Shown here piece after piece: positions 1 through 64,000 of a DNA stretch of 64,000 nucleotides (its first letter is position 1; the number at the start of each line of letters is the position of its first letter). Source of the DNA: Fulvivirga marina. Lineage in GTDB: Bacteria; Bacteroidota; Bacteroidia; Cytophagales; Cyclobacteriaceae. The translations under genes were made by a program, and so were the position numbers. Where the stretch lies: contig NZ_JAEUGD010000004.1 in the NCBI RefSeq assembly GCF_016775155.1, positions 1 through 64,000 of the forward strand. The letters run 5' to 3'. The notes beneath the pieces are model-generated. The model was given only the letters and a program-made list of their open reading frames with translations, made no database searches and was not told where the DNA came from.

Positions 1-81
1 AAAAACAGTTCAAATTTAAGTTGTTTTCTCTACTTTTAAACTGTCCTATTTTCGGGGGTGCTTACATTTTAACCTAACGGT

Positions 82-336
82 TTGGCTATGCGCAGTGTCC
101 CGAAGGGCACTGCGTATAGGTTATTGTGTAAGAAGCTGGAAAGAAAGCGTAAAAACCTTATTCGATTAGGAGTGAAACAAGGACAGGCATATGCCTGGAG
201 CAGAACCCGAATGGGTGGATGGGCAGTAGCTCAAAGCCCGATTCTAGGTACTACAATAACCTTATCACGGCTCAAAAAGAAAGGGTATGAAAGCATGATG
301 GATTACTATTTGAAATTCAAACCTGAAATTCAGTGA
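82..336 (+). pseudogene. Group II intron reverse transcriptase/maturase, C-terminal fragment
   Basis: The 84-residue frame (TTG start) matches the last part of group II intron-encoded LtrA-type proteins: the X/maturase region with QGQAYAWSRTRMGGW followed by SPILGTTIT. Full-length relatives have about 400 to 600 residues with an RT domain. Here the frame is closed by a TAA at 70-72, so the palm/finger RT domains are absent. The fragment is followed directly by intron RNA structure (domain V/VI), as expected for the 3' end of such an intron. Bases 90-115 form a perfect-looking hairpin (CGCAGTG / CACTGCG), perhaps a deletion scar. It is a non-functional remnant unless the rest lies rearranged outside the window. 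Confidence 0.75.
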
Positions 337-416
337 ACCGCCGTATACGAGACCCGTACGTACGGTGGTGTGAGAGGCGCACCGTGGGCTTATGGCTCAC
401 GGCCGTCTACTCGATT
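336..416 (+). mobile_element. Group II intron 3' end (domains V/VI)
   Basis: Right after the maturase stop codon, ACCGCCGTA pairs with TACGGTGGT around a GAGA tetraloop, the usual shape of domain V. The GTGTGAGAGG linker and a further hairpin ending near CTACTCGAT follow, the typical 3' terminus of this intron class. The 5' part of the intron is not in the window. The exact 3' boundary (about 411-416) is inferred by similarity of the ending only. Confidence 0.6.
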
Positions 417-426
417 AGCGGCTGCC
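414..426 (+). repeat. Left copy of imperfect inverted repeat flanking PLD module
   Basis: ATTAGCGGCTGCC here is matched in inverted orientation at 1840-1852. Ten of 13 positions agree, including the unbroken core TTAGCGGC. It abuts the intron 3' end and overlaps the first base of the 120-residue gene's stop codon. Confidence 0.4.
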
Positions 427-788
427 TATTCCTCTAATCTTTTAAGTGGAATTATTTTGACAATATATTTTCCAATATCTTGGTTTTGTGTATGAACTCC
501 ATTTATTTCCAAATATTCATTATCAACATGTTTTATATTTTGCCATTTTGCTTCAAACACAGTAGGAAATAAATAAGGGTCTATATCACTTTCTAAAAGA
601 GTTAATTGTCCATAACTATCGTAACCATCATATGTTACCATAATTCGCATCTGTTCATTAGTTAATTTGTTTTTTGCAGTTGTAATACTAACAATTGAGT
701 TAAACTGAATAATACTATGACTATTCATTAATTCATGTTGCTGAACAAACTCCCTTAATTGCTGATTATTTATATATTTCTGTTCCAT
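426..788 (-). CDS. Hypothetical protein, partner of PLD-like gene
   Basis: A 120-residue protein that I do not recognise. It has no signal peptide, membrane segment or obvious motif, and looks like a small soluble alpha/beta protein. It starts 18 bases after the stop of the upstream phospholipase D-like gene on the same strand, so the two probably form one transcript. The base composition is AT-rich and unlike the RHS gene farther right. Both genes sit between inverted copies of TTAGCGGC, which suggests they move as a pair. A role as inhibitor or specificity partner of the PLD-like protein is only a guess. Confidence 0.6.
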   Translation of the reverse strand: MEQKYINNQQLREFVQQHELMNSHSIIQFNSIVSITTAKNKLTNEQMRIMVTYDGYDSYGQLTLLESDIDPYLFPTVFEAKWQNIKHVDNEYLEINGVHTQNQDIGKYIVKIIPLKRLEE

Positions 789-806
789 TTTATTTGCTAT
801 ACCATT

Positions 807-1784
807 TTAGTTATTGTTACTTCTCTTTATTCTAGATTCAACTTCATTAATTAAAGCAATGTTTTTTTCAAACAATTGAAAATTGTTCTCTTGTTTAAAT
901 ACACTGTCGATTTCTTCAAGTTTTTTAATACTATTAGTCATTGTGACCTGAAAATTTCTGTGATACTCATTGTATGAGTTTATAATTTGCTCATCAGAGA
1001 TTTCTTTGTTTTCAATTGTCTCATTAAATATATTTTGGTAAGCATAATCACAAAGTTGTGATATGCTTTCAAGAATACTAAAATTCAAGTCATAAACGAT
1101 ATTGAAATTGTCAGGATTATAAACCATAAACCAATTTTCAATTATATTATTTAAGAGCAGTTCTACTTGATTGTAATTTTTAAGTGATGAAATTACTTTC
1201 TCAATGGAAGGGTTTAATCTTAGTATCATTGGATTGATGGAATTCCAAGTTGCAATTGTATTCGCAATGAGCCCAGGAATAGCTGTCATGGTTGGTCTCC
1301 GATTAACCTTATTAATTTCTCGTTGAATAAATAATCTAAAATCCAATAATGTCCTTCTTTTCCAACTTCCAAATATGTATCGATGCCTATGAATTGTAAT
1401 GACTTCAACTCTATGTCTCCAACTTGTATCTGTAAAATTGCTTGAACCGTAATACAAATCATTTTCTGTCATAAGCCACTTCGAATGATTGTTCCCATTT
1501 AGTATTAATCCGATTCCATTTGTCAAGCAGAAATTAATTATTGCTGGTTGATTATTGTGATAACCTGTAAGATTAGGTGGTATCACCATTAAAACAGGTA
1601 CTCCTTGTCTAACTTTTGCAAGAAGAATACTAAAGAAAGTATAACCAGCAGTCTTAAAAGTAAAATTGTAACCACCTACAATAATAAAAGAATTTGCGTT
1701 ATTTAATATGTCTAATATTTCAGGTGTGATATCTTCACCGCTATCCTTGATGCCCCATATTGAATAATGATTGTTGCCTATCAT
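807..1784 (-). CDS. Phospholipase D-like protein with a single HKD-type motif
   Basis: A 325-residue protein. Residues 20-120 read like a PLD/Nuc-fold domain. After an IIVGGYNFTF strand, the motif runs H100-S-K102, then acidic residues E107/D109, then G113-S-S-N116, the order of the HxK(x4)D(x6)GSxN signature. The aspartate spacing is off by two, so the motif is degenerate or variant. Only one motif is present, so an active enzyme would need to dimerise, as known for Nuc/BfiI-type members. Residues 170-325 are helical and unrecognised. PLD-like nucleases occur in restriction and phage-defence modules, and the context (mobile remnant, island) fits such a role. This is inference. It is first in a two-gene unit. 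Confidence 0.65.
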   Translation of the reverse strand: MIGNNHYSIWGIKDSGEDITPEILDILNNANSFIIVGGYNFTFKTAGYTFFSILLAKVRQGVPVLMVIPPNLTGYHNNQPAIINFCLTNGIGLILNGNNHSKWLMTENDLYYGSSNFTDTSWRHRVEVITIHRHRYIFGSWKRRTLLDFRLFIQREINKVNRRPTMTAIPGLIANTIATWNSINPMILRLNPSIEKVISSLKNYNQVELLLNNIIENWFMVYNPDNFNIVYDLNFSILESISQLCDYAYQNIFNETIENKEISDEQIINSYNEYHRNFQVTMTNSIKKLEEIDSVFKQENNFQLFEKNIALINEVESRIKRSNNN

Positions 1785-1839
1785 AATATTGTTTTAATAG
1801 TTGGCTTGTTCATGTTTTTGCGTTGCTATATGTTTCTTA

Positions 1840-1852
1840 GGTTGCCGCTAAC
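1840..1852 (-). repeat. Right copy of imperfect inverted repeat flanking PLD module
   Basis: On the minus strand this reads GTTAGCGGCAACC, matching the left copy at 414-426 at 10 of 13 positions. It lies about 55 bases upstream of the PLD-like start codon and only four bases from a 28-bp palindrome. Confidence 0.4.
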
Positions 1853-1855
1853 AAT

Positions 1856-1883
1856 TGAATATGTGCAACGTTGCACATATTCA
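1856..1883. repeat. 28-bp perfect palindrome
   Basis: Each 14-base half is the exact reverse complement of the other, centred on AACGTT, with no spacer and no T-run. Such a site suits a dimeric DNA-binding protein or a recombination/resolution site rather than a terminator. It lies between the PLD-like operon start and the next rightward frame. Confidence 0.7.
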
Positions 1884-2131
1884 CATTATATAAGCACTTA
1901 AATCAACTAACGCATACAAACGACAACAATCGGATTTATCAGCACTTTAATACACTCATTTCGCTCAACAGTCGTTTAAAACTTTCCCAACAGCACAATT
2001 TACTTTCGGAAAGTCATCTTTGCTTATGTGAACGAAATTTAAAGCTAGTCAATGCTGAACTACTTTGTCAATACCCAACCTTGGGTATATTGAGTAAAAA
2101 AATCAATGATTCCCTAATGCACATACGATAA
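1871..2131 (+). CDS. Doubtful small ORF
   Basis: An 86-residue frame starting at TTG inside the 28-bp palindrome. It resembles no family I know and shows no motif. The nonstandard start and the lack of a ribosome site make it weak. The C-terminal half (ending ILSKKINDSLMHIR) could be the tail of a decayed gene. No better frame covers 1885-2159 on either strand. Confidence 0.2.
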   Translation: MHIFTLYKHLNQLTHTNDNNRIYQHFNTLISLNSRLKLSQQHNLLSESHLCLCERNLKLVNAELLCQYPTLGILSKKINDSLMHIR

Positions 2132-2159
2132 AGCTATCCCTTGACAAAAATCAAATATC

Positions 2160-2579
2160 ATGAACCAAGAATATAAAGAAACCCTATTAGTCATAAGAGC
2201 AGGACAAAAGATTGAAATAGATAACATGAGTTTCACCATACAGAAAACCTCACCATTCATAATGAAGGACGACCTGGCAGTTACCCTCTAGGGGAGTAAG
2301 CCCCATGCCATCACCTTGCACCCAACACGAATATTTAAATACAAAGACTACTTATGGAAACCTGAAAAAAGAGGGATCAAATTAAACACAACCGATGGAG
2401 GTTGCTTTACCCATTTCGATCCGTTTGATGAAAGAGAATATAAAGACTACCTGAAAGACGAACTAGCCAAAGAGGAGAAAATACATTGCATAAGCGCATT
2501 TATAAACACTGAAATTAACCCACGTATAAACTATGATTTTGATAAGGCATTTAGTGAGCTAGACGGGATAGGACAATGA
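2160..2579 (+). pseudogene. Small gene interrupted by an in-frame amber codon
   Basis: An ATG at 2160 opens a 43-codon frame that stops at TAG (2289-2291). The same frame continues without further stops to TGA at 2577-2579, giving 139 sense and stop positions in total. The second half (VKLNTTDGG-like strand, then FDPFDEREYKDYLKDELAKEE) has normal protein character. It has no good start of its own, only a TTG at 2316. The simplest reading is one gene broken by a nonsense mutation. A GGGG/CCCC mini-hairpin (2291-2304) directly follows the TAG, so readthrough cannot be ruled out. The family is unknown. Confidence 0.5.
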
Positions 2580-2644
2580 AGGGGAGCGGGCGTTAGGAGC
2601 ATTTTCAGGGAAGGCCAACCGTGAGCCTTCCCGGATTACTTAAA

Positions 2645-2875
2645 TCACCCATTGGGCGGATCACCAAGTTTATCAAAAATGATTTGTATTTGCCTGGGGT
2701 TGTAATATCTCCCTGACCTTTTTCCTATCAGGTGTTGAAAAGGCTTTAACCAGGAATAGAATGTTTTTCTACTTACATCATAGGCCGCCGAAAGCTCACC
2801 TACCCCCATTCTTCCAAATGTCTTTGCGCTTTTAATATTTTCCTTCAACATATCTATATATTTTTTTGTTAACAC
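2645..2875 (-). CDS. Small HTH protein of mobile-element type
   Basis: A 76-residue protein. Residues 25-45 (VGELSAAYDVSRKTFYSWL) form a helix-turn-helix. A basic tail with GKRSGRYYNPRQIQIIFDKLG follows, a layout seen in small excisionase-like or DUF4248-like proteins on Bacteroidota mobile elements. The start is GTG at 2873-2875. It lies 113 bases downstream of the RadA-like ATPase gene on the same strand, so co-transcription is possible. A role in element regulation or excision is inferred from size and context. Confidence 0.6.
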   Translation of the reverse strand: MLTKKYIDMLKENIKSAKTFGRMGVGELSAAYDVSRKTFYSWLKPFQHLIGKRSGRYYNPRQIQIIFDKLGDPPNG

Positions 2876-2988
2876 TTTATTTCAGTTTACGGGAACCCTG
2901 GTTGAAATTTTCACCCTGCTTTCAAACTATGCCGAACTAGGTTGATTTGTACCGGACTATACAGGTTTATGCAGGATTATACATTAAT

Positions 2989-4170
2989 TTACGGTTCAAA
3001 TATTTCCATTTCCCCGCCCTGGTTAAACCTGCCGTTCTGTATGGCATAGCCCTTTTCCGGCACATGTATGATCACGTCTACGTCATGCTCAAACTCTTTA
3101 CTGCCCCGTGCCCTGCCGTCCTGGGTGACTTGGGAAATGTAGACAAAGGATACACCCGGATTTTCCTCCTTCATTCGTAGCAGGTCGTCCGGGGATAATT
3201 TGAGCTTGGTAATACTGTCCAGGAATATAAAGTCATACCCTGAGAGATCACCAGGAATATAGCCACTGGCAATAAGCAGGTTCGGATGCGCTACGCCCTT
3301 CTCCCTTACCTTATCCTGTATGGTGTGGCCTATACCTTCCTCTTTGGTGAGATATAATACCCTGCCGTGGTTAGCGGCCAGATAACCGGCAAACTCAACC
3401 GCCAGATAACTCTTGCCAAACTTCGGTGCGCCATAGATCAGGACACTAAAGCCCGGCGTAGGATCACCTATGAAATCAAGCCACTTACCGGTAAACCCTA
3501 AAGTCTCAAACTCCAAACCCATGAGGTCAACACTGCTGATAATGCGTGTATCCTGGTGAAGATCTTCACCCGCACTAGTGCCTGGCTCCAGTCCCTCCAG
3601 TCCAAGTACTCCCTGCAACCCCTGCAAAGCTGTAGCACTAATTTTCAAGGGTTCGGTTCCCATGTGGCAACCGTAGGATTTAAGGCTTTCCGACACTTCC
3701 TGGACATACTTAAAATAGGGGTCAGCCTGGGTAATTTTCTTTTTCTTCTTCGCCTGGACAATGGCATTATACAACCGGGTGGCCTTGTCGCTGTCTACCT
3801 GCTTACCATGCATCCCGATATATCTTTTTAACAGCCTTACACTTTCCCGTACCTGCTCACTGCCTGTTACCTCTCTGAGCCTTTCCAGGGTCTTATTATC
3901 AATGCTTACCCGGATGGTCTTGCCCATCTTGTTATAAGTATTGACCGCCCATTTTTGAATGCCTTCGATCAGGTTGGCGTTAGGGCTGGTCTTCCGAATC
4001 TTCCGTTCCACAATTTTACGTTGCAAGGCATTCAGGAAAAGTAAAATGCTTTGCCTGGTCTTTTCCTTCCCGTGTATGTTCAGAACGCGCTTAAAAAGCA
4101 GGGTTTCTTCACCCAGGGCAATAAGCCAAACTAATAGTGATGTCCTGTCCGGATAAACAATGTAAAACAC
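2989..4170 (-). CDS. RadA/DnaB-like P-loop ATPase of mobile element
   Basis: A 393-residue protein starting at GTG. The C-terminal half is a RecA-fold ATPase: Walker A G247-APKFGK-S254, a RadA-like strand VLYLTKEEG (271-279), Walker B YDFIFLDS with D318, and a later SFVYISQVTQDGRARGSKEFEHDVDV stretch that corresponds to the L2/C-terminal part of RadA-type proteins. The N-terminal 200 residues are unrecognised, basic and mostly helical. True RadA has a zinc finger and Lon-like domain, both absent here. In Bacteroidota elements such ATPases serve in element replication or partition, and that is the likely role. The start is uncertain; an internal Met near residue 82 is an alternative. Confidence 0.7.
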   Translation of the reverse strand: MFYIVYPDRTSLLVWLIALGEETLLFKRVLNIHGKEKTRQSILLFLNALQRKIVERKIRKTSPNANLIEGIQKWAVNTYNKMGKTIRVSIDNKTLERLREVTGSEQVRESVRLLKRYIGMHGKQVDSDKATRLYNAIVQAKKKKKITQADPYFKYVQEVSESLKSYGCHMGTEPLKISATALQGLQGVLGLEGLEPGTSAGEDLHQDTRIISSVDLMGLEFETLGFTGKWLDFIGDPTPGFSVLIYGAPKFGKSYLAVEFAGYLAANHGRVLYLTKEEGIGHTIQDKVREKGVAHPNLLIASGYIPGDLSGYDFIFLDSITKLKLSPDDLLRMKEENPGVSFVYISQVTQDGRARGSKEFEHDVDVIIHVPEKGYAIQNGRFNQGGEMEIFEP

Positions 4171-5479
4171 CTTAAAACGGTCTGTTACATGCTATTACAT
4201 TTAAAATCTGACCATTACTGCTAAGTACGCTCAATAAAGGTAAAATAGGAATGTCTCAGGGTCGACGCGATGTTTATCCAGACCTGTGATCACGTAATCA
4301 ATTTTGCGGTTGGGTTGCAATAGTTCTTCATAGGTTCTTGTTTTACGATTTAAAAATGATTGTTTTGTGTTTATATGTTTTATTGAAATAGTAATAAAAT
4401 AATAATACACTTTATAATGTGATCAAAAGTAACATTAGGGACATTTAAGAACACTTTAGCGCCATTTGCACCCAAATATAACCTATATGATCATTTTATT
4501 AAACTTGTGTCATTAAAAAATGCTGCATGAATCAATACAATATTTTAACAAAAAATTATTTTGACTCTAACAAACACTAACACACGCTAACACTACTTAA
4601 CACGAAGTCATTTGTCAAAATTTTCTACCGTTTCGGTCCGTTTCAGAAACTAGAAATTAGGGGGATCATAGTAAATTTTAATCACTTATGTCGGACTCAG
4701 GTTTGTAGCCATGGAGGGCGCGTAGAAAGTCAGTATATTTTTCAAGATGCTTACAGTTAAAAATATTACAAAATAAGTGCAATTTTTTACCAAAAAGAAA
4801 ATATAATATCTGGTCTTATAAAAATTGGCTATACAATTACTATATAGTACTAGTATGGATAAAACTTACAGGTAAACAATGACGTGACAAAGAAGGCCAA
4901 AAATGGAAGGCTTGCTTAATATTTGAAAATAGATGATATAGAAACCAGGTTACCAAAAAATTGCCAGATAGGTAAGTTTGAATCATTTAAAGCAGAAGGA
5001 AGTCTTAACCCTAGATTAACACATAAAAGACCTCCTTCTTACTTATATTGATACAGGCTATGGAGTAAAATATTTTAATATTTTCAACTGGTAGATGCTT
5101 TAGTATTTTCTGCAATTCTCAACATCCTCATATTCCAATGCGACCGGAAAAAGTTTCTTTATGTAAGGTAAATCCTTAAAAATTAAGAAAGTTTATCAAA
5201 AGGACTCGATTACTAAAAAATAGCTCATAATACTCTTTAACTGGTAAAACGTATAACATATTTATTGATCTGTCACGGTTAAAAGCGTTTCTCAATCCTT
5301 ATGATTAAAATAGACCTTTTTCAAAAATAATGTTCAAAACTTACATATGATTAAAAAGTGTATTCGAGTATTAATTTTATATAAACCTTACTAACAATAG
5401 ATAATAAGTTACTTTGGATTGGCTCAGGACCACAAATGGTTTACGTTTGAAGGGTTCAATCAAAAAAACAAACAGCCTC
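4171..5479. other. 1.3 kb AT-rich gene-poor stretch with remnants
   Basis: No convincing gene is visible. Two minus-strand frames look like remnants. One (4231-4410, GTG, 59 codons) ends KIDYVITGLDKHRVDPETF. The other (4678-4815) has no start and ends EKYTDFLRALHGYKPESD. The stretch also holds a phased repeat (4567-4602). The rest is AT-rich, without clear hairpins or T-runs. It could hold the origin or transfer region of the element whose ATPase lies to the left, but nothing here proves it. Confidence 0.5.
4567..4602. repeat. 10-bp-phased CTAACA repeat
   Basis: CTAACA starts at exactly 4567, 4577 and 4587, and TTAACA at 4597. This gives four copies at one-helical-turn spacing, about 400 bases upstream of the RadA-like ATPase gene. 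Iteron-like arrays like this bind replication initiators or regulators in other systems. The function here is inferred. Confidence 0.5.
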
Positions 5480-5671
5480 ATGAAAAATAACTTTAAAACC
5501 TTGATATCCCGATCATTGCTAGTACTCACGTTTTTAGGTTTCTCTTCAATATTTGTAGGTTGCAGTGATTCAAATGAAGAGGAACTGTTCAATGAGAATA
5601 TCCAGCTTAATGATGCAAAAGACAACAACGGAGGTTCGACCAACGATCCAGAAATCATATGGCCCTCATGA
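5480..5671 (+). CDS. Small lipoprotein
   Basis: A 63-residue protein from ATG 5480. It has a basic N-terminus, a hydrophobic stretch and a lipobox ending FVGC at C28. The mature part is a short acidic, Asn-rich tail (DSNEEELFN...). An earlier in-frame TTG at 5414 would place charged sequence before the signal, so ATG 5480 is preferred. It lies about 100 bases before the TPR gene on the same strand. The function is unknown. Confidence 0.6.
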   Translation: MKNNFKTLISRSLLVLTFLGFSSIFVGCSDSNEEELFNENIQLNDAKDNNGGSTNDPEIIWPS

Positions 5672-5775
5672 ATCCAGAAAAACTTACATAAGACATCTTC
5701 AAATTCATAATCACATTTTATAAAATGCCATTTGGTCCTACTATTGCAGGTAATCAACCAATCACCTGAAATACC

Positions 5776-7032
5776 ATGACCAAATGGCTCCTAGTAATTT
5801 TACTACCTTTCTCTGCCTACTCCAAAACAGACAATGCATTATATTACTACCAACAAGCACAACAACTTCTTAAATCTGATCAAACCAAGGCTCTGGATTT
5901 ACTGGAAAAGAGTATAGCTATCGCAGAAGTGAATGAAAATATAGAAGAATTTGCTAAAGCTTGCTACCTCGCCGGATGTATTTATTTGGTAAAAGACAAT
6001 CAATACAATGCACTTAAAATGTTTTATGATGCACTTAAATCTAAAAATGATACGATTAGATCAAATGCATTTAATAATATAGGCGTAACGTTTTTTAAAA
6101 GTTATTCCTATAGAAAAGCGGTTGAATTCTATTTGAAAGCACTCAGTCTTAAACAGCAATTAGGCGAGGTTAAAACCATACCAGCAATATGCAGGAATTT
6201 AGGAATGTCATTTCGTTATTTAGAGAAATATGATTCAGCTCTTTACTTTCATAAGAAGGCTTTAGCATACTATGATCGAAATATAAATACTGAACATTAC
6301 TCACTCACATTAAATGATATTGGCTTGGTTTATAAAGCTGAATGCCAATATGAGTATGCCATAGACACTTTCCAGGAGTCCATTGCCATGCTTGTAAAAG
6401 GCGCTCCGTATTACGATGAGCGATTCTTGCAAGCCACAACCAATATTGGTGAGACGTATGCTCTAATAGGTATGAATGATCTAGCACATGAGCATTTTCT
6501 AAAGACTTTAGTATATATTGACAACTTTGACCACTGGACTGAATTCAGACTATTAAATAATCTTGGCTCAATAAATAAAGTGAAAAAGCAATATGACAGT
6601 GCAATTTACTACTATGAACAAGTGGTTCATTTAGCTGCACCAGGGAAAACAAATATGGAAGATCAAGAATATGTGATGGCTCATGAGCAGCTATCATTTA
6701 TTTATGAATATTTGGGGGAAAGTTCTGAAGCTATAGCCCTTCTTAGGGTACTAACAACGCATCATAAGCAAGTTTTAGATAAGGTTGCGAACCTTGACCA
6801 ATTGCATAAGCAGTATATGGCACAATTGGCCTTATATGAAATTCAAGTAAAGCAAAAGCAGGAAAAACTTGAATCAGCAAAGCGTTTAAGGGTCATTATT
6901 AGTGTTGCAGCAACAATTTCACTTATGGCATTAGCTATTTTTATTATTTGGCTTAGAAAAAAACTAAGAAACCGTATTGAGGAGCACCAGCGACGTGAAA
7001 ACATTTTCGTGCACTGGTTAGAAAGCTGGTAG
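5776..7032 (+). CDS. TPR-repeat membrane protein, output domain missing
   Basis: A 418-residue protein with an N-terminal signal (to about residue 17). Eight or so tetratricopeptide repeats cover residues 20-330 (motifs such as AVEFYLKALSLKQQLG, ALYFHKKALAYYDR). A coiled coil spans about 335-372 and one membrane helix 375-393. In Bacteroidota this layout normally continues into a LuxR-type HTH or histidine kinase. Here only about 25 residues follow the helix before TAG. The stop lies three bases from the end of the convergent XRE gene. It may be a truncated sensor or a genuine short form. Confidence 0.7.
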   Translation: MTKWLLVILLPFSAYSKTDNALYYYQQAQQLLKSDQTKALDLLEKSIAIAEVNENIEEFAKACYLAGCIYLVKDNQYNALKMFYDALKSKNDTIRSNAFNNIGVTFFKSYSYRKAVEFYLKALSLKQQLGEVKTIPAICRNLGMSFRYLEKYDSALYFHKKALAYYDRNINTEHYSLTLNDIGLVYKAECQYEYAIDTFQESIAMLVKGAPYYDERFLQATTNIGETYALIGMNDLAHEHFLKTLVYIDNFDHWTEFRLLNNLGSINKVKKQYDSAIYYYEQVVHLAAPGKTNMEDQEYVMAHEQLSFIYEYLGESSEAIALLRVLTTHHKQVLDKVANLDQLHKQYMAQLALYEIQVKQKQEKLESAKRLRVIISVAATISLMALAIFIIWLRKKLRNRIEEHQRRENIFVHWLESW

Positions 7033-7035
7033 TAT

Positions 7036-7470
7036 TTATTTATTCGATTTGAATAAATGAAGCATCTTTTCCCGCTCCTCACCCAAACGCACTACTTTAT
7101 CATTTAAGGTATGGTTTCGTTCTAGGATACTGATAACCATTTCCTCAAGCTCATCTAATTGGCTCTCGGAACCTGATGTTTTAATCTGCTTAACTAATTT
7201 AATAAGCTCGCTATATCCTAGAATTGGTTTTGCTTTCACATCGTCACGCACCTTATCTGTTTCCATTCCTTCTAGCACAAATTCATAACTTGTCCGGCAG
7301 ACTCTTATGAAGTTATATAAAAAGTCAAAGTCAGGTTTAATATAATTACTTTCAATTTGAGTTACCTTTTGACGACTTACACCGGTTAAGCTGGCTAGTT
7401 TATCCTGAGTAAAACCAGCCTCCTTACGCTTTAAACGTACCCTTTCCCCGATGGTCAACAAATTTTCCAT
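7036..7470 (-). CDS. XRE-family HTH transcriptional regulator
   Basis: A 144-residue protein. Residues 5-62 form a Cro/C1-type HTH (IGERVRLKRKEAGFTQDKLASLTGVSRQKVTQIESN). A hydrophobic ligand or dimer segment and a C-terminal coiled coil (LDELEEMVISILERNHTLNDKVVRLGEEREK) follow. It is divergent from the 7578 gene, with a symmetrical site (7498-7512) between them, which suggests autoregulation and control of the rightward genes leading to the RHS toxin. It is convergent with the TPR gene. Confidence 0.85.
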   Translation of the reverse strand: MENLLTIGERVRLKRKEAGFTQDKLASLTGVSRQKVTQIESNYIKPDFDFLYNFIRVCRTSYEFVLEGMETDKVRDDVKAKPILGYSELIKLVKQIKTSGSESQLDELEEMVISILERNHTLNDKVVRLGEEREKMLHLFKSNK

Positions 7471-7497
7471 GCATTAATGTTTAAATATTTTGCAAAT

Positions 7498-7512
7498 GAT
7501 CAAAATTTGATC
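7498..7512. promoter_or_regulatory. Candidate XRE operator
   Basis: GATCAAA-A-TTTGATC is a perfect 7+7 palindrome with one central base. It sits 28 bases upstream of the XRE start codon, between divergent genes, the usual place for an autoregulatory operator. Confidence 0.4.
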
Positions 7513-7577
7513 TATTATTGAAATGCTAAGGCAACTAAAATACATAAAATGATATAAATAACAACAGGAGGTCTAAC

Positions 7578-7835
7578 GTGATTAATTCTCCGAATTTCAG
7601 CTCAGAAATGTATTTAAAAATGATCCATCACAGCAGGCACGATCGAGAGATTAAAGCAGCGGTACGGTCAATTAGGCATATTCCTTTATTATGGTTGGCC
7701 TTTGAGACATTGGAGTCTAAATATCCGCTAAATCAGCTTAACGATGTGGTCGGCTTTCGCAAGAGACAAAGTACTATCGAATTTGCAGATAAGAGCCGGG
7801 TTCTAGCTCGGCTATATTTTGAAGAATCCAACTGA
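7578..7835 (+). CDS. Hypothetical protein with strong Shine-Dalgarno
   Basis: An 85-residue, basic, unrecognised protein. The GTG start is chosen because AGGAGG (7566-7571) sits six bases before it. That is a textbook ribosome site and rare in this phylum, so translation at GTG is well supported. It is divergent from the XRE regulator and followed by a hairpin that again contains AGGAGG. It has no signal peptide or membrane segment. Confidence 0.6.
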   Translation: MINSPNFSSEMYLKMIHHSRHDREIKAAVRSIRHIPLLWLAFETLESKYPLNQLNDVVGFRKRQSTIEFADKSRVLARLYFEESN

Positions 7836-7855
7836 TGTTGGTTTAGGTTGATTAG

Positions 7856-7890
7856 CCATAGCAGGAGGCAAACGAGCCTCCTGACTATGG
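7856..7890. promoter_or_regulatory. Hairpin sequestering an AGGAGG sequence
   Basis: CCATAG-CAGGAGGC pairs with GCCTCCTG-CTATGG, 14 bp with one bulged A and loop AAACGA. It lies between the 85-residue and 104-residue genes and ends 18 bases before the next ATG. There is no T-run, so it is not a standard terminator. An mRNA element or a protein-binding site is possible. Confidence 0.45.
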
Positions 7891-7908
7891 CACTAAAACA
7901 TTAAAAAC

Positions 7909-8223
7909 ATGGAAAACAAAAACACTACATGGGAGGAGTCCGTGCAGCGCTACCAGCAATTGCTGGACGCTCTTAATCAACTTGTGCAGGACACGAGTCG
8001 TTTAGCGGGGAGTTATGAGAAAACCAATGTGGATTTTGCTCAACTCATCTATGAAAACGGCCTGTATGAAATCATGAAAAAGGCCGACCTGCTCAAAGAA
8101 TACGAACGCGCCTTTGAATTCATGCACTACAGCCTCAAAGGGCAGGTAGCTCAATTGCAACAGTTCCGTAATATCCTACAACATCTATCGATTAAAGACC
8201 CTGTGAACATGCCGGTAAACTGA
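7909..8223 (+). CDS. Hypothetical coiled-coil protein
   Basis: A 104-residue protein, almost entirely helical with heptad-like spacing (YQQLLDALNQLVQDTSRLAGSYEKTN). It has no signal and no recognised family. Its TGA directly precedes the GTG-ATG start of the next gene, so the two are translationally adjacent. Both lie upstream of the RHS toxin gene on the same strand, and a chaperone or adaptor role for the toxin is conceivable but untested. Confidence 0.6.
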   Translation: MENKNTTWEESVQRYQQLLDALNQLVQDTSRLAGSYEKTNVDFAQLIYENGLYEIMKKADLLKEYERAFEFMHYSLKGQVAQLQQFRNILQHLSIKDPVNMPVN

Positions 8224-8226
8224 GTG

Positions 8227-8463
8227 ATGAAAATCTTTGATTACACGCACCGGCTCAAGGGAAACTACTTTATCAATGCTAAAAACAAAGTGGTATTGAT
8301 AGATATGGAATACAGAACTATTAAACCTTCAAGTTTCTCTCTTAAGCTTTTCTTTCGGATCAGTTCCGACCAGCTTAAGGAAATACCACCGGATAGTTCC
8401 CTATATCAAAACATACTTGCAAGATATACACAACTCCTTGACAATCTAATCCTTATGGATTAA
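8227..8463 (+). CDS. Hypothetical protein upstream of RHS toxin
   Basis: A 78-residue soluble protein with no recognised domain. ATG 8227 is preferred; a GTG immediately before it (8224) abuts the stop of the upstream coiled-coil gene. It is followed by 96 AT-rich bases before the RHS gene, which probably carry that gene's promoter. Confidence 0.6.
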   Translation: MKIFDYTHRLKGNYFINAKNKVVLIDMEYRTIKPSSFSLKLFFRISSDQLKEIPPDSSLYQNILARYTQLLDNLILMD

Positions 8464-8559
8464 GACAATAATTAATATAATTTTATTAATTTAATTTATA
8501 ATATTTATATCTACTTTCGGCATTTCCAAAAGTAATCTTACTTCAATCTTCAATTAACC

Positions 8560-11500
8560 ATGACACCTCAAAAACTTCTAATCAGCACCCTGTTTGTTAT
8601 TATTTCATCCTTTATTCCCGGCTTTGGCCAGGGGGACGCTCCCACTCAGGCACCCGAGGCAGGCTTCCAGCTTGGTAGCGACATTACTGGCGGGGCGGTT
8701 AGCGCTGTCAATCTATTCACCGGAGAGGTCAGCTTTCCACTCAACCTCGTATCTCTCCCTGGTAAAAACGGCATCACTCCCAGTGTCAATATATCTTATA
8801 ATTCCGCAGGTGTCAGCCGGCAAGCTGCGGTTTGGAACAAGGACGCCCCTGCCGGGGTGATTGGGTTGGGCTGGCAAATGGATTTCCCGAAAATCATTGT
8901 CGATCACAAACAAACCGGTACACGGGAAGATGACGATTTTTACCTGATGGATGGCGGGGTCAGCCAAAAACTTGTACTGATCAGGAACGGGGCTATCCAG
9001 CATTACACGACAGAGCAAAAATCAGCGACGGCCATAACTTATAACCCTGCGCTTGAAGAATGGAAGGTGGTTAGTGGCGATGGTGTGATCATGACTTTCG
9101 GTAATAAAAACAGCAATCGCAACACTATCCAGTGGGTTGTAAAGCATGACAACTGGATTGGCAGCACCATGCGAACTTCCAATGCCTCATCGATGGCCTA
9201 TGTCTGGAACCTGTCTGAAACGCAAAATCGCCTCGGTGATAAAATGTCCTTTCAGTATGAGGTTACTGATCAGTTAGCAGGCGGCAAAAAACAAACAGAG
9301 GCTTGCTACATTAGCCAGATCGCCGGACCGACAGGTGCTAAGATCAACTTTATTTATACTGATAAGCAGGCGGGTGAGTATGCAGAACCTCATTTGGAAA
9401 AGGCCGAACCGGATGCTTACCAGGAAGTTTACCAAAAAAGATACCTGCACCATATTGATGTGATCAACCCTTACGGGTTAAAGCTGAATACCGTCAGCTT
9501 TACCTATGAATTGCTCGGCACAGGGAATAGCGCCAAACGCTTATTAACCGCGATTAAGTCTACCAACAGCTTCGGAGAAACCTCGCCCGGTATTACGTTT
9601 GAATATGAGCGTTCAGGTGGCCTCATAGGCAAAATATCCTCTATCACCGAGGCTATGGGAAGTAATGTCAATTATCATTATGCACCGGTTACGCTTTCGC
9701 AGTCGGAGCGCTTTAAAAGCATTACCGCGCCTACGGGTTTCGGGGCACCTTCGGTATGGCAGGGCAATAATTTTGTGCTGGCAGGCTGGCATGAGTTGGA
9801 TGCTGACGGTAAAGCCAAAAAATCCGGCGCAACATTCAAGCTACAGGCTCACACTTGGGATGGAAGATGGATCAGCCGGGATATTTTTAATATCAACAAC
9901 GTAGTTTATGAATATGGAAGCTACAGGGATATTCAGGTTGTGGCTATGGGGGATTATTTCGCTTTTCTTAAAAAGAATTCCAGTCAAAGCTATTCGTTTT
10001 ATGCTTATCACAAAGACCCGCAGCGACCTGGAGAATGGGTAAGCTTCGGGCAAAGCGTTGATGTAGGCAGTGGCCAGCCCACTCTGATGGGCGGTGATAA
10101 TTTCGTGGCCGTGGGAGAGCGTGAAGACGGTGATTTGCACATCATCACATGGAATGGCTACGATTGGGAGAAAAAGGTTATTGCTTATACAGGTAATAAA
10201 GAGGTTTTTAATTACACGGCAGCCAATAATTATATCATTCGACATAGTACCTACGGCAGTGATGATGTGGAATTATATCATGTCAATGGTAAGCGTGAAT
10301 GGACGCGCGCAAAATTTCCTGAGAGCCATGTCGTTAATACGCACCCTGAGGATTTGGTGCGGTGGTATGCCTCCAACTCCTTTGCTGTATTGATCGGTGA
10401 AAGTATTTTTCTAAACAGCAACAAGTTTATTTTTAACTGGGATGAGAATTACAACGTTAATCAGCGCACCGATATTGACATACTGGACAATGATGCCATT
10501 ATAAATATCGTGGGGAATGACCTGGTTGCCTTTAAATTCCCTCAAACGCAGATCAAGGCCTTCCGCTACGATGGCGGGCAATGGAGAAGTACTTCGGGCA
10601 TGCAATATATGTATGCCGCATTTAGCGCCCCTTCCTACGGTGAGGATATTATTCTTTATACCGATAAAGATAGCGGCATTGGCAAGCGCAATATCTATAA
10701 TCCCAACACCAACTCATGGGGTGGAAGTGTAAATGTAAGTGGTGGTGGCTATCAGCAAATGGCCGGTCCCGATGGGCTGTTCTATAACAATTACAAATTT
10801 TACAAACGCCAGGCTAATGGCACGGTATCACAACTGGCAACAACTTCTAATACCTCTTTGCGTGGCAAGCCCCATTACGGCATAGGCATGGAGCCTTTCG
10901 CTATCTACACGTCGGGAAGTGACAGCTATATCCAAAAGTTTGACAACGGTGCTGATGCAGGGCTGATCACACTAACAGGCCGGAAAATAGACGGCCCGCC
11001 TTGTGATGGCTTTAACCTGCTTTCCCGTCAATATGTTAGTGGTCAGATCATTGCTTCATATAACGGCAGTTGTCCTGACCGGGCAACGAACCTGCTACTG
11101 AGCTATCTGGCAGATGGTCAGGTTTCAGGGCAGATTACGCGACAGGTGGTCAGCAAAGTAGAGGTCAATGACGGGTACCAATCAAGATATACGGCCTTTA
11201 GCTATACCACCAACACGGCCAAGGCGGATGTGAGCGGTATAACCGCGCAGTTTAATAAGGCAAGGGTTATTCCAGGAAGTAATAGCGCTTCATCTACGCC
11301 ATACGGCTATACGGACACGTATTTCTTTAATGGCTTAAGCTCTGAGGAAAGTAGCCTCCCCTTTCCGGATGAACAGGCCAACCCCGGTTTTCATTTGGGC
11401 GCATTGATGGGGACGACTTATGCTGCCTACGGCTATGATAAGGATGGTAATAACGTTTCGGTCAGCAAAACAACCTTTAAAGGATTTTTATTCCTTAATT

Positions 11501-14500
11501 ATAATGAGGCCGGAGGCTTGCAATACCAGTCGCGTTATATCAGACCTGTTCACCAATATAATCAGGTGGATGGTTTAAGTACCGAAACCCGCTACACTTA
11601 CAATACTGAAGGGCAGAAAGCCACCATGGTGGCCGAAAACTATAACAGTTCGGGTAGTAAAGATGTCATCACCACATTTTCCAAATACTGGTGGGAGGTT
11701 TATGATCCGAACCTGACAGGTACATTCCTGGGGCCGGTGGTACAAACCAGTGAAAAAGTGAACAACACGACGATTGCCAGCACAGCGACCCGCTGGAAAA
11801 CGCATACCGGAAAAACTACCGCTCCGATGCCTTACCGCAGCTATACATGGAAAGGTACCGGCTCTCCTGATTTCAGCGCCTGGAATGGTGATCCGTCAAC
11901 GTCTGATTGGCTCATCACAACTGACATCACCGAGAGGGACCAGGACTTTAATATTGTCAGCACCAAAGATATGGATAATCGTTACACCACGAATGTCTAT
12001 GACCACCATGGTGTTCAGGTTGCTACGGTTTATAATGCGGCTCCTTCAGAAGTGCTTTGCGCTGATTTCGATGATCACGACCTGACCAATAGTTCAGGAA
12101 ACTGGACGGCCTCATCCCACTGGCAATTTGACAATGGGACAATGAGGTTTGATAACACTTCCCAGAACGCTAACCTTTATAGCAATAAAGCTGTCAGTAC
12201 CTCTAAGAAGCAGATTGCAGAGTTTGATTACAAGCTGATCCACAGTGCTGGCTATCTGGCCTATCATTTTGGAAAGCAATCGGCGGCGCATGCACCTCAA
12301 AACTCGGGCTACACGGTACGTATCTACAGCGATGCCATTAAGGTCTATTACACCGGAACCCTGCTTGAGAGCTACACTTTTACCAATGATAAGCAATGGC
12401 ACCACCTGACTGTACGAAAGGGTGGTAAGATCAAGGTGATGCTGGATGGGGTAAAGATCATAGAGACTCTTGCTTCTTATGCTTTGGGTTCATACGACGG
12501 AATATACGCCACCTCCGGCAAAATGTATGCAGATAATTTCAGGCTTTATCCTGAAGGTGCCTATGCTACCAGTACCTCATATGAGAAAGACCACCTCTAT
12601 GCTACCGCTTCCATTAGCAGTGAAGGACTGATAACACGTAAGCTTTATAATAGCCTCGGCTATGCGGTGGCTTCCATAGGCATTGACGGTACACCGTTTT
12701 CAACCTCTGCCGGGTATAACGGCTATCGTGAAACAGGGAGCTTCAATACCGCAGACCCACCCAGCGCGCATACCACTACAATAAAAGCCAATGCCGGGTT
12801 TTACGAGGATTTTACGACTGATAACCCGCACTGGAAATATGAGGATTACAGCAACGGGGCAACACCTGTATTTAAATTTGAAAATGGTGAACTAAACGTA
12901 ACCAGTAGCGGCGGGGCAACCAATTCGCAGGCCGATATTTATTACATGGATATGTTAGAGGAGCTAACGGGAAACGTGGGTGTAGAATTTGATGTGCGTA
13001 CGATCCAGCCCGGCAATAACCATGCTTTGGGACTGGCCCTGGGCGGCGATGGATGGGACGTGCGCAATGGAGGTGCTGAAAATGCCGTATGGCTCGATTT
13101 CTCTACAAATAAGCTGCAAACCCATAATGGTCAGTGGAGCGCTATAAAAACAAACCTGAAAGCGGGGACCACTTACCGGATCAAGGTCATGGTCAACACG
13201 GAAAGGGGTACGGCTGATTATTTTGTGGACGGTAGGCTTTATCTCAACGACCTGCCGTTAAGGGCTAATACCAGCGGCATACAAAAGATCGGCTTTCTCC
13301 ACTACAGCTATGGCAGTGCCAGTGCATATGCTATCGATAATGTGGTAGTCTATGCTGATCCTATAGAAAGCACTACCTACCTGGATGCTGCGGGTAAAGT
13401 ACTGCAACAGCAGGGCAAGGAAAGTGACACCACTTTATTGGTCAGCCAGCAGCTTTATGATGCGCTCGGACGGGGCGATGTCACCGCAAAACTTACGCGG
13501 GTAACAGGGGATTTTGGTTATCGTCCGGATTTTATCACTAGCTATAACCGTAGCAACGGTTACATGTATGGTGAGGTAAGGGAATTGAACAATGACGGTT
13601 ATTACCCTTACAGCGCCACCCGGCATGAAACTTCACCGTTAGGCAGGGTTTTAGAAAAAAGCAGCCCTGGGGCTACTTATAAGTTGGGGTCGGGTAAAAA
13701 CGGAAGTATTGAATATCTCACCACTTCGGATATTGATCTGGGCTATCCGGGGGGTAAATACAGCGTGGTAAAAACTTTTTCTCCTGATGGTAGCGAGCAA
13801 ATTACCATGAGTGATCTGGCAGGCAATGTAATTTTGGAAAAAGCTGGCCCTGTTATCGGTACAGACCAGGAAACGCATTATACGGATAAGACTGTAATGA
13901 GCGGGCAAAGTCATGCGTTTTCTGTCCCTTTCAACAGTGAGGTAAGCTATGCTTATGCGGATGTGGAGACTTATAAAACTCGGGTAAAAATAGGTACTAC
14001 GCCGGGCGCTGGAGATATTGTGGATGGAGAGGTCAATGTGTCTGGCACGTTTCAGGCGCAGGCCAATAAGACCTATTACGCGACGGTAATTTTTGAATTG
14101 CCGGAGCCGACATTATATTACGATCTCGATTGTATCACGATCATCGAATATGATCCCAAGTTCTGTTTTGATGAAAACAACTGCCGGATATTATGTGTCC
14201 CGGATATTGTTTACTACGATTATGATTGCAGCACGCCGATAGACTACAATCCTGATTATTGTTTCAATGCTCAGAATTGTCGGATCAGTTGCGGGCCGAC
14301 ACCGGTCAGGTATTACGATTATGATTGTCGTACGCCTATTGCCTATAACCCGGACTACTGTTTCAATAACAAGTATTGCCGTATTACGTGCCCTGCTCCC
14401 TCAGTGGCCGATGCTCAGGCAACGTTACTAAATGATAAATCATATCTAAAACTGACATACGCTGATGGTAAAGTTTGGGTGGATGGCCATACAATTTATG

Positions 14501-17500
14501 CCACGACTACTTATAAGTATGACACTTATGGTCATCTGGTTAAGGTCTATCCGCCCAACTTCCACAACCCGCCGAATAATGAGGTGGACAGGAATGCTTA
14601 TATCAAGACGTATGCTTATGACTTCTTAGGCCGGGTGAAACAGCAAAACGGCCCGGACCAGGGTACTACAAAGTCTCTTTACAATGAGAACACAGGCCGC
14701 CTGGTATTTTCTAAGGATGGCAAAGGCATCATCAGCTATTTAAAATATGACCAGGAAGGGCGTGTGATTGAAAGCGGTATCTATACGGGAACGTGGAATG
14801 AAAGCGCACTTCAAAGCCTGGCTAATGGCGCTGGTCCGGCGGTTTCCGATACGCAAGTGAGGCAATACCATACTTATGAAACCGCTTTTGGGAATGATGT
14901 TTTCCACCGCGGGGAGCTGATCAGGACAGCAACCTATTACGAGGGTAATAACGATGCTGTAAATGAGTATTTCACGTATGACCGTTACGGCGTGAAAACC
15001 AAAGGGCTGCGGGTTAATAATTACAGTGAGGAAACGGTAACACTGAGCTACGCGAGGAATAACGTCGGTTCCCTGATTGAAGAGGTGGTGCCTGGCTTTG
15101 GAACCCTGAATTATAGTTATGACAGGCTGGGCAGGCTGGTTGCTATTGGTGAAACCGATGCACCTGAAACCTACGCCTCTTATACCTATGGCCTGAATGG
15201 CGGGCTGAGCCAGGAGAAGCTGAACAACAACAGCTTTGTCCGTAATTTCAAATATGATGGCACGGGTAAGTTGGTACAAATTGATGATCCGTATTTCAGG
15301 GAGGATATAAGCTATAGTGCCAATGGCTATGGCGGGGACGCTTATCATTCAGGACTGATAGCCCGAACGACTTATAACTATAAAGGTGTTTCTACCCTTA
15401 AGGGGGCACCGGCCAGCTATTATTATGCGTACCGCTATGATAAGCTAGGCAGGCTTGTGGTGAGTGACAACAGTGCGGATAATAATTGGGACATTGGGGT
15501 CGGGAGCCCCACCGGCTATGATCCTAACGGCAATATCCTTCGTATAAAAAAAGGCAGTACGCAGCAGCATTACAGCTATTATAACAACACCAACCGGGTA
15601 AGCCGCATTTCCGGCAGCACGGATCAGTTCAGCTATGATGCCAATGGTAACATTACCAGTTCGCAGACCAAACAATTAAGTGACATTACTTATGACAGCT
15701 ATTTCAATAAGCCGTTAAGTACGGTTTATGAGGGTGGTGTGGCACGCTATCGCTATAGCGCGGATGGTGAGCGCGTGATGAAGACCACGGTTCCCAATGA
15801 TGGCAGCGATACACATTATACCTTATATGTCAGGGGCATGAATGATTATCCCATGATCGAGAAGGAGCGGATTGATGCAGGGGACTGGCATACAAGGTAT
15901 TTTATTTATGGGCTTACGGGGCTGATCGCTTCTAAAACGGTAACGGCTTATGCCAACGCGGGCTTTGCGCCGAGTACCGCTACTTTTGAAGCAGATAAAC
16001 GGGCAGATGAAGAGCTGGAATTTGGTGAATCTTACCGCCAGGCACCTATTGTCAATGCCAGTCTTTTCAATGCCACGAAAGCAAAGGGTGCATCTTATGC
16101 CCTGAAGCTTACCGGGGAAGCGGGTAAGAAAGTTGGGGTAACGAAGATGCTGCAACTCTATCATGGTGATACGGTGAAGATGACTGTATCTGCCAAGTAC
16201 CTGAAGGCTCCTGAAAACAACAAAAGTTTTGTGCCTGCTGCATTGGCGGCGGAGCTGGTGCAATCGCTTGGTATCCCTGCCGGGGCGGAAGGTAATTTGT
16301 TTCAGGCGGCTTTTGAAAATGCGCTTTCCATAGGGGCGGCAGGGCTACAGGCGGATGAGAAGGGTGTGCCGCAAGCGTTCCTGAATTACATCTTTTTTGA
16401 CAAGCATATGAACCCGGTAAATTATGGTTATAAGCCGATTACCGAAGGGGCTTATGAGGATGGCACTGATCGCAGGCATGAGGTCATAGAGCTGGAGATG
16501 GTGGCCGACCGTGAGGGGTTTGCGGTGGTCTATGTGAGCAATGAAAGTCGTGAATATAGCGAGGTATATTTCGATGATTTTTCAGTGCAGCAGGTTTCTG
16601 TACCGCAGGTGAAGTTCTATAGCAGGGATCACCTGGGTTCTACGCGGGTGGTAGTCACGGCAAGTGGTACAGTGGATGCACGCTATGATTATGATGTACT
16701 TGGCAATATTGTAAGGCAGGAAGAAGGGTTTATTCCTAATGTTTACCGTTATACTGGTCAGGAATATGATGCAGAAACGGGCCTGCATAATTACAGGGCA
16801 AGGTTTTATGACAGTGACCTGGGCCGGTTTTATGCCGTAGACCCGCAGGGGCAGTTCCATAGCCCTTATACGGGCATAGCAAACAATCCTGCTAACTTTA
16901 CTGACCCGTCGGGGGAAATCGTCCCCTTAATTGCGATTGGTATTGGGGCGGTCATTGGCGGTGCGATCAATGTAGCGATGCACTGGAATAAGATTGACGG
17001 TGCTGGTGATTTTGCTGTGGCCTTTGGTATTGGCGCAGTGGCCGGGGCTGTAGGTGCTGCCACCGGGGGAGCGGCTTTTACGGCTATGGGTGGTGCAGCT
17101 GCCGGAGCCGGAGGCTTTATAGCAGGCTCTATCGGGGGTATGGCCGGATCGGCGGCATCCATGCCGATACAAAGCATGGGAAATTCCTTGTATTTCGGTG
17201 ATCCTTACATGACGGCTAAGGACTATGCAATTGGTATTGCAGCCGGCGGATTCATAGGAGGAAGTTTTCAGGGGATTAGTGCTTTGTATCACGGAAGAAA
17301 TTTCTGGACGGGTGCGTTTGGCTCTCCAAGCCCTGTAGTAGCACCTACCGTACCTACTATTGCCAGACCTGAAATTCCTGATACTGAGCTTTTACCTATG
17401 CCGCTAAGCGAGGTTAAAAAGGCTCCATTGTCCAGTACAGCGCCAAAAGCAGCGCTGCCGAAAGATCCGCTAGGAGCAAATGGAATGAAGATAGACGGGG

Positions 17501-17919
17501 GTGATTTTCTCGAAAATACTTTATATTTGGATGAGGTAGCGGTAACGGCTAAGGAGGTCGTCAGAGAGAGTGTTCCGACAGGAAGATTCTATTCTGTTGC
17601 CTTTGAAACCAAGTTAGCAAGTAATCTTTATCCAGGTAAAGGTTATTACTCTCACTTTAAAGCAGCCAATACCGCTTTAAGCAAGGCAATGACTTCCGAT
17701 GCGACATTCGCAAATTCAACGTCTAAATTGGGCATATCAATTCCTCGTTCACCAACAGGTAATATATTAGGGAAATCACCTACTAATTGGGTATGGCATC
17801 ACGACGTTGGTACGGGAGTTATGCAATTAGTTCCTAAAGTACAACATACATCCGGGAGTATATTTTGGAATACAATGCATCCAGATGGCGTAGGAGGAAT
17901 GTCAATTTGGGGAAGATAA
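8560..17919 (+). CDS. RHS/YD-repeat polymorphic toxin with WHH nuclease tip
   Basis: A 3119-residue secreted protein. The parts in order are: a Sec signal (1-23); an SpvB/TcC-type N-terminal region (SVNISYNSAG ... GVIGLGWQMDF); a long beta-rich segment; two concanavalin/LamG-like domains (about 1165-1335 and 1412-1602); three Cys-rich repeats (about 1850-1945); YD repeats; and the RHS core (YTGQEYDAETGLHNYRARFYDSDLGRF, then DPSG, about 2731-2786). After these come Gly/Ala-rich hydrophobic helices (2787-2900), a variable linker with LDEVAVTA, and a C-terminal toxin domain. In the toxin domain W3078-H-H with MQLVPKVQH fits the WHH family of HNH/endonuclease VII nucleases. The RHS shell probably encloses and releases the tip. 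No T6SS genes are nearby, so export is likely Sec-based. GC content is visibly higher than in the neighbours, a sign of transfer. Confidence 0.9.
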   Translation: MTPQKLLISTLFVIISSFIPGFGQGDAPTQAPEAGFQLGSDITGGAVSAVNLFTGEVSFPLNLVSLPGKNGITPSVNISYNSAGVSRQAAVWNKDAPAGVIGLGWQMDFPKIIVDHKQTGTREDDDFYLMDGGVSQKLVLIRNGAIQHYTTEQKSATAITYNPALEEWKVVSGDGVIMTFGNKNSNRNTIQWVVKHDNWIGSTMRTSNASSMAYVWNLSETQNRLGDKMSFQYEVTDQLAGGKKQTEACYISQIAGPTGAKINFIYTDKQAGEYAEPHLEKAEPDAYQEVYQKRYLHHIDVINPYGLKLNTVSFTYELLGTGNSAKRLLTAIKSTNSFGETSPGITFEYERSGGLIGKISSITEAMGSNVNYHYAPVTLSQSERFKSITAPTGFGAPSVWQGNNFVLAGWHELDADGKAKKSGATFKLQAHTWDGRWISRDIFNINNVVYEYGSYRDIQVVAMGDYFAFLKKNSSQSYSFYAYHKDPQRPGEWVSFGQSVDVGSGQPTLMGGDNFVAVGEREDGDLHIITWNGYDWEKKVIAYTGNKEVFNYTAANNYIIRHSTYGSDDVELYHVNGKREWTRAKFPESHVVNTHPEDLVRWYASNSFAVLIGESIFLNSNKFIFNWDENYNVNQRTDIDILDNDAIINIVGNDLVAFKFPQTQIKAFRYDGGQWRSTSGMQYMYAAFSAPSYGEDIILYTDKDSGIGKRNIYNPNTNSWGGSVNVSGGGYQQMAGPDGLFYNNYKFYKRQANGTVSQLATTSNTSLRGKPHYGIGMEPFAIYTSGSDSYIQKFDNGADAGLITLTGRKIDGPPCDGFNLLSRQYVSGQIIASYNGSCPDRATNLLLSYLADGQVSGQITRQVVSKVEVNDGYQSRYTAFSYTTNTAKADVSGITAQFNKARVIPGSNSASSTPYGYTDTYFFNGLSSEESSLPFPDEQANPGFHLGALMGTTYAAYGYDKDGNNVSVSKTTFKGFLFLNYNEAGGLQYQSRYIRPVHQYNQVDGLSTETRYTYNTEGQKATMVAENYNSSGSKDVITTFSKYWWEVYDPNLTGTFLGPVVQTSEKVNNTTIASTATRWKTHTGKTTAPMPYRSYTWKGTGSPDFSAWNGDPSTSDWLITTDITERDQDFNIVSTKDMDNRYTTNVYDHHGVQVATVYNAAPSEVLCADFDDHDLTNSSGNWTASSHWQFDNGTMRFDNTSQNANLYSNKAVSTSKKQIAEFDYKLIHSAGYLAYHFGKQSAAHAPQNSGYTVRIYSDAIKVYYTGTLLESYTFTNDKQWHHLTVRKGGKIKVMLDGVKIIETLASYALGSYDGIYATSGKMYADNFRLYPEGAYATSTSYEKDHLYATASISSEGLITRKLYNSLGYAVASIGIDGTPFSTSAGYNGYRETGSFNTADPPSAHTTTIKANAGFYEDFTTDNPHWKYEDYSNGATPVFKFENGELNVTSSGGATNSQADIYYMDMLEELTGNVGVEFDVRTIQPGNNHALGLALGGDGWDVRNGGAENAVWLDFSTNKLQTHNGQWSAIKTNLKAGTTYRIKVMVNTERGTADYFVDGRLYLNDLPLRANTSGIQKIGFLHYSYGSASAYAIDNVVVYADPIESTTYLDAAGKVLQQQGKESDTTLLVSQQLYDALGRGDVTAKLTRVTGDFGYRPDFITSYNRSNGYMYGEVRELNNDGYYPYSATRHETSPLGRVLEKSSPGATYKLGSGKNGSIEYLTTSDIDLGYPGGKYSVVKTFSPDGSEQITMSDLAGNVILEKAGPVIGTDQETHYTDKTVMSGQSHAFSVPFNSEVSYAYADVETYKTRVKIGTTPGAGDIVDGEVNVSGTFQAQANKTYYATVIFELPEPTLYYDLDCITIIEYDPKFCFDENNCRILCVPDIVYYDYDCSTPIDYNPDYCFNAQNCRISCGPTPVRYYDYDCRTPIAYNPDYCFNNKYCRITCPAPSVADAQATLLNDKSYLKLTYADGKVWVDGHTIYATTTYKYDTYGHLVKVYPPNFHNPPNNEVDRNAYIKTYAYDFLGRVKQQNGPDQGTTKSLYNENTGRLVFSKDGKGIISYLKYDQEGRVIESGIYTGTWNESALQSLANGAGPAVSDTQVRQYHTYETAFGNDVFHRGELIRTATYYEGNNDAVNEYFTYDRYGVKTKGLRVNNYSEETVTLSYARNNVGSLIEEVVPGFGTLNYSYDRLGRLVAIGETDAPETYASYTYGLNGGLSQEKLNNNSFVRNFKYDGTGKLVQIDDPYFREDISYSANGYGGDAYHSGLIARTTYNYKGVSTLKGAPASYYYAYRYDKLGRLVVSDNSADNNWDIGVGSPTGYDPNGNILRIKKGSTQQHYSYYNNTNRVSRISGSTDQFSYDANGNITSSQTKQLSDITYDSYFNKPLSTVYEGGVARYRYSADGERVMKTTVPNDGSDTHYTLYVRGMNDYPMIEKERIDAGDWHTRYFIYGLTGLIASKTVTAYANAGFAPSTATFEADKRADEELEFGESYRQAPIVNASLFNATKAKGASYALKLTGEAGKKVGVTKMLQLYHGDTVKMTVSAKYLKAPENNKSFVPAALAAELVQSLGIPAGAEGNLFQAAFENALSIGAAGLQADEKGVPQAFLNYIFFDKHMNPVNYGYKPITEGAYEDGTDRRHEVIELEMVADREGFAVVYVSNESREYSEVYFDDFSVQQVSVPQVKFYSRDHLGSTRVVVTASGTVDARYDYDVLGNIVRQEEGFIPNVYRYTGQEYDAETGLHNYRARFYDSDLGRFYAVDPQGQFHSPYTGIANNPANFTDPSGEIVPLIAIGIGAVIGGAINVAMHWNKIDGAGDFAVAFGIGAVAGAVGAATGGAAFTAMGGAAAGAGGFIAGSIGGMAGSAASMPIQSMGNSLYFGDPYMTAKDYAIGIAAGGFIGGSFQGISALYHGRNFWTGAFGSPSPVVAPTVPTIARPEIPDTELLPMPLSEVKKAPLSSTAPKAALPKDPLGANGMKIDGGDFLENTLYLDEVAVTAKEVVRESVPTGRFYSVAFETKLASNLYPGKGYYSHFKAANTALSKAMTSDATFANSTSKLGISIPRSPTGNILGKSPTNWVWHHDVGTGVMQLVPKVQHTSGSIFWNTMHPDGVGGMSIWGR

Positions 17920-17937
17920 TCGTAAATAATAATAGAT

Positions 17938-18264
17938 ATGAAACTAGTCAAATTAATAAAATACTTAACTAATCCAGAACAGTTAGTAGAACTGTATAAA
18001 GAGCAGGGATTAAATACAGAATCAGAAGCATTGCTAATCTATCTCCGAGGAGCTTTAGAACTGGAAGCTGATATCGCCTTTTTTGAAATTGAAGAAACAG
18101 AAGATGACCTTGTTTTTGAGAAAGGAGGAATTCAGTACATTCAATTATTTCCTTTAGATTATGCAATAGAACTTATTGAGTCTGACTTAGACCTGAAAAA
18201 TAAAGGGTATTCTGATTTAGAGATCGCCCAAAGGCTTTTAGAATACAGACAAAAAGATGCCTAA
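17938..18264 (+). CDS. Small acidic protein, candidate immunity or accessory
   Basis: A 108-residue acidic protein starting 18 bases after the toxin stop. I do not recognise a family. It is helical at both ends, with a central EIEETEDDLVFEKGG segment. Its last eight bases overlap the start of the SUKH gene, so the two are co-translated. Genes in this position usually encode the cognate immunity protein, and strongly acidic proteins often neutralise basic nucleases. Which of the two genes protects against the WHH tip cannot be told from sequence. Confidence 0.6.
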   Translation: MKLVKLIKYLTNPEQLVELYKEQGLNTESEALLIYLRGALELEADIAFFEIEETEDDLVFEKGGIQYIQLFPLDYAIELIESDLDLKNKGYSDLEIAQRLLEYRQKDA

Positions 18265-18634
18265 TATGAACATTGAAAAGAACCCTTCGCTCAACAAAGC
18301 GGATATTGAAAAGTTTACTTCTGGTATCAACTTCAAATTACCGTCTGGATACTTGGAATTTATGCAAGCATCAAACGGCGCAGATATTAGCTTTGATAAT
18401 GCATATTTGCTGCTTTGGCCGTTAACAGATTTGATCCAGCTAAACCAGGATTATGGCGCGGAAGAATTTGCCCCAGGTTTTTTCCTTATCGGCTCTGACG
18501 GCGGGGAAATGGCCTATGCAATCTCAAAAGAAACAAGCCATATTTACACCATGCCATTTATCGGTATGACTGATGAAGATGTTACACTTGTGAGTAGTGA
18601 TTTTAATGGATTGCTTTTAGAACTTGAAAAATAA
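18257..18634 (+). CDS. SMI1/KNR4 (SUKH) family immunity protein
   Basis: A 125-residue protein with the SUKH layout: an N-terminal helix (IEKFTSGINFKLPSGYLEFMQASNG, residues 15-39, with the typical LP-x2-Y-x2-F-M-x4-NG pattern), then LLWPLTDLIQLNQDY, and FLIGSDGGEMAYAI in the second half. SUKH proteins are known immunity proteins of polymorphic nuclease toxins, including WHH types. Its place two genes after the WHH-tipped RHS gene agrees. The first Met (MPN) overlaps the upstream gene; an internal Met three codons later is an alternative. Confidence 0.85.
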   Translation: MPNMNIEKNPSLNKADIEKFTSGINFKLPSGYLEFMQASNGADISFDNAYLLLWPLTDLIQLNQDYGAEEFAPGFFLIGSDGGEMAYAISKETSHIYTMPFIGMTDEDVTLVSSDFNGLLLELEK

Positions 18635-18644
18635 ACTTTGATAA

Positions 18645-18673
18645 GCGGTCTTCGGCAAAGCGGAGGCCGCTAT
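18645..18673 (+). terminator. Probable terminator of toxin-immunity operon
   Basis: AGCGGTCTTC pairs with GGAGGCCGCT (two G-U pairs) around an 8-base loop, just after the SUKH stop codon. The T-run is weak, so this could be an mRNA-stabilising hairpin instead. Confidence 0.4.
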
Positions 18674-18867
18674 AAGTAAAAAGAGACACTCCATCCATAA
18701 GACAGTTACAAGAGTTATAGCTTTCCCTTGGATACATACGATGACCGTTCAGGCATTCTTTAACAATCCTGAAAACATGATTTCAATGAAAAGGGATTTT
18801 CCCAAAAGATAATTAATGAGGCGCAATTATAAAATTGCCTATAGTTCTGAACTTTGCATAGTTTTTG

Positions 18868-18911
18868 AAAACATCAAAATGATATAAATTAAAATATCAT
18901 TTTGATGTTTT
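18868..18911. repeat. 18-bp perfect inverted repeat before MerR-like gene
   Basis: Bases 18868-18885 and 18894-18911 are exact reverse complements with an 8-base AT loop, and a T-run follows on the plus strand. It ends 25 bases before the ATG of the next gene. It may be a bidirectional terminator closing the toxin unit or an operator of the MerR-like protein. The 302-base gap it sits in has no gene. Confidence 0.6.
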
Positions 18912-18936
18912 TTTGAATTTTAGTTATCATTACCCT

Positions 18937-19833
18937 ATGAAGGATACACTAGATAACTATTTTGGAACAGCCAGTACAGCCCTAGCCGTACAGTTATACC
19001 ATGAGCTAAACGAGAATAACGTTTTTACGGTAAAAGAAACAGGCTTTTCCTCCTTACTGTTAGGTAGGTGGGCTGACAAAGAAATCCTGGATAATTATAG
19101 GAGTAATTCAGGAACCCATAAGAAATTTACCTACATAGAATTCATATGGGTAAAAGTTATTGGACAACTCATAGGCATGGGCGTCCCTCCAAAGCTTATC
19201 AAGCCCGCGAAAGAAGGTTTATTTGCGACTATCCCTACTAATGCAGTAAAAGACATATTAACCTCTTACCCCGATCTTCTAAAGGTAATTCCAGACGGAG
19301 AGGAAAAAGAAAGGATAACCGCTCTGATAGGTCAAGAATCAAGCCTGGATATTAAAAACGAATCCCTAACGCTTTTCGCTCAATTGGTATGTGAAACGAT
19401 CATTAACCAAAATCCTATTGCACTACTGTTTTTTACAGATGGTTCCTGGATGCCATGGTATGAGAATAATCCCGGCCTCTATGATAGTGAAGAGCTACAA
19501 AAAGTAGCTTTCGAAACCCACACCAAAGTATCGCTATCCAAACTAGTAAAAGATTCTTTTCTATCTGAAAACGTTGATTACCTACTACCTAAATTAAAGA
19601 TTTTTACCGCACCTGAAATTAAGCTATTGCAGGTAGTCGGCTCTGGTGAGTATGAGTCTATTAAGATACAGTTCGGGGACAAGCAAATTAAAGGTTTGGA
19701 ACTTACCAAGCGACAGAACGTCCGGCGTAAAATAGTGGATATATTGCAGGATTCCAGCTATCAAAATATAGAGATAAAAACCCATAACGGGCTAGTTACT
19801 ACCCTTACCAACACGGTAAAAGTGAAATTTTAA
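18937..19833 (+). CDS. MerR-like DNA-binding protein of the recombinase operon
   Basis: A 298-residue protein from ATG 18937; an in-frame TTG at 18913 falls within the T-run and is unlikely. Residues 65-100 (KKFTYIEFIWVKVIGQLIGMGVPPKLI) resemble the winged helix and arm of MerR-type proteins, but a classical MerR HTH start is not obvious. The C-terminal half has short strands and helices ending in a basic stretch (LTKRQNVRRKIVDIL). Genes like this recur next to serine recombinases in Bacteroidota elements, which suggests a directionality or regulatory factor. This is inferred from context. Confidence 0.5.
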   Translation: MKDTLDNYFGTASTALAVQLYHELNENNVFTVKETGFSSLLLGRWADKEILDNYRSNSGTHKKFTYIEFIWVKVIGQLIGMGVPPKLIKPAKEGLFATIPTNAVKDILTSYPDLLKVIPDGEEKERITALIGQESSLDIKNESLTLFAQLVCETIINQNPIALLFFTDGSWMPWYENNPGLYDSEELQKVAFETHTKVSLSKLVKDSFLSENVDYLLPKLKIFTAPEIKLLQVVGSGEYESIKIQFGDKQIKGLELTKRQNVRRKIVDILQDSSYQNIEIKTHNGLVTTLTNTVKVKF

Positions 19834-19917
19834 CCTTTACCCTACGATCAGGGGTATCTACATGTATGAGTGCTGCACTTGAAAGACACAAGAAAAGCAC
19901 TTGCCACCATGTAAAAC

Positions 19918-20103
19918 GTGAAATCAAATAAGAAGAAAAACAATACAAATAAAGAAAAACTAACGGCAGAAAATTTAAGGGGATTTAAAGGGTTTGAGAC
20001 GATTCAGGAAGAAGAGGCCACCCACATTGTAAATTCCATAAATCAATTTGCGGCCATAATTGCCGACAATATATTAAACAACAAAGCTTATGAAGAAAAT
20101 TGA
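19918..20103 (+). CDS. Small protein overlapping serine recombinase
   Basis: A 61-residue protein with a GTG start. It has a Lys/Asn-rich N-terminus and a helical body (EEEATHIVNSINQFAAIIADNI). Its last 14 bases overlap the recombinase start, indicating coupled translation. A recombination accessory role is suggested by position alone. Confidence 0.5.
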   Translation: MKSNKKKNNTNKEKLTAENLRGFKGFETIQEEEATHIVNSINQFAAIIADNILNNKAYEEN

Positions 20104-21697
20104 TAACCCGGTTTTTGAAAAACATTTTGCGAAAAAGAGTAGGGACAATCGTATTCCTCAAAATGCTCTGTGCGTAATTTACACACGGGTATCTACTAAA
20201 GGACAAGAGGACAATACAAGCCTTGCCTCCCAAATGCGCTACTGTATGGATTATGTAGATCGCAGTAAACTAACACTTATAGAGTGTTTTGGGGGTAAAA
20301 GTGAAAGTGCCTCAACAGAGGAACGGGAAGAGTTCAAACGTATGTTGGCTTTTGTCAGGAAAAGGAAAATATCTAACATTATCGTTTATAAAGTAGACAG
20401 GTTTTCACGTTCTGGTGCGGGTGGTATATCAATCGCTGAAGAGTTAAAAAGCAGGGGGCATATAATCCACTCGGTCACGCAGCCAGGAGACTCTACAACA
20501 CCGGTTGGCGGTTTAAACCAAAACCTGCAATTCCTTTTCAGCAACTACGAAAAAGAGGTCATAAAGGAGCGTTGCCAAAATGGTATCAGAGATTCCTTAA
20601 CAAATGGTGAATGGGTCGGCCATTGTCCTTTTGGTTACACTCAGGTCGGTATTAAAAAAGATCGGAAATATGTAATTAATGAAGAAGGTAAGCTGATCCG
20701 AAAAGCCTTTGTTTGGAAGGCCGAAGGCAAGACCAGTGAGGACATTTTGAAAATGCTCAAAAGCCGAGGCATAAAGCTATACTCCCAACACTTATCACGG
20801 ATATTCAGAAACCCTTTCTATTGCGGGCTTATTTCTCACTCAGCCCTTAATGGCGAAGTTTACAAGGGAAATCACCCCGCACTGGTGAGCCAAGAACTGT
20901 TTCTAAAAGCCAACAAAATATTGCAAGGCAATACCCAAGGCTATAAACATAACCAGGATGAAGAGCATTTAAGCAACCTGCCTTTAAAGAACTTCGTGAA
21001 GTGCGCCAAATGTGGTGTTGCTTACACCGGCTATCTGGTAAAGAAGAAGGGGTTATTTTATTATAAATGTAACGGCAAAGGCTGTAAATGTAACAGGAAT
21101 GCCAAAGTAATGAATAACCTGTTTGAAGAATTCCTTTCTTCTTACAACCTGAACCCCAATTTAACAGACCCTTTAAAGTTTGCTCTGGAGTATTACCTTG
21201 ATGCAATGAGCGAAGAAAGTGAGCAGGATACAGAAGTATTGGAGAAGCAATTAAGAGAGGTGCAAAAAAAGCTAGACACTATTGAAGAACGGTTTGTGCT
21301 ATCTGAAATTACAACTGAAATGTTCCAAAAGTTTATGCCCAAGTACAGGCAGGAGAAGGAGCAAATATTGAAGGAACTAGGAAAATACGAAAACAATTTA
21401 TCGAACCTTCAAAATAGGGTTGATGAAATAGCTCAATCAACTTCTAATGTATTGAAAATGTGGAGGTTAGGAAGCTATGAGAATAAGAGAAAGTTGCAAA
21501 ATTTGGTTTTTCCTGACGGAATCCATTATGACCGTGAAAAAGACAATTATCGAACTTTGCGAGTGAATAGCGTTTTTGGTCTAAGTCGCTATATTTCAGA
21601 GAATTATAGGGATAAAAAAACGGGGACAAAAGACTTGATTGCCTGTTTGTCCCCTTCTGTAGCCCGTAGGGGAATCGAACCCCTGTTACCAGGATGA
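20090..21697 (+). CDS. Large serine site-specific recombinase
   Basis: A 535-residue protein. The resolvase catalytic domain (25-165) has IYTRVSTKGQ with nucleophile S35, and VYKVDRFSRSG. It is followed by the recombinase domain (175-290, PFGYTQVG ... GIKLYSQHLSRIFRNPFY), a zinc ribbon (about 303-337, CAKC ... CNGKGCKC) and a long coiled coil (370-445), as in large serine integrases. The frame does not stop before the element ends. Its last residues (SVARRGIEPLLPG) are read from the 3' half of the adjacent tRNA-Glu gene. It probably inserts and excises the island at that tRNA. It starts inside the 61-residue gene. Confidence 0.9.
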   Translation: MKKIDNPVFEKHFAKKSRDNRIPQNALCVIYTRVSTKGQEDNTSLASQMRYCMDYVDRSKLTLIECFGGKSESASTEEREEFKRMLAFVRKRKISNIIVYKVDRFSRSGAGGISIAEELKSRGHIIHSVTQPGDSTTPVGGLNQNLQFLFSNYEKEVIKERCQNGIRDSLTNGEWVGHCPFGYTQVGIKKDRKYVINEEGKLIRKAFVWKAEGKTSEDILKMLKSRGIKLYSQHLSRIFRNPFYCGLISHSALNGEVYKGNHPALVSQELFLKANKILQGNTQGYKHNQDEEHLSNLPLKNFVKCAKCGVAYTGYLVKKKGLFYYKCNGKGCKCNRNAKVMNNLFEEFLSSYNLNPNLTDPLKFALEYYLDAMSEESEQDTEVLEKQLREVQKKLDTIEERFVLSEITTEMFQKFMPKYRQEKEQILKELGKYENNLSNLQNRVDEIAQSTSNVLKMWRLGSYENKRKLQNLVFPDGIHYDREKDNYRTLRVNSVFGLSRYISENYRDKKTGTKDLIACLSPSVARRGIEPLLPG

Positions 21698-21731
21698 AAA
21701 CCTGGCGTCCTAACCCCTAGACGAACGGGCC
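21660..21731 (-). tRNA. tRNA-Glu (anticodon TTC)
   Basis: The cloverleaf is read on the minus strand. The acceptor GGCCCGT/ACGGGCT has a G1-U72 wobble, as I recall for this phylum's tRNA-Glu. The anticodon arm is CCAGG-TTTTCAT-CCTGG with TTC, and the T-arm AGGGG-TTCGATT-CCCCT. CCA is not encoded. Its 3' half overlaps the end of the serine recombinase frame on the other strand. Confidence 0.95.
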
Positions 21732-21822
21732 GTTTGTTTAAGGTGGTGCAAATATATATTGCCGGATTTTATTTGCAAAACCTTGCCTCAAAATTTTTTA
21801 AAAATTTTTCAATGTTTTTTAA

Positions 21823-22893
<1,071 letters not shown>

Positions 22894-22913
22894 GTTTACA
22901 ACTTTATTTATAT

Positions 22914-22954
22914 AAAAAGCCCGAAATCACTTCATTTTTGATTCCGGGCTTTTT
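22914..22954. terminator. Bidirectional terminator between gap and yebC
   Basis: AAAAAGCCCG-A-AATC pairs with GATT-C-CGGGCTTTTT around a T-rich loop. The A-run and T-run on either side make it work in both directions for the convergent genes. Confidence 0.9.
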
Positions 22955-22979
22955 CTTGTCTTTTTTTTTACCAGAGAAC

Positions 22980-23723
22980 CTATGCCAATGACTCCATCTG
23001 CGATTCCGTTGCATCAAGGTTGTGGTACACTTTTTGAACATCATCATCGTCCTCCAGTGCATCTATCAATTTCATTACTTGTTCAAATTGTTCATCATCA
23101 ACAGAAACAGTGGTAGCAGGTATTCGTTGAAGTTCAGCCGTTTCAGCCTCCAAACTCAACTCATCCAGCTTAGTCTGCATATTCCCAAAGTCTTCCATAG
23201 CACTGGAAACTTCAATATAACCATCATTAAACACAACATCTTCCGCACCTCCATCAATCAATTCCAAAGTAAGATCATCCTGATCCATACTTTCAGTCTG
23301 CTTAATCAGAAATATACCTTTCCGGTCAAACATGTAATCAACAGAGCCATTTACCCCCAGACTACCTCCATACTTTGTAAATAGGGATCTTACACTAGCT
23401 ACGGTACGATTCAAATTATCAGTAGTACACTCTACAAACACAGCAACTCCAAATGGAGCATAGCCTTCATAAGTAAGCTCTTCATAATTAGCACCATCAC
23501 CATCAGACTTCTTTATAGCCCTATCAATATTTTCCTTAGGCATATTCTGCCCTTTGGCATTCTGGATAGCCAGTCGCAATCTCGGGTTAGCTTCCAGATC
23601 AGCCCCTCCTTCCTTAACCGCTACTGAAATTTCTTTAATGAGCTTCGTAAATATCTTTCCACGTTTTGCATCCAAAGCCCCTTTTTTCCTTTTAATGGTT
23701 GACCACTTACTGTGTCCTGACAT
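22980..23723 (-). CDS. yebC: YebC/PmpR family protein (TACO1-like)
   Basis: A 247-residue protein starting MSGHSKWSTIKRKKGALDAKRGKIFTKL, the signature N-terminus of the family. It has the expected length and three-domain pattern (YEGYAPFGVAVFVECTTDNLNRTVASVR in the middle). Family members were first called regulators and are now also described as translation factors related to mitochondrial TACO1. It lies 31 bases downstream of the EamA gene on the same strand, so the two may be co-transcribed. Confidence 0.95.
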   Translation of the reverse strand: MSGHSKWSTIKRKKGALDAKRGKIFTKLIKEISVAVKEGGADLEANPRLRLAIQNAKGQNMPKENIDRAIKKSDGDGANYEELTYEGYAPFGVAVFVECTTDNLNRTVASVRSLFTKYGGSLGVNGSVDYMFDRKGIFLIKQTESMDQDDLTLELIDGGAEDVVFNDGYIEVSSAMEDFGNMQTKLDELSLEAETAELQRIPATTVSVDDEQFEQVMKLIDALEDDDDVQKVYHNLDATESQMESLA

Positions 23724-23754
23724 AATGTTTTTCTTATCTCAACGAATTAAAACT

Positions 23755-24603
23755 TTACATTTTTGATGTCTGATGATGTTTATACCAGATGTTCAGTATA
23801 ACTCCTGTTAAAACCACCAGCATACCAACGTAAGTTATAAAGTTAAAAGTTTCTTCAAAAATCACCCAACCAAAAGCCAGGGCATAGATGATATTGATGT
23901 ATTTAAGGCTAGCCACTTTTGACAATTCTTCGGACTGGTAAGCCTTGGTCATAAAATACTGAGCCACTTGAGTAAGCACCCCTATCAGTAAAAGCAGGAG
24001 CCATTCCCACCCTTCAGGGCTAACCCAATCAAACATCGAAATAGTACCCGTAACAGGTAGTGTTACCAATGGGAAATAAAACACAATCACTAATGGGTGC
24101 TCATTGGTATTCAGCTTACGAATAAAATTATATGCCAATCCGGAAAATAAGGCCGCAATGATTCCTATACCCAGATAAAAAGGTGTAATCCTGGGGTCAA
24201 ACCCCTGAATAATAATAATTCCAACGAAAGCTAAAACAAAAAATAACCACTGCAGTGGCTTCACCTTCTCTTTGACTATAAAAACACCTAATATAGAGGT
24301 GAAAATTGGAGACAGAAACTGAATAGTTACAGCGGACGCCAAAGGAATAGCCTGTATGGTAGCAAAATACAATATGAGGGCAACAGCACCGCTAGCTCCT
24401 CTTAAAAGCAGAATCTTTTTATTCTTGCCCCATATACTAACTCCTCCTGCCTTTAAAAAACCATAGCTCAACACCAGAGAAACTACAGACCTAAAAAAAA
24501 CCACTTCAACCGCAGGTATGTCAGGTACCATTTTAACAAAGACATTCATCAGGGCAAAGAAAAACCCTGCAATCACCATGTATCTAACCCCTTTTGTAAA
24601 CAT
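23755..24603 (-). CDS. EamA/DMT-family transporter
   Basis: A 282-residue inner-membrane protein with ten hydrophobic segments in two EamA repeats (1-135 and 145-275). It has the YFATIQAIPLASAVTIQFLSPIFTSILGVFIVKEKV and KVASLKYINIIYALAFGWVIFEE motifs that end helices 4 and 9 in this superfamily. ATG 24603 is chosen; an in-frame TTG at 24657 would add an implausible tail. The substrate is unknown; relatives export metabolites or amino acids. It is divergent from lgt. Confidence 0.85.
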   Translation of the reverse strand: MFTKGVRYMVIAGFFFALMNVFVKMVPDIPAVEVVFFRSVVSLVLSYGFLKAGGVSIWGKNKKILLLRGASGAVALILYFATIQAIPLASAVTIQFLSPIFTSILGVFIVKEKVKPLQWLFFVLAFVGIIIIQGFDPRITPFYLGIGIIAALFSGLAYNFIRKLNTNEHPLVIVFYFPLVTLPVTGTISMFDWVSPEGWEWLLLLLIGVLTQVAQYFMTKAYQSEELSKVASLKYINIIYALAFGWVIFEETFNFITYVGMLVVLTGVILNIWYKHHQTSKM

Positions 24604-24710
24604 GTTGCAAATAAGAGGCAAAAGAGTGAGAAAGGAAATTATATTTGTAAGTTGCAAGGCCCTGCCACCATATTAACAACAGATTACGTTAAGCTTTATT
24701 GATTTTATTG

Positions 24711-25514
24711 ATGTATCCCGAACTCTTCAAAATTTCATTACCAAACTTCTTTTCAGGTTTTCTAGGTGATTATTTCACTGTTTATTCATACGGCTTTTTT
24801 ATCGTTATCGGAGCGATTTCGGGTGTTTCATATGTTACCTATGAAAGCAAAAAACTATTTAACTTATCCTTTGATAAAATCAACACTCTCTTTCTACTAC
24901 TTTTAATTGCAGCTATTGTAGGTGGTAAAGTATTCTTGATTTTTGAAAAACCTTCTTATTATTTAGACCACCCAGACGCTCTTCTAACAGGTAAAGGTTT
25001 TGTTTTTTATGGCTCTCTCCTTTTCACAATTCCTGCGATGCTGCTTTACTTCAAAAAGCAGCATCTTCCCATCCTACCTATGCTGGACATAATGGCTATA
25101 ACTACCTGCATTGTTCATTTTTTTGGTAGGATTGGTTGTTTCATGGCAGGGTGCTGTCATGGTATAGAATGGCATGGTCCTCTGGCAGTGGTTTACTCAG
25201 ACCCTTCATGCCTGGCTCCCCTACATACTTCTATGCACCCCACTCAGCTTTACAGTGCCTCAATGATCCTTTCCATTCTTATAACTTTGCTTTTCATCAA
25301 AAAACATAAGAGTTTCAATGGCCAGCTTTTTCTATTGTACCTTATGTTTTATGCAATTGGAAGATCTATCATTGAAACATTTAGAGGAGACCTAAGCCGG
25401 GGTTATGTGATAGACATCTACCTATCTCATTCTCAGTTCATTTCTTTATTAGTATTCATGGCAGCTCTCTACTTTTACTTCAAAATCAATCCTGGCAAAA
25501 AATCAATATCCTGA
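24711..25514 (+). CDS. lgt: Prolipoprotein diacylglyceryl transferase
   Basis: A 267-residue inner-membrane enzyme that attaches diacylglycerol to the lipobox cysteine of prolipoproteins, the first step in maturing the many lipoproteins encoded in this window. It has about seven membrane helices, the Lgt signature HFFGRIGCFMAGCCHG, HPTQLYSA, and GRSIIETFRGD near the C-terminus. ATG 24711 is preferred to the TTG at 24699. Confidence 0.9.
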   Translation: MYPELFKISLPNFFSGFLGDYFTVYSYGFFIVIGAISGVSYVTYESKKLFNLSFDKINTLFLLLLIAAIVGGKVFLIFEKPSYYLDHPDALLTGKGFVFYGSLLFTIPAMLLYFKKQHLPILPMLDIMAITTCIVHFFGRIGCFMAGCCHGIEWHGPLAVVYSDPSCLAPLHTSMHPTQLYSASMILSILITLLFIKKHKSFNGQLFLLYLMFYAIGRSIIETFRGDLSRGYVIDIYLSHSQFISLLVFMAALYFYFKINPGKKSIS

Positions 25515-25579
25515 GAATTTCCTTTGTAGAGGATTCGTTATATTTACTGTCTACTATATAATTTAGTTGGAGTCATTAT

Positions 25580-26818
25580 ATGCTTGATTACTACAAAATA
25601 TTTGGCATTCCGAGAGGATCCGATTACCCGGTAATCAAGTCCGCCTACAAAAGGCTGGCTATTAAATATCATCCTGATAAAAATCCGGGTAATAAGGCTG
25701 CCGAAGAATTCTTCAAAGTTATCAATGAGGCCCATCAACTATTATCTAAGCCTGATCAAAAAGCGCAGTACGATCTTTTACTGGAATATTATTATCAAAA
25801 ATATAGTGCTACCTACCAAAGGACTTCCTCCAAACACTACAAACGGCCTACTCCCAAAACAGAGCGAAGCATATATGACAGGTATGGAAAGTACAGTTGG
25901 AAGAATACTCCCAAGTACAATACAGCTCCTAGCTATCGTGTGGATCGCAACTATTTCAAAGTACAGTTTCTAACCCTGGGCCTGGTCGCATTAGTATCTA
26001 TCTTCGTCATAGCGATATCTTGGTACAACCAACACCTTCATGACCTCAAAGTATCGGAAATTAAAGCCAAAAACGAGAAAACGCTATCGGAAGCCCAACT
26101 ATTATATGACAAAGGTCAATATCGAGTGGCACTTACCACAATTGAAGAACTTATCAGGGAGAATCCCATAGACCCTCAATTTTATCATGAAAAGGAAGAC
26201 ATGGTTGCCAGCCTATTCAACCTTACAACTCAATTGTACAGGCAGGCTGATTATTCTCGCGCCATTAAAAACCTTGAAGTCCTTCGGGATTATCAGTCTC
26301 CTATGCGTTTGGCAACGTGGAAAATGATGGCAGACTGCAACTTACAGTTAAATAATTACAGCAAAGCCATTCACGCACTGGAATACATTTTAATTAGAGA
26401 TAAAAGAAATATAGAACTGATTATTTCAATTGGAGACATCTATCACACCAAACTGAACAGGAGCAAAAAAGCACTAGCATACTACAATAAAGCTAAATAT
26501 TTGTTCAAGGAGTTTCAAAGCGCATCTTATGGAGAAGCTTTTGAATTGATCATGCCTGTAGAGAAGACCCCTGAGATTTATTACGAGTTATTTAATAAGC
26601 GCGCTGAAGCCAATAAAGCTATAGGTAATTATGAAGAGGCTATTACCGACTACAACTGGGCTATTTTTCTCCATCCGAAAAGAGGACAGTCGTACTTACT
26701 CCGGGGCGATTGCTACAGGAAACAAGGGAACATCGAAAAGGCATGTAAGGATTTCAAGCGATCCGAAGAATTAGGAAACAATAGCGTACAATCACTACGT
26801 CATAAATATTGTATTTAG
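25580..26818 (+). CDS. Membrane-anchored DnaJ-domain protein with TPRs
   Basis: A 412-residue protein. A J-domain at 1-68 with the HPD motif at H31-P32-D33 should stimulate DnaK. A Tyr-rich linker is followed by one membrane helix (about 130-149) and then TPR repeats to the end (for example [25 protein letters not shown]). The J-domain would face the cytosol, and if the helix spans once the TPRs lie in the periplasm. It is followed 97 bases later by a TerB-like gene. The classical G/F and zinc-finger parts of DnaJ are missing, so this is a specialised co-chaperone. Confidence 0.85.
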
Positions 26819-26915
26819 ACTAAATTTTATAGTTAACCACAAACAACTCCAACTATTTCAAACAAATCTTTTTTTACATTGTATAACTCCGTACTTTTAT
26901 ATTAAACGAGATGCT

Positions 26916-27353
26916 ATGGATCAATTAACTAAAGAAGAGCTTGAGTCTGTAAAAAGAAGTTTTTTTAATCTTCTCGCACTTTTTTTGGGAAACGAACAAG
27001 TTGAAAGCAAGTATGTGGCCTGCCTGATGAAATGGAGCGTACAGCTCAACCTAACCCATAATGATCTGCACCACATAGAAGGCAATTTTAACAAACTTAT
27101 ATACATTGCTCCTGAAGATAAGCTTTCAAAAATGGAGGCCATATATCATCTGGTGCATATGATATACATTGATAATATAGTGGAAGACATCGAATTAGAA
27201 GTGGCTACCATTTATGCTGAAAAACTGGGCTTTGACAAGTCAGTAGTTGGAGAACTTTTTAAGGCCATAGCAACAGCACCCTACGACGGAAAAACCAAAC
27301 TTGAAGTAAAGCAGGAAGTAAAAGAATTTCTTGAGCTTCACGACATGAAGTAA
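26916..27353 (+). CDS. TerB-like (DjlA N-terminal type) protein
   Basis: A 145-residue all-helical protein. The segment KMEAIYHLVHMIYIDNIVEDIELEVATIYAEKLGFD is typical of the TerB/DUF533 fold, with the acidic turn after the first long helix. The family occurs in tellurite-resistance operons and as the N-terminal part of DjlA co-chaperones. Its place behind a J-domain protein suggests that the two act together. Confidence 0.7.
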   Translation: MDQLTKEELESVKRSFFNLLALFLGNEQVESKYVACLMKWSVQLNLTHNDLHHIEGNFNKLIYIAPEDKLSKMEAIYHLVHMIYIDNIVEDIELEVATIYAEKLGFDKSVVGELFKAIATAPYDGKTKLEVKQEVKEFLELHDMK

Positions 27354-27452
27354 TCAGGTTTTGTCATACCCCTTATACACAACAACAATATTTCACAATG
27401 TAAGGTTTTGACCAAATTTATTATTAAATTTGTGTTTTTTAAATCGTACATT

Positions 27453-30400
27453 ATGAGAAGAAATCTTTACCTAGCGTTACTCGCAATTATTGCGTTTGGA
27501 GCTGTTATTTACCTCAATAGCAAGCCACAAGAAACCTTCGACAAAGCAGGCCACATGGCTAAGCTTAAATTCTCAGAAGGAGAGGAAGAAGGAGAAAAAG
27601 AAAAAGACAGGCCTGACTTAGCCGCGGCCCATGATTTTGAAATGACCAAGTCTCCTATTCTTGGTTACCCCCCTATTATCGAAAAAATAAAATCATTTGA
27701 GATTACAAGGAAATTGCTGCATAAAAAAAGTAATACCAAGGCAATTTCTAATGTGGCATGGAATGAAAGGGGACCTGACAATGTTGGTGGCCGAACTCGC
27801 GCACTCATGTATGATCCTAATGATGTATCAGGCAATAAAGTATGGGCTGGCGCAATTGCGGGAGGCATCTGGTTTATTAATGATATAACCGACCCCAATG
27901 ACAAGTGGCAAAATGTTGACGACTTCATGGGTAATATTGCTATTAGTACCTTAGCCTATGATCCTCAAAGCACCTCAACATTTTACGCAGGAACAGGCCT
28001 TATCTTTACCAACGATGTAAAAGGTGGAGGTATTTGGAAAAGCACTGACAGTGGAATGACGTGGACCCATCTTAGTAGTACCAGCCTGGAAACAACTAGC
28101 GATTTTGAATATACTCAAAAAATAATTGTTACTTCGACCTCAAAACTAGTGGTTGGTACATCATCAGGAATTCAAGTTTCAACAGATGGTGGTAACACTT
28201 GGGTTTCCACTTTAGGTGAAACTATTACCGACCTTGAACTGGCAAGCGACGGAACTTTTTACGCAAGTAACTATTCTGGTGATATTTACAAATCAACTGA
28301 TGATGCTGCCAACTGGACAAACATTCTTTCTGAGACAGGCTACAGAGTCGAGTTAGCAATAGCTCCGTCTGACCCAAATACAGTTTATGCAGTTTCTGAA
28401 GGACCATCCGGTAGAGATGTAGGTTTTTTCAAAAAGACTACAAATGGTGGCACTACATGGTCCGATCTTACTATGCCTAAATATTCGGAGCAAAATTGCT
28501 CAGAATCATCATCGGACTTCACCAGAGGTCAGGCATTTTTTGATCTAATACTTGGAGTTTTTCCTAATGACCCCAATAAGGTCATTGTTGGAGGAATTGA
28601 TTTACACCGATCAGAAGACGGTGGAACAACTTGGAAACTTCTTTCTTACTGGACAGGATCATGTGCAGACTACGTTCATGCTGATCAACATGCCATGCTC
28701 TTTAAAAATGAAACCACCGCTTTATTTGGAAATGATGGTGGGGTATATTATTCAGACGACCTTGATGCTACAACACCTCAATTTGAAGAGAGGATAAATG
28801 GCTACAATACAGCTTTATTCTATTCATGTGCTGCCTCCAACGTTGAATTATCAAACACTTACCTCGCAGGAGCACAAGATAACGGAATGCAAAAATTCAA
28901 TAATCCTGGCGTCAATTCAACAACTGAAGTGACCGGAGGTGACGGAGCTTTTAGTTTCATTGATCAGGACAATCCAGATGTAATGATTTCGAGTTATGTT
29001 CGCAACGTTTACCATAGGTCATTGGATGGAGGCGTTTCATTTACTAACTTCTCAGATGATCAAAGTAGTGGTAGGTTTATTAACCCTTGCGATTACGATG
29101 ACGATGCTGATATCTTATACGCCGCAACGAATGCTGATGCTATGAAGGTATATTCGAATATTTCTGGTAGTAGCGTCGCTACTGAAACAAAAACAATTTC
29201 GGTTGGAGGCCGCGTATTGAGTCATTTAAGAACTTCTCCTTACACTGAGAATAAAGTTTTTGTTGGTAATGACAGAGGTGGTGTATACAGCATCACAAAT
29301 GCTAACAGTTCACCAGTAGTAACTGAAATTGATGCCAATGCTTTACCTGAAGGATATGTTTCTTGCATAGAAGTAGGCGAATCAGATGATCACTTGTTGG
29401 TAGTTCTTTCCAATTATGATGTTAACTCTATTTGGGAAACTAAAAATGGCGGCCAATCTTGGGTAAGCAAAGAGGGTAACCTACCAAACATGCCTATAAG
29501 ATGGGCTCTTTTTAACCCCGAAAACAGAAAGCAAGTATTGCTCGCCACTGAATTTGGAGTTTGGTCCACTGATGATATAACAGTTTCTACTCCTGATTGG
29601 GAACCTACCGTAGAGGGCCTTGCCAACGTAAAATGTAATATGCTTCAATATAGAGAAGCAGATCAACAAGTAATAGTGGCTACTTTTGGACGAGGCCTAT
29701 TTACAACTAATGTATTTAGTAAGAACACATATGTTGAGTTCCAAGCAAACAAAACCATTACGTATATAGGGGAAGAAATTACTTTCAACAATTATACAAC
29801 AGGTAATGCTGCCGACTATCTTTGGGATTTTGGAGATGGCAATACTAGTATTGAAAGTAGTCCAACATACAGCTACAGCGCTCCCGGAACCTATACAGTT
29901 AAACTAACCGCAAATACAGGGGCTAATCAAAGCATTAAAACTAACTACATTACTATACTACCAAACAGAGAAGGGGACTATTCCCTTGCTGAAGGAGGAA
30001 ATTTTGATGTTTATTCTGGAGATTTTGTGGCTCTAAATATTCAAGGAACTGCTTTTGAAAGAGGCAACTCTTCAGTGTCAGGAAAAAATGGTACAGCAAG
30101 TGGTGCATTCGCATGGGTCACTGGAATTTCAGAAAACCAGTACACTGACAATTCAACAGCCTACCTGTATACTCCACATTTTGATCTTTCAACGGCAGGC
30201 ACATACAATCTGTCTTTTAAAACAAAGTATCAATTTGAAGACACCTGGGATGGATTTATTGTTGAATATACCACTGATGGAGGGAACTCATGGATCAAAT
30301 TAAACAACGCACAGGAAGCAGGCTGGTATACCACCATTTCAGACCCTCAATCCGTTTTTGGAGCTTCTGTCCCTATATTTAGTGGTAATACGGGAGGTAG

Positions 30401-31811
30401 CTTTGCAACTAAAAATACAGATGTATCATTTTTAAGTGGTAATGGTTATGTTGGTTTTAGATTTGCGTTTAGAACAGATGCAGCTACTGTAGATGTAGGT
30501 ATGGCAATAGATGACTTTATACTTACAGGCCCGCAAACCAATGCATTACCTAATTTCACCAGCACTCCTCTTGGAGCAAATCTGTGTGAGGCTTCTACAA
30601 TCACTTTTTATGACAATTCCCAAGGGTCAATATCATCTTATTCCTGGAGTTTTGGTTCAGGAGCTAGTCCTGCTACTGCCGTTGGAAGAGGACCTCATGA
30701 AGTTACTTATTCAACAACAGGCAATAAAGATGTAAGTCTTACAGTACAAGGAGAGCTGAATGGTTCTCAAGTTGAAACCAAAAATACCTATATATCTATT
30801 GCAGCAAACAGTATTCAGGAAAAAACAGTGACTACTGGCAATTCCGACCTTTGCATGAACGAAATAGGTTTAGTAGTAATTAACGGCAGTGATACAGGCT
30901 TTACGTATCAATTGTTTAATGCCGCTGACAATACCCCCGCCAGCCCAAGAACTGAAGGAAACGGGGCTAATTTAGAATTAGAAACAGGAATTTTACTTGA
31001 GCCAACTGAGTTCTATATAGAAGTTAGAGACATGAATTCTACATGTTCTGCTATTCTTTCAGATCAACCTGTAGTGAATGTATTACCTCCGACAAACAGA
31101 AAAGTAACATTAGAGGACGCTAATATATGTGCTAATAATCCCATTAGTGTAACTGTAGAAAACTCTGAAACTGATGTAATTTACAGAATCTTCAATATTA
31201 CTAATTCAGAAGTGTTCAGTGAGGATTTCATAGGAAATGGAAAAGACTTAGTACTTACATCTTATTTGGTAACAGATACTATTGATATAGAAGTAACTGG
31301 TGAACTTGGAAGCTGTAACGTATCCTTTACTTCAGCTAAAATAGAACCTCGTGGAACACCTGAATCTACGATTACAGATGCTGGAGGTATTTTAACCGCA
31401 TCAAAAGGAGAAAGTTATCAGTGGTACCTCGATGGAAAAATCATTCTAGGCGCCAATAAACAGGAATACTCCCCTCGTGAGTTAGGTGACTACACTGTTA
31501 AAGTGACCTCCAATGGATGTTCTGTTGTTTCTGAGCCATTTAGTGCAACGGTCCTTGGTCTGGAAGACCTGATTAAATCTGGTGAACTTAGTGTGTTCCC
31601 TAACCCTACTTCAGGAGTGTTAAACATCAAGCAAGATGGCCGATTCAACAGACTCACTATATACAATCTTATGGGACAGGTTATCGTAACCAAGGATATT
31701 GTTTTCCAAAATGAAGTAGTTATGCTTTCTTTCTTACAACCAGGTCAATACATATTAGAATTGACTGGAAAGTCTGAAAGTGTTAAAGTGAACATTCAGA
31801 AACATAAATAG
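27453..31811 (+). CDS. Secreted beta-propeller/PKD protein with type IX sorting tail
   Basis: A 1452-residue protein from ATG 27453. A signal/anchor segment (1-22) and an acidic stretch lead to WNERGPDNVGGRTRALMYDP and a large sortilin/BNR-type propeller (about 110-750) with repeated S-x-D-G-G-x-TW (STDGGNTWVS, SEDGGTTWKL). Next are a PKD domain (about 760-840, YLWDFGDGNTS), a MAM/jelly-roll-like segment, a second PKD-like domain and Ig-like repeats. The C-terminal sorting domain (1376-1452, LSVFPNPTSGVLNI ... LPG-type end) directs export by the type IX system to the cell surface. It is probably an adhesin or surface hydrolase-like protein; no catalytic motif is seen. Confidence 0.9.
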   Translation: MRRNLYLALLAIIAFGAVIYLNSKPQETFDKAGHMAKLKFSEGEEEGEKEKDRPDLAAAHDFEMTKSPILGYPPIIEKIKSFEITRKLLHKKSNTKAISNVAWNERGPDNVGGRTRALMYDPNDVSGNKVWAGAIAGGIWFINDITDPNDKWQNVDDFMGNIAISTLAYDPQSTSTFYAGTGLIFTNDVKGGGIWKSTDSGMTWTHLSSTSLETTSDFEYTQKIIVTSTSKLVVGTSSGIQVSTDGGNTWVSTLGETITDLELASDGTFYASNYSGDIYKSTDDAANWTNILSETGYRVELAIAPSDPNTVYAVSEGPSGRDVGFFKKTTNGGTTWSDLTMPKYSEQNCSESSSDFTRGQAFFDLILGVFPNDPNKVIVGGIDLHRSEDGGTTWKLLSYWTGSCADYVHADQHAMLFKNETTALFGNDGGVYYSDDLDATTPQFEERINGYNTALFYSCAASNVELSNTYLAGAQDNGMQKFNNPGVNSTTEVTGGDGAFSFIDQDNPDVMISSYVRNVYHRSLDGGVSFTNFSDDQSSGRFINPCDYDDDADILYAATNADAMKVYSNISGSSVATETKTISVGGRVLSHLRTSPYTENKVFVGNDRGGVYSITNANSSPVVTEIDANALPEGYVSCIEVGESDDHLLVVLSNYDVNSIWETKNGGQSWVSKEGNLPNMPIRWALFNPENRKQVLLATEFGVWSTDDITVSTPDWEPTVEGLANVKCNMLQYREADQQVIVATFGRGLFTTNVFSKNTYVEFQANKTITYIGEEITFNNYTTGNAADYLWDFGDGNTSIESSPTYSYSAPGTYTVKLTANTGANQSIKTNYITILPNREGDYSLAEGGNFDVYSGDFVALNIQGTAFERGNSSVSGKNGTASGAFAWVTGISENQYTDNSTAYLYTPHFDLSTAGTYNLSFKTKYQFEDTWDGFIVEYTTDGGNSWIKLNNAQEAGWYTTISDPQSVFGASVPIFSGNTGGSFATKNTDVSFLSGNGYVGFRFAFRTDAATVDVGMAIDDFILTGPQTNALPNFTSTPLGANLCEASTITFYDNSQGSISSYSWSFGSGASPATAVGRGPHEVTYSTTGNKDVSLTVQGELNGSQVETKNTYISIAANSIQEKTVTTGNSDLCMNEIGLVVINGSDTGFTYQLFNAADNTPASPRTEGNGANLELETGILLEPTEFYIEVRDMNSTCSAILSDQPVVNVLPPTNRKVTLEDANICANNPISVTVENSETDVIYRIFNITNSEVFSEDFIGNGKDLVLTSYLVTDTIDIEVTGELGSCNVSFTSAKIEPRGTPESTITDAGGILTASKGESYQWYLDGKIILGANKQEYSPRELGDYTVKVTSNGCSVVSEPFSATVLGLEDLIKSGELSVFPNPTSGVLNIKQDGRFNRLTIYNLMGQVIVTKDIVFQNEVVMLSFLQPGQYILELTGKSESVKVNIQKHK

Positions 31812-31815
31812 TTTA

Positions 31816-32226
31816 ATGAAAGTATTAAATAGCTTGATTCTATTTGGTTTTGTGTTTTTCCTTGCATGTGTCAATGGAAAAACACAAACATCAAATTATA
31901 AATCTATATCTGAGGAAAAACTTAGTGGCCAGATTGAATATGTTTTTAGTCCTGACTCATCTTATGTTATGAGTTTTGTAGAAATCAAAGGAACTGCTAA
32001 GCACCCTCAGAATAACATAAAATATATTGTTCATGATCTAAAGACTGACAAAGTGGTGTATGAAGATGCCCTGGATAATGGATCTGTTAGTTTTTATAAT
32101 GACCATGCAATACAGATTATAATGATCCCCGGAATTATGCGGGAAGGTCAGAGTTCGGATGACTTCACCTATGTATACGATTTAAAAACTAAGGAAAAGA
32201 AAACACTGACAGAACTTAAAAATTAA
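31816..32226 (+). CDS. Small predicted lipoprotein
   Basis: A 136-residue protein with a hydrophobic signal and lipobox FLAC at C18. The mature part is beta-rich (IEYVFSPDSSYVMSFVEIKG) and unrecognised. It starts four bases after the T9SS protein stop, so it is co-transcribed with it. A strong terminator follows. Confidence 0.65.
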   Translation: MKVLNSLILFGFVFFLACVNGKTQTSNYKSISEEKLSGQIEYVFSPDSSYVMSFVEIKGTAKHPQNNIKYIVHDLKTDKVVYEDALDNGSVSFYNDHAIQIIMIPGIMREGQSSDDFTYVYDLKTKEKKTLTELKN

Positions 32227-32228
32227 TA

Positions 32229-32258
32229 AAAAAAGAGCGCCAAATGGCGCTCTTTTTT
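32229..32258 (+). terminator. Rho-independent terminator
   Basis: GAGCGCC/GGCGCTC stem with AAAT loop, flanked by A6 and T6 runs, immediately after the lipoprotein gene. Confidence 0.9.
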
Positions 32259-32272
32259 ATTAATATCGCTTG

Positions 32273-33784
32273 ATGCTATCAAAACCACAGCAAAAGGCAA
32301 CTCTCATATCAACTATACTGGCCTCAAGCATGGCCTTTATAGATTCTACAGCACTTAATGTTGCACTTCCTGCCCTCCAGAGCGACCTCGATATAAAAGG
32401 ATCCTCTCTCCTATGGGTAATCAACAGTTATGCATTATTTTTATCAGCTCTGCTATTGACAGGAGGGTCAATGGGCGACCGGTTAGGGCGCAAAAGGATC
32501 TTTATTTTAGGAATCGCATTATTCTCAGTTGCTTCTATCCTCTGTGGGTTATCATCATCTTCAGATATATTAATCGTTTCCAGATGTATACAGGGTATAG
32601 GAGGTGCGTTAATGGTACCCGGTAGTTTATCTATCATCTCAGCACTATTCCCCAAGGAGAAACGAGGAAGAGCTATTGGCACCTGGTCTATGTTTAGTGC
32701 CATGACAACCGTATCTGGCCCCGCATTAGGAGGTTGGCTGGCAGGCATAGGGTTATGGAGACTAGTATTCTTCATCAATATTCCTTTGGCGATTATTGCA
32801 CTTTTCTTTTTAAGAAAGGTACCTGAAAGCAAAGACCCTAATGCAAACAAAGGAGATGCTAAAGGGGCTTTTGTAGCTACTTTATCTTTAGCCTGTTTAA
32901 CTTACGGTTTTATTGAAGCACCCAACTTCGGATTCAATGCGCCACGCATTTACGCTAGCTTGGCAGCAGGCCTGGTATTGCTACTTCTGTTTATAATCTA
33001 TGAAATGAAGACAAATAGTCCCATGATGCCTTTGTCTCTATTCAAGTCTAAAACATTTAGCAGCACCAACGTTATTACTCTTTTCATCTATGCCGCATTG
33101 GGAGGATTTCTATTCTTTTTCCCTTTAAACCTAATACAGGTTCAGGGATACCCGGATGAAATTGCAGGATTAGTGATGCTGCCATTCGGTCTGTTAATAG
33201 CCTTTCTATCCAGATGGTCCGAGCATCTGGCTGACAAACTCGGTGCCCGAACTCCATTAATAATTGGCTCCATGCTTACAGCCATAGGTTTCTTTCTGTT
33301 CTCGCTACCCGGCCAAACGGCAGGTCCCTCAGATTTTTGGAACACCTTTTTTCCTGCCATTATCACAATTGGCATAGGTATGGGCCTAACAGTAACACCA
33401 CTTACAACAGCTGTAATGAACTCAGTACCTCACGGCAAAACCGGATCTGCTTCTGGTATAAATAATACCATCGCCAGAACAGCCGGTGTACTAGCCATTG
33501 CCATCATGGGTGCTTTTGGTGTAATTACTTTCAAAAACAGTTTTATAGAAAATACCAAAAATCTCCACCTCCAAGAAGCAGTTCAAAAAGAACTGGATGA
33601 GGAAATTCTCAAACTAGCCGAAGCTCAACCTCCTACAAATACAACCAAAGAGCAAAAACAAATTATCAACACCGCGGTAAAGACATCATTTATAGAAACC
33701 TTCAGACAATCAGCTCTTATTGCCAGTATTTTATCAGGACTTAGTGTTTTTACAACCTATATTTTTATTAAAAAAAAGTCTTAA
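32273..33784 (+). CDS. MFS drug exporter, DHA2 (EmrB/QacA) type
   Basis: A 503-residue inner-membrane protein with about 14 hydrophobic segments. The hallmark motifs are ALNVALPALQ in helix 1, GGSMGDRLGRKRIF (motif A) after helix 2 and ALGGWLAGIGLWRLVFFINIP (motif C) in helix 5. The DHA2 family uses proton exchange to export drugs or lipophilic compounds. ATG 32273 is preferred over the overlapping TTG. The substrate is unknown. It stands just upstream of a small secreted protein gene. Confidence 0.9.
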   Translation: MLSKPQQKATLISTILASSMAFIDSTALNVALPALQSDLDIKGSSLLWVINSYALFLSALLLTGGSMGDRLGRKRIFILGIALFSVASILCGLSSSSDILIVSRCIQGIGGALMVPGSLSIISALFPKEKRGRAIGTWSMFSAMTTVSGPALGGWLAGIGLWRLVFFINIPLAIIALFFLRKVPESKDPNANKGDAKGAFVATLSLACLTYGFIEAPNFGFNAPRIYASLAAGLVLLLLFIIYEMKTNSPMMPLSLFKSKTFSSTNVITLFIYAALGGFLFFFPLNLIQVQGYPDEIAGLVMLPFGLLIAFLSRWSEHLADKLGARTPLIIGSMLTAIGFFLFSLPGQTAGPSDFWNTFFPAIITIGIGMGLTVTPLTTAVMNSVPHGKTGSASGINNTIARTAGVLAIAIMGAFGVITFKNSFIENTKNLHLQEAVQKELDEEILKLAEAQPPTNTTKEQKQIINTAVKTSFIETFRQSALIASILSGLSVFTTYIFIKKKS

Positions 33785-33802
33785 ATTAAGTTAAAAGTAT
33801 AT

Positions 33803-34261
33803 ATGAAAAGAGCAATTATCATTTTTTTATTGGGTATCTCACTAGTTACCCAAGCACAGGAAAAAGACCATATTAATACATTCCTCAACAACTGGCATAA
33901 AGCTGCAGCAGAAGCCAATGCTGACATTTTCTTTGGTAGTATTGCTAATGAAGGCATCTATATCGGTACTGATGCAACAGAAAGATGGGACAAAGAATCA
34001 TTTTGGGCTTTTTCGAAGCCATACTTCGACAGAGGCAAAGCTTGGAACTTTAAGCCATATGACCGCCAGTTGCACTTCTCTGAAGATGGCAAGATAGCTT
34101 GGTTCTCTGAATTACTAGATACCTGGATGGGAGTTTGCCGAGGGTCTGGCGTATTAAGAAAGTCAGAAGGCAGTTGGCAAATCCTGCAGTACCATTTATC
34201 GGTCACAGTACCTAATGACGATATTCACAAGTTCATAGAGCTGATTAATAAAGAAAAATGA
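33803..34261 (+). CDS. Secreted SnoaL/NTF2-like protein
   Basis: A 152-residue protein with a signal peptide (1-18, cut after TQA). A cone-shaped NTF2-like domain follows: FLNNWHKAAAEANADIFFGSIANEGIYIG, then FSKPYFDRGKAWNF, and the C-terminal strand pair GVLRKSEGSWQILQYHLSVTVPND. This pattern fits the SnoaL_3/DUF4440 group of small-molecule-binding or enzyme-like proteins. The 19-base gap to the exporter gene suggests co-transcription. Confidence 0.75.
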   Translation: MKRAIIIFLLGISLVTQAQEKDHINTFLNNWHKAAAEANADIFFGSIANEGIYIGTDATERWDKESFWAFSKPYFDRGKAWNFKPYDRQLHFSEDGKIAWFSELLDTWMGVCRGSGVLRKSEGSWQILQYHLSVTVPNDDIHKFIELINKEK

Positions 34262-34470
34262 AACACACATTTTCAAGCTGTTTCTGCAAAAAACTTACAC
34301 TCTCATTTAGCGACCTAAAAGCGCTAAAACATTAAAAAAACGCCGTTTAGCTGGTTACAATTTGAGTTTTATTTGTATATTATACTGAATGAGGTAGAAT
34401 ATTAATTATTTGAATTGACATCTTATTGAAAATATTACAAATTGCTTTATGGCAAAAAAATAGATCAAAA

Positions 34471-35274
34471 ATGGGTGTTGTAGAGTTGGGCAGATTTAGG
34501 GTTATTTGCTTTGGTTTATTCTTATTGCTTCTGTTTTTTTCTCCCGATGTAGAAGGGCAAAGAAAGAAAAGCAAGCATACCAAAGCTTTTTACAAATCAC
34601 GTTATACCCCTGCAAAAAAAGCAGACAAGCAGTGTTTTCAACTATTCAAAAAGAAATACTCAAAACCGAAACATAAGGATAACCAGTCCTTTTTGGCTTC
34701 TTTGTTTGGTACTCCAAAAGCAAAATCAAAACCAATGGCAGAAGTCGATCCTAATGACACTCCACCTCCACCAGTTAAACCGCAACCGATAGCAAAAAAA
34801 GAACCAGAAAAGAAACCCTCTACAGAAAATAATACTAAAGAAGACCAGGTATTAGAGCTTAAGAATATTCCAGAGCCTACTTCTGCAAAGCATGAAGAAA
34901 TAAGAAAAAAAGTTGAAAGAAATCTTCAAACGCACAAAGATGGGGAGCCCATTGAACTTGAGCCTTTATACTTCATTTTCGATGACGCAGAATTTTCTGT
35001 GGTAGATATGGAGCCTTTTTTAATAGCAGTTGAATACGCATTGCAAGGGCGAATGGTTCTTATTGAAGGACATACAGATAGTTATGGAAAAGATGATTAC
35101 AATGTCAAATTATCCATCCAAAGGGTAGAAAAAATCAGGCAACTTATGCTTGATATGGGGGTGCCTGACGAAAGAATTTCTGTAGTAGGCTATGGTGAAG
35201 AAAAATCCGTATTCGATAACACTACAAAAGAAGGACGCCAAAAAAATCGAAGGGTTGATTTCAAAGTATTTTAA
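34471..35274 (+). CDS. OmpA-family peptidoglycan-binding protein
   Basis: A 267-residue protein with a signal/anchor (to about residue 28) and a Lys/Pro-rich linker (TPPPPVKPQPIAKKEPEKKP). A C-terminal OmpA-like domain (about 165-267) has GRMVLIEGHTDSYGKDDYNVKLSIQRVEKIR and GYGEEKSVFDN ... GRQKNRRVDF, the residues that bind diaminopimelate. ATG 34471 is chosen; upstream TTG 34426 adds an odd extension. It probably ties the outer membrane or a complex to the cell wall. Confidence 0.85.
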   Translation: MGVVELGRFRVICFGLFLLLLFFSPDVEGQRKKSKHTKAFYKSRYTPAKKADKQCFQLFKKKYSKPKHKDNQSFLASLFGTPKAKSKPMAEVDPNDTPPPPVKPQPIAKKEPEKKPSTENNTKEDQVLELKNIPEPTSAKHEEIRKKVERNLQTHKDGEPIELEPLYFIFDDAEFSVVDMEPFLIAVEYALQGRMVLIEGHTDSYGKDDYNVKLSIQRVEKIRQLMLDMGVPDERISVVGYGEEKSVFDNTTKEGRQKNRRVDFKVF

Positions 35275-35385
35275 AATTATACCTTCCTCTTCTCGCAATA
35301 ATTACAACTTCCTAGCGCTTAATATAATAAGTTAATTTCACGTCTATGGCTGACTAATATTGATAATATGATTTAGCTTTACATC

Positions 35386-36579
35386 ATGAATTTCAGTCAT
35401 TCGGTTTTCCTGAAAAATATTGCTCAAACTACGGGCAACCCTTTTTTAATAGACATAGAGCGAGCAGAAGGACTTTACCTTTATGGTCCGGAAGGTCAGC
35501 GCTATATGGATTTAATCTCTGGTGTCGGAGTAAGCAATATTGGGCATCGTCACCCAAGTGTGATCAGTGCCATCAAAGAACAGTTAGACAAGCATATGCA
35601 TGTCATGGTATATGGTGAATTCGTTCAATCGTCACCCAATGAACTCGCAGAAAAACTCGTTAGTCATTTACCTGATAATTTGAGCTGTTGCTATTTCACC
35701 AATAGTGGGACAGAAGCCAACGAAGGTGCGCTGAAATTAGCTAAACGATATACAGGAAGAACCGAAATCATTGCCTGCAGAGGTGCCTATCACGGAAGCT
35801 CCCATGGCTCTTTGAGTGTATCAGGCAACGAAGTAAAGAAATCTGCTTTCAGGCCCCTTTTACCCGACGTAAGGTTCATAACTTTTAACAACATTGAGGA
35901 CCTTAGCCTGATTACTACTAAAACAGCCTGTGTTATTATGGAAACCATCCAGGGTGACGCAGGGGTCAGAATCCCCTCGCAGAACTACATGAAAGCGCTG
36001 AGAGAAAAATGCAATAAAACGGGCACACTTCTCATTTTTGATGAAATTCAAACCGGAATAGGCAGAACAGGTAAGATGTTTGCATTTGAACACTTTGATG
36101 TCGTACCGGATATTCTTACATCCGCTAAAGCACTGGGAGGTGGATTACCGATAGGTACATTCATCTCGTCCTATGAGATCATGCAAAGTCTAACCCATAG
36201 CCCTATGCTGGGACATATCACTACTTTTGGAGGAAACCCCGTATGCTGTACCGCCGCCCTTGCTACTCTGAAAGTTATAGAAGATGAAAACTTACTTAGC
36301 AAAGTTGAAGATAAGGGTTTGCTTTTTGAGCAATTAATGCAGCACAAAAGGGTTAAAGATATCCGACGAAAAGGTCTGCTATTCGCCTTTGAATTTGAGA
36401 CTAGCGAAGAAGTAGCTTTTATTGTTCAAGAGTGCCTAGAAAACAGTGTTATATGTTTTTGGTTCCTCTCCTGCCCTAATAGCTTTAGAATTGCGCCTCC
36501 AATTAACATCACGGAGGATGAAATAAAGGAGGCTTGCAAAATCATTATCAACGCTATGGACAAACTAGACAACCTATAA
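35386..36579 (+). CDS. Class III PLP-dependent aminotransferase
   Basis: A 397-residue fold-type I enzyme. Key parts are [22 protein letters not shown] (PLP phosphate site), [30 protein letters not shown] with D219, and [10 protein letters not shown] with the Schiff-base Lys K248. This signature covers acetylornithine, ornithine and 4-aminobutyrate aminotransferases; the exact substrate cannot be decided. It has no amino-acid operon around it and is convergent with arsC. Confidence 0.9.
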
Positions 36580-36593
36580 TAATGACTAGCCGG

Positions 36594-36935
36594 TTATAGC
36601 AATTCTTTAACGTTTTCTGGAGGACGGCCTATAACCGCTTTATCACCTTTCACTACAATCGGCCTTTCAATCAAAATAGGATTTCCTTCCATGGCTTCTA
36701 TCCATTCATCATCAGTCAGACTTTTTCCTTTATACTTTTCCTTATAAATAGCCTCACCTTTCCTAATTAAACCCTCGGGCTTAATTCCTAGTTTTTCAAT
36801 AATTTGCTTCAGCTCACCTTTTGTTGGCGGGGTTTTAAGATATTCCACCACTTCCATCATGGCCCCTGAGCTTTCAATTATACCTAAAGTTTCGCGGCTT
36901 TTACGGCACCTGGGATTATGATATATTGTCAGCAT
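36594..36935 (-). CDS. arsC: ArsC-family arsenate reductase (glutaredoxin type)
   Basis: A 113-residue thioredoxin-fold protein with the active-site motif HNPRCRKSRE (C10), EYLKTPPTKGEL, and the IERPIV and GRPPENV segments that close the ArsC/Spx fold. Family members reduce arsenate with glutaredoxin; some close relatives have other roles, and no ars operon is present here. The four-base gap to hslV implies co-transcription. Confidence 0.85.
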   Translation of the reverse strand: MLTIYHNPRCRKSRETLGIIESSGAMMEVVEYLKTPPTKGELKQIIEKLGIKPEGLIRKGEAIYKEKYKGKSLTDDEWIEAMEGNPILIERPIVVKGDKAVIGRPPENVKELL

Positions 36936-36939
36936 ACTT

Positions 36940-37488
36940 TTAGTCTTTTATAGTTTCAACCACCAAGTTGTGGTTGGTATATATACATATATCAGCAGCT
37001 ATATTTAAGCTTTCCCTAACCATATCTTCAGCTGAGAGACCTTGTGCATGCTTTTTCAAAGCCAGTGCTGCCGCCTGTGCGTACATCGCCCCTGATCCTA
37101 TTGCTGCTATGTTATTGTCTGGCTCAAGTACATCCCCTGTTCCTGATACTATAAGAATCTCATTCTTATCAGCAGTGATCAACATTGCCTCCAACTTCCT
37201 CAGGTAACGGTCTGTCCGCCAATCTTTAGCTAGTTCTATAGCGGCCCGTTTCATGTTACCTCCATAACTATTAAGTTTTTCGTCGAACCTTTCAAGAAGA
37301 GTAAAGGCATCTGCTGTAGACCCTGCAAAGCCTGTTACTATCTTGCCATCCTGAAGTTTTCTGATTTTTTTTACATTACTTTTGGCTACATAATTACCCA
37401 TAGTAGCCTGCCCATCAGCACCAATCGCAACTTCTCCATTATGCATAACCGCCAGCACGGTAGTTGATCTTACTTTAGTCATTCCCAT
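36940..37488 (-). CDS. hslV: ATP-dependent protease subunit HslV
   Basis: A 182-residue proteasome-type threonine peptidase, the proteolytic partner of the HslU unfoldase in the cytosol. A short propeptide MGMTKVRS precedes the catalytic T9 in [10 protein letters not shown]. Further family blocks are [36 protein letters not shown] and [16 protein letters not shown]. HslU is not next to it, so its gene must lie elsewhere. It is first in a unit with arsC. Confidence 0.95.
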
Positions 37489-37560
37489 TTAAGTATCTTT
37501 TATTAATCCTAGTACCTATTCTCAAAAGCACATAAATATTTAACACCATACAGATTAAAT

Positions 37561-37603
37561 AAATAACCCTGACAATTAAGAAAACTGTCAGGGTCATTTA
37601 TTT
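37561..37603. terminator. Terminator downstream of the E2 gene
   Basis: CCCTGACA pairs with TGTCAGGG around an 11-base loop, with A/T-rich flanks on both sides. It lies 12 bases past the E2 stop codon in the minus direction. Confidence 0.75.
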
Positions 37604-37614
37604 AGTTTTTATAA

Positions 37615-39249
37615 TTAAACCAGTATTCTGACAGGGTTCTCCAACAGCCCTTTAAGGGTTTGAAGAAACGCTGCTCCTAAAGCTCCGTCTACCACTCTAT
37701 GGTCAGATGAAAGGGTCACTTTCATCACGTTGCCAGGCACTAACTGGCCATTTTTAACGACAGCAGTTTCTTTTATTCCTCCTACAGCCAAGATACAAGC
37801 ATCCGGCGGATTGATTATCGCTGTAAACTCTTCTACGCCAAACATTCCGAGGTTAGAAATGGTAAAAGTGTTACCCTCCCAATCTTCAGGCTGTAGTTTT
37901 TTAGTATGTGCTTTTTCTGCCAATTGTTTAACCTCAGCAGAAATGTGTGATAAAGATTTGTTATCTGCAAACCTTACTACAGGCACCAAAAGTCCTTCAT
38001 CCACAGCAACTGCCACACCGATATGGATATGCTTGTTGTACCTGATCTTATCGCCTAACCATGAAGAGTTCACTTTAGGGTGTTGTCTTAAGGCAGCGGC
38101 TACAGCTTTAATAACAAGATCATTAAAGCTTATTTTCACTGGAGAGAATTCATTCATGGATTTTCTGGCCTCTATAGCCTTATCCATATTGATCTCCATG
38201 GTGATATAAAAATGAGGTGCTGTAAACTTGCTCTCAGAAAGTCTCTTTCCAATCGTTTTCCTCATTTGAGAAACATTGACCTCATCATAGCTTTCTTCAC
38301 CTACTATCTGTGGTATATTAAATGAAGTTCCTTTATTCTCAGCGATCTGCTGTACCGCTTCTGTTGTGGGTGTATACCCCTCTACATCCTTTTTAACTAT
38401 ACGCCCATTGTCTCCAGAGCCCTTAATCTTTGAAATATCATACCCCTTCTCCTCTGCCATTTTCTTGGCTAATGGTGAGGCCTTTACTCTACCACCCTCG
38501 GTAGCTCCAGAAACTTTTGAATCAATAGTATCCTTTTTCTCTGATTTCTCAGCAGGTGTAGCTGGCGTTGCGTCCTTTTCCTCTCCTGCAACTCCTGATT
38601 TTTGCTTTGACTGATGAGCTTTCAATAGTTTTTCAAAATCAGCACCCTTTTCACCCACAATAGCTAACACACCATCAACTGCTACAGCATCACCCTCTTT
38701 TACCCCAACATAAAGAAGTGTACCCTCTTCATAGGCCTCAAGCTCCATAGTAGCTTTGTCAGTTTCTACCTCAGCAAGAATATCACCTGCCTGAACCTGA
38801 TCACCCTCCTTTTTCAACCATGAGGCAATGGTACCTTCGGTCATAGTATCACTCATTTTAGGCATGGTGATCAAGGTAGCATTAACATCAGAAGCATCAA
38901 TTTCTTCTATATCCTCGTTACCAGAAGTTTCCTTCTTCTCTTCTTTTTTATCTACCCCATTGTCTTTTATACCGTTTTGGGCTTCTTTAAGCAACGTACC
39001 AATATCCTCTCCCTCTTCGCCTATAATTGCAATAACCCCGTCAACGGGCACCGATTCCTTTTCCTTCACACCTATATGCAACAGTGTACCATCTTCATAA
39101 GACTCTAGCTCCATAGTAGCCTTATCTGTTTCTACTTCTGCTAATATATCTCCTGATTTAACTTTGTCTCCTTCTTTAACTAGCCATGATGCGATCACCC
39201 CTTCTTCCATGGTATCGCTCATTTTAGGCATACGTATTACTTCAGCCAT
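37615..39249 (-). CDS. Pyruvate dehydrogenase E2, dihydrolipoamide acetyltransferase
   Basis: A 544-residue core subunit of the pyruvate dehydrogenase complex. It has two lipoyl domains (1-80 and 125-205) with lipoyl-lysines K43 and K165 in ETDKATMELE, Ala/Pro/Lys linkers, an E1/E3-binding domain (KASPLAKKMAEEKGYDISKIKGSGDNGRI, about 255-295), and the catalytic domain ending SSDHRVVDGALGAAFL with the active His and Asp. It transfers the acetyl group from lipoamide to CoA. E1 and E3 genes are not adjacent. Confidence 0.95.
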   Translation of the reverse strand: MAEVIRMPKMSDTMEEGVIASWLVKEGDKVKSGDILAEVETDKATMELESYEDGTLLHIGVKEKESVPVDGVIAIIGEEGEDIGTLLKEAQNGIKDNGVDKKEEKKETSGNEDIEEIDASDVNATLITMPKMSDTMTEGTIASWLKKEGDQVQAGDILAEVETDKATMELEAYEEGTLLYVGVKEGDAVAVDGVLAIVGEKGADFEKLLKAHQSKQKSGVAGEEKDATPATPAEKSEKKDTIDSKVSGATEGGRVKASPLAKKMAEEKGYDISKIKGSGDNGRIVKKDVEGYTPTTEAVQQIAENKGTSFNIPQIVGEESYDEVNVSQMRKTIGKRLSESKFTAPHFYITMEINMDKAIEARKSMNEFSPVKISFNDLVIKAVAAALRQHPKVNSSWLGDKIRYNKHIHIGVAVAVDEGLLVPVVRFADNKSLSHISAEVKQLAEKAHTKKLQPEDWEGNTFTISNLGMFGVEEFTAIINPPDACILAVGGIKETAVVKNGQLVPGNVMKVTLSSDHRVVDGALGAAFLQTLKGLLENPVRILV

Positions 39250-39331
39250 AAGTGTGTTTTAAAAATTTTGTTGTCAAAAATAGGGGTTATAATTCCTTTA
39301 TTCAAATAATGTGTTTTTAAAAATTACCTTC

Positions 39332-42247
39332 CTAAAAGCTGATATTTGAAATCAGGAACTCAAATTTACTACCTCCTGATTTAAAATTATTAGCTTCTGC
39401 ATAAGAAAATCTAAAACCGAGTGCAATATCTGCAGGAAAGCGCAAAAAATTCACATCAAAAAGGACATCAGCTCCGACCGAGCGATATGTATCTTCTCGT
39501 TGTAATTTTACCCGCTGCGCTTCATTAATAAGATCAATTTCGGAATAACCGTAGTCATAAAACAAGTTTGCCCTAATCCTTTTCAAATTTAAAACAGGAC
39601 CCAGGGCAATGTCGGGATACCATAAAGGAAGGGTATAGTTAACTGAAGCAAAAAAGAAGTCCTCCCAGGTACTATGTGAATAACCTCTTGGTAACGGTAT
39701 TTGATTTGCTAAAAGATAAGTGTCATTATTTAAGGTGTCAAGTTTCCATAATTTATGTTGATAGGCTCCTCTCAAGTAAAAGGAATGGTGTTTAAAAATT
39801 CCCGGGAAATACAATGTTCCTCTCAAGGCCAACTGTCCGGCATCATAATCTCCTCCAAACGGCGAACTGGTATAGCTACCTACAAATGACTGCCCCCACT
39901 TGCTGTTGATATCCCTGGTACTCTGCTTAAGTAAACTGTAGTAGCTAACCGTAGCAACATTTGTGTACAACTCTCCGTTGGCCTGTTGATCAAGAAATCG
40001 AAAATTTTGATTAAAGTTGTCCACTTTGGTAATACCCACTTCATTTCCAATTGACAACTCTCTATGATATTTAGACCTTGTCAGTAACAAGGGCAATCTC
40101 AGTCCAACATCGACAGAAGTCTCATCCCAGTTAAAAGTTACATCCTCAATATCATTGTTTTCATTGGTAACAGACTCTACTGTAGAACGTGAACCCTTGG
40201 AAACCTGAAAATCAATAATGGGATAAAACCCCTGATAACTCACATTCAAATAACCAAAACCGGTCTCCTCAACCGCATCATATTGATAACCGAGTGAAAT
40301 GGCTGTAGTGCTCAATACATCTTGCGAAAAAACACCAAACTGCGCACTATTCAGGTCAGTATTAGCAAAAGGCCCCCAACTGTGAATGTTAATCATATGA
40401 CCGACCCGGCTATATTTCTTTTCAGGGTATTCTGTATCAGGAACATCATTCAAAATATCCTCATGCCCCTCTTGATCAACCACGGGCTGATAGTATTTCA
40501 CGGACCGATCCTTCGTTTCAACAACCTGATCCCACTTAGACTTATCCAGAGGTACTTTTACCACATCCAGCCCGTTTACTGTATGGTCATTGTAATAAAT
40601 AAACATACCATCATTAGATATTTCAGGGTTATAAGCGCCATATTTACTGCTTGTAACCTGATAGTACTTTCCTGATTCCAGGTCATACATATAAATGTTA
40701 TCAATACCACTTATTGGCGAACTGTAAAAAAGCATATTGCCATACAAAACAGGGTGACCTATATTCTCATGATTGGCGAAAATATGCGTTTCCTCAACCC
40801 CTGAATTAACCTCAAAAGACACTACAGAACGCCCCTCCGTTGTTGTTTTCAACGCTACAACACGCTTCCCGTCACTTGACCATCTGGCCATTGAGTAAAA
40901 AGCTTTTTCAGGGTTGTCAAAGCGCTTAACTTCCTCTCCTGTATTGTAATCCAATACAACCAGGTATGTACCTTGATCTTCAGTATTTAATACCGTCACA
41001 ATATGATCTGCATCTGGAGAAATAGCAGCACCACTATATCTGGTTTTATCTGTTATAGTTTTTACCTGCCTTGTTTCAAAATCATATGACTTTATAACCG
41101 AATAGGAGCGCACTCTCCAGCGCGGATCAAAATGCATCTCGTTCCACACCACTTTATTTTGAGCAGAAGAAAGCATACCGCTTTCATTCATAATACCAGG
41201 AATAAAAACCACTTCATCCTTACTACCTGATTTGACATTAACAAATTGTTGAATATCCCCAATACCCGATTTTAGGACAATTAACTCACCATTATCGAGT
41301 ATCTGTGGGTTACTGTAATCGGTAAATGTCTTTGATTTTCTACCATTGACTGTTTCAAATGTTGTGATGTTAAGTTCTTTTAACTGCCCTGTCCAGACAC
41401 TATCCAACTCATCCATCATCATCTCATAGTTCTTCACTAAATATGATCCTGTATGTTTCTTTAAGGCATTTGAAAAAGTAAATGGGATGAAAGGCCATGA
41501 AAAGGCACTATTTGAAACTTTCCCCCATATATCGGAATCTCCTGTTCGTCTTCTCAGGTGAGTAACAAAATGATAGCCTAAAATATAATGGTTGGGCACA
41601 TAATCTTTAAATGACCTGAGGTGTTGCTTATGGTAATTAAAACGCTTACCCTCAAGCAGATTTGACCTGAATACTTTATTAAATGATGGTATTCTACCCC
41701 GTCCACTATGTGTAAAACTAGTCTCTATCGCCGTAGCATCCCCTTCCCAAAACCACTGAGGAGCCGCAGAAAAGGCCATGCCTGCCTGTGTATTTTCACC
41801 GAATAGATAATAAAAAAATTTATTCCAGCCTGTTCTACTTTGCTCGAACTGCACAATATGTCGGTACTCATGCACAGCAAGCAGGTCTAACCAACGATTT
41901 GTACCTGTAAAATTATAGTCCTGAGGTGGCATGGTATAAAACTCAGACCTTCTCGGCCCAAGAGTAACAAAGCCGTTGGAAACAGAGTTTTGATTTTGCA
42001 AGATCAGCGATATCTTTTTGGGGATCTTCTCTCCCATCGACTCCGTTTCGGCAGCTCTCAGATGCTCCAAAGTATTGGCCATTCGCTGAGCCTCTTCACT
42101 AAACCCTTCGGGAAATATAATACGAAACCCTGGTGTATTGATCTGCCTCCAATCTATAGCGGGAGGATTATTATCCAGCACTTCCCCTTGACCTCTGACA
42201 ATAAAAGGAACGATGGTTAATATCAGGAAACATAAATACTTTTGCAT
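39332..42247 (-). CDS. Surface HExxH peptidase - beta-propeller - outer-membrane barrel fusion
   Basis: A 971-residue protein with a Sec signal (1-20). Residues 30-290 look like a gluzincin metallopeptidase: H126-E-Y-R-H130 is an HExxH motif and WFWEG with E168 a likely third zinc ligand. Residues 290-590 contain TolB/PD40-type propeller repeats (SPDADHIVTVLNTEDQGTYLVVLDYNTGEEVKRF). Residues 610-971 are alternating amphipathic strands like an Omp85/BamA-type barrel and end in aromatic F (ISNISF), as outer-membrane proteins do. Substrate and orientation are unknown. It is transcribed toward the E2 gene. Confidence 0.75.
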   Translation of the reverse strand: MQKYLCFLILTIVPFIVRGQGEVLDNNPPAIDWRQINTPGFRIIFPEGFSEEAQRMANTLEHLRAAETESMGEKIPKKISLILQNQNSVSNGFVTLGPRRSEFYTMPPQDYNFTGTNRWLDLLAVHEYRHIVQFEQSRTGWNKFFYYLFGENTQAGMAFSAAPQWFWEGDATAIETSFTHSGRGRIPSFNKVFRSNLLEGKRFNYHKQHLRSFKDYVPNHYILGYHFVTHLRRRTGDSDIWGKVSNSAFSWPFIPFTFSNALKKHTGSYLVKNYEMMMDELDSVWTGQLKELNITTFETVNGRKSKTFTDYSNPQILDNGELIVLKSGIGDIQQFVNVKSGSKDEVVFIPGIMNESGMLSSAQNKVVWNEMHFDPRWRVRSYSVIKSYDFETRQVKTITDKTRYSGAAISPDADHIVTVLNTEDQGTYLVVLDYNTGEEVKRFDNPEKAFYSMARWSSDGKRVVALKTTTEGRSVVSFEVNSGVEETHIFANHENIGHPVLYGNMLFYSSPISGIDNIYMYDLESGKYYQVTSSKYGAYNPEISNDGMFIYYNDHTVNGLDVVKVPLDKSKWDQVVETKDRSVKYYQPVVDQEGHEDILNDVPDTEYPEKKYSRVGHMINIHSWGPFANTDLNSAQFGVFSQDVLSTTAISLGYQYDAVEETGFGYLNVSYQGFYPIIDFQVSKGSRSTVESVTNENNDIEDVTFNWDETSVDVGLRLPLLLTRSKYHRELSIGNEVGITKVDNFNQNFRFLDQQANGELYTNVATVSYYSLLKQSTRDINSKWGQSFVGSYTSSPFGGDYDAGQLALRGTLYFPGIFKHHSFYLRGAYQHKLWKLDTLNNDTYLLANQIPLPRGYSHSTWEDFFFASVNYTLPLWYPDIALGPVLNLKRIRANLFYDYGYSEIDLINEAQRVKLQREDTYRSVGADVLFDVNFLRFPADIALGFRFSYAEANNFKSGGSKFEFLISNISF

Positions 42248-42304
42248 AATTCAGCCTATTATTCACCCCTAAAATAGACATAAATTAAGAAATACCGTAC
42301 TTAA

Positions 42305-42721
42305 GATACTAAAGGTACTAATGTAAATTGGGCAATAAGACGAGCTGACATCCTCTTCCGTCGCTACCCATACCTGGAGCAGGCCTACGAACTGGCCCAA
42401 GGCCTTGGAAGGATATACCACACCGTGAAAGACAAAGGCATCGCTTTCACCAAGCTTGCTAAATGGTATGACCAGGTAGAAAAAGCTCAGTTTAAATCCT
42501 TCAACACCGTTTCTGGGACGATCCAGCAACATTATCTGACTATCCTCAATTATTTTGAACGTAGAAACACCGATGTCGCAGCTGAGTCTTTCAATGCTAA
42601 AATTAAAGCCTTCAGGAATCAATTCAGAGGAGTTAAAAACGTTAGTTTCTTCCTTTACAGGCTTTCAGAATCTATGCTTAGTACAATTGCTCCACAGGTT
42701 TTCCGCTTGATCCCGAATTAG
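42305..42721 (+). pseudogene. ISAon1/ISL3-type transposase, C-terminal remnant
   Basis: About 138 codons remain open after a TAA at 42302-42304, with no proper start. The reading RADILFRRYPYLEQAYELAQ ... GIAFTKLAKWYDQVE ... NYFERRNTDVAAESFNAKIKAFRNQFRGVKNVSFFLYRL is the DDE_Tnp_ISL3 C-terminal block with the final catalytic Glu in AESFNAKIK. The zinc finger and first two catalytic residues are gone. No terminal inverted repeats are seen. Confidence 0.85.
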
Positions 42722-42738
42722 TCTACATGCTACAAAAT

Positions 42739-42818
42739 AAAAAAGCAGCCAGAACCCCTTCTGACTGCTTGCGGTTTTCCGAAACCGTTTAATTAACCTA
42801 AACTAAAGTATTTTTAAT
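42739..42818 (-). ncRNA. Tandem small-RNA-like unit C
   Basis: This unit is read on the minus strand. A degenerate -7 box (TAAGTTCG, 42825-42832) precedes TTTAGTTTAGGTTAATTAA. A hairpin follows (CGGTTT/AAACCG, 42772-42787), then an 11-bp terminator hairpin with loop GGGG (42744-42769) and T5. It is the most diverged of three units, but both hairpins are kept by compensating changes. The 5' end is a guess. Confidence 0.5.
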
Positions 42819-42854
42819 TGCTTGCGAACTTATAATTCCACAGGCTTTCTTTTT

Positions 42855-43003
42855 AAAAAAAAGCAGTCAGGACCCCTCCCGACTGCTCATGATTAATCGT
42901 AAACCATTAATCAACCTAAACCTAATCTTTAATATTTTTTTTGAGATTACTCTCAATTATTCCTCATCCTAAAATTCAAGCAGCTTTATTTATTGCCTGA
43001 ATG
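42855..43003 (-). ncRNA. Tandem small-RNA-like unit B
   Basis: This unit is read on the minus strand from a TATATTTG box (43009-43016; another at 43060-43067). Hairpin 1 is TTGAGA/TCTCAA (42941-42956). Then come the conserved GGTTTAGGTT, hairpin 2 GATTAAT/ATTAATC (42891-42912), terminator hairpin 3 with GGGG loop (42862-42887) and T7. Hairpins 2 and 3 and the linker are identical to unit A. Confidence 0.6.
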
Positions 43004-43098
43004 TTTTACAAATATAAGGCACTTATAACCACATTTACATTAGGGATTTTCCGTAATTTCAAATATAAGTGTTTCCCTTAGTAACCATTTTCAGGCGT

Positions 43099-43201
43099 AA
43101 AAAAAGCAGTCAGGACCCCTCCCGACTGCTCATGATTAATCGTAAACCATTAATCAACCTAAACCTAGTCTTTAATATCTTTATGAGATTATTCTCTCAC
43201 T
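43099..43201 (-). ncRNA. Tandem small-RNA-like unit A
   Basis: This unit is read on the minus strand from TATGTTTG (43208-43215), a perfect TAnnTTTG box without a clear -33 element. Hairpin 1 is TGAGA/TCTCA (43184-43199), hairpin 2 GATTAAT/ATTAATC (43134-43155), and terminator hairpin 3 AGCAGTC... with GGGG loop (43105-43130) then T6. The predicted length is about 100 nt. There is no plausible coding frame. It lies downstream of the degenerate receiver gene, so processing from that mRNA is an alternative to an own promoter. Confidence 0.6.
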
Positions 43202-43250
43202 ACAATGCAAACATACATAGTATAACTCACTCTATTATAGGCGATAATAC

Positions 43251-43676
43251 TTATTTTAATAAATACGTGTTTCCCTTATAACTTTCCAAAAGTGTAGAAA
43301 CATACTTACCACCCTCCAGCAAATGCTCAATTGCCTCCGGTAATTCTTCTTCAAATGAATGAACCAAAAGATACCCATTAGCTCCTCTGTCAATAATGCT
43401 CTCTATTAAAAGCCTTTCGGTATAATGATCCAGAACAAGTACAGGGCAAGACCACTCATATTGATTATCACATATTAACTGCAAAAAGTCTAATCCAAGA
43501 CTATAGGTATCCACTATAATTAGGGCAGGCTCTTTTATTCTCTCCAGGTATGGAGAAGAACTATCCGGAGATACTAAAAAAATATCCCACAACTTGAAAG
43601 CCTGATTTGGAATACTTTCAAATACTTCATTAGAATTACTAAAGAAAGCTATGTCTCTATTTTCGTCCCGGTTCAA
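43251..43676 (-). CDS. Degenerate response-regulator receiver protein
   Basis: A 141-residue stand-alone receiver-like domain: PALIIVDTYSLGLDFL holds the phospho-acceptor-like Asp, CPVLVLDHYTERLLIESIIDRGANGYLL the later strands. The acidic pair after strand 1 is replaced (AFFSNSNE), and the conserved Lys of strand 5 (normally K-P/S) reads V-H-S, so normal phosphorylation is doubtful. There is no HTH. The start is a TTG; no ATG is in frame upstream, so the N-terminus is uncertain. It lies downstream of the NarL-type regulator on the same strand and probably modulates that pathway. Confidence 0.65.
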   Translation of the reverse strand: MNRDENRDIAFFSNSNEVFESIPNQAFKLWDIFLVSPDSSSPYLERIKEPALIIVDTYSLGLDFLQLICDNQYEWSCPVLVLDHYTERLLIESIIDRGANGYLLVHSFEEELPEAIEHLLEGGKYVSTLLESYKGNTYLLK

Positions 43677-43779
43677 TCTATAGTTGGATTTGGCTAGGGT
43701 AAAAATATCAAATGAAGCCAGGGAAGTTATAAGGAAATATGCGTAATTTGGTTTTTACGTGTAACCCTTATACACCTTA

Positions 43780-44439
43780 CTAAATCCCTTCAAAAAGGTT
43801 GTTTTTAATAGCATAAAGCACTAATCCTGTAGAATTTTTTGCGCCGGTTTTTTCTAACAAATTTCGTTTGTGTACCTCCACTGTCCTCACGCTAATAAAA
43901 AGCTTATCTGCTATTTCCTGGTTTGAATCTTCTTCAAGTATAAGTCGATAAATTTCCTTTTCCCTAGGGGTAAGTGGGGTTGGCAAAGCCTCTCCTGTAC
44001 TTTTGGGCTTCTTTTTTGCCAAGTTGTTCATCACAGTTTGAGCCACTTCTTTACTGTAGTATATTTCGTCTCCCAGGATAGCATTTATCGCTTCCTTCAT
44101 TTCATTTTCATCACAACTTTTGAGAATATACCCGCTCGCCCCGGCATCCATCATGGCCTTAATGTGCTGATAGTCATTATGCATGGTAAGGGCCAATACA
44201 CGGATATTTTTATTAACTTTCATTATTCGTCTAGTGGTTTCAATGCCATCCAGCCCATCCATATTAATGTCTATGATCACCAGGTCCACCTTTTCGTTTT
44301 TCTTCTCCAGGAAATCAAGCGCCTCCAAACCATTAGCCGCCTGATCTATCACTTCATAATCAGGGTCATTTTCTAAATAGAGTGCTACTCCATCTCGTAC
44401 TACTTTATGATCATCAACTATTAATATTTTTGCCTTCAT
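43780..44439 (-). CDS. NarL/LuxR-type response regulator
   Basis: A 219-residue protein. The receiver (1-120) has D9/D10, phospho-acceptor D57 in VIIDINM and K near residue 106 (YILKSC). The C-terminal LuxR HTH (about 150-212) reads LTPREKEIYRLILEEDSNQEIADKLFISVRTVEVHKRNLLEKTG. ATG 44439 gives the standard N-terminus (MKAKILIVDDHKVV) and overlaps the end of the kinase gene by 26 bases, so kinase and regulator are coupled partners. Confidence 0.93.
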   Translation of the reverse strand: MKAKILIVDDHKVVRDGVALYLENDPDYEVIDQAANGLEALDFLEKKNEKVDLVIIDINMDGLDGIETTRRIMKVNKNIRVLALTMHNDYQHIKAMMDAGASGYILKSCDENEMKEAINAILGDEIYYSKEVAQTVMNNLAKKKPKSTGEALPTPLTPREKEIYRLILEEDSNQEIADKLFISVRTVEVHKRNLLEKTGAKNSTGLVLYAIKNNLFEGI

Positions 44440-47176
44440 AAGATTCTTTTCTATAAGGTACTTCAACAATTATTACGGTTCCGTTACCCTTTCCGCTTTC
44501 GATTTGCAAACTTCCCGAGAGGGAATTTACTCTGTTCAACATACTTTTCAAACCAAAACTATTTCCAGTTTCCATCTTTTCATTGGCATCAAAACCTATA
44601 CCGTCATCCTCAATGGTTAATATGACTTCCTCTTCATACTTCATCAACTGAATAGACACTGTCGTAGCTTTTGCGTATTTCAAAATATTATTCACAGCTT
44701 CCTGAGTAATTCGATACAAATGAAGTTCAGTGTTTTTAGGCAGCCTGTCTCCCTTCAGATTATCATAAAAATCAAACTTAGTCTCAGAAACAGCATCAAG
44801 GTCGGCAAGTAAACTTTGAACAGAAAGTACATAACCAAAATCTTCAATACTCTGGGGCATCAGATTATGAGCTATTTCCCTACTATCTCTAATAGCCTCT
44901 TTCAGATAATTAAGTCCAGTATTGAGTTTTTTTAAGCCTCCATTATTAAAAGAGATGTCTTTTTTCAGTGAATTAAAATTTAGAGAAACTGTCGTCAGCT
45001 TCTGACCTAGGGTATCATGCAACTCTTTTGCTATACGTGCCCTTTCATTGTCTTCCGTCTCTATAATAGTAGAAATGATCTTCTCTTGGGCTAACCTGCG
45101 GTCTGTAATATCCATTACAAACCCCTCGATCATATCACCTGCCGGAGAAATAGCCCTGCCTTGCTCCCACATCCATTTCTTTTCTCCGTGAATATTAACG
45201 GGGTATATGATCTGAAACTGTTTATTTGCTGCCAGTGCCTGTTGAATAGCTTTAACGTTCTCAACATTATATTCTTCAGGGATCATATCAGAAAGGCGTA
45301 TTTTTCCATTGAGAAAATGTTCAGGTGGTATTCCAAATACCACTTTGCTACCTTCACTGACAAATACTGGGGTAAATCCTTCATCCACCTTACTCCTATA
45401 AACCATGCCAGGAATATTTGCCATGAGATTAGCCAACGTCTGCTGGCTTTCCATAAGCGCCTGCTCCGTAACTTTGGATTCATGGATATCCACATGAGTA
45501 CCTATAGCTCGTATAGCCCTACCATTTGAATCCCTATCCACAACACGCCCATGCACCAAGAGCCACTTCCACTCTCCGGACTGTGTTTTTATGCGGTATT
45601 CATTTTCATAGTAATCCGTTTCTCCCTTCAGGTGGCTCACCAATCTTTCCCGGGTTCGTCTCCGGTCATCAGGATGCAGCATTTCATAAAACTCTTTCGG
45701 TTTGGGCTGAGACTTATCAACCTCATAGCCTAACATTTTAAATTGATAATCATTAAAATGCAATGATCCTGTACGGATATCCCAATCCCACATTCCTTCA
45801 CGCGCACCTTCTATCGCCATTTGCAGACGCTTTTCGCTCTCTGAAAGAGCCTCCACCATTTTACGCTCCTCTGTAACATTTCTGGAAACATATAATATAT
45901 GTGTACATCGCTTGCTCCTGTCCAGAATAGGTATCAAACTAGATTCAGCTACACCTCTGCTACCATCAGGCATTTTGAAGCCTTCTTCATATTTTATCTG
46001 CTGCTGCGAACGTATGGCTTCCGCCATTTTTTGATACCTGTAGTTGATTTCGTTATCATCCAGCTTTAGTAATTTCCTGTAAAGGTCTTTTAATCCCATG
46101 CCTATAACTTTATAGGAAGGGTAGTCCTTATTAAGCATATATAGTTCTTTCAAGTACCAATCGGGTAGCTTGGCTACAGCATAAGAACCTAACTTACGAA
46201 CCTGAAACAAGGCGATAAACTCTGATGCATTATTATATATTAAGGAAAGAGTCTGTTGTCTGGATTTAATATTGGCGTAAGCCCTTTTCAGATCCGCTGT
46301 TCTTGCGGCAACCATCCTGCGAAGTACATTAACATAAAGTAATAGTTGCCCTACAATAAAAATAGCCACACCTAATATTACATAACCCCATATGGGCACT
46401 TCAAAAGGCTTGTGCTCTTTGAAGTAAGTATTCATAGATCTATAGTAAATGGAAGACTTATCCTGTTTAAGTGCTACAATATGGCTTTCAATGATGGGGA
46501 CAACCTTGGCTTCCAAAGGCGCTGCATCACGAAAAATAAAGGAAAGTCTGAATGGCGAGAACACCACGGGGGTCTGCATCACATCATATTTATAATCATT
46601 GATGTCTCCATAAATTCGGCTGACGATACCAGCATCTACTTTTTTCTTATCAATCAGCTCAAGAATTTCCTTATAGTTCTTTGCTTTTACAATGGTACAC
46701 CGCAAATCCAACTCTTTTATAGAAGCGTAAAACCCTTTATAAGGTCCATTGATAAAGTAGCTGTTTTCCAAAACAGCCACACGTTTCCCTCCCAAATCGA
46801 GCAATGAGGTGTAATCAGACTCACGCTTGGCATATACTCTTGCCCATGTAGAAACCAGACCGGAACTGGCTATGTCGAAGTTGGCGCTTCTCCCCTTATA
46901 ATCTCCAGACTCAGTGGTTACATCAATTTCGCCAGATTCCAACCACTGAAAACATTCATCTGCCTTACCATTTTTATAAATAAGCCTCCACCCCTCTTTT
47001 TCTGCAATATCTTTAAGAATATCTATAAACAATCCCTTTGGCTCTCCACGCGAATCGGAGAATGCAAGCGGATAATTATCATAAACACCAACCCTGATAA
47101 CTCTTTGACCATTTACCGTTGAGTAAAATGAAAAGAGGACCAATGCAACAAGGAGCAAATTTCTCATATAATACAT
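44414..47176 (-). CDS. Histidine kinase with periplasmic solute-binding sensor and PAS domains
   Basis: A 920-residue protein with a signal (to about 24). A family 3 solute-binding domain (25-255) has VIRVGVYDNYPLAFSDSRGEPKGLFIDILKDIAEK, and a membrane helix lies at about 265-287. PAS-like domains follow, at least two clear with PAC motifs (GMWDWDIRTGSLHFNDYQFKMLG; ...GTHVDIHESK). A HisKA_3 domain with ERARIAKELHDTLGQKL (phospho-His near 720) and an HATPase domain (NILKYAKA ... EDDGIGFD) end the protein. It senses a periplasmic ligand and phosphorylates the overlapping NarL-type regulator. It is divergent from the YfiR-like and TonB receptor genes. Confidence 0.92.
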   Translation of the reverse strand: MYYMRNLLLVALVLFSFYSTVNGQRVIRVGVYDNYPLAFSDSRGEPKGLFIDILKDIAEKEGWRLIYKNGKADECFQWLESGEIDVTTESGDYKGRSANFDIASSGLVSTWARVYAKRESDYTSLLDLGGKRVAVLENSYFINGPYKGFYASIKELDLRCTIVKAKNYKEILELIDKKKVDAGIVSRIYGDINDYKYDVMQTPVVFSPFRLSFIFRDAAPLEAKVVPIIESHIVALKQDKSSIYYRSMNTYFKEHKPFEVPIWGYVILGVAIFIVGQLLLYVNVLRRMVAARTADLKRAYANIKSRQQTLSLIYNNASEFIALFQVRKLGSYAVAKLPDWYLKELYMLNKDYPSYKVIGMGLKDLYRKLLKLDDNEINYRYQKMAEAIRSQQQIKYEEGFKMPDGSRGVAESSLIPILDRSKRCTHILYVSRNVTEERKMVEALSESEKRLQMAIEGAREGMWDWDIRTGSLHFNDYQFKMLGYEVDKSQPKPKEFYEMLHPDDRRRTRERLVSHLKGETDYYENEYRIKTQSGEWKWLLVHGRVVDRDSNGRAIRAIGTHVDIHESKVTEQALMESQQTLANLMANIPGMVYRSKVDEGFTPVFVSEGSKVVFGIPPEHFLNGKIRLSDMIPEEYNVENVKAIQQALAANKQFQIIYPVNIHGEKKWMWEQGRAISPAGDMIEGFVMDITDRRLAQEKIISTIIETEDNERARIAKELHDTLGQKLTTVSLNFNSLKKDISFNNGGLKKLNTGLNYLKEAIRDSREIAHNLMPQSIEDFGYVLSVQSLLADLDAVSETKFDFYDNLKGDRLPKNTELHLYRITQEAVNNILKYAKATTVSIQLMKYEEEVILTIEDDGIGFDANEKMETGNSFGLKSMLNRVNSLSGSLQIESGKGNGTVIIVEVPYRKESYEGKNINS

Positions 47177-47332
47177 AAACACGATCCCTTGTAAATATTA
47201 AATCTAACAAATTCCTCTCATATATTACTCCCCCTAAGTGAATTACGTATTTTAAAAAATACGTTGAAGCTCTTAAAGTTGTAAAAAAAACAATACCGAC
47301 TTTTGCAGTCAAATTATACTCCATAAATAATC

Positions 47333-47848
47333 ATGAACAAATTTTTAAACTTTCGGTATTTACTAGCTGCTCTTTTGGTAGCAGCAAGCATTCAGTCATA
47401 CTCACAGGCCACTGATGATCAAGTAAAAACGGTGTTTGTTTTCAATTTTACAAGATACATCCAATGGCCTACAAATGAAAGTAACTTTACAATCGGAATT
47501 TTGGGCGATGATACTGCCCTTGAAAAAGCATTTCAGGATATGGCTTCCAAAAAGTCTACATCAGGTAAAAAAATCATAATTAAGAGCTTTGCTTCAGCTA
47601 GTGAAACAAATAATTGTAACATCCTATACATACCCAAAGATCAAAGCTCTCAATTCTCTCGAGTTAAATCCCAAGACTTAAAGAACGTGCTTATCATTAC
47701 TGAAAAAGCAGGATTGGGTCGTCAGGGTAGTGGTATTAACTTTATCGAAGTTAATGGAAAGATGAGGTTTGAAATCAACAAAGGCGAAATCGAAAGAGCA
47801 GGCCTGAAGGTATCAAGCCAGCTTTTAGGGCTAGCCAATGAAGTTTAA
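47333..47848 (+). CDS. YfiR-family (DUF4154) periplasmic protein
   Basis: A 171-residue protein with a signal peptide (cut near SYSQA). It shows the YfiR pattern: VKTVFVFNFTRYIQWP, FTIGILGDD, a central NILYIP, then IITEKAGLGRQGSGINFIEVNGKMRFEINKGEIERAGLKVSSQLLGLA. In Pseudomonas YfiR restrains the diguanylate cyclase YfiN. No GGDEF protein is encoded nearby, so here it may act on the divergent sensor kinase. It is followed by a TonB receptor gene on the same strand. Confidence 0.85.
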   Translation: MNKFLNFRYLLAALLVAASIQSYSQATDDQVKTVFVFNFTRYIQWPTNESNFTIGILGDDTALEKAFQDMASKKSTSGKKIIIKSFASASETNNCNILYIPKDQSSQFSRVKSQDLKNVLIITEKAGLGRQGSGINFIEVNGKMRFEINKGEIERAGLKVSSQLLGLANEV

Positions 47849-48021
47849 CTCCCGCCTACAGACACTAAACACATTAATCAGCTTTTTATAATTTGAACCT
47901 ACCTTTTAAGAGATCTACCTATCTCTAAAATAACTATACCTGTAGTGTACCCGTGGCTAATACCTATACCCTGATAAACTGAGGTGTAGAATGTGTTTAA
48001 TGATGTAAAACTTTACCCCAT

Positions 48022-50118
48022 ATGAAGAATTTTTTGACCTTATTTTTTATTTCTGTGCTCTCTTTTGGCGCTATGGCGCAGAATGATGAAGATTTATATG
48101 AATTGTCTCTGGAGGACCTCATGCAAATCGAGATATATTCTGTCTCTAAAAAGGCAGAATCACTTTTTGATGCGCCACTTTCAAGCTCTACATTAACAGC
48201 TGATGAAATTGTTAATTCTGGTGCAACCAGCATTCCCGAAGCCTTGCGTCTTGTTCCTGGCCTAATTGTAAGGGAGCAAGCCAATGGTGTTTACGATGTA
48301 CATTTAAGAGGGCTGGATAACCTTACAAGGTATAGTAATGGAGCCGATGCCAGCAACCTGATCACCTTGATTATGATTGATGGCCGGCCTATTTTCAACA
48401 ATAACCTTGGAGGTGTGTACTGGGAAGCTATTCCTATCAGTTTAATTGATGTAGAAAGGATCGAGATAGTAAGAGGGCCTTCTGCTCCATTGTACGGACC
48501 CAATGCAGTTGCTGGTGTAATCAACATTATTACCAAGAACGTAACAAAAGAGGGTTTAACTGCTCAGGCTGACCTTAGAGCAGGTAATGCTAACACGCAA
48601 ATAGGCGGTATTAACCTAGGTTATAAATTCAGTAATAAATTCAGTGCTTCTGTATCAGGAAATTTTGAAATGCGTGATAGACACGATGACCTGTATTTTG
48701 ACTATGCATCCGGATCATTTACCAATTATGAAAACATAGCAGGGCTTGCCTCCGATTACATTGAAGACAAGGACCAATCTCTGGATAAAAGGGGAATGAA
48801 CCTTTTCATGGACTTCACCCCTACAGAAAAGTTCAGTGTACAACTTCAATCAGGTATACAAGAAGCTTCTATTCAGAAAGTTTATCAAGACAACTTTTAT
48901 ACTCCTTTCTCAACTTCGAGCTATGAGTCAAAATATGCAAGTCTCAGCGCTACATATGGTAATCTGACAGGAAGGTTTTCATTTGTTGATGGCTATGATA
49001 ACCTTGAGGAAGGCTCCACTTTCCCATTACTCAAATACGATTACAAAACTATTGATGCATCGGTTGAATACGATTGGAGTATATCAGAAAAACTTTCCAT
49101 ACGCCCAGGTGTAAGCTACCAGTCTGCACAATATAGCGACGAACCGTACATTGCTCCTGAATCTGGTATTTTGGGTGTATTAAATAATGAACAGACCATC
49201 GAAAGCTTTGCCGGTTCTTTTGGTATAGATTATGATATTACCGAGGCATGGAGACTAGTGGGTGGTATCCGAATGGATAAATTCTCTACTCCCGATGAGG
49301 CCTATATTTCTTATCAGTTGGCCTCCACATACAATATCAATGAAAACAATCTGATAAGAGCTGTGTATGCAAAATCCAATAGTGGATCATTTATAGGCCC
49401 CAATTATGTCAATATAGTTTTCCCCAGAAATGGAGACATCGTTTCTTATTCAGGAAATAAAAACCTTGACTTATTCCAGATCCAAATGGTGGAACTTGGG
49501 TACAGAACAAAGATATCAGGCAACTTTGAATTAAATGCTGAATTGTTCCATCAGACCGCTGAAAATGCATACATTACACTTTTAGATGCTGAACCTGGGG
49601 CTGTGTATTATTCGTATGAAAACATTGATGCAAAAGCAACACAAAACGGATTGACTTTGTCTGCTAATTATGTAGCAAACAATAAATTTCAGATAAAACC
49701 TTTTATTACTTATCAACAAACAGAGGTTAAGGATCTACCTACAGGATTCAGAACAACTGCTATTGATCCTGTAAACAACATCAGCAATACAGTGACGGTC
49801 GACAATGACCAAACTCCATCTTTGTTTGGTGGGTTGTACCTGAATTACAAACCGGTTAAGAACCTCAACATCAATCTTAACCCGTATTACATGAGCGAAC
49901 AAAGCCAATACAGCTTTTATAGCTTTGCAAATCCAACATCAGATGTTGGTGAAGTTGACAGCAAGTTGATCATCAATGCGAAGGTGGCATATGATGTAAC
50001 CAAGAACATTAACATTTATATAAACGCAAGAAACCTGTCTGGTACTGATAGTAGAGAATATATAGGGGCGGACAGGAACACTGGGTTAATACTAGGTGGA
50101 GTAAGAGTGAAGTTGTAA
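48022..50118 (+). CDS. TonB-dependent outer-membrane receptor
   Basis: A 698-residue protein with a signal peptide (1-20, AMAQ). The plug domain (about 45-170) has SIPEALRLVPGLIVREQANGVYDVHLRGL and VERIEIVRGPSAPLYGPNAVAGVINIITK. A 22-strand-type barrel ends GGVRVKL. It lacks the carboxypeptidase-like N-terminal domain of SusC types and resembles cobalamin/catecholate receptors. With the upstream YfiR-like gene it forms a unit also seen with sensor kinases in other bacteria. The ligand is unknown. A clear terminator follows. Confidence 0.92.
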   Translation: MKNFLTLFFISVLSFGAMAQNDEDLYELSLEDLMQIEIYSVSKKAESLFDAPLSSSTLTADEIVNSGATSIPEALRLVPGLIVREQANGVYDVHLRGLDNLTRYSNGADASNLITLIMIDGRPIFNNNLGGVYWEAIPISLIDVERIEIVRGPSAPLYGPNAVAGVINIITKNVTKEGLTAQADLRAGNANTQIGGINLGYKFSNKFSASVSGNFEMRDRHDDLYFDYASGSFTNYENIAGLASDYIEDKDQSLDKRGMNLFMDFTPTEKFSVQLQSGIQEASIQKVYQDNFYTPFSTSSYESKYASLSATYGNLTGRFSFVDGYDNLEEGSTFPLLKYDYKTIDASVEYDWSISEKLSIRPGVSYQSAQYSDEPYIAPESGILGVLNNEQTIESFAGSFGIDYDITEAWRLVGGIRMDKFSTPDEAYISYQLASTYNINENNLIRAVYAKSNSGSFIGPNYVNIVFPRNGDIVSYSGNKNLDLFQIQMVELGYRTKISGNFELNAELFHQTAENAYITLLDAEPGAVYYSYENIDAKATQNGLTLSANYVANNKFQIKPFITYQQTEVKDLPTGFRTTAIDPVNNISNTVTVDNDQTPSLFGGLYLNYKPVKNLNINLNPYYMSEQSQYSFYSFANPTSDVGEVDSKLIINAKVAYDVTKNINIYINARNLSGTDSREYIGADRNTGLILGGVRVKL

Positions 50119-50138
50119 GATGAGTAAGTGTGCGATGA

Positions 50139-50174
50139 AAAAGAGGGCTGCTATGTACGAAGCAGCCCCCTTTT
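50139..50174 (+). terminator. Terminator after TonB receptor
   Basis: GGGCTGCT/AGCAGCCC stem with an 8-base loop, preceded by an A-run and followed by CCTTTT. Confidence 0.85.
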
Positions 50175-50218
50175 CATTTCAGCACTTTTAGTTAAAGTAC
50201 CAAATTTCTCCATTCGAG

Positions 50219-51886
50219 CTATAGCCCCAGAACTTCAACTCCCTGCTCAAAAACAATGTCTACAGGTATACCTTGCTTGGACAGTTCATCCAGATCTCTT
50301 TGCAATTCAGGCTTAATCAATGCTTTCTCATCCACTAGTTGTTTCACTCCCTCATAGTCACCATCACCTTGTAAAGTCAGTATCTTCTCGGATAGGGAGT
50401 TCATCGCTTCCTGCATTTTTCCGAAATTGATCTTATAAGTACCCTTTTGCTCATCCTTTGTAAATGCCCCCTGATCTTTGAAGTAATTAAATCTTACCAT
50501 ATTGGCCTTACCATGAGCACTTGAAGCTCCAAATCTTACAGAACGGAATATGCTAGCCATAAAGGTGGTATAATAATCCATCAACTCTCCTTCAATCTCA
50601 CCATTCTCATGAAGCTTGGTGATCATATAAAGTCCTAATACATCAGCCTTACCTTCTTCGAGCGCTGATGCATGCTCTTTCAGTGCCTCCCGAACGGTAG
50701 TCTTACCATTGATAGTATTTTTGATTCCCAAGCCATGAGCTACCTCATGAAACATGGTATTGGCAAAGAAGGCATCAAAAGTAATATGTTTTTGCTGTTC
50801 TTCATCAATGAGCACTTTGGAAATAGGAACAAGTATTTCATCGAACTTAGCTTTCATAGCATTCTTCAACTGAGACCTTCTGGTTCCTTTCTTCAATTGT
50901 ACCTCCTCATCATTAGGCAAATTAACTGCTATTGTTTTGCTTCCTGCATTGCAATCACCGGCGTAATAAATAACATCGAATGCCGCTAATTGAGAGTCTG
51001 TACCGGGCTTTTCCTTCTTGTATTTATCATCTACCGGCAATCCTTTTTGTAATTCAGGCAGAAGTGTAGCGTATTTAGCCAGGCGCTTGCTCCATTCCAT
51101 GTCTTTTACAAGCACATAAGTTTCATGCGCAGCTTTATAGCCATAAAGTTGATCTTCATAGGTCTCAATAGGTCCTGTAATAATATCGATCTGATTGGTT
51201 TTCATGTCCATCCATGCTATGTCACTTTCATAGTAGTTATCTGTCAAAAGTGCTTCGGCACGCAGGTTAAGGTATTTTTTCAGTTCGGCATTATCAGCAA
51301 GTTCTGCGGCCTTTTTCAAAAGATCCGACGCTTTCTTAACCTGCTCTTCAAACATGACATGAAAGGGAATAGAAGTAAGCTCACCAGTAGAATCCCTTCT
51401 AATAAAAGTATATAATGAAGTTTTATCTTCAATGTTAGCAGCTTCAAACTCCTCCTTGGTCATGTCAACAGGATAATAATTAGCTCCGGCAGGTTTATAC
51501 CCCACTCCCTCAATAAATGGTTTGTTTCCATTTAAACGATCCCAAGGTCCATAATTGATCTTTACAAATTTTTTAGCGGCATCGTTGTCTAATGTACTAA
51601 TTAAAGAATCTTTATGTCCATAAGCCTCAAACCAAAAAAGCTCATCCATAATCTCTCCCACCTCAATCAACATGGGGATCATCTGCTTTTGGTTTTCAGA
51701 AAGTGTGGTAACGTCAGTCGTTAATCTTACCGTGGTATACTTATTGAGCAGGGAATTGAGAACAGAATCTTTCTTAGGTTCTGCCTCAACCTCTACTACA
51801 GATGATTCCTCTTGCTTTTGGTTACAGGCCGTAAATAGTAAGGGGATTAAAGCAACTATAGATAACTTGAAAAAGAATTTTGACAT
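50219..51886 (-). CDS. M49-family (dipeptidyl peptidase III-like) lipoprotein, HExxH subtype
   Basis: A 555-residue lipoprotein with lipobox FTAC (C21). The zinc site is H380-E-V-A-H384, with the second motif E410-EGKAD replacing EECRAE. Most M49 enzymes have the six-residue HExxGH; the five-residue form is known from a minority of bacterial members such as that of Caldithrix abyssi. Length and helical architecture fit M49. It would remove dipeptides from peptides in the periplasm. It is convergent with the TonB receptor gene and possibly follows the DUF4249 gene upstream. Confidence 0.85.
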   Translation of the reverse strand: MSKFFFKLSIVALIPLLFTACNQKQEESSVVEVEAEPKKDSVLNSLLNKYTTVRLTTDVTTLSENQKQMIPMLIEVGEIMDELFWFEAYGHKDSLISTLDNDAAKKFVKINYGPWDRLNGNKPFIEGVGYKPAGANYYPVDMTKEEFEAANIEDKTSLYTFIRRDSTGELTSIPFHVMFEEQVKKASDLLKKAAELADNAELKKYLNLRAEALLTDNYYESDIAWMDMKTNQIDIITGPIETYEDQLYGYKAAHETYVLVKDMEWSKRLAKYATLLPELQKGLPVDDKYKKEKPGTDSQLAAFDVIYYAGDCNAGSKTIAVNLPNDEEVQLKKGTRRSQLKNAMKAKFDEILVPISKVLIDEEQQKHITFDAFFANTMFHEVAHGLGIKNTINGKTTVREALKEHASALEEGKADVLGLYMITKLHENGEIEGELMDYYTTFMASIFRSVRFGASSAHGKANMVRFNYFKDQGAFTKDEQKGTYKINFGKMQEAMNSLSEKILTLQGDGDYEGVKQLVDEKALIKPELQRDLDELSKQGIPVDIVFEQGVEVLGL

Positions 51887-51939
51887 TTTATTAAGTTTTG
51901 GTTTTCACCGAAATTAATAAAAAGCCTTGAACCCAGTGA

Positions 51940-52851
51940 TTATTCTTTCAGTTTTTTACCTTTTCCACTAACTGCCGCCACATTAAAAAAACCTACCACA
52001 CCTTTACCAGTGTTTTCCGTAGCATAAATATTTGTAGGTACATTAGCTAATGGCTGTGCGAAAAGTTCGCTAAATCCGCCCGGTCTGTCTGTTTGAATGA
52101 CAACTTCTGTAAGAAAATAAAAAGCCTCATTAGAAATTGAATGTATCTCTACATAAATAGAGTCTCCCAGGTCATACGGAGGAATAAAATCGTCATCCTC
52201 ATCAAGGTCTACCGGGTTTATTCCCCGACGAATGGGCTCAATAAATGTAATTCCATCAAAATTACTACCTTCAGTAAAGGCTGCATCAAAGGCAAGGTTC
52301 ACCTCCTGAGGTTTGTTGAGTAACACACCATTTTTATAAGCCCTTATCCAATAGCTGTCTCCAACCCCTACCTGATCACGTGCCCAAACTTCAGCCAGAT
52401 ACGACTCAGGAAAAAAGGGAGTCTCTTCCTCATAAGTAAATGATATACTGTCTACCTGAGCCGTTCTGTTCATAGTAGTTGCTGACAGGTAGCTGTCTCC
52501 ATCCTGCAATTGTATATTCAGGGTATACACATTACCAATTTTACCCAGAGTAGGGTTGACAGCCGTTGGAGTCCATACATATTTACCGGCATCATGTTCC
52601 ATAAAACTATAGATCTTACCCTCATTATCCTTTACAGTAACAGTAGCCCCGGACACCTCTGGAGGTAAACTCTGCTCAAAGTATGGCTGAGACATAGTGA
52701 GTCTAATAACCTGATCTTCTGGTTTATCATTGATCCAGGCATCTACCACTAAAACAGGGTCAGCTTTGTCCAGATCAACATCAATAGTATCTTCACATGC
52801 GCCAGACAATATGGAGATGACAAATATGTATATAAGCATTCTGATATTCAT
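51940..52851 (-). CDS. DUF4249 lipoprotein, copy 1
   Basis: A 303-residue lipoprotein (lipobox SGAC, C19). The N-terminal signature CEDTIDVDLDKADPVLVVDAWINDKPEDQVIRL and beta-rich body are those of DUF4249, a family encoded beside TonB receptors in Bacteroidota. It may be the surface partner that captures the ligand. It starts five bases after its receptor's stop. It is related to copy 2 at 55377. Confidence 0.85.
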   Translation of the reverse strand: MNIRMLIYIFVISILSGACEDTIDVDLDKADPVLVVDAWINDKPEDQVIRLTMSQPYFEQSLPPEVSGATVTVKDNEGKIYSFMEHDAGKYVWTPTAVNPTLGKIGNVYTLNIQLQDGDSYLSATTMNRTAQVDSISFTYEEETPFFPESYLAEVWARDQVGVGDSYWIRAYKNGVLLNKPQEVNLAFDAAFTEGSNFDGITFIEPIRRGINPVDLDEDDDFIPPYDLGDSIYVEIHSISNEAFYFLTEVVIQTDRPGGFSELFAQPLANVPTNIYATENTGKGVVGFFNVAAVSGKGKKLKE

Positions 52852-52856
52852 GGCTG

Positions 52857-55244
52857 TTAAAACTTAAAATTATAAGAAATCGACGGGATAATAGTACCGA
52901 CAATGGCAACACGCGTTGCTTCAGTATTAATCGCTTCTCCAGACATTACTCGATCTTCATCCTGTGAAAAATAGATTGAGAATGGATTTTTTCGTCCGTA
53001 TACATTATAAAAGGAGAACACCCAATAATCTTCGTTTTTCCTCTCTTTTCCTTTTTTCATCTTTTTACCCTCAAGTCGTAGCGACAGGTCCAGGCGATGG
53101 TAGCTTTCCAATCTGATGTTATTCCTTCCTTCATCAGAAATATAAGGAATAAGTATATCCTGCACTACATAACGTGATGTAGGAAATGTAGTTGGCGTAC
53201 CCGTTACAAAGGTAAAGTTACCCGATAATGATATGCGCTCATTCAGATCGTAAAAGGCTGCTACTTTGAGGTTATGGGTTTGATCATAGCGGGTAGGATA
53301 CCACTTTCCATCATTAATTCCTTCGACTTGTAATTCCGTACGGCCCAATGTATAACTTACCCAGCCATTCAGATTACCTACATTCTTTTTTAAATAAAGT
53401 TCAAGACCATAAGCTCTACCGTCCCCACTAAGCAAATCTCCTTCCAAATATTCATTGATCAGAATATCAGCACCGTCAATATAGTCAACCTGATGTTTGG
53501 CCAGGCGTGTATACACCTCAACAGAAGCCTCATAGTCATTTCCTTCCCCAAAGTTTCTAAAGTACCCCAGCGCGAACTGATCTCCTATTTGAGGCTTCAG
53601 GTTATTTGATGAGGGAACCCAAACATCCAGAGGGTTTGATGCAGTAGTGTTTGAAACAAGATGAATATACTGTGACATGCGGTTATAGCTTCCCTTTATA
53701 GAGCTACTTGCATTGAACTGATATTTAAATGAAAACCTGGGTTCAAGGTTTGAGTAGGTCTGAATGGTTTCCCACCTGTCATAGTTTTTAACACCTGTCA
53801 TTGGCTTTCTTTCTCCTGGCTCTGCATCTCCATACTCATAGGCTACACCAGGCCCCAGATAGCGAAACATGGAATATCTCAACCCATATTCTGCAGAAAA
53901 TCTATCGCTAAGCTCATGCTTATTACTCAGGTATACAGCAGACTCCAGGTTGTACTTTTTATCCAGGCTAAAATCTATACGTTCCCCAGCACTTACTCCT
54001 ACCGCATTGGCTGGCTCAAAGGTGTAATAGATAAATGATCCTCCGAAACTTACTTCGTTATAGTTGTTAACAAAGTAAGTGAATTCGGGCTTGAACATGT
54101 AATTTGTAACATCGGAGTCCCAGGTAAACTTATCCCTGGCATCTTCGCCAAACTCCAACTGATAATCATATTTACTATATACCGCCGTGAAATTTGAAAA
54201 AAGCCTGGCATTGAAAACGTGGTTCCACCTCAAACTGGCTGTTTTGCTTCCCCAATTAAAGCCTTGATTTTCATCAAATTCAAAAACATCTCTTCCAAAA
54301 TACCCTGACAGGTACAATCTATTATTCTTGTCAAAATCATAATTGGTCTTCATGGTCAGATCATAAAAATTCAAGCCTACATCCCCTAGATCCTGCAAAA
54401 AGGGTCTGGCAAGAATATCGATATACGACCTTCTCCCTGCTAATATAAAGGAAGACTTGTCTTTAACTATTGGCGCTTCCAGAGCAAGACGGCTAAACAC
54501 AGTCCCGATACCTCCGTTAGCTTCAAAACGCTTACTATTTCCTTCTTTGGTGCGAACATCAAGAAGTGAAGCTATACGACCTCCATGCTGCGCAGGAATG
54601 GCTCCTTTGTACAATTTGGTGTCCTTGACAGCATCAGGATTGAAAACAGAAAAGAACCCAAATAAGTGAGAAGAGTTATAGACTGGTGCTTCATCTAAAA
54701 GAATAAGATTCTGCCCAACACCTCCTCCACGTACATTAAAACCCGCTGCACCCTCACCTACTGTACTGACTCCCGGAAGTAATTGGATACTCTTTAAAAC
54801 ATCAACCTCTCCTAAAAATGCAGGTAGCTTTCGAATGGTTTGAATATCCAGTTTATTTGTGCTCATTTCAGTACTGGTTACATTGGCATCCACTCGTTCT
54901 CCTGAAATTACTACCTCCTCCAGTTGCTGACTCTCTCCCGCCATCTCCAAATTGAGTCGCTGATTTTTTATAAGCTCCACCTGCTTCACAATAGGTTGGT
55001 ACCCTACATAGGTGAACTCAATAATATATTTTCCAGGAGGCAAGGTGACCGAATAAAACCCATAGACATTTGATGCCGATCCGCTCTTGGTTTCACGAAC
55101 AAAAACGGTAGCTCCGATCAAAGCTTCTCCATCATCCGCATCCTTAATATATCCGCTGAGCGTTACTTTCTGCTGAGCAATCAGAGAACTAACTGAACAT
55201 AATAAAACAAATATGGCTAAAAATCGAAATGTACGTTTGGGCAT
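52857..55244 (-). CDS. TonB-dependent receptor with CarboxypepD_reg domain, copy 1
   Basis: A 795-residue outer-membrane receptor: signal (1-23), carboxypeptidase-regulatory-like domain (24-105, LSGYIKDADDGEALIGATVFV), plug (115-225, VDVLKSIQLLPGVSTVGEGAAGFNVRGGG), barrel to the terminal aromatic (SISYNFKF). The pairing with a DUF4249 lipoprotein is typical. It is clearly paralogous to the next receptor, sharing SSFI-x-GRRSY and DPSHLFG-like motifs. The substrate is unknown. Confidence 0.92.
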   Translation of the reverse strand: MPKRTFRFLAIFVLLCSVSSLIAQQKVTLSGYIKDADDGEALIGATVFVRETKSGSASNVYGFYSVTLPPGKYIIEFTYVGYQPIVKQVELIKNQRLNLEMAGESQQLEEVVISGERVDANVTSTEMSTNKLDIQTIRKLPAFLGEVDVLKSIQLLPGVSTVGEGAAGFNVRGGGVGQNLILLDEAPVYNSSHLFGFFSVFNPDAVKDTKLYKGAIPAQHGGRIASLLDVRTKEGNSKRFEANGGIGTVFSRLALEAPIVKDKSSFILAGRRSYIDILARPFLQDLGDVGLNFYDLTMKTNYDFDKNNRLYLSGYFGRDVFEFDENQGFNWGSKTASLRWNHVFNARLFSNFTAVYSKYDYQLEFGEDARDKFTWDSDVTNYMFKPEFTYFVNNYNEVSFGGSFIYYTFEPANAVGVSAGERIDFSLDKKYNLESAVYLSNKHELSDRFSAEYGLRYSMFRYLGPGVAYEYGDAEPGERKPMTGVKNYDRWETIQTYSNLEPRFSFKYQFNASSSIKGSYNRMSQYIHLVSNTTASNPLDVWVPSSNNLKPQIGDQFALGYFRNFGEGNDYEASVEVYTRLAKHQVDYIDGADILINEYLEGDLLSGDGRAYGLELYLKKNVGNLNGWVSYTLGRTELQVEGINDGKWYPTRYDQTHNLKVAAFYDLNERISLSGNFTFVTGTPTTFPTSRYVVQDILIPYISDEGRNNIRLESYHRLDLSLRLEGKKMKKGKERKNEDYWVFSFYNVYGRKNPFSIYFSQDEDRVMSGEAINTEATRVAIVGTIIPSISYNFKF

Positions 55245-55295
55245 GTCAGATTCTGGTAAATGATTTTATACAACTTGTGTGCAAATAACAGACAC

Positions 55296-55352
55296 GTAAG
55301 CCACAAAAATGTTCAGCTTTAGCAAAAAAACTTTAACATTTTTGTGGCTTAC
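55296..55352. repeat. 18-bp perfect inverted repeat between receptor units
   Basis: Bases 55296-55313 and 55335-55352 are exact reverse complements around a 21-base loop. They lie 24 bases past the DUF4249 copy 2 stop in the minus direction. It is probably a terminator or mRNA-stabilising stem separating the two receptor units; the following T-run is absent. Confidence 0.65.
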
Positions 55353-55376
55353 ATGTTTTGTCCAAATCGAACTCCG

Positions 55377-56213
55377 CTATTCGACTGCTATACTATCGCT
55401 GACTACAGCACTGACCTGGAAGTATCCAAGGGCAGCATTGGTAAGGTTGGACCTGGGGTTTGCTGGTGGAGGGGTGAACATACCTCCATCGGTATTAAGC
55501 AACGAAGACAGGTCGTTATAATAAATATAGCCCTGCCTTGAAATACTATACATTTCCACCCTTGCCCTATCTCCTAATTTATAGAAACCTGCTGTAGGGA
55601 TACCGTCAATACTTTCTCCCAACAAATCATCATTTGCATAATAAACGTCTGTTTCTGAATCTAACAAAAGAGAATCATTACGGTAAAATTTAAAAAGATA
55701 ATAATCCTCAGTTTCCTGAGGCTCTTTGGCATAGAAAAGTATTTCGTAAAAGTAACCTTCATCTTCAGGATCATCGTACTCCTCCTCATTTAAAGACACT
55801 TCTAGTGAATCGATGGCTGTAACAGGGTTAAGAACATCTGTTGCAGTATAAATCTCTGAGCCAACAGTTACAGTAAGCTTGTATGAACTGCCTACCTGGC
55901 CAGCAAAAACGTCTTCCGAAAGATAATAACCTTCATCATCCATACCTGACGGATTATGAACATAGTTAAATACATTACCCTGATCATCCTCAACGGTAAC
56001 GGCAGCATCTACCACACCTGAAAAATTCCCATTTGAATAAAACTCTCCCGACCGTGATACTTTTACATAGTGATGTTTTTCCTGATCTGTCACCAGTCCT
56101 TCGATCACTATTTTAGATTGAACCTGCTCAGAATCGAGTACTACAGTCTCCTCACAACCCATGAGACTTGCTGCGGTTATCAGTGCTAATAAGTATAGAA
56201 TATTTTTATTCAT
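55377..56213 (-). CDS. DUF4249 lipoprotein, copy 2
   Basis: A 278-residue lipoprotein (lipobox LMGC, C20). CEETVVLDSEQVQSKIVIEGLVTDQEKHHYVKVSRSG is the DUF4249 entry, and the ending SNLTNAALGYFQVSAV parallels GVVGFFNVAAV of copy 1. It starts five bases after its receptor, the same spacing as in copy 1. Confidence 0.85.
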   Translation of the reverse strand: MNKNILYLLALITAASLMGCEETVVLDSEQVQSKIVIEGLVTDQEKHHYVKVSRSGEFYSNGNFSGVVDAAVTVEDDQGNVFNYVHNPSGMDDEGYYLSEDVFAGQVGSSYKLTVTVGSEIYTATDVLNPVTAIDSLEVSLNEEEYDDPEDEGYFYEILFYAKEPQETEDYYLFKFYRNDSLLLDSETDVYYANDDLLGESIDGIPTAGFYKLGDRARVEMYSISRQGYIYYNDLSSLLNTDGGMFTPPPANPRSNLTNAALGYFQVSAVVSDSIAVE

Positions 56214-56218
56214 GGCTA

Positions 56219-58585
56219 TTAAAATTGAATGTTATAAGTTACAGAAGGCAATACAGGGAATAATGATATCATTCGAGCCTCTTTCACATCTCCGTTGATG
56301 ATATTTCCCTCATCATCCTGTTGCACGCGGGTATAGATTGTAAAGGCGTTCTTTCTACTATAAGCATTGTACAGAGAGAACACCCAGTTGCTCTTCCACT
56401 TTCTGTCTTTATTCTTTCTAGGGGTAAGCGTTGCCGAAAGATCCATTCTATGAAAATCAGGCAACAAGTAGCCATTTCTTTCGCTGATGTAATCTACCTG
56501 ATAGGTGTCTCCATATTTATACCTGCCTGCAGGCACGGTAATTGGTCTTCCTGTACTATATGTTAAGCTTCCTCCAAATGACCATTTATCATTCAAATCA
56601 TAGGTGCCAACTATATTGAACACATGCCTTCTGTCATAATTAGCCAGAAAAGGGCGACCTAGGTTCACACCATCGATCTTACGCTCTGTTTTTGACCAGG
56701 TATAGCTGGCGAATCCAGTAAACCTCCCCTCCTTCTTTTGCAGCATCAACTCAAGTCCGTATGACCAGGAGTCACCTTGCCTGTACTCGGTGGGTAGATC
56801 CTTGTTAAAGAAAAGTTGGGCGTTATCAGCAAAATCAGTGACATTGTCAATGTCCTTGTAATATGATTCCACTGAAAATTCCAGGGTATTGTCTTTAAAA
56901 TTTCTGAAGTAACCCACTGCAACCTGATCAGCAAGTTGCGGCTTTAAATAGTAGTTACTTGGACTCCAAGTATTGAATGGAATAGGCACAGTACCGCTGG
57001 ATATCAAGTGTGTATTCTGCACCATTCTGTTGTATGACACTTTCACTGAACTTCTCGGGTTGATCATAAACCTTGCTGCAAATCTGGGTTCCAAATTCAC
57101 ATAGGTCTTAATATTTTCAAGATGATCATAGTGTAAAGTGTCTTTATGTACTATATCGATGTTATCCTGAGGATCTTCATAAATGTACACATCTGACTTT
57201 CCTACATTTTGAAATATTGATAGTCTGGCACCATATGATAGTGTAATCCTGTCACTAAGGCGCTGTTCGTTTCCAAGGTATATAGAGTGGTCAAGGGCAT
57301 AATCATTCTGTATCTCCTGAGTTTCAAATATAGAGGCTTCTGAAGTTGGCGATATCTCGCCTGGTGAGAACCTGCGATAAGTGAGATGATAGCCAAACTC
57401 AAGTTCATTGCGTGTATTGATGAAGTAGTTAAGATCTTCTTTAAAAGAGAATTCCTGTAGATTGGAAGTCCAATTAAAACCTTGGGCATCATCATCAAAC
57501 TCGAGGGCGTAATCAAAGTTACTAACAATAAGAGATGTATTTGAAAACAGACGGTCATTAAAAAGATGATTCCACCTGAAAGTACCTGTTATATTCCCCC
57601 AATCAAAACCAAAAGTATCATCAAAATTGAAAACATCTCGCCCCAAGTACAAGGCTGCAAAGAATCTGTTATTGTTATTATGCTTCCAGTTCACCTTTGC
57701 ATTAACATCATAAAAGTGTACGAGGTTTTCCTGCCCTGCTGCTTTCAGGAATAAATCTGCATAAGAGCGACGACCTGATATAATAAATGAACTCTTCTCC
57801 TTTCGGATCGGGCCTTCCAGCATAAATCTACTTGCCAAGGTACCAATACCTGCTGCACCACCAATCTTTTTGTTGTTACCATCTTTAGTTCTTACCTCAA
57901 GGATTGACGATAGTCTACCCCCATACCGGGCGGGTATACCTCCTTTATACAGTTCTGAGTCTTTGATTACATCGGCATTAAAAACTGAAAACAGACCGAA
58001 AAGGTGTGAAGGATCATAAACAGGAGCCTCATCAATCAGGATTAGGTTTTGGTCTGCACTACCTCCTCTTACGAAGAAACTTGAAGTACCTTCACCTGCA
58101 GTGATCACACCGGGCATCATCTGAATGGTTTTAATAATATCCGGTTCACCAAATAAAGCTGGTAATTTTTTCACTTGTTTAATATCCAACTCGTTTCGGC
58201 TCATCGTTATATCCGTGACATTGGCATCAATAGGATCACCTGAAATCACTATCTCGTCCAGAGAAGTAACCTCGACAGGAAGCTCAATATTAAACGTTTC
58301 ATTTTTCGTTAAGCTTACCTGCTTGGTTACCGTTTTATAACCCACTGAACTAAAGATCAACGTATAGTCCCCCGCAGGAAGACTTAATGCATAAAACCCA
58401 TAGACGTTAGTTGCCGTTCCTACTTTGAGTTCGTTGACGTAGACGGTCACTCCAATAAGCTCTTCGCCATTCTCAGCATCCTTAGCATACCCGTTGATGG
58501 TGTACTTTTGTTGTGCCTGGCTATATTGACTAAGCCATACTAATGATAGTATGAGGAGAAATTTGGTTAGATTTGTTGGTACCAA
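56219..58585 (-). CDS. TonB-dependent receptor with CarboxypepD_reg domain, copy 2
   Basis: A 788-residue outer-membrane receptor: signal (1-24), carboxypeptidase-regulatory-like domain (INGYAKDAENGEELIGVTVYV, 28-105), plug (PDIIKTIQMMPGVITAGEGTSSFFVRGGS), barrel ending VTYNIQF. It shares domain order and many motifs with copy 1, so the two arose by tandem duplication and then diverged. It is first in the minus-strand row and divergent from the YheT-like gene. Confidence 0.92.
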   Translation of the reverse strand: MVPTNLTKFLLILSLVWLSQYSQAQQKYTINGYAKDAENGEELIGVTVYVNELKVGTATNVYGFYALSLPAGDYTLIFSSVGYKTVTKQVSLTKNETFNIELPVEVTSLDEIVISGDPIDANVTDITMSRNELDIKQVKKLPALFGEPDIIKTIQMMPGVITAGEGTSSFFVRGGSADQNLILIDEAPVYDPSHLFGLFSVFNADVIKDSELYKGGIPARYGGRLSSILEVRTKDGNNKKIGGAAGIGTLASRFMLEGPIRKEKSSFIISGRRSYADLFLKAAGQENLVHFYDVNAKVNWKHNNNNRFFAALYLGRDVFNFDDTFGFDWGNITGTFRWNHLFNDRLFSNTSLIVSNFDYALEFDDDAQGFNWTSNLQEFSFKEDLNYFINTRNELEFGYHLTYRRFSPGEISPTSEASIFETQEIQNDYALDHSIYLGNEQRLSDRITLSYGARLSIFQNVGKSDVYIYEDPQDNIDIVHKDTLHYDHLENIKTYVNLEPRFAARFMINPRSSVKVSYNRMVQNTHLISSGTVPIPFNTWSPSNYYLKPQLADQVAVGYFRNFKDNTLEFSVESYYKDIDNVTDFADNAQLFFNKDLPTEYRQGDSWSYGLELMLQKKEGRFTGFASYTWSKTERKIDGVNLGRPFLANYDRRHVFNIVGTYDLNDKWSFGGSLTYSTGRPITVPAGRYKYGDTYQVDYISERNGYLLPDFHRMDLSATLTPRKNKDRKWKSNWVFSLYNAYSRKNAFTIYTRVQQDDEGNIINGDVKEARMISLFPVLPSVTYNIQF

Positions 58586-58735
58586 TGTTAGTTGAATTTA
58601 ATTGAGTTTTTTAATACTTAGTCTACAGACGACATAATATTTAAATAGTTTCCAAGATTCAGAAAAAAATGATCAACGGGATATTTTAACAGGTGAAATT
58701 AATAATCCAGCAACTCAGAAATAACAAAACAGTTA

Positions 58736-59677
58736 ATGCAATACGAAGCTCCCCTCATATATTTCTCAGCACATCTTGAAACCATACTACCGGCTCTTTT
58801 TCGTAAAATCAAAAATGTAGATTATACCAGGGAGCGCATAAACACCCCGGATGATGATTTTCTTGACCTGGATTGGGTGCAAAACAACTCCAATCAACTC
58901 GTTGTAATTTCCCACGGTCTTGAAGGAAGCTCTACAAGACCCTATATAAAAGGCATGGCCCGGGCATTTTCAACCCAAGGGTATGATGTACTTGCATGGA
59001 ACTTCAGGGGCTGTAGTGATCAAATTAACAAACAACTCCGGTTCTATCATAGTGGGGCTACTGACGACTTACATCACGTAATAACGCATGCATTGGCCAA
59101 AGGCTATAAAAAAGTTTATCTGATAGGTTTTAGCCTGGGCGGCAATCTCACACTTAAATATGTTGGGGAACGGGGGACTAATATTTTGTCACAAGTAAAG
59201 ATGGCTGTTGCTTTCTCAGTGCCTCTGGACCTTTACACCAGCTGTGTTAAAATATCAGAAGCTTCAAATTTTGTCTATTCAAGAAGGTTTTTAAACAATC
59301 TAAAGGCAAAGATAATCTCCAAAGCTGCAGTAATGCCCGGAGTATTGGAAACTGAGAAACTAAAGAATATCAAAACACTCAAAGACTTTGACGACAACTA
59401 CACGGCACCCTTGCATGGGTTCAAGGATGCTATTCATTATTATAATACTTGCAGTTCGATAAACTTTTTAGACGACATCAGTATACCGACTCTGATTGTC
59501 AATGCCAAGAATGACCCCTTCCTCTCACGGGAGTGCTACCCTGAAGACCGCCTGAGGGAACATAAATATGTATTATTTGAAACTCCTGAACGTGGCGGTC
59601 ATGTTGGCTTTACCGAATTCAACAAGGAAGGGTTATACTGGTCAGAAAAGCGTGCATTGAATTTTATTGAAGGGTAA
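58736..59677 (+). CDS. YheT-family alpha/beta hydrolase
   Basis: A 313-residue cytosolic hydrolase. VVISHGLEGSSTRPYIKGMARAF is the oxyanion-side strand, the nucleophile elbow is G131-F-S133-L-G-G-N, the acid lies in NAKNDPFLS and the base in RGGHVGF. The family (YheT/ABHD1-3) includes esterases and phospholipases of unknown natural substrate. It stands before the SRAP-like gene with a short gap, so they may share a transcript. Confidence 0.88.
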   Translation: MQYEAPLIYFSAHLETILPALFRKIKNVDYTRERINTPDDDFLDLDWVQNNSNQLVVISHGLEGSSTRPYIKGMARAFSTQGYDVLAWNFRGCSDQINKQLRFYHSGATDDLHHVITHALAKGYKKVYLIGFSLGGNLTLKYVGERGTNILSQVKMAVAFSVPLDLYTSCVKISEASNFVYSRRFLNNLKAKIISKAAVMPGVLETEKLKNIKTLKDFDDNYTAPLHGFKDAIHYYNTCSSINFLDDISIPTLIVNAKNDPFLSRECYPEDRLREHKYVLFETPERGGHVGFTEFNKEGLYWSEKRALNFIEG

Positions 59678-59791
59678 TACCAACTCCTTTTGTTTCGTTA
59701 GTGCTTGCACTACAACAAGATTTGGGTACATATCCCTCCAAAATTAACCGAACATCCCGCCTCTAAAAGAGAATTTTGCTACATTCGTAGT

Positions 59792-60487
59792 ATGGGAGAC
59801 AGATATACTATTACTGCGGACGCGGAAGTACTGAGTGAAAGGTTTAATATTGATGTGCCAGAGCGGTATAAGCCACGGTATAATGCTGCTCCTACTCAGG
59901 TATTACCTGTTGTTACTCAAGACAGTAAGGGGTTGTCTTTCTTCTACTGGGGCCAAATACCTGAGCGATCAAAAAACAAAACAATCGGTGCTAAATTAAT
60001 CCTATCAGAAAAAGAGACACTCGCTGAGAAAGTCTCTTCTCATAAAGCGCTTTTGCAGAGTCGTTGTATTATACCTGCAGATGGTTTCTATGACTGGAAA
60101 AGGATCAGTAAAAAAAGTAAAATTCCTTACCGTTTCATTTTTGGCAATGACCAGACCATCTCCTTTGCAGGCATATGGGAAGAGTTTGAAGACGATGAGG
60201 AAAATGTAGTACATACTTTTAAAATTATCACTACCCCAGCCAATAGCATTGTGTCTGAAGTAAGTGCCAGAATGCCTGCAGTACTTACTCCTGAGGCAGA
60301 AAAGCTTTGGCTTGACAGCAATACTCCAGAAGACAAACTGTTGGAGTTGCTGGCTCCATACCCTTCTGACCAAATGGGAAGTTATTCTGTATCCCCCAGG
60401 ATCAGTGACATCAACAATGAAGGTGAGTCTCTCATCAAACCCATGGCCCCTGCAGACCAGTTTGGCAACTACTCCCTTTTTGACTAG
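59792..60487 (+). CDS. SRAP-fold (YedK/HMCES-like) protein lacking catalytic residues
   Basis: A 231-residue protein clearly of the SRAP family (RYNAAPTQVLPVV, RCIIPADGFYDW, ISFAGIWEEF, TFKIITTPAN, RMPAVL). SRAP enzymes crosslink abasic DNA through Cys2 of MCGR, aided by Asn, Glu and His. Here the start reads MGDRYT (no Cys2). The Asn position reads Gly, FYEW is FYDW, and HDRMP is SARMP. Abasic-site crosslinking as in YedK is therefore unlikely; binding to single-stranded or damaged DNA may remain. ATG 59792 fits the family N-terminus; an upstream TTG would bury it. Confidence 0.85.
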   Translation: MGDRYTITADAEVLSERFNIDVPERYKPRYNAAPTQVLPVVTQDSKGLSFFYWGQIPERSKNKTIGAKLILSEKETLAEKVSSHKALLQSRCIIPADGFYDWKRISKKSKIPYRFIFGNDQTISFAGIWEEFEDDEENVVHTFKIITTPANSIVSEVSARMPAVLTPEAEKLWLDSNTPEDKLLELLAPYPSDQMGSYSVSPRISDINNEGESLIKPMAPADQFGNYSLFD

Positions 60488-60558
60488 GTGTTTTTATATT
60501 TGAAAGGGTTATCAACTTGAACTGAGTTCCCTATGGTTGGCGCTATAAATATTTGCTT

Positions 60559-61785
60559 ATGAAATTTACGGTTAAACAACACTTACTCATACTTACTGCG
60601 CTTATCATACCGTTAACAGCCATATCACAAAATAAGGCTGAGCTTCTTCTTAAAGCGGAAGAAGTGTTGCTCAAAGGTGATACTATTATGGCCACTGAAA
60701 GGTTCAGGGAAATATTGGTGGTGTACCCTCAAAGCTTCACAGCCGCCATGCGACTTGCTGAGATCTATCAACAACGGAAGGATTACCACACGGCCATTCA
60801 GTTTGTCAATGTAGCCCTCGACATCAACGATAACTATCAGGTTCAGACCAAGGAAAAAATCGAAAGTAAGCAACTATCACAAAACGAACTTGCAGAAGAA
60901 CAAAACAGGCTCAACAAATATAAAAGTGATCAGGCTGATATTCACCACCTCAAAGGAGTAATACGCACACGACAATTGAGAAGACAAGACGCCATAGATG
61001 AATTTCGCAAGGCGCTTGAACTTAAGGTTAGCAGTCAAACTCTAACAGACCTAGCCCTCACCTATCTGGAAATAGGGCTGCTACACGATGCACTAAAGCT
61101 ATTACATCAGGCCAGAAGCATAGACTCTACAAGCTATAAGCCTTACTTTAACCTTGCCAATGTCCATTATAAAGTACAAAACACTGATAGTGCACTTTAC
61201 TACTACCAAAGGGCACAAAAAAAGAAGCGTGACCTCAAATGGCCATATCTATACTCCGGGCTTATTTACACACAAAAGGAAGACTACTCTAAAGCTATTG
61301 ATCAGTATAATAGCTACATCGCTATTGACTCGGCTAATGAAGAGGTTTATTTCCGCAGAGCTGTTCTTTACAGCGAACTTCGCCAATGGCCTGAAGCTTT
61401 AGGCGACTGGACTCACGTGCTTAAATTAAATCCAAAGAATGCTGAAGCCTGGCGCAATAAAGGTCTGAGCCATTTTCAAGTTGCACAATACGATTCGGCT
61501 ATTACCGCATTTGATGAAGCTTTGAAAATATTACCTGAAGAGTCTTACACCTATATCAACAGGGGCTACAGTTACTACCTTATCAACAATCCGGAACAAG
61601 CGCTCCAAGACCTAAACAAGGGGTTGGAAGGATTGCCAAAGTACTACCTAGGCTATTATTTCCGAGCTCTGGTCTATTTGCAGATCAACAAAAAACAGAA
61701 AGCCTGCAATAACGTTCACAAGGCAATAGAACTTGGTATGAAACAAAGCGAGATTGACGAAAAGCTTTTAAAAAAGTGTTTCTAA
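60559..61785 (+). CDS. Secreted TPR-repeat protein
   Basis: A 408-residue protein with a signal peptide (to about 24, ending AISQ). About ten tetratricopeptide repeats follow (AEAWRNKGLSHFQVAQYDSAITAFDEALKI, SYTYINRGYSYYLINNPEQALQDLNKGLEG). There is no catalytic domain or membrane helix after the signal. It is probably a periplasmic scaffold. ATG 60559 is preferred to TTG 60553. Confidence 0.8.
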   Translation: MKFTVKQHLLILTALIIPLTAISQNKAELLLKAEEVLLKGDTIMATERFREILVVYPQSFTAAMRLAEIYQQRKDYHTAIQFVNVALDINDNYQVQTKEKIESKQLSQNELAEEQNRLNKYKSDQADIHHLKGVIRTRQLRRQDAIDEFRKALELKVSSQTLTDLALTYLEIGLLHDALKLLHQARSIDSTSYKPYFNLANVHYKVQNTDSALYYYQRAQKKKRDLKWPYLYSGLIYTQKEDYSKAIDQYNSYIAIDSANEEVYFRRAVLYSELRQWPEALGDWTHVLKLNPKNAEAWRNKGLSHFQVAQYDSAITAFDEALKILPEESYTYINRGYSYYLINNPEQALQDLNKGLEGLPKYYLGYYFRALVYLQINKKQKACNNVHKAIELGMKQSEIDEKLLKKCF

Positions 61786-62195
61786 ATATTGATTTGTAAA
61801 CTTTCTCAAGACAGACAACCGTTTGCTCACCATATACTATGTGGCAATTTTATGGTCTTTTTGATATATTGATATCATCATCAAACAGCCATTGACCATG
61901 CATAAATTCTGGCAAATATACTTTCTATACTTTCAAGCCAGGCTTACCCTAACGGTTCTTCCCCCATGCAATCCACCCTACTATTAAAGAGTCAATCCTC
62001 AATGCGTATTATATAGATTCCTATCACTTCAAAGAGGACCCTTTATTAAAAAAAAAATGATATAAGCTCTTCACCCAGAGGTCACTCAGGGTTTATAACT
62101 CTGGAAAAACAGGAAGATCTGGGTGGCTCAAAGAGATATAATTCTGGTTTGAATATACCCAACTATAAATAACAATACAATAAAACTCGATGACA
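61786..62195. other. 410-base intergenic stretch, nothing recognised
   Basis: AT-rich sequence between convergent genes. There is an imperfect GATATC-centred palindrome near 61860-61885, but no open frame above 30 codons, clear terminator or repeat. Confidence 0.5.
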
Positions 62196-62564
62196 TTACA
62201 GGCCTAAAATCAGGAGTATCAAAACAGGGGTGATAAACCGTGGAATTCTACGATGGTTGACAGCATTACTATCTTCCCATACCTTAGCATTCTTTACCCT
62301 TACTCCATGTAATTGATTATTCTCAGCAGCAACTTCGATAGTGACATGGTTTTGATCAGCAGGCTCTCCCTCCCAGACCTTTTTATTTTTAGCTTTTGGC
62401 CCCATATATTCTAAACGATTCTCTGCAATTTTAGCAGCAATTTTGGCTTCCCTTTCCCATGCCTTGAAGTTTTTGGCCTGAGGTCCCTTTACCCTATCTT
62501 GAGCGATATGCTCAACAGGCAGTAGGAACATTAAAAGTAGAATAAACAGAGGTTGCTTAAACAT
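62196..62564 (-). CDS. Small secreted protein with three KN-x-K-x-WE repeats
   Basis: A 122-residue protein with a signal (1-21). Three repeats are visible: GPQAKNFKAWE (27-37), GPKAKNKKVWE (55-65) and GVRVKNAKVWE (87-97), spaced about 30 residues. The C-terminus (110-122) is purely hydrophobic after a basic HRRIPR, like an anchor or a sorting signal. I do not recognise the family. Confidence 0.6.
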   Translation of the reverse strand: MFKQPLFILLLMFLLPVEHIAQDRVKGPQAKNFKAWEREAKIAAKIAENRLEYMGPKAKNKKVWEGEPADQNHVTIEVAAENNQLHGVRVKNAKVWEDSNAVNHRRIPRFITPVLILLILGL

Positions 62565-62730
62565 TTCACTTAAACCTTAATTCTTATTGATATAACGCAA
62601 ATCCTCCGAAAACGTTTGCGACAAACGTATCATAAATTAATGTCTTAAGTATTTCGTAAAAGAAATGATTGTCAATTAGACGTAACAGACATGCTACTTG
62701 GGAATTGGCTCTACTACCTTTATTTAATCT

Positions 62731-63513
62731 CTAAAAATCATCTTCACCATCATCCTCTTCCTCATTGGATGGTGGATCTAACGAAGGCTGTTCTTCCTCA
62801 TCCTCCTCTTCCTCCTTCCGGGCCTTTTTCTTATCCTTGTCCTTTTTCAGGAAACTAAAAAAACCTTTCTTCTTTTTAGGCTCATCCTGATTTAGTTCTG
62901 TAGCAGAAGTTTCTACATCAAAATTAGTACTATCGGATTTGTTCTTTTTCTTCTTAAACAACCTTCTGAATAAACCCTTTTTCTTCTTTTCTGTTTTCAC
63001 CTTCTGGCCACTGGCTTCAGCCGCCTGCTGCTTAGCTAGCGCCACATCAGGGTAAATGAGATACTTACGGAGGTACCACAAGTACAACTCCTGATCTATG
63101 TTAAACTTCTCCTTTTTCAGAGAGATCATGTATGTACTATCCGCAGCTGTTGCTGCAACAGTATCAATGGAAATAACGGCTGTCGAATCATATCCTTCCC
63201 GTTCTGCCAGATAAAAGTCATCCTGAAACTCGAGAGAGTCATCTTCCTGGGGGTAGACATCGCGCATGGGAATGGTTTGCAAACTTCTGAGCTTTTTGCG
63301 ATACGACATCGGCTCAATGATCAGAAATTTGTCTTTGCTCGCCTCCATTACCTTAGGCATGGAATCTTCACCAAAGTAACTAAAATGCCTATCCAGCACC
63401 TCTTTATCATGGATAAAGGCACTTTGATAAGCAGGGCATATCACTCTTTCAGTACACGCCTGAATCGAAAAAAAGAGAATAATACCAGTTATTAGGTGAT
63501 GTGTTTTTATCAT
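62731..63513 (-). CDS. Lipoprotein with Lys-rich and acidic tail
   Basis: A 260-residue lipoprotein (lipobox IQAC, C20). A structured part runs to about residue 165 (FLIIEPMSYRKKLRSLQTIPM, FNIDQELYLWYLRKYLIYPD). Low-complexity Lys-rich blocks (KKKKGLFRRLFKKKKNK, KKKKGFFSFLKKDKDKKK) and a poly-acidic C-terminus follow. The alternating charge suggests a disordered, interacting tail. No family is recognised. Confidence 0.65.
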   Translation of the reverse strand: MIKTHHLITGIILFFSIQACTERVICPAYQSAFIHDKEVLDRHFSYFGEDSMPKVMEASKDKFLIIEPMSYRKKLRSLQTIPMRDVYPQEDDSLEFQDDFYLAEREGYDSTAVISIDTVAATAADSTYMISLKKEKFNIDQELYLWYLRKYLIYPDVALAKQQAAEASGQKVKTEKKKKGLFRRLFKKKKNKSDSTNFDVETSATELNQDEPKKKKGFFSFLKKDKDKKKARKEEEEDEEEQPSLDPPSNEEEDDGEDDF

Positions 63514-63648
63514 GCAAAAAAATCAAGCAGGCCAATAATCATAATAAATCCGTGAATATAAGCCGTTTAAGCATACTTCTTACCAAACTTCAAAGGTAGA
63601 TTGAAAAAATCATAAGTTAAAGAGAAAATGACGAAAATAGTCTAACGC

Positions 63649-64000
63649 TTACAATTTAGTAGTATTGTTTTGCTTATCTAGTTCCTCCTTCAATTTCTTA
63701 GGCAAGCCAGCTACCACCAGTTCATATGAATGTTCAACAAGTTCAATAATAAGTGGATCAGGAACACTCCCGTCCATCATGACCGTATTCCAATGCTTCT
63801 TATTCATATGGTACCCCGGCTTAATTCCATCATACTGCTCTCTGAGCTGGACAGCTCTTTCTGGATCGCATTTGAGGTTTGCACGCTCAAACAGGTCTAC
63901 ATCAATCAAGGCAAACATTTTGCTCATTACCTTGAACACGAGGGTTTGATTATCAAACGGAAATTCCTCTGTAACTCCCGATTTGCTAATGCAGATCTCT
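63649..64000 (-). CDS. MmcQ/YjbR-family protein (5' end outside window)
   Basis: At least 116 residues. The visible frame runs past base 64000 (ICISKSGVTEEFPFDNQTLVFKVMSKMFALIDVD), which is the usual start of the MmcQ/YjbR family, so only a few residues are missing. HMNKKHWNTVMMDGSVPD is the CyaY-like DNA-binding core. The family is called DNA-binding; its role is poorly known. Confidence 0.85.
   Translation of the reverse strand, partial: EICISKSGVTEEFPFDNQTLVFKVMSKMFALIDVDLFERANLKCDPERAVQLREQYDGIKPGYHMNKKHWNTVMMDGSVPDPLIIELVEHSYELVVAGLPKKLKEELDKQNNTTKL

Follow-up and report, generated by a model that had tools for sequence, protein, structure and literature searches.

Predicted tandem small RNAs beside a two-component locus of Fulvivirga marina share a conserved core complementary to leaders of exported-protein genes

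To our knowledge, few trans-acting small RNAs (sRNAs) with known targets have been described in Bacteroidota. In other systems, the Qrr sRNAs under LuxO are transcribed from sigma54 promoters. The Bacteroides thetaiotaomicron sRNA GibS carries a conserved single-stranded seed, which pairs at translation starts and represses (PMC7366714), and Rfp18 of Flavobacterium psychrophilum is a conserved flavobacterial sRNA required if secreted metalloproteases are to be expressed precisely (PMC9723704). The response regulator GacA works almost solely via the sRNA genes RsmY and RsmZ (PMC2904497).

In this work we focused on three tandem units, predicted to encode sRNAs, in a 64,000-nucleotide stretch of Fulvivirga marina DNA (the window). 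Like GibS they belong to Bacteroidota and carry a conserved core, their pairing at start codons being a matter of complementarity only; GibS, which was compared with them by sequence through Rfam only, is a single Bacteroides gene with metabolic targets (PMC7366714). The wiring that we propose, a response regulator acting through sRNA genes, resembles that of RsmY and RsmZ, but the latter titrate a protein, RsmA (PMC2904497), whereas base pairing is proposed for the window units. As in the Qrr system there are several sRNAs of related putative function, and the sigma54-type promoters of a second Fulvivirga cluster, described below, are reminiscent of it; the window units differ by their TAnnTTTG boxes and NarL-type regulator. 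Rfp18, compared by description only, is likewise linked to secreted proteins, but its pairing region lies in its third stem-loop (PMC9723704). DonS-type Bacteroides RNAs also affect outer-membrane genes, but lie cis-antisense to susC homologues (PMC7366714), a position not shared by the window units. We claim no membership of a known family for them.

Three copies of an 84-nt direct repeat lie at 43099-43182, 42856-42939 and 42738-42821, the first sharing 98% and the last 68% identity with the middle copy. Between 42400 and 43700 the minus strand bears three terminator-like hairpins, each with 12 pairs, a GGGG loop and a T-run, against 1.0 (sd 0.9) expected on both strands of shuffled sequence. 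Folding z-scores were -5.4, -5.6 and -3.3 for units 1 to 3, and for each unit none of 200 dinucleotide shuffles was as stable. Repeat, hairpins and folding together confirm the original prediction, made from the sequence alone, of three tandem units on the minus strand. That no frame codes there also holds for this strand, which has no ORF of at least 60 aa in the units, and a coding role was rejected on this ground; the plus strand has one ORF of 70 aa. The loop described as an invariant GGGG is constant within this genome but not in relatives, which have GAGG and others. Units 1 and 2 are intact and unit 3 looks degenerate (Table 1).

Table 1. Position of the predicted RNA units, their signals and the neighbouring genes in the window
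Feature	Position	Strand	Remark
Unit 1, predicted sRNA	43099..43201	-	~103 nt; kept in genus, folds better than shuffles
Unit 2, predicted sRNA	42855..43003	-	~149 nt; kept in genus, folds better than shuffles
Unit 3, diverged copy	42739..42818	-	no own promoter or palindrome; perhaps decaying
Core (putative seed), unit 1	43151..43167	-	TAGGTTTAGGTTGATTA
Core (putative seed), unit 2	42908..42924	-	TAGGTTTAGGTTGATTA, same letters
Core (putative seed), unit 3	42790..42803	-	GTTTAGGTTAATTA
Terminator hairpin, unit 1	43104..43131	-	terminator scan
Terminator hairpin, unit 2	42861..42888	-	terminator scan
Terminator hairpin, unit 3	42743..42770	-	terminator scan
Promoter -7 box, unit 1	43208..43215 (43215-43208)	-	TATGTTTG, fits TAnnTTTG
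Promoter -7 box, unit 2	43009..43016 (43016-43009)	-	TATATTTG, fits TAnnTTTG
Palindromic putative regulator box, unit 1	43250..43277	-	overlaps end of receiver-like gene
Palindromic putative regulator box, unit 2	43052..43079	-	
Palindromic box before receiver-like gene	43742..43769	-	
Palindromic box between kinase gene and divergent YfiR-like gene	47236..47263	+	
ISL3-type transposase remnant (DDE_Tnp_ISL3)	42425-42721	+	same place as PAS histidine-kinase gene in relatives
Receiver-like gene, 141 aa	43251..43676	-	no Pfam match
NarL-type response regulator (Response_reg + GerE)	43780..44469	-	Pfam
Sensor kinase (SBP_bac_3, PAS, HisKA_3, HATPase_c)	44414..47182	-	Pfam
YfiR/HmsC-like protein (DUF4154)	47333..47848	+	Pfam
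TonB-dependent receptor plug protein	48022..50118	+	Pfam

The comparison with Rfam that had been proposed was carried out and gave no family match. With Rfam 15 the only match in the whole window was a tRNA away from the units. A permissive search of 42600-43400 returned 14 sub-threshold matches (best 20.9 bits, cut-off 60), and on eight related loci the matches fell away from the cores; a known Rfam family was rejected, since no score in 42600-43400 reached a gathering threshold. A literature search on Fulvivirga sRNAs, Bacteroidota sigma54 small RNAs and lipoprotein-leader sRNAs returned no report of the family. A cis-acting leader of the downstream gene was also rejected, as the units are followed here by a transposase remnant and in relatives by a kinase gene with its own box.

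The main feature of the units is a conserved core rather than the hairpins, and it was not part of the original prediction. Of 13 aligned units, 12 retain TTTAGGTTRATTA and 10 the complete TAGGTTTAGGTTGATTA, whereas the terminator and the hairpin preceding it vary. Fold prediction on isolated units gives UAGGUUUAGGUU a mean unpaired value of 0.54-0.69 and places GAUUA in a paired state in units 1 and 2, so that a conserved single-stranded seed comparable to that of GibS is predicted for UAGGUUUAGGUU and not for GAUUA in these two units.

The earlier argument from covariation was only partly right. The change from GGA/TCC to GAA/TTC between units does include a compensatory change (alignment columns 64/71). 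The replacement of GATTAAT/ATTAATC by CGGTTT/AAACCG is not covariation column by column: the arms do not share alignment columns, in the 13-unit alignment 83.7% of cells allow the GATTAAT/ATTAATC pairing, and strict covariation of this hairpin was rejected. A different hairpin, TGGTT/AATCA, which reads CGGTT/AACCG in unit 3, pairs in 96.8% of cells. Four pairs are changed on both sides, three in the terminator and one in the TGGTT/AATCA hairpin, a count reached by 29 of 500 shuffles of rows that are related; the covariation score of this hairpin and the terminator, also computed on related rows, was reached by none of 500 shuffles and exceeds that of slid versions.

Promoter-like boxes had been noted before two units, and both are present. 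They fit TAnnTTTG, the -7 box described for the primary sigma factor in Bacteroidota (PMC7366714). Each is preceded by a palindrome, CKTA-N10-TAMG. A TAN2-3TTTG box stands 43-44 bp from the centre of this palindrome in each of the 12 copies, taken from six species, of units 1 and 2 (another TAN2-3TTTG match falls within range as well in two F. marina cases); the distance from palindrome to core in the same copies varies from 95 to 214 bp. Unit 3 has neither signal. We wrote a flanked pattern, AAGKGN4ACKTAN7AAWTAMG, from the boxes of this locus, which it thus matches by construction. Judged by coordinates, all 16 exact matches in seven genomes lie inside the two-component locus, four of them in F. 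marina (units 1 and 2, the receiver-like gene and the gap between the kinase and YfiR-like genes). With one mismatch there are 14 matches, seven in the locus and seven elsewhere, and the reversed control pattern has 15 in all. One relative, G011, has the two-component locus and the flanked box, and no unit was found in it. Since no exact match to the flanked palindrome falls elsewhere in the seven genomes, the adjacent NarL-type regulator probably drives units 1 and 2. The kinase of this locus carries a solute-binding domain.

The conservation search covered 58 genomes, F. marina (G000) included, 15 of them from the genus. Strong unit matches were found in seven of these 15 (G000, G014, G001, G002, G006, G004 and G007); among the 58, G005, G037, G054 and G018 gave short weak matches only. 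In six of the seven the units follow the receiver-like gene directly, and in G001 that gene and the units are at the ends of two separate contigs. Behind the units, G014, G004 and G001 have a PAS histidine-kinase gene. The proposal of a duplicated sRNA family, perhaps tied to the two-component cluster, is supported by this distribution, by the fixed spacing of the promoter boxes from a cluster-specific palindrome and by the lack of an Rfam match. Of 291 sampled genomes of the order searched with a covariance model (R1), 18 gave matches at E <= 0.01, with strong matches (E below 1e-12) restricted to F. marina, G004 and G007. The remaining 15 genomes have one match each (E 0.0007-0.0083); read by eye, most of these are terminators that lack the complete core, and we counted none of them as a member.

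Some further elements were seen in passing. At L046 ~3999-4122 (+) and the matching slot of L047 and L048 (G004, G006, G007) the second unit, by eye, forms the 3' part that follows a small lipoprotein-like ORF of ~40 aa. Small hydrophobic ORFs of ~28-40 aa were also noticed by eye downstream of the receiver-like gene in some relatives, near the unit positions of others (L055 ~2700-2815 (-), L318 ~4465-4595 (-), L046 ~4310-4400 (+)). On the opposite strand of L322 and L323 (G212, G045) TTTAGTTTAGGTT precedes a terminator in genomes of another taxonomic family of the order, and this site is possibly a distant member of the sRNA family.

The complement of the core, AACCTAAAC, recurs just before start codons. 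In six unit-bearing genomes it lies at most 18 nt before ATGA 128 times, against 31 for the reversed motif. Before any ATG (AACCTAAAC-N0-18-ATG) the seven unit-bearing genomes have 262 matches (155 reversed, 142 permuted) and the eight other genus genomes 216 (268 and 216). Individual genomes depart from this division: G002, which has units, shows no excess (26 vs 23 and 25), and G005, where no units were found, shows one (21 vs 15 and 8). Some of the matches are antisense to the cores themselves. From the 128 rows before ATGA we read 70 loci (every row of G004, every F. marina row apart from one within unit 1, and some of the remaining rows), giving 77 distinct sites, of which 31 were dropped for a frame shorter than 60 aa. 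Among the 46 genes left, with frames of at least 60 aa and partly orthologues of each other in related species, 39 look exported by the hydrophobic N-terminus that they encode, a feature shared by 95/220, 145/309 and 149/291 sampled genes, and many products carry lipoprotein-like signals. In 34 of the 46 a C directly follows AACCTAAAC, which extends the complement to the core. In 400-kb samples AACCTAA is the top 7-mer before starts in G004 (9 vs 1.4 expected), and is not enriched in F. marina or G011.

Duplexes between core and leaders were scored at a single threshold of -13 kcal/mol against 100 shuffled cores of equal dinucleotides, with naive gene calls (longest ORF of at least 110 aa, first ATG) and a hydrophobicity rule for export. 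At exported genes we counted 20 in G004 (mean 5.0 for shuffled cores) and 9 in F. marina (3.5), with no shuffled core as high in either; 5 in G014 (2.4; 11/100 as high), 6 in G011 (5.3; 41/100), 7 in G026, which is not known to have units (3.4; 6/100), and 5 in Olivibacter (4.1; 41/100). At 100-51 nt upstream of exported genes there was no excess in six genomes (22 to 92 of 100 shuffled cores as high). Taken genome by genome, these counts make a strong case for targets in G004 and a significant one in F. marina, the other genomes giving a mixed picture. The units might instead be regulated sRNAs with other real targets, the matching leaders reflecting a general A- and C-rich bias in front of exported genes. 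Leaders in this phylum lack a Shine-Dalgarno sequence and are A-rich (PMC7366714), and over all genes duplexes are somewhat raised in G026 and Olivibacter (2/100 shuffled cores as high in each), leader counts in Olivibacter not being raised. We consider this explanation improbable: a general bias is at odds with the lack of excess in the eight pooled genus genomes in which no units were detected and at the exported genes of G011, with the failure of shuffled cores of equal dinucleotides to give such an excess in G004 and F. marina, and with the preference for the C that the core requires.

The core is also used outside the locus. TTTAGGTTNATTA occurs in 14 of the 15 genus genomes, in settings that are not always RNA-like. 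In G004, G006 and G007 a second tandem set (L125, L128, L130, L123, L058) has the core close behind a sigma54-type promoter, TGGCA[CT]-N5-7, and TTCC-N5-6-GGA-like repeats were seen further upstream in many of its members. All 16 AGGTTTAGGTT places in five loci, selected because they carry the core, have both such a promoter and a terminator. In GTDB contigs YAGGTTTAGGTTGATTAR gave 51 matches in 46 stretches. By our own scan, which misses a few terminators visible by eye, 32 of the 43 Bacteroidota matches have a terminator behind them, as do 56 of 3000 places picked at random in these loci, and 13 of the 43 have a sigma54-type promoter (13 of 3000); none of the eight matches in other phyla has either. 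Several matches, read by eye, stand behind a gene whose product ends in IERVK, presumably elongation factor P. In L157 and L176 the opposite strand of the core is the leader of a gene, hence the idea of targets. A wider reading would be a phylum-wide, Hfq-free riboregulatory code, in which the seed UAGGUUUAGGUUGAUUA recurs in RNAs that are otherwise unrelated, some driven by a regulator, some by sigma54 and some carried in 3'-UTRs, and each RNA links its own signal to mRNAs of secreted proteins marked by a complementary leader; as a whole we hold it only tentatively and think it may well claim too much.

Elsewhere in the window (7838-7890, +) TTTAGGTTGATTA is followed by a hairpin without a T-run, before an ORF of 104 aa (7909-8223). 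The same element stands at L138 ~1623-1680 before a similar 101-aa ORF, and occurs in G001 and G014 (L122, L135); it is possibly a second structured leader sharing the core. Near it, at 8560-17919 (+), an ORF of 3119 aa has by eye the look of an RHS/YD-repeat protein.

The reading that we favour, with moderate confidence, is that of a sensor-controlled sRNA family with one seed, regulating the translation of exported proteins. Units 1 and 2 would be transcribed as genes for trans-acting sRNAs, and unit 3 would be a weaker or decaying copy. The kinase and the NarL-type regulator would activate units 1 and 2 by binding of the latter to the palindrome ~62 bp before each putative start; as exact palindromic sites occur only in this locus, the sRNAs would be the outlet of the two-component system to the rest of the genome. 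Each would carry an exposed seed, UAGGUUUAGGUU(GAUUA), and end in a terminator. In the cell the seed would base-pair with mRNAs encoding secreted proteins and lipoproteins, at a AACCUAAACC-type sequence immediately ahead of the start codon, and so control these mRNAs, most likely by blocking rather than activating translation, as described for GibS at its targets (PMC7366714).

Hfq was not detected in the window's genome, which does encode a single-RRM protein (RRM_1, 97-aa frame; L382, G000 C54:138147-138356). This protein could be a helper of the sRNAs, or the partner titrated if the units were sponges, with UAGG/UUUAGG repeats sequestering an RNA-binding protein such as this one. That the motif is short, repeated and partly unpaired would suit a sponge, as would these findings on Hfq and RRM_1 and a wiring like that from GacA to RsmY/RsmZ (PMC2904497); the excess at exported genes, however, consists of leaders complementary to the core, not of copies of it, and we give the sponge only a small chance. 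Least likely is that the units have no function of their own and belong to the receiver-like gene, either as stacked terminators, an alternative already raised with the original prediction, or as pieces of its 3'-UTR. This would agree with their place directly behind that gene, with the lack of a promoter for unit 3, which may indeed fit it, and with cores before terminators of protein genes, but for units 1 and 2 it conflicts with the promoter and palindrome at fixed spacing in six species and with a core that is conserved while the terminators change.

On the reading of a sensor-controlled sRNA family, the two-component system, none of whose exact predicted sites falls outside its locus, would have the tandem sRNAs as outlet and form with them a testable circuit from sensing to surface proteins. 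The leaders of Bacteroidota without classical Shine-Dalgarno sequences and a genome in which no Hfq was found are the setting that would make such a circuit notable. The match between the shared core and many start regions of secreted-protein mRNAs hints at how sensing might be linked to control of the cell surface, and one seed under different promoters may offer a way to find such RNAs in Bacteroidota from sequence alone.
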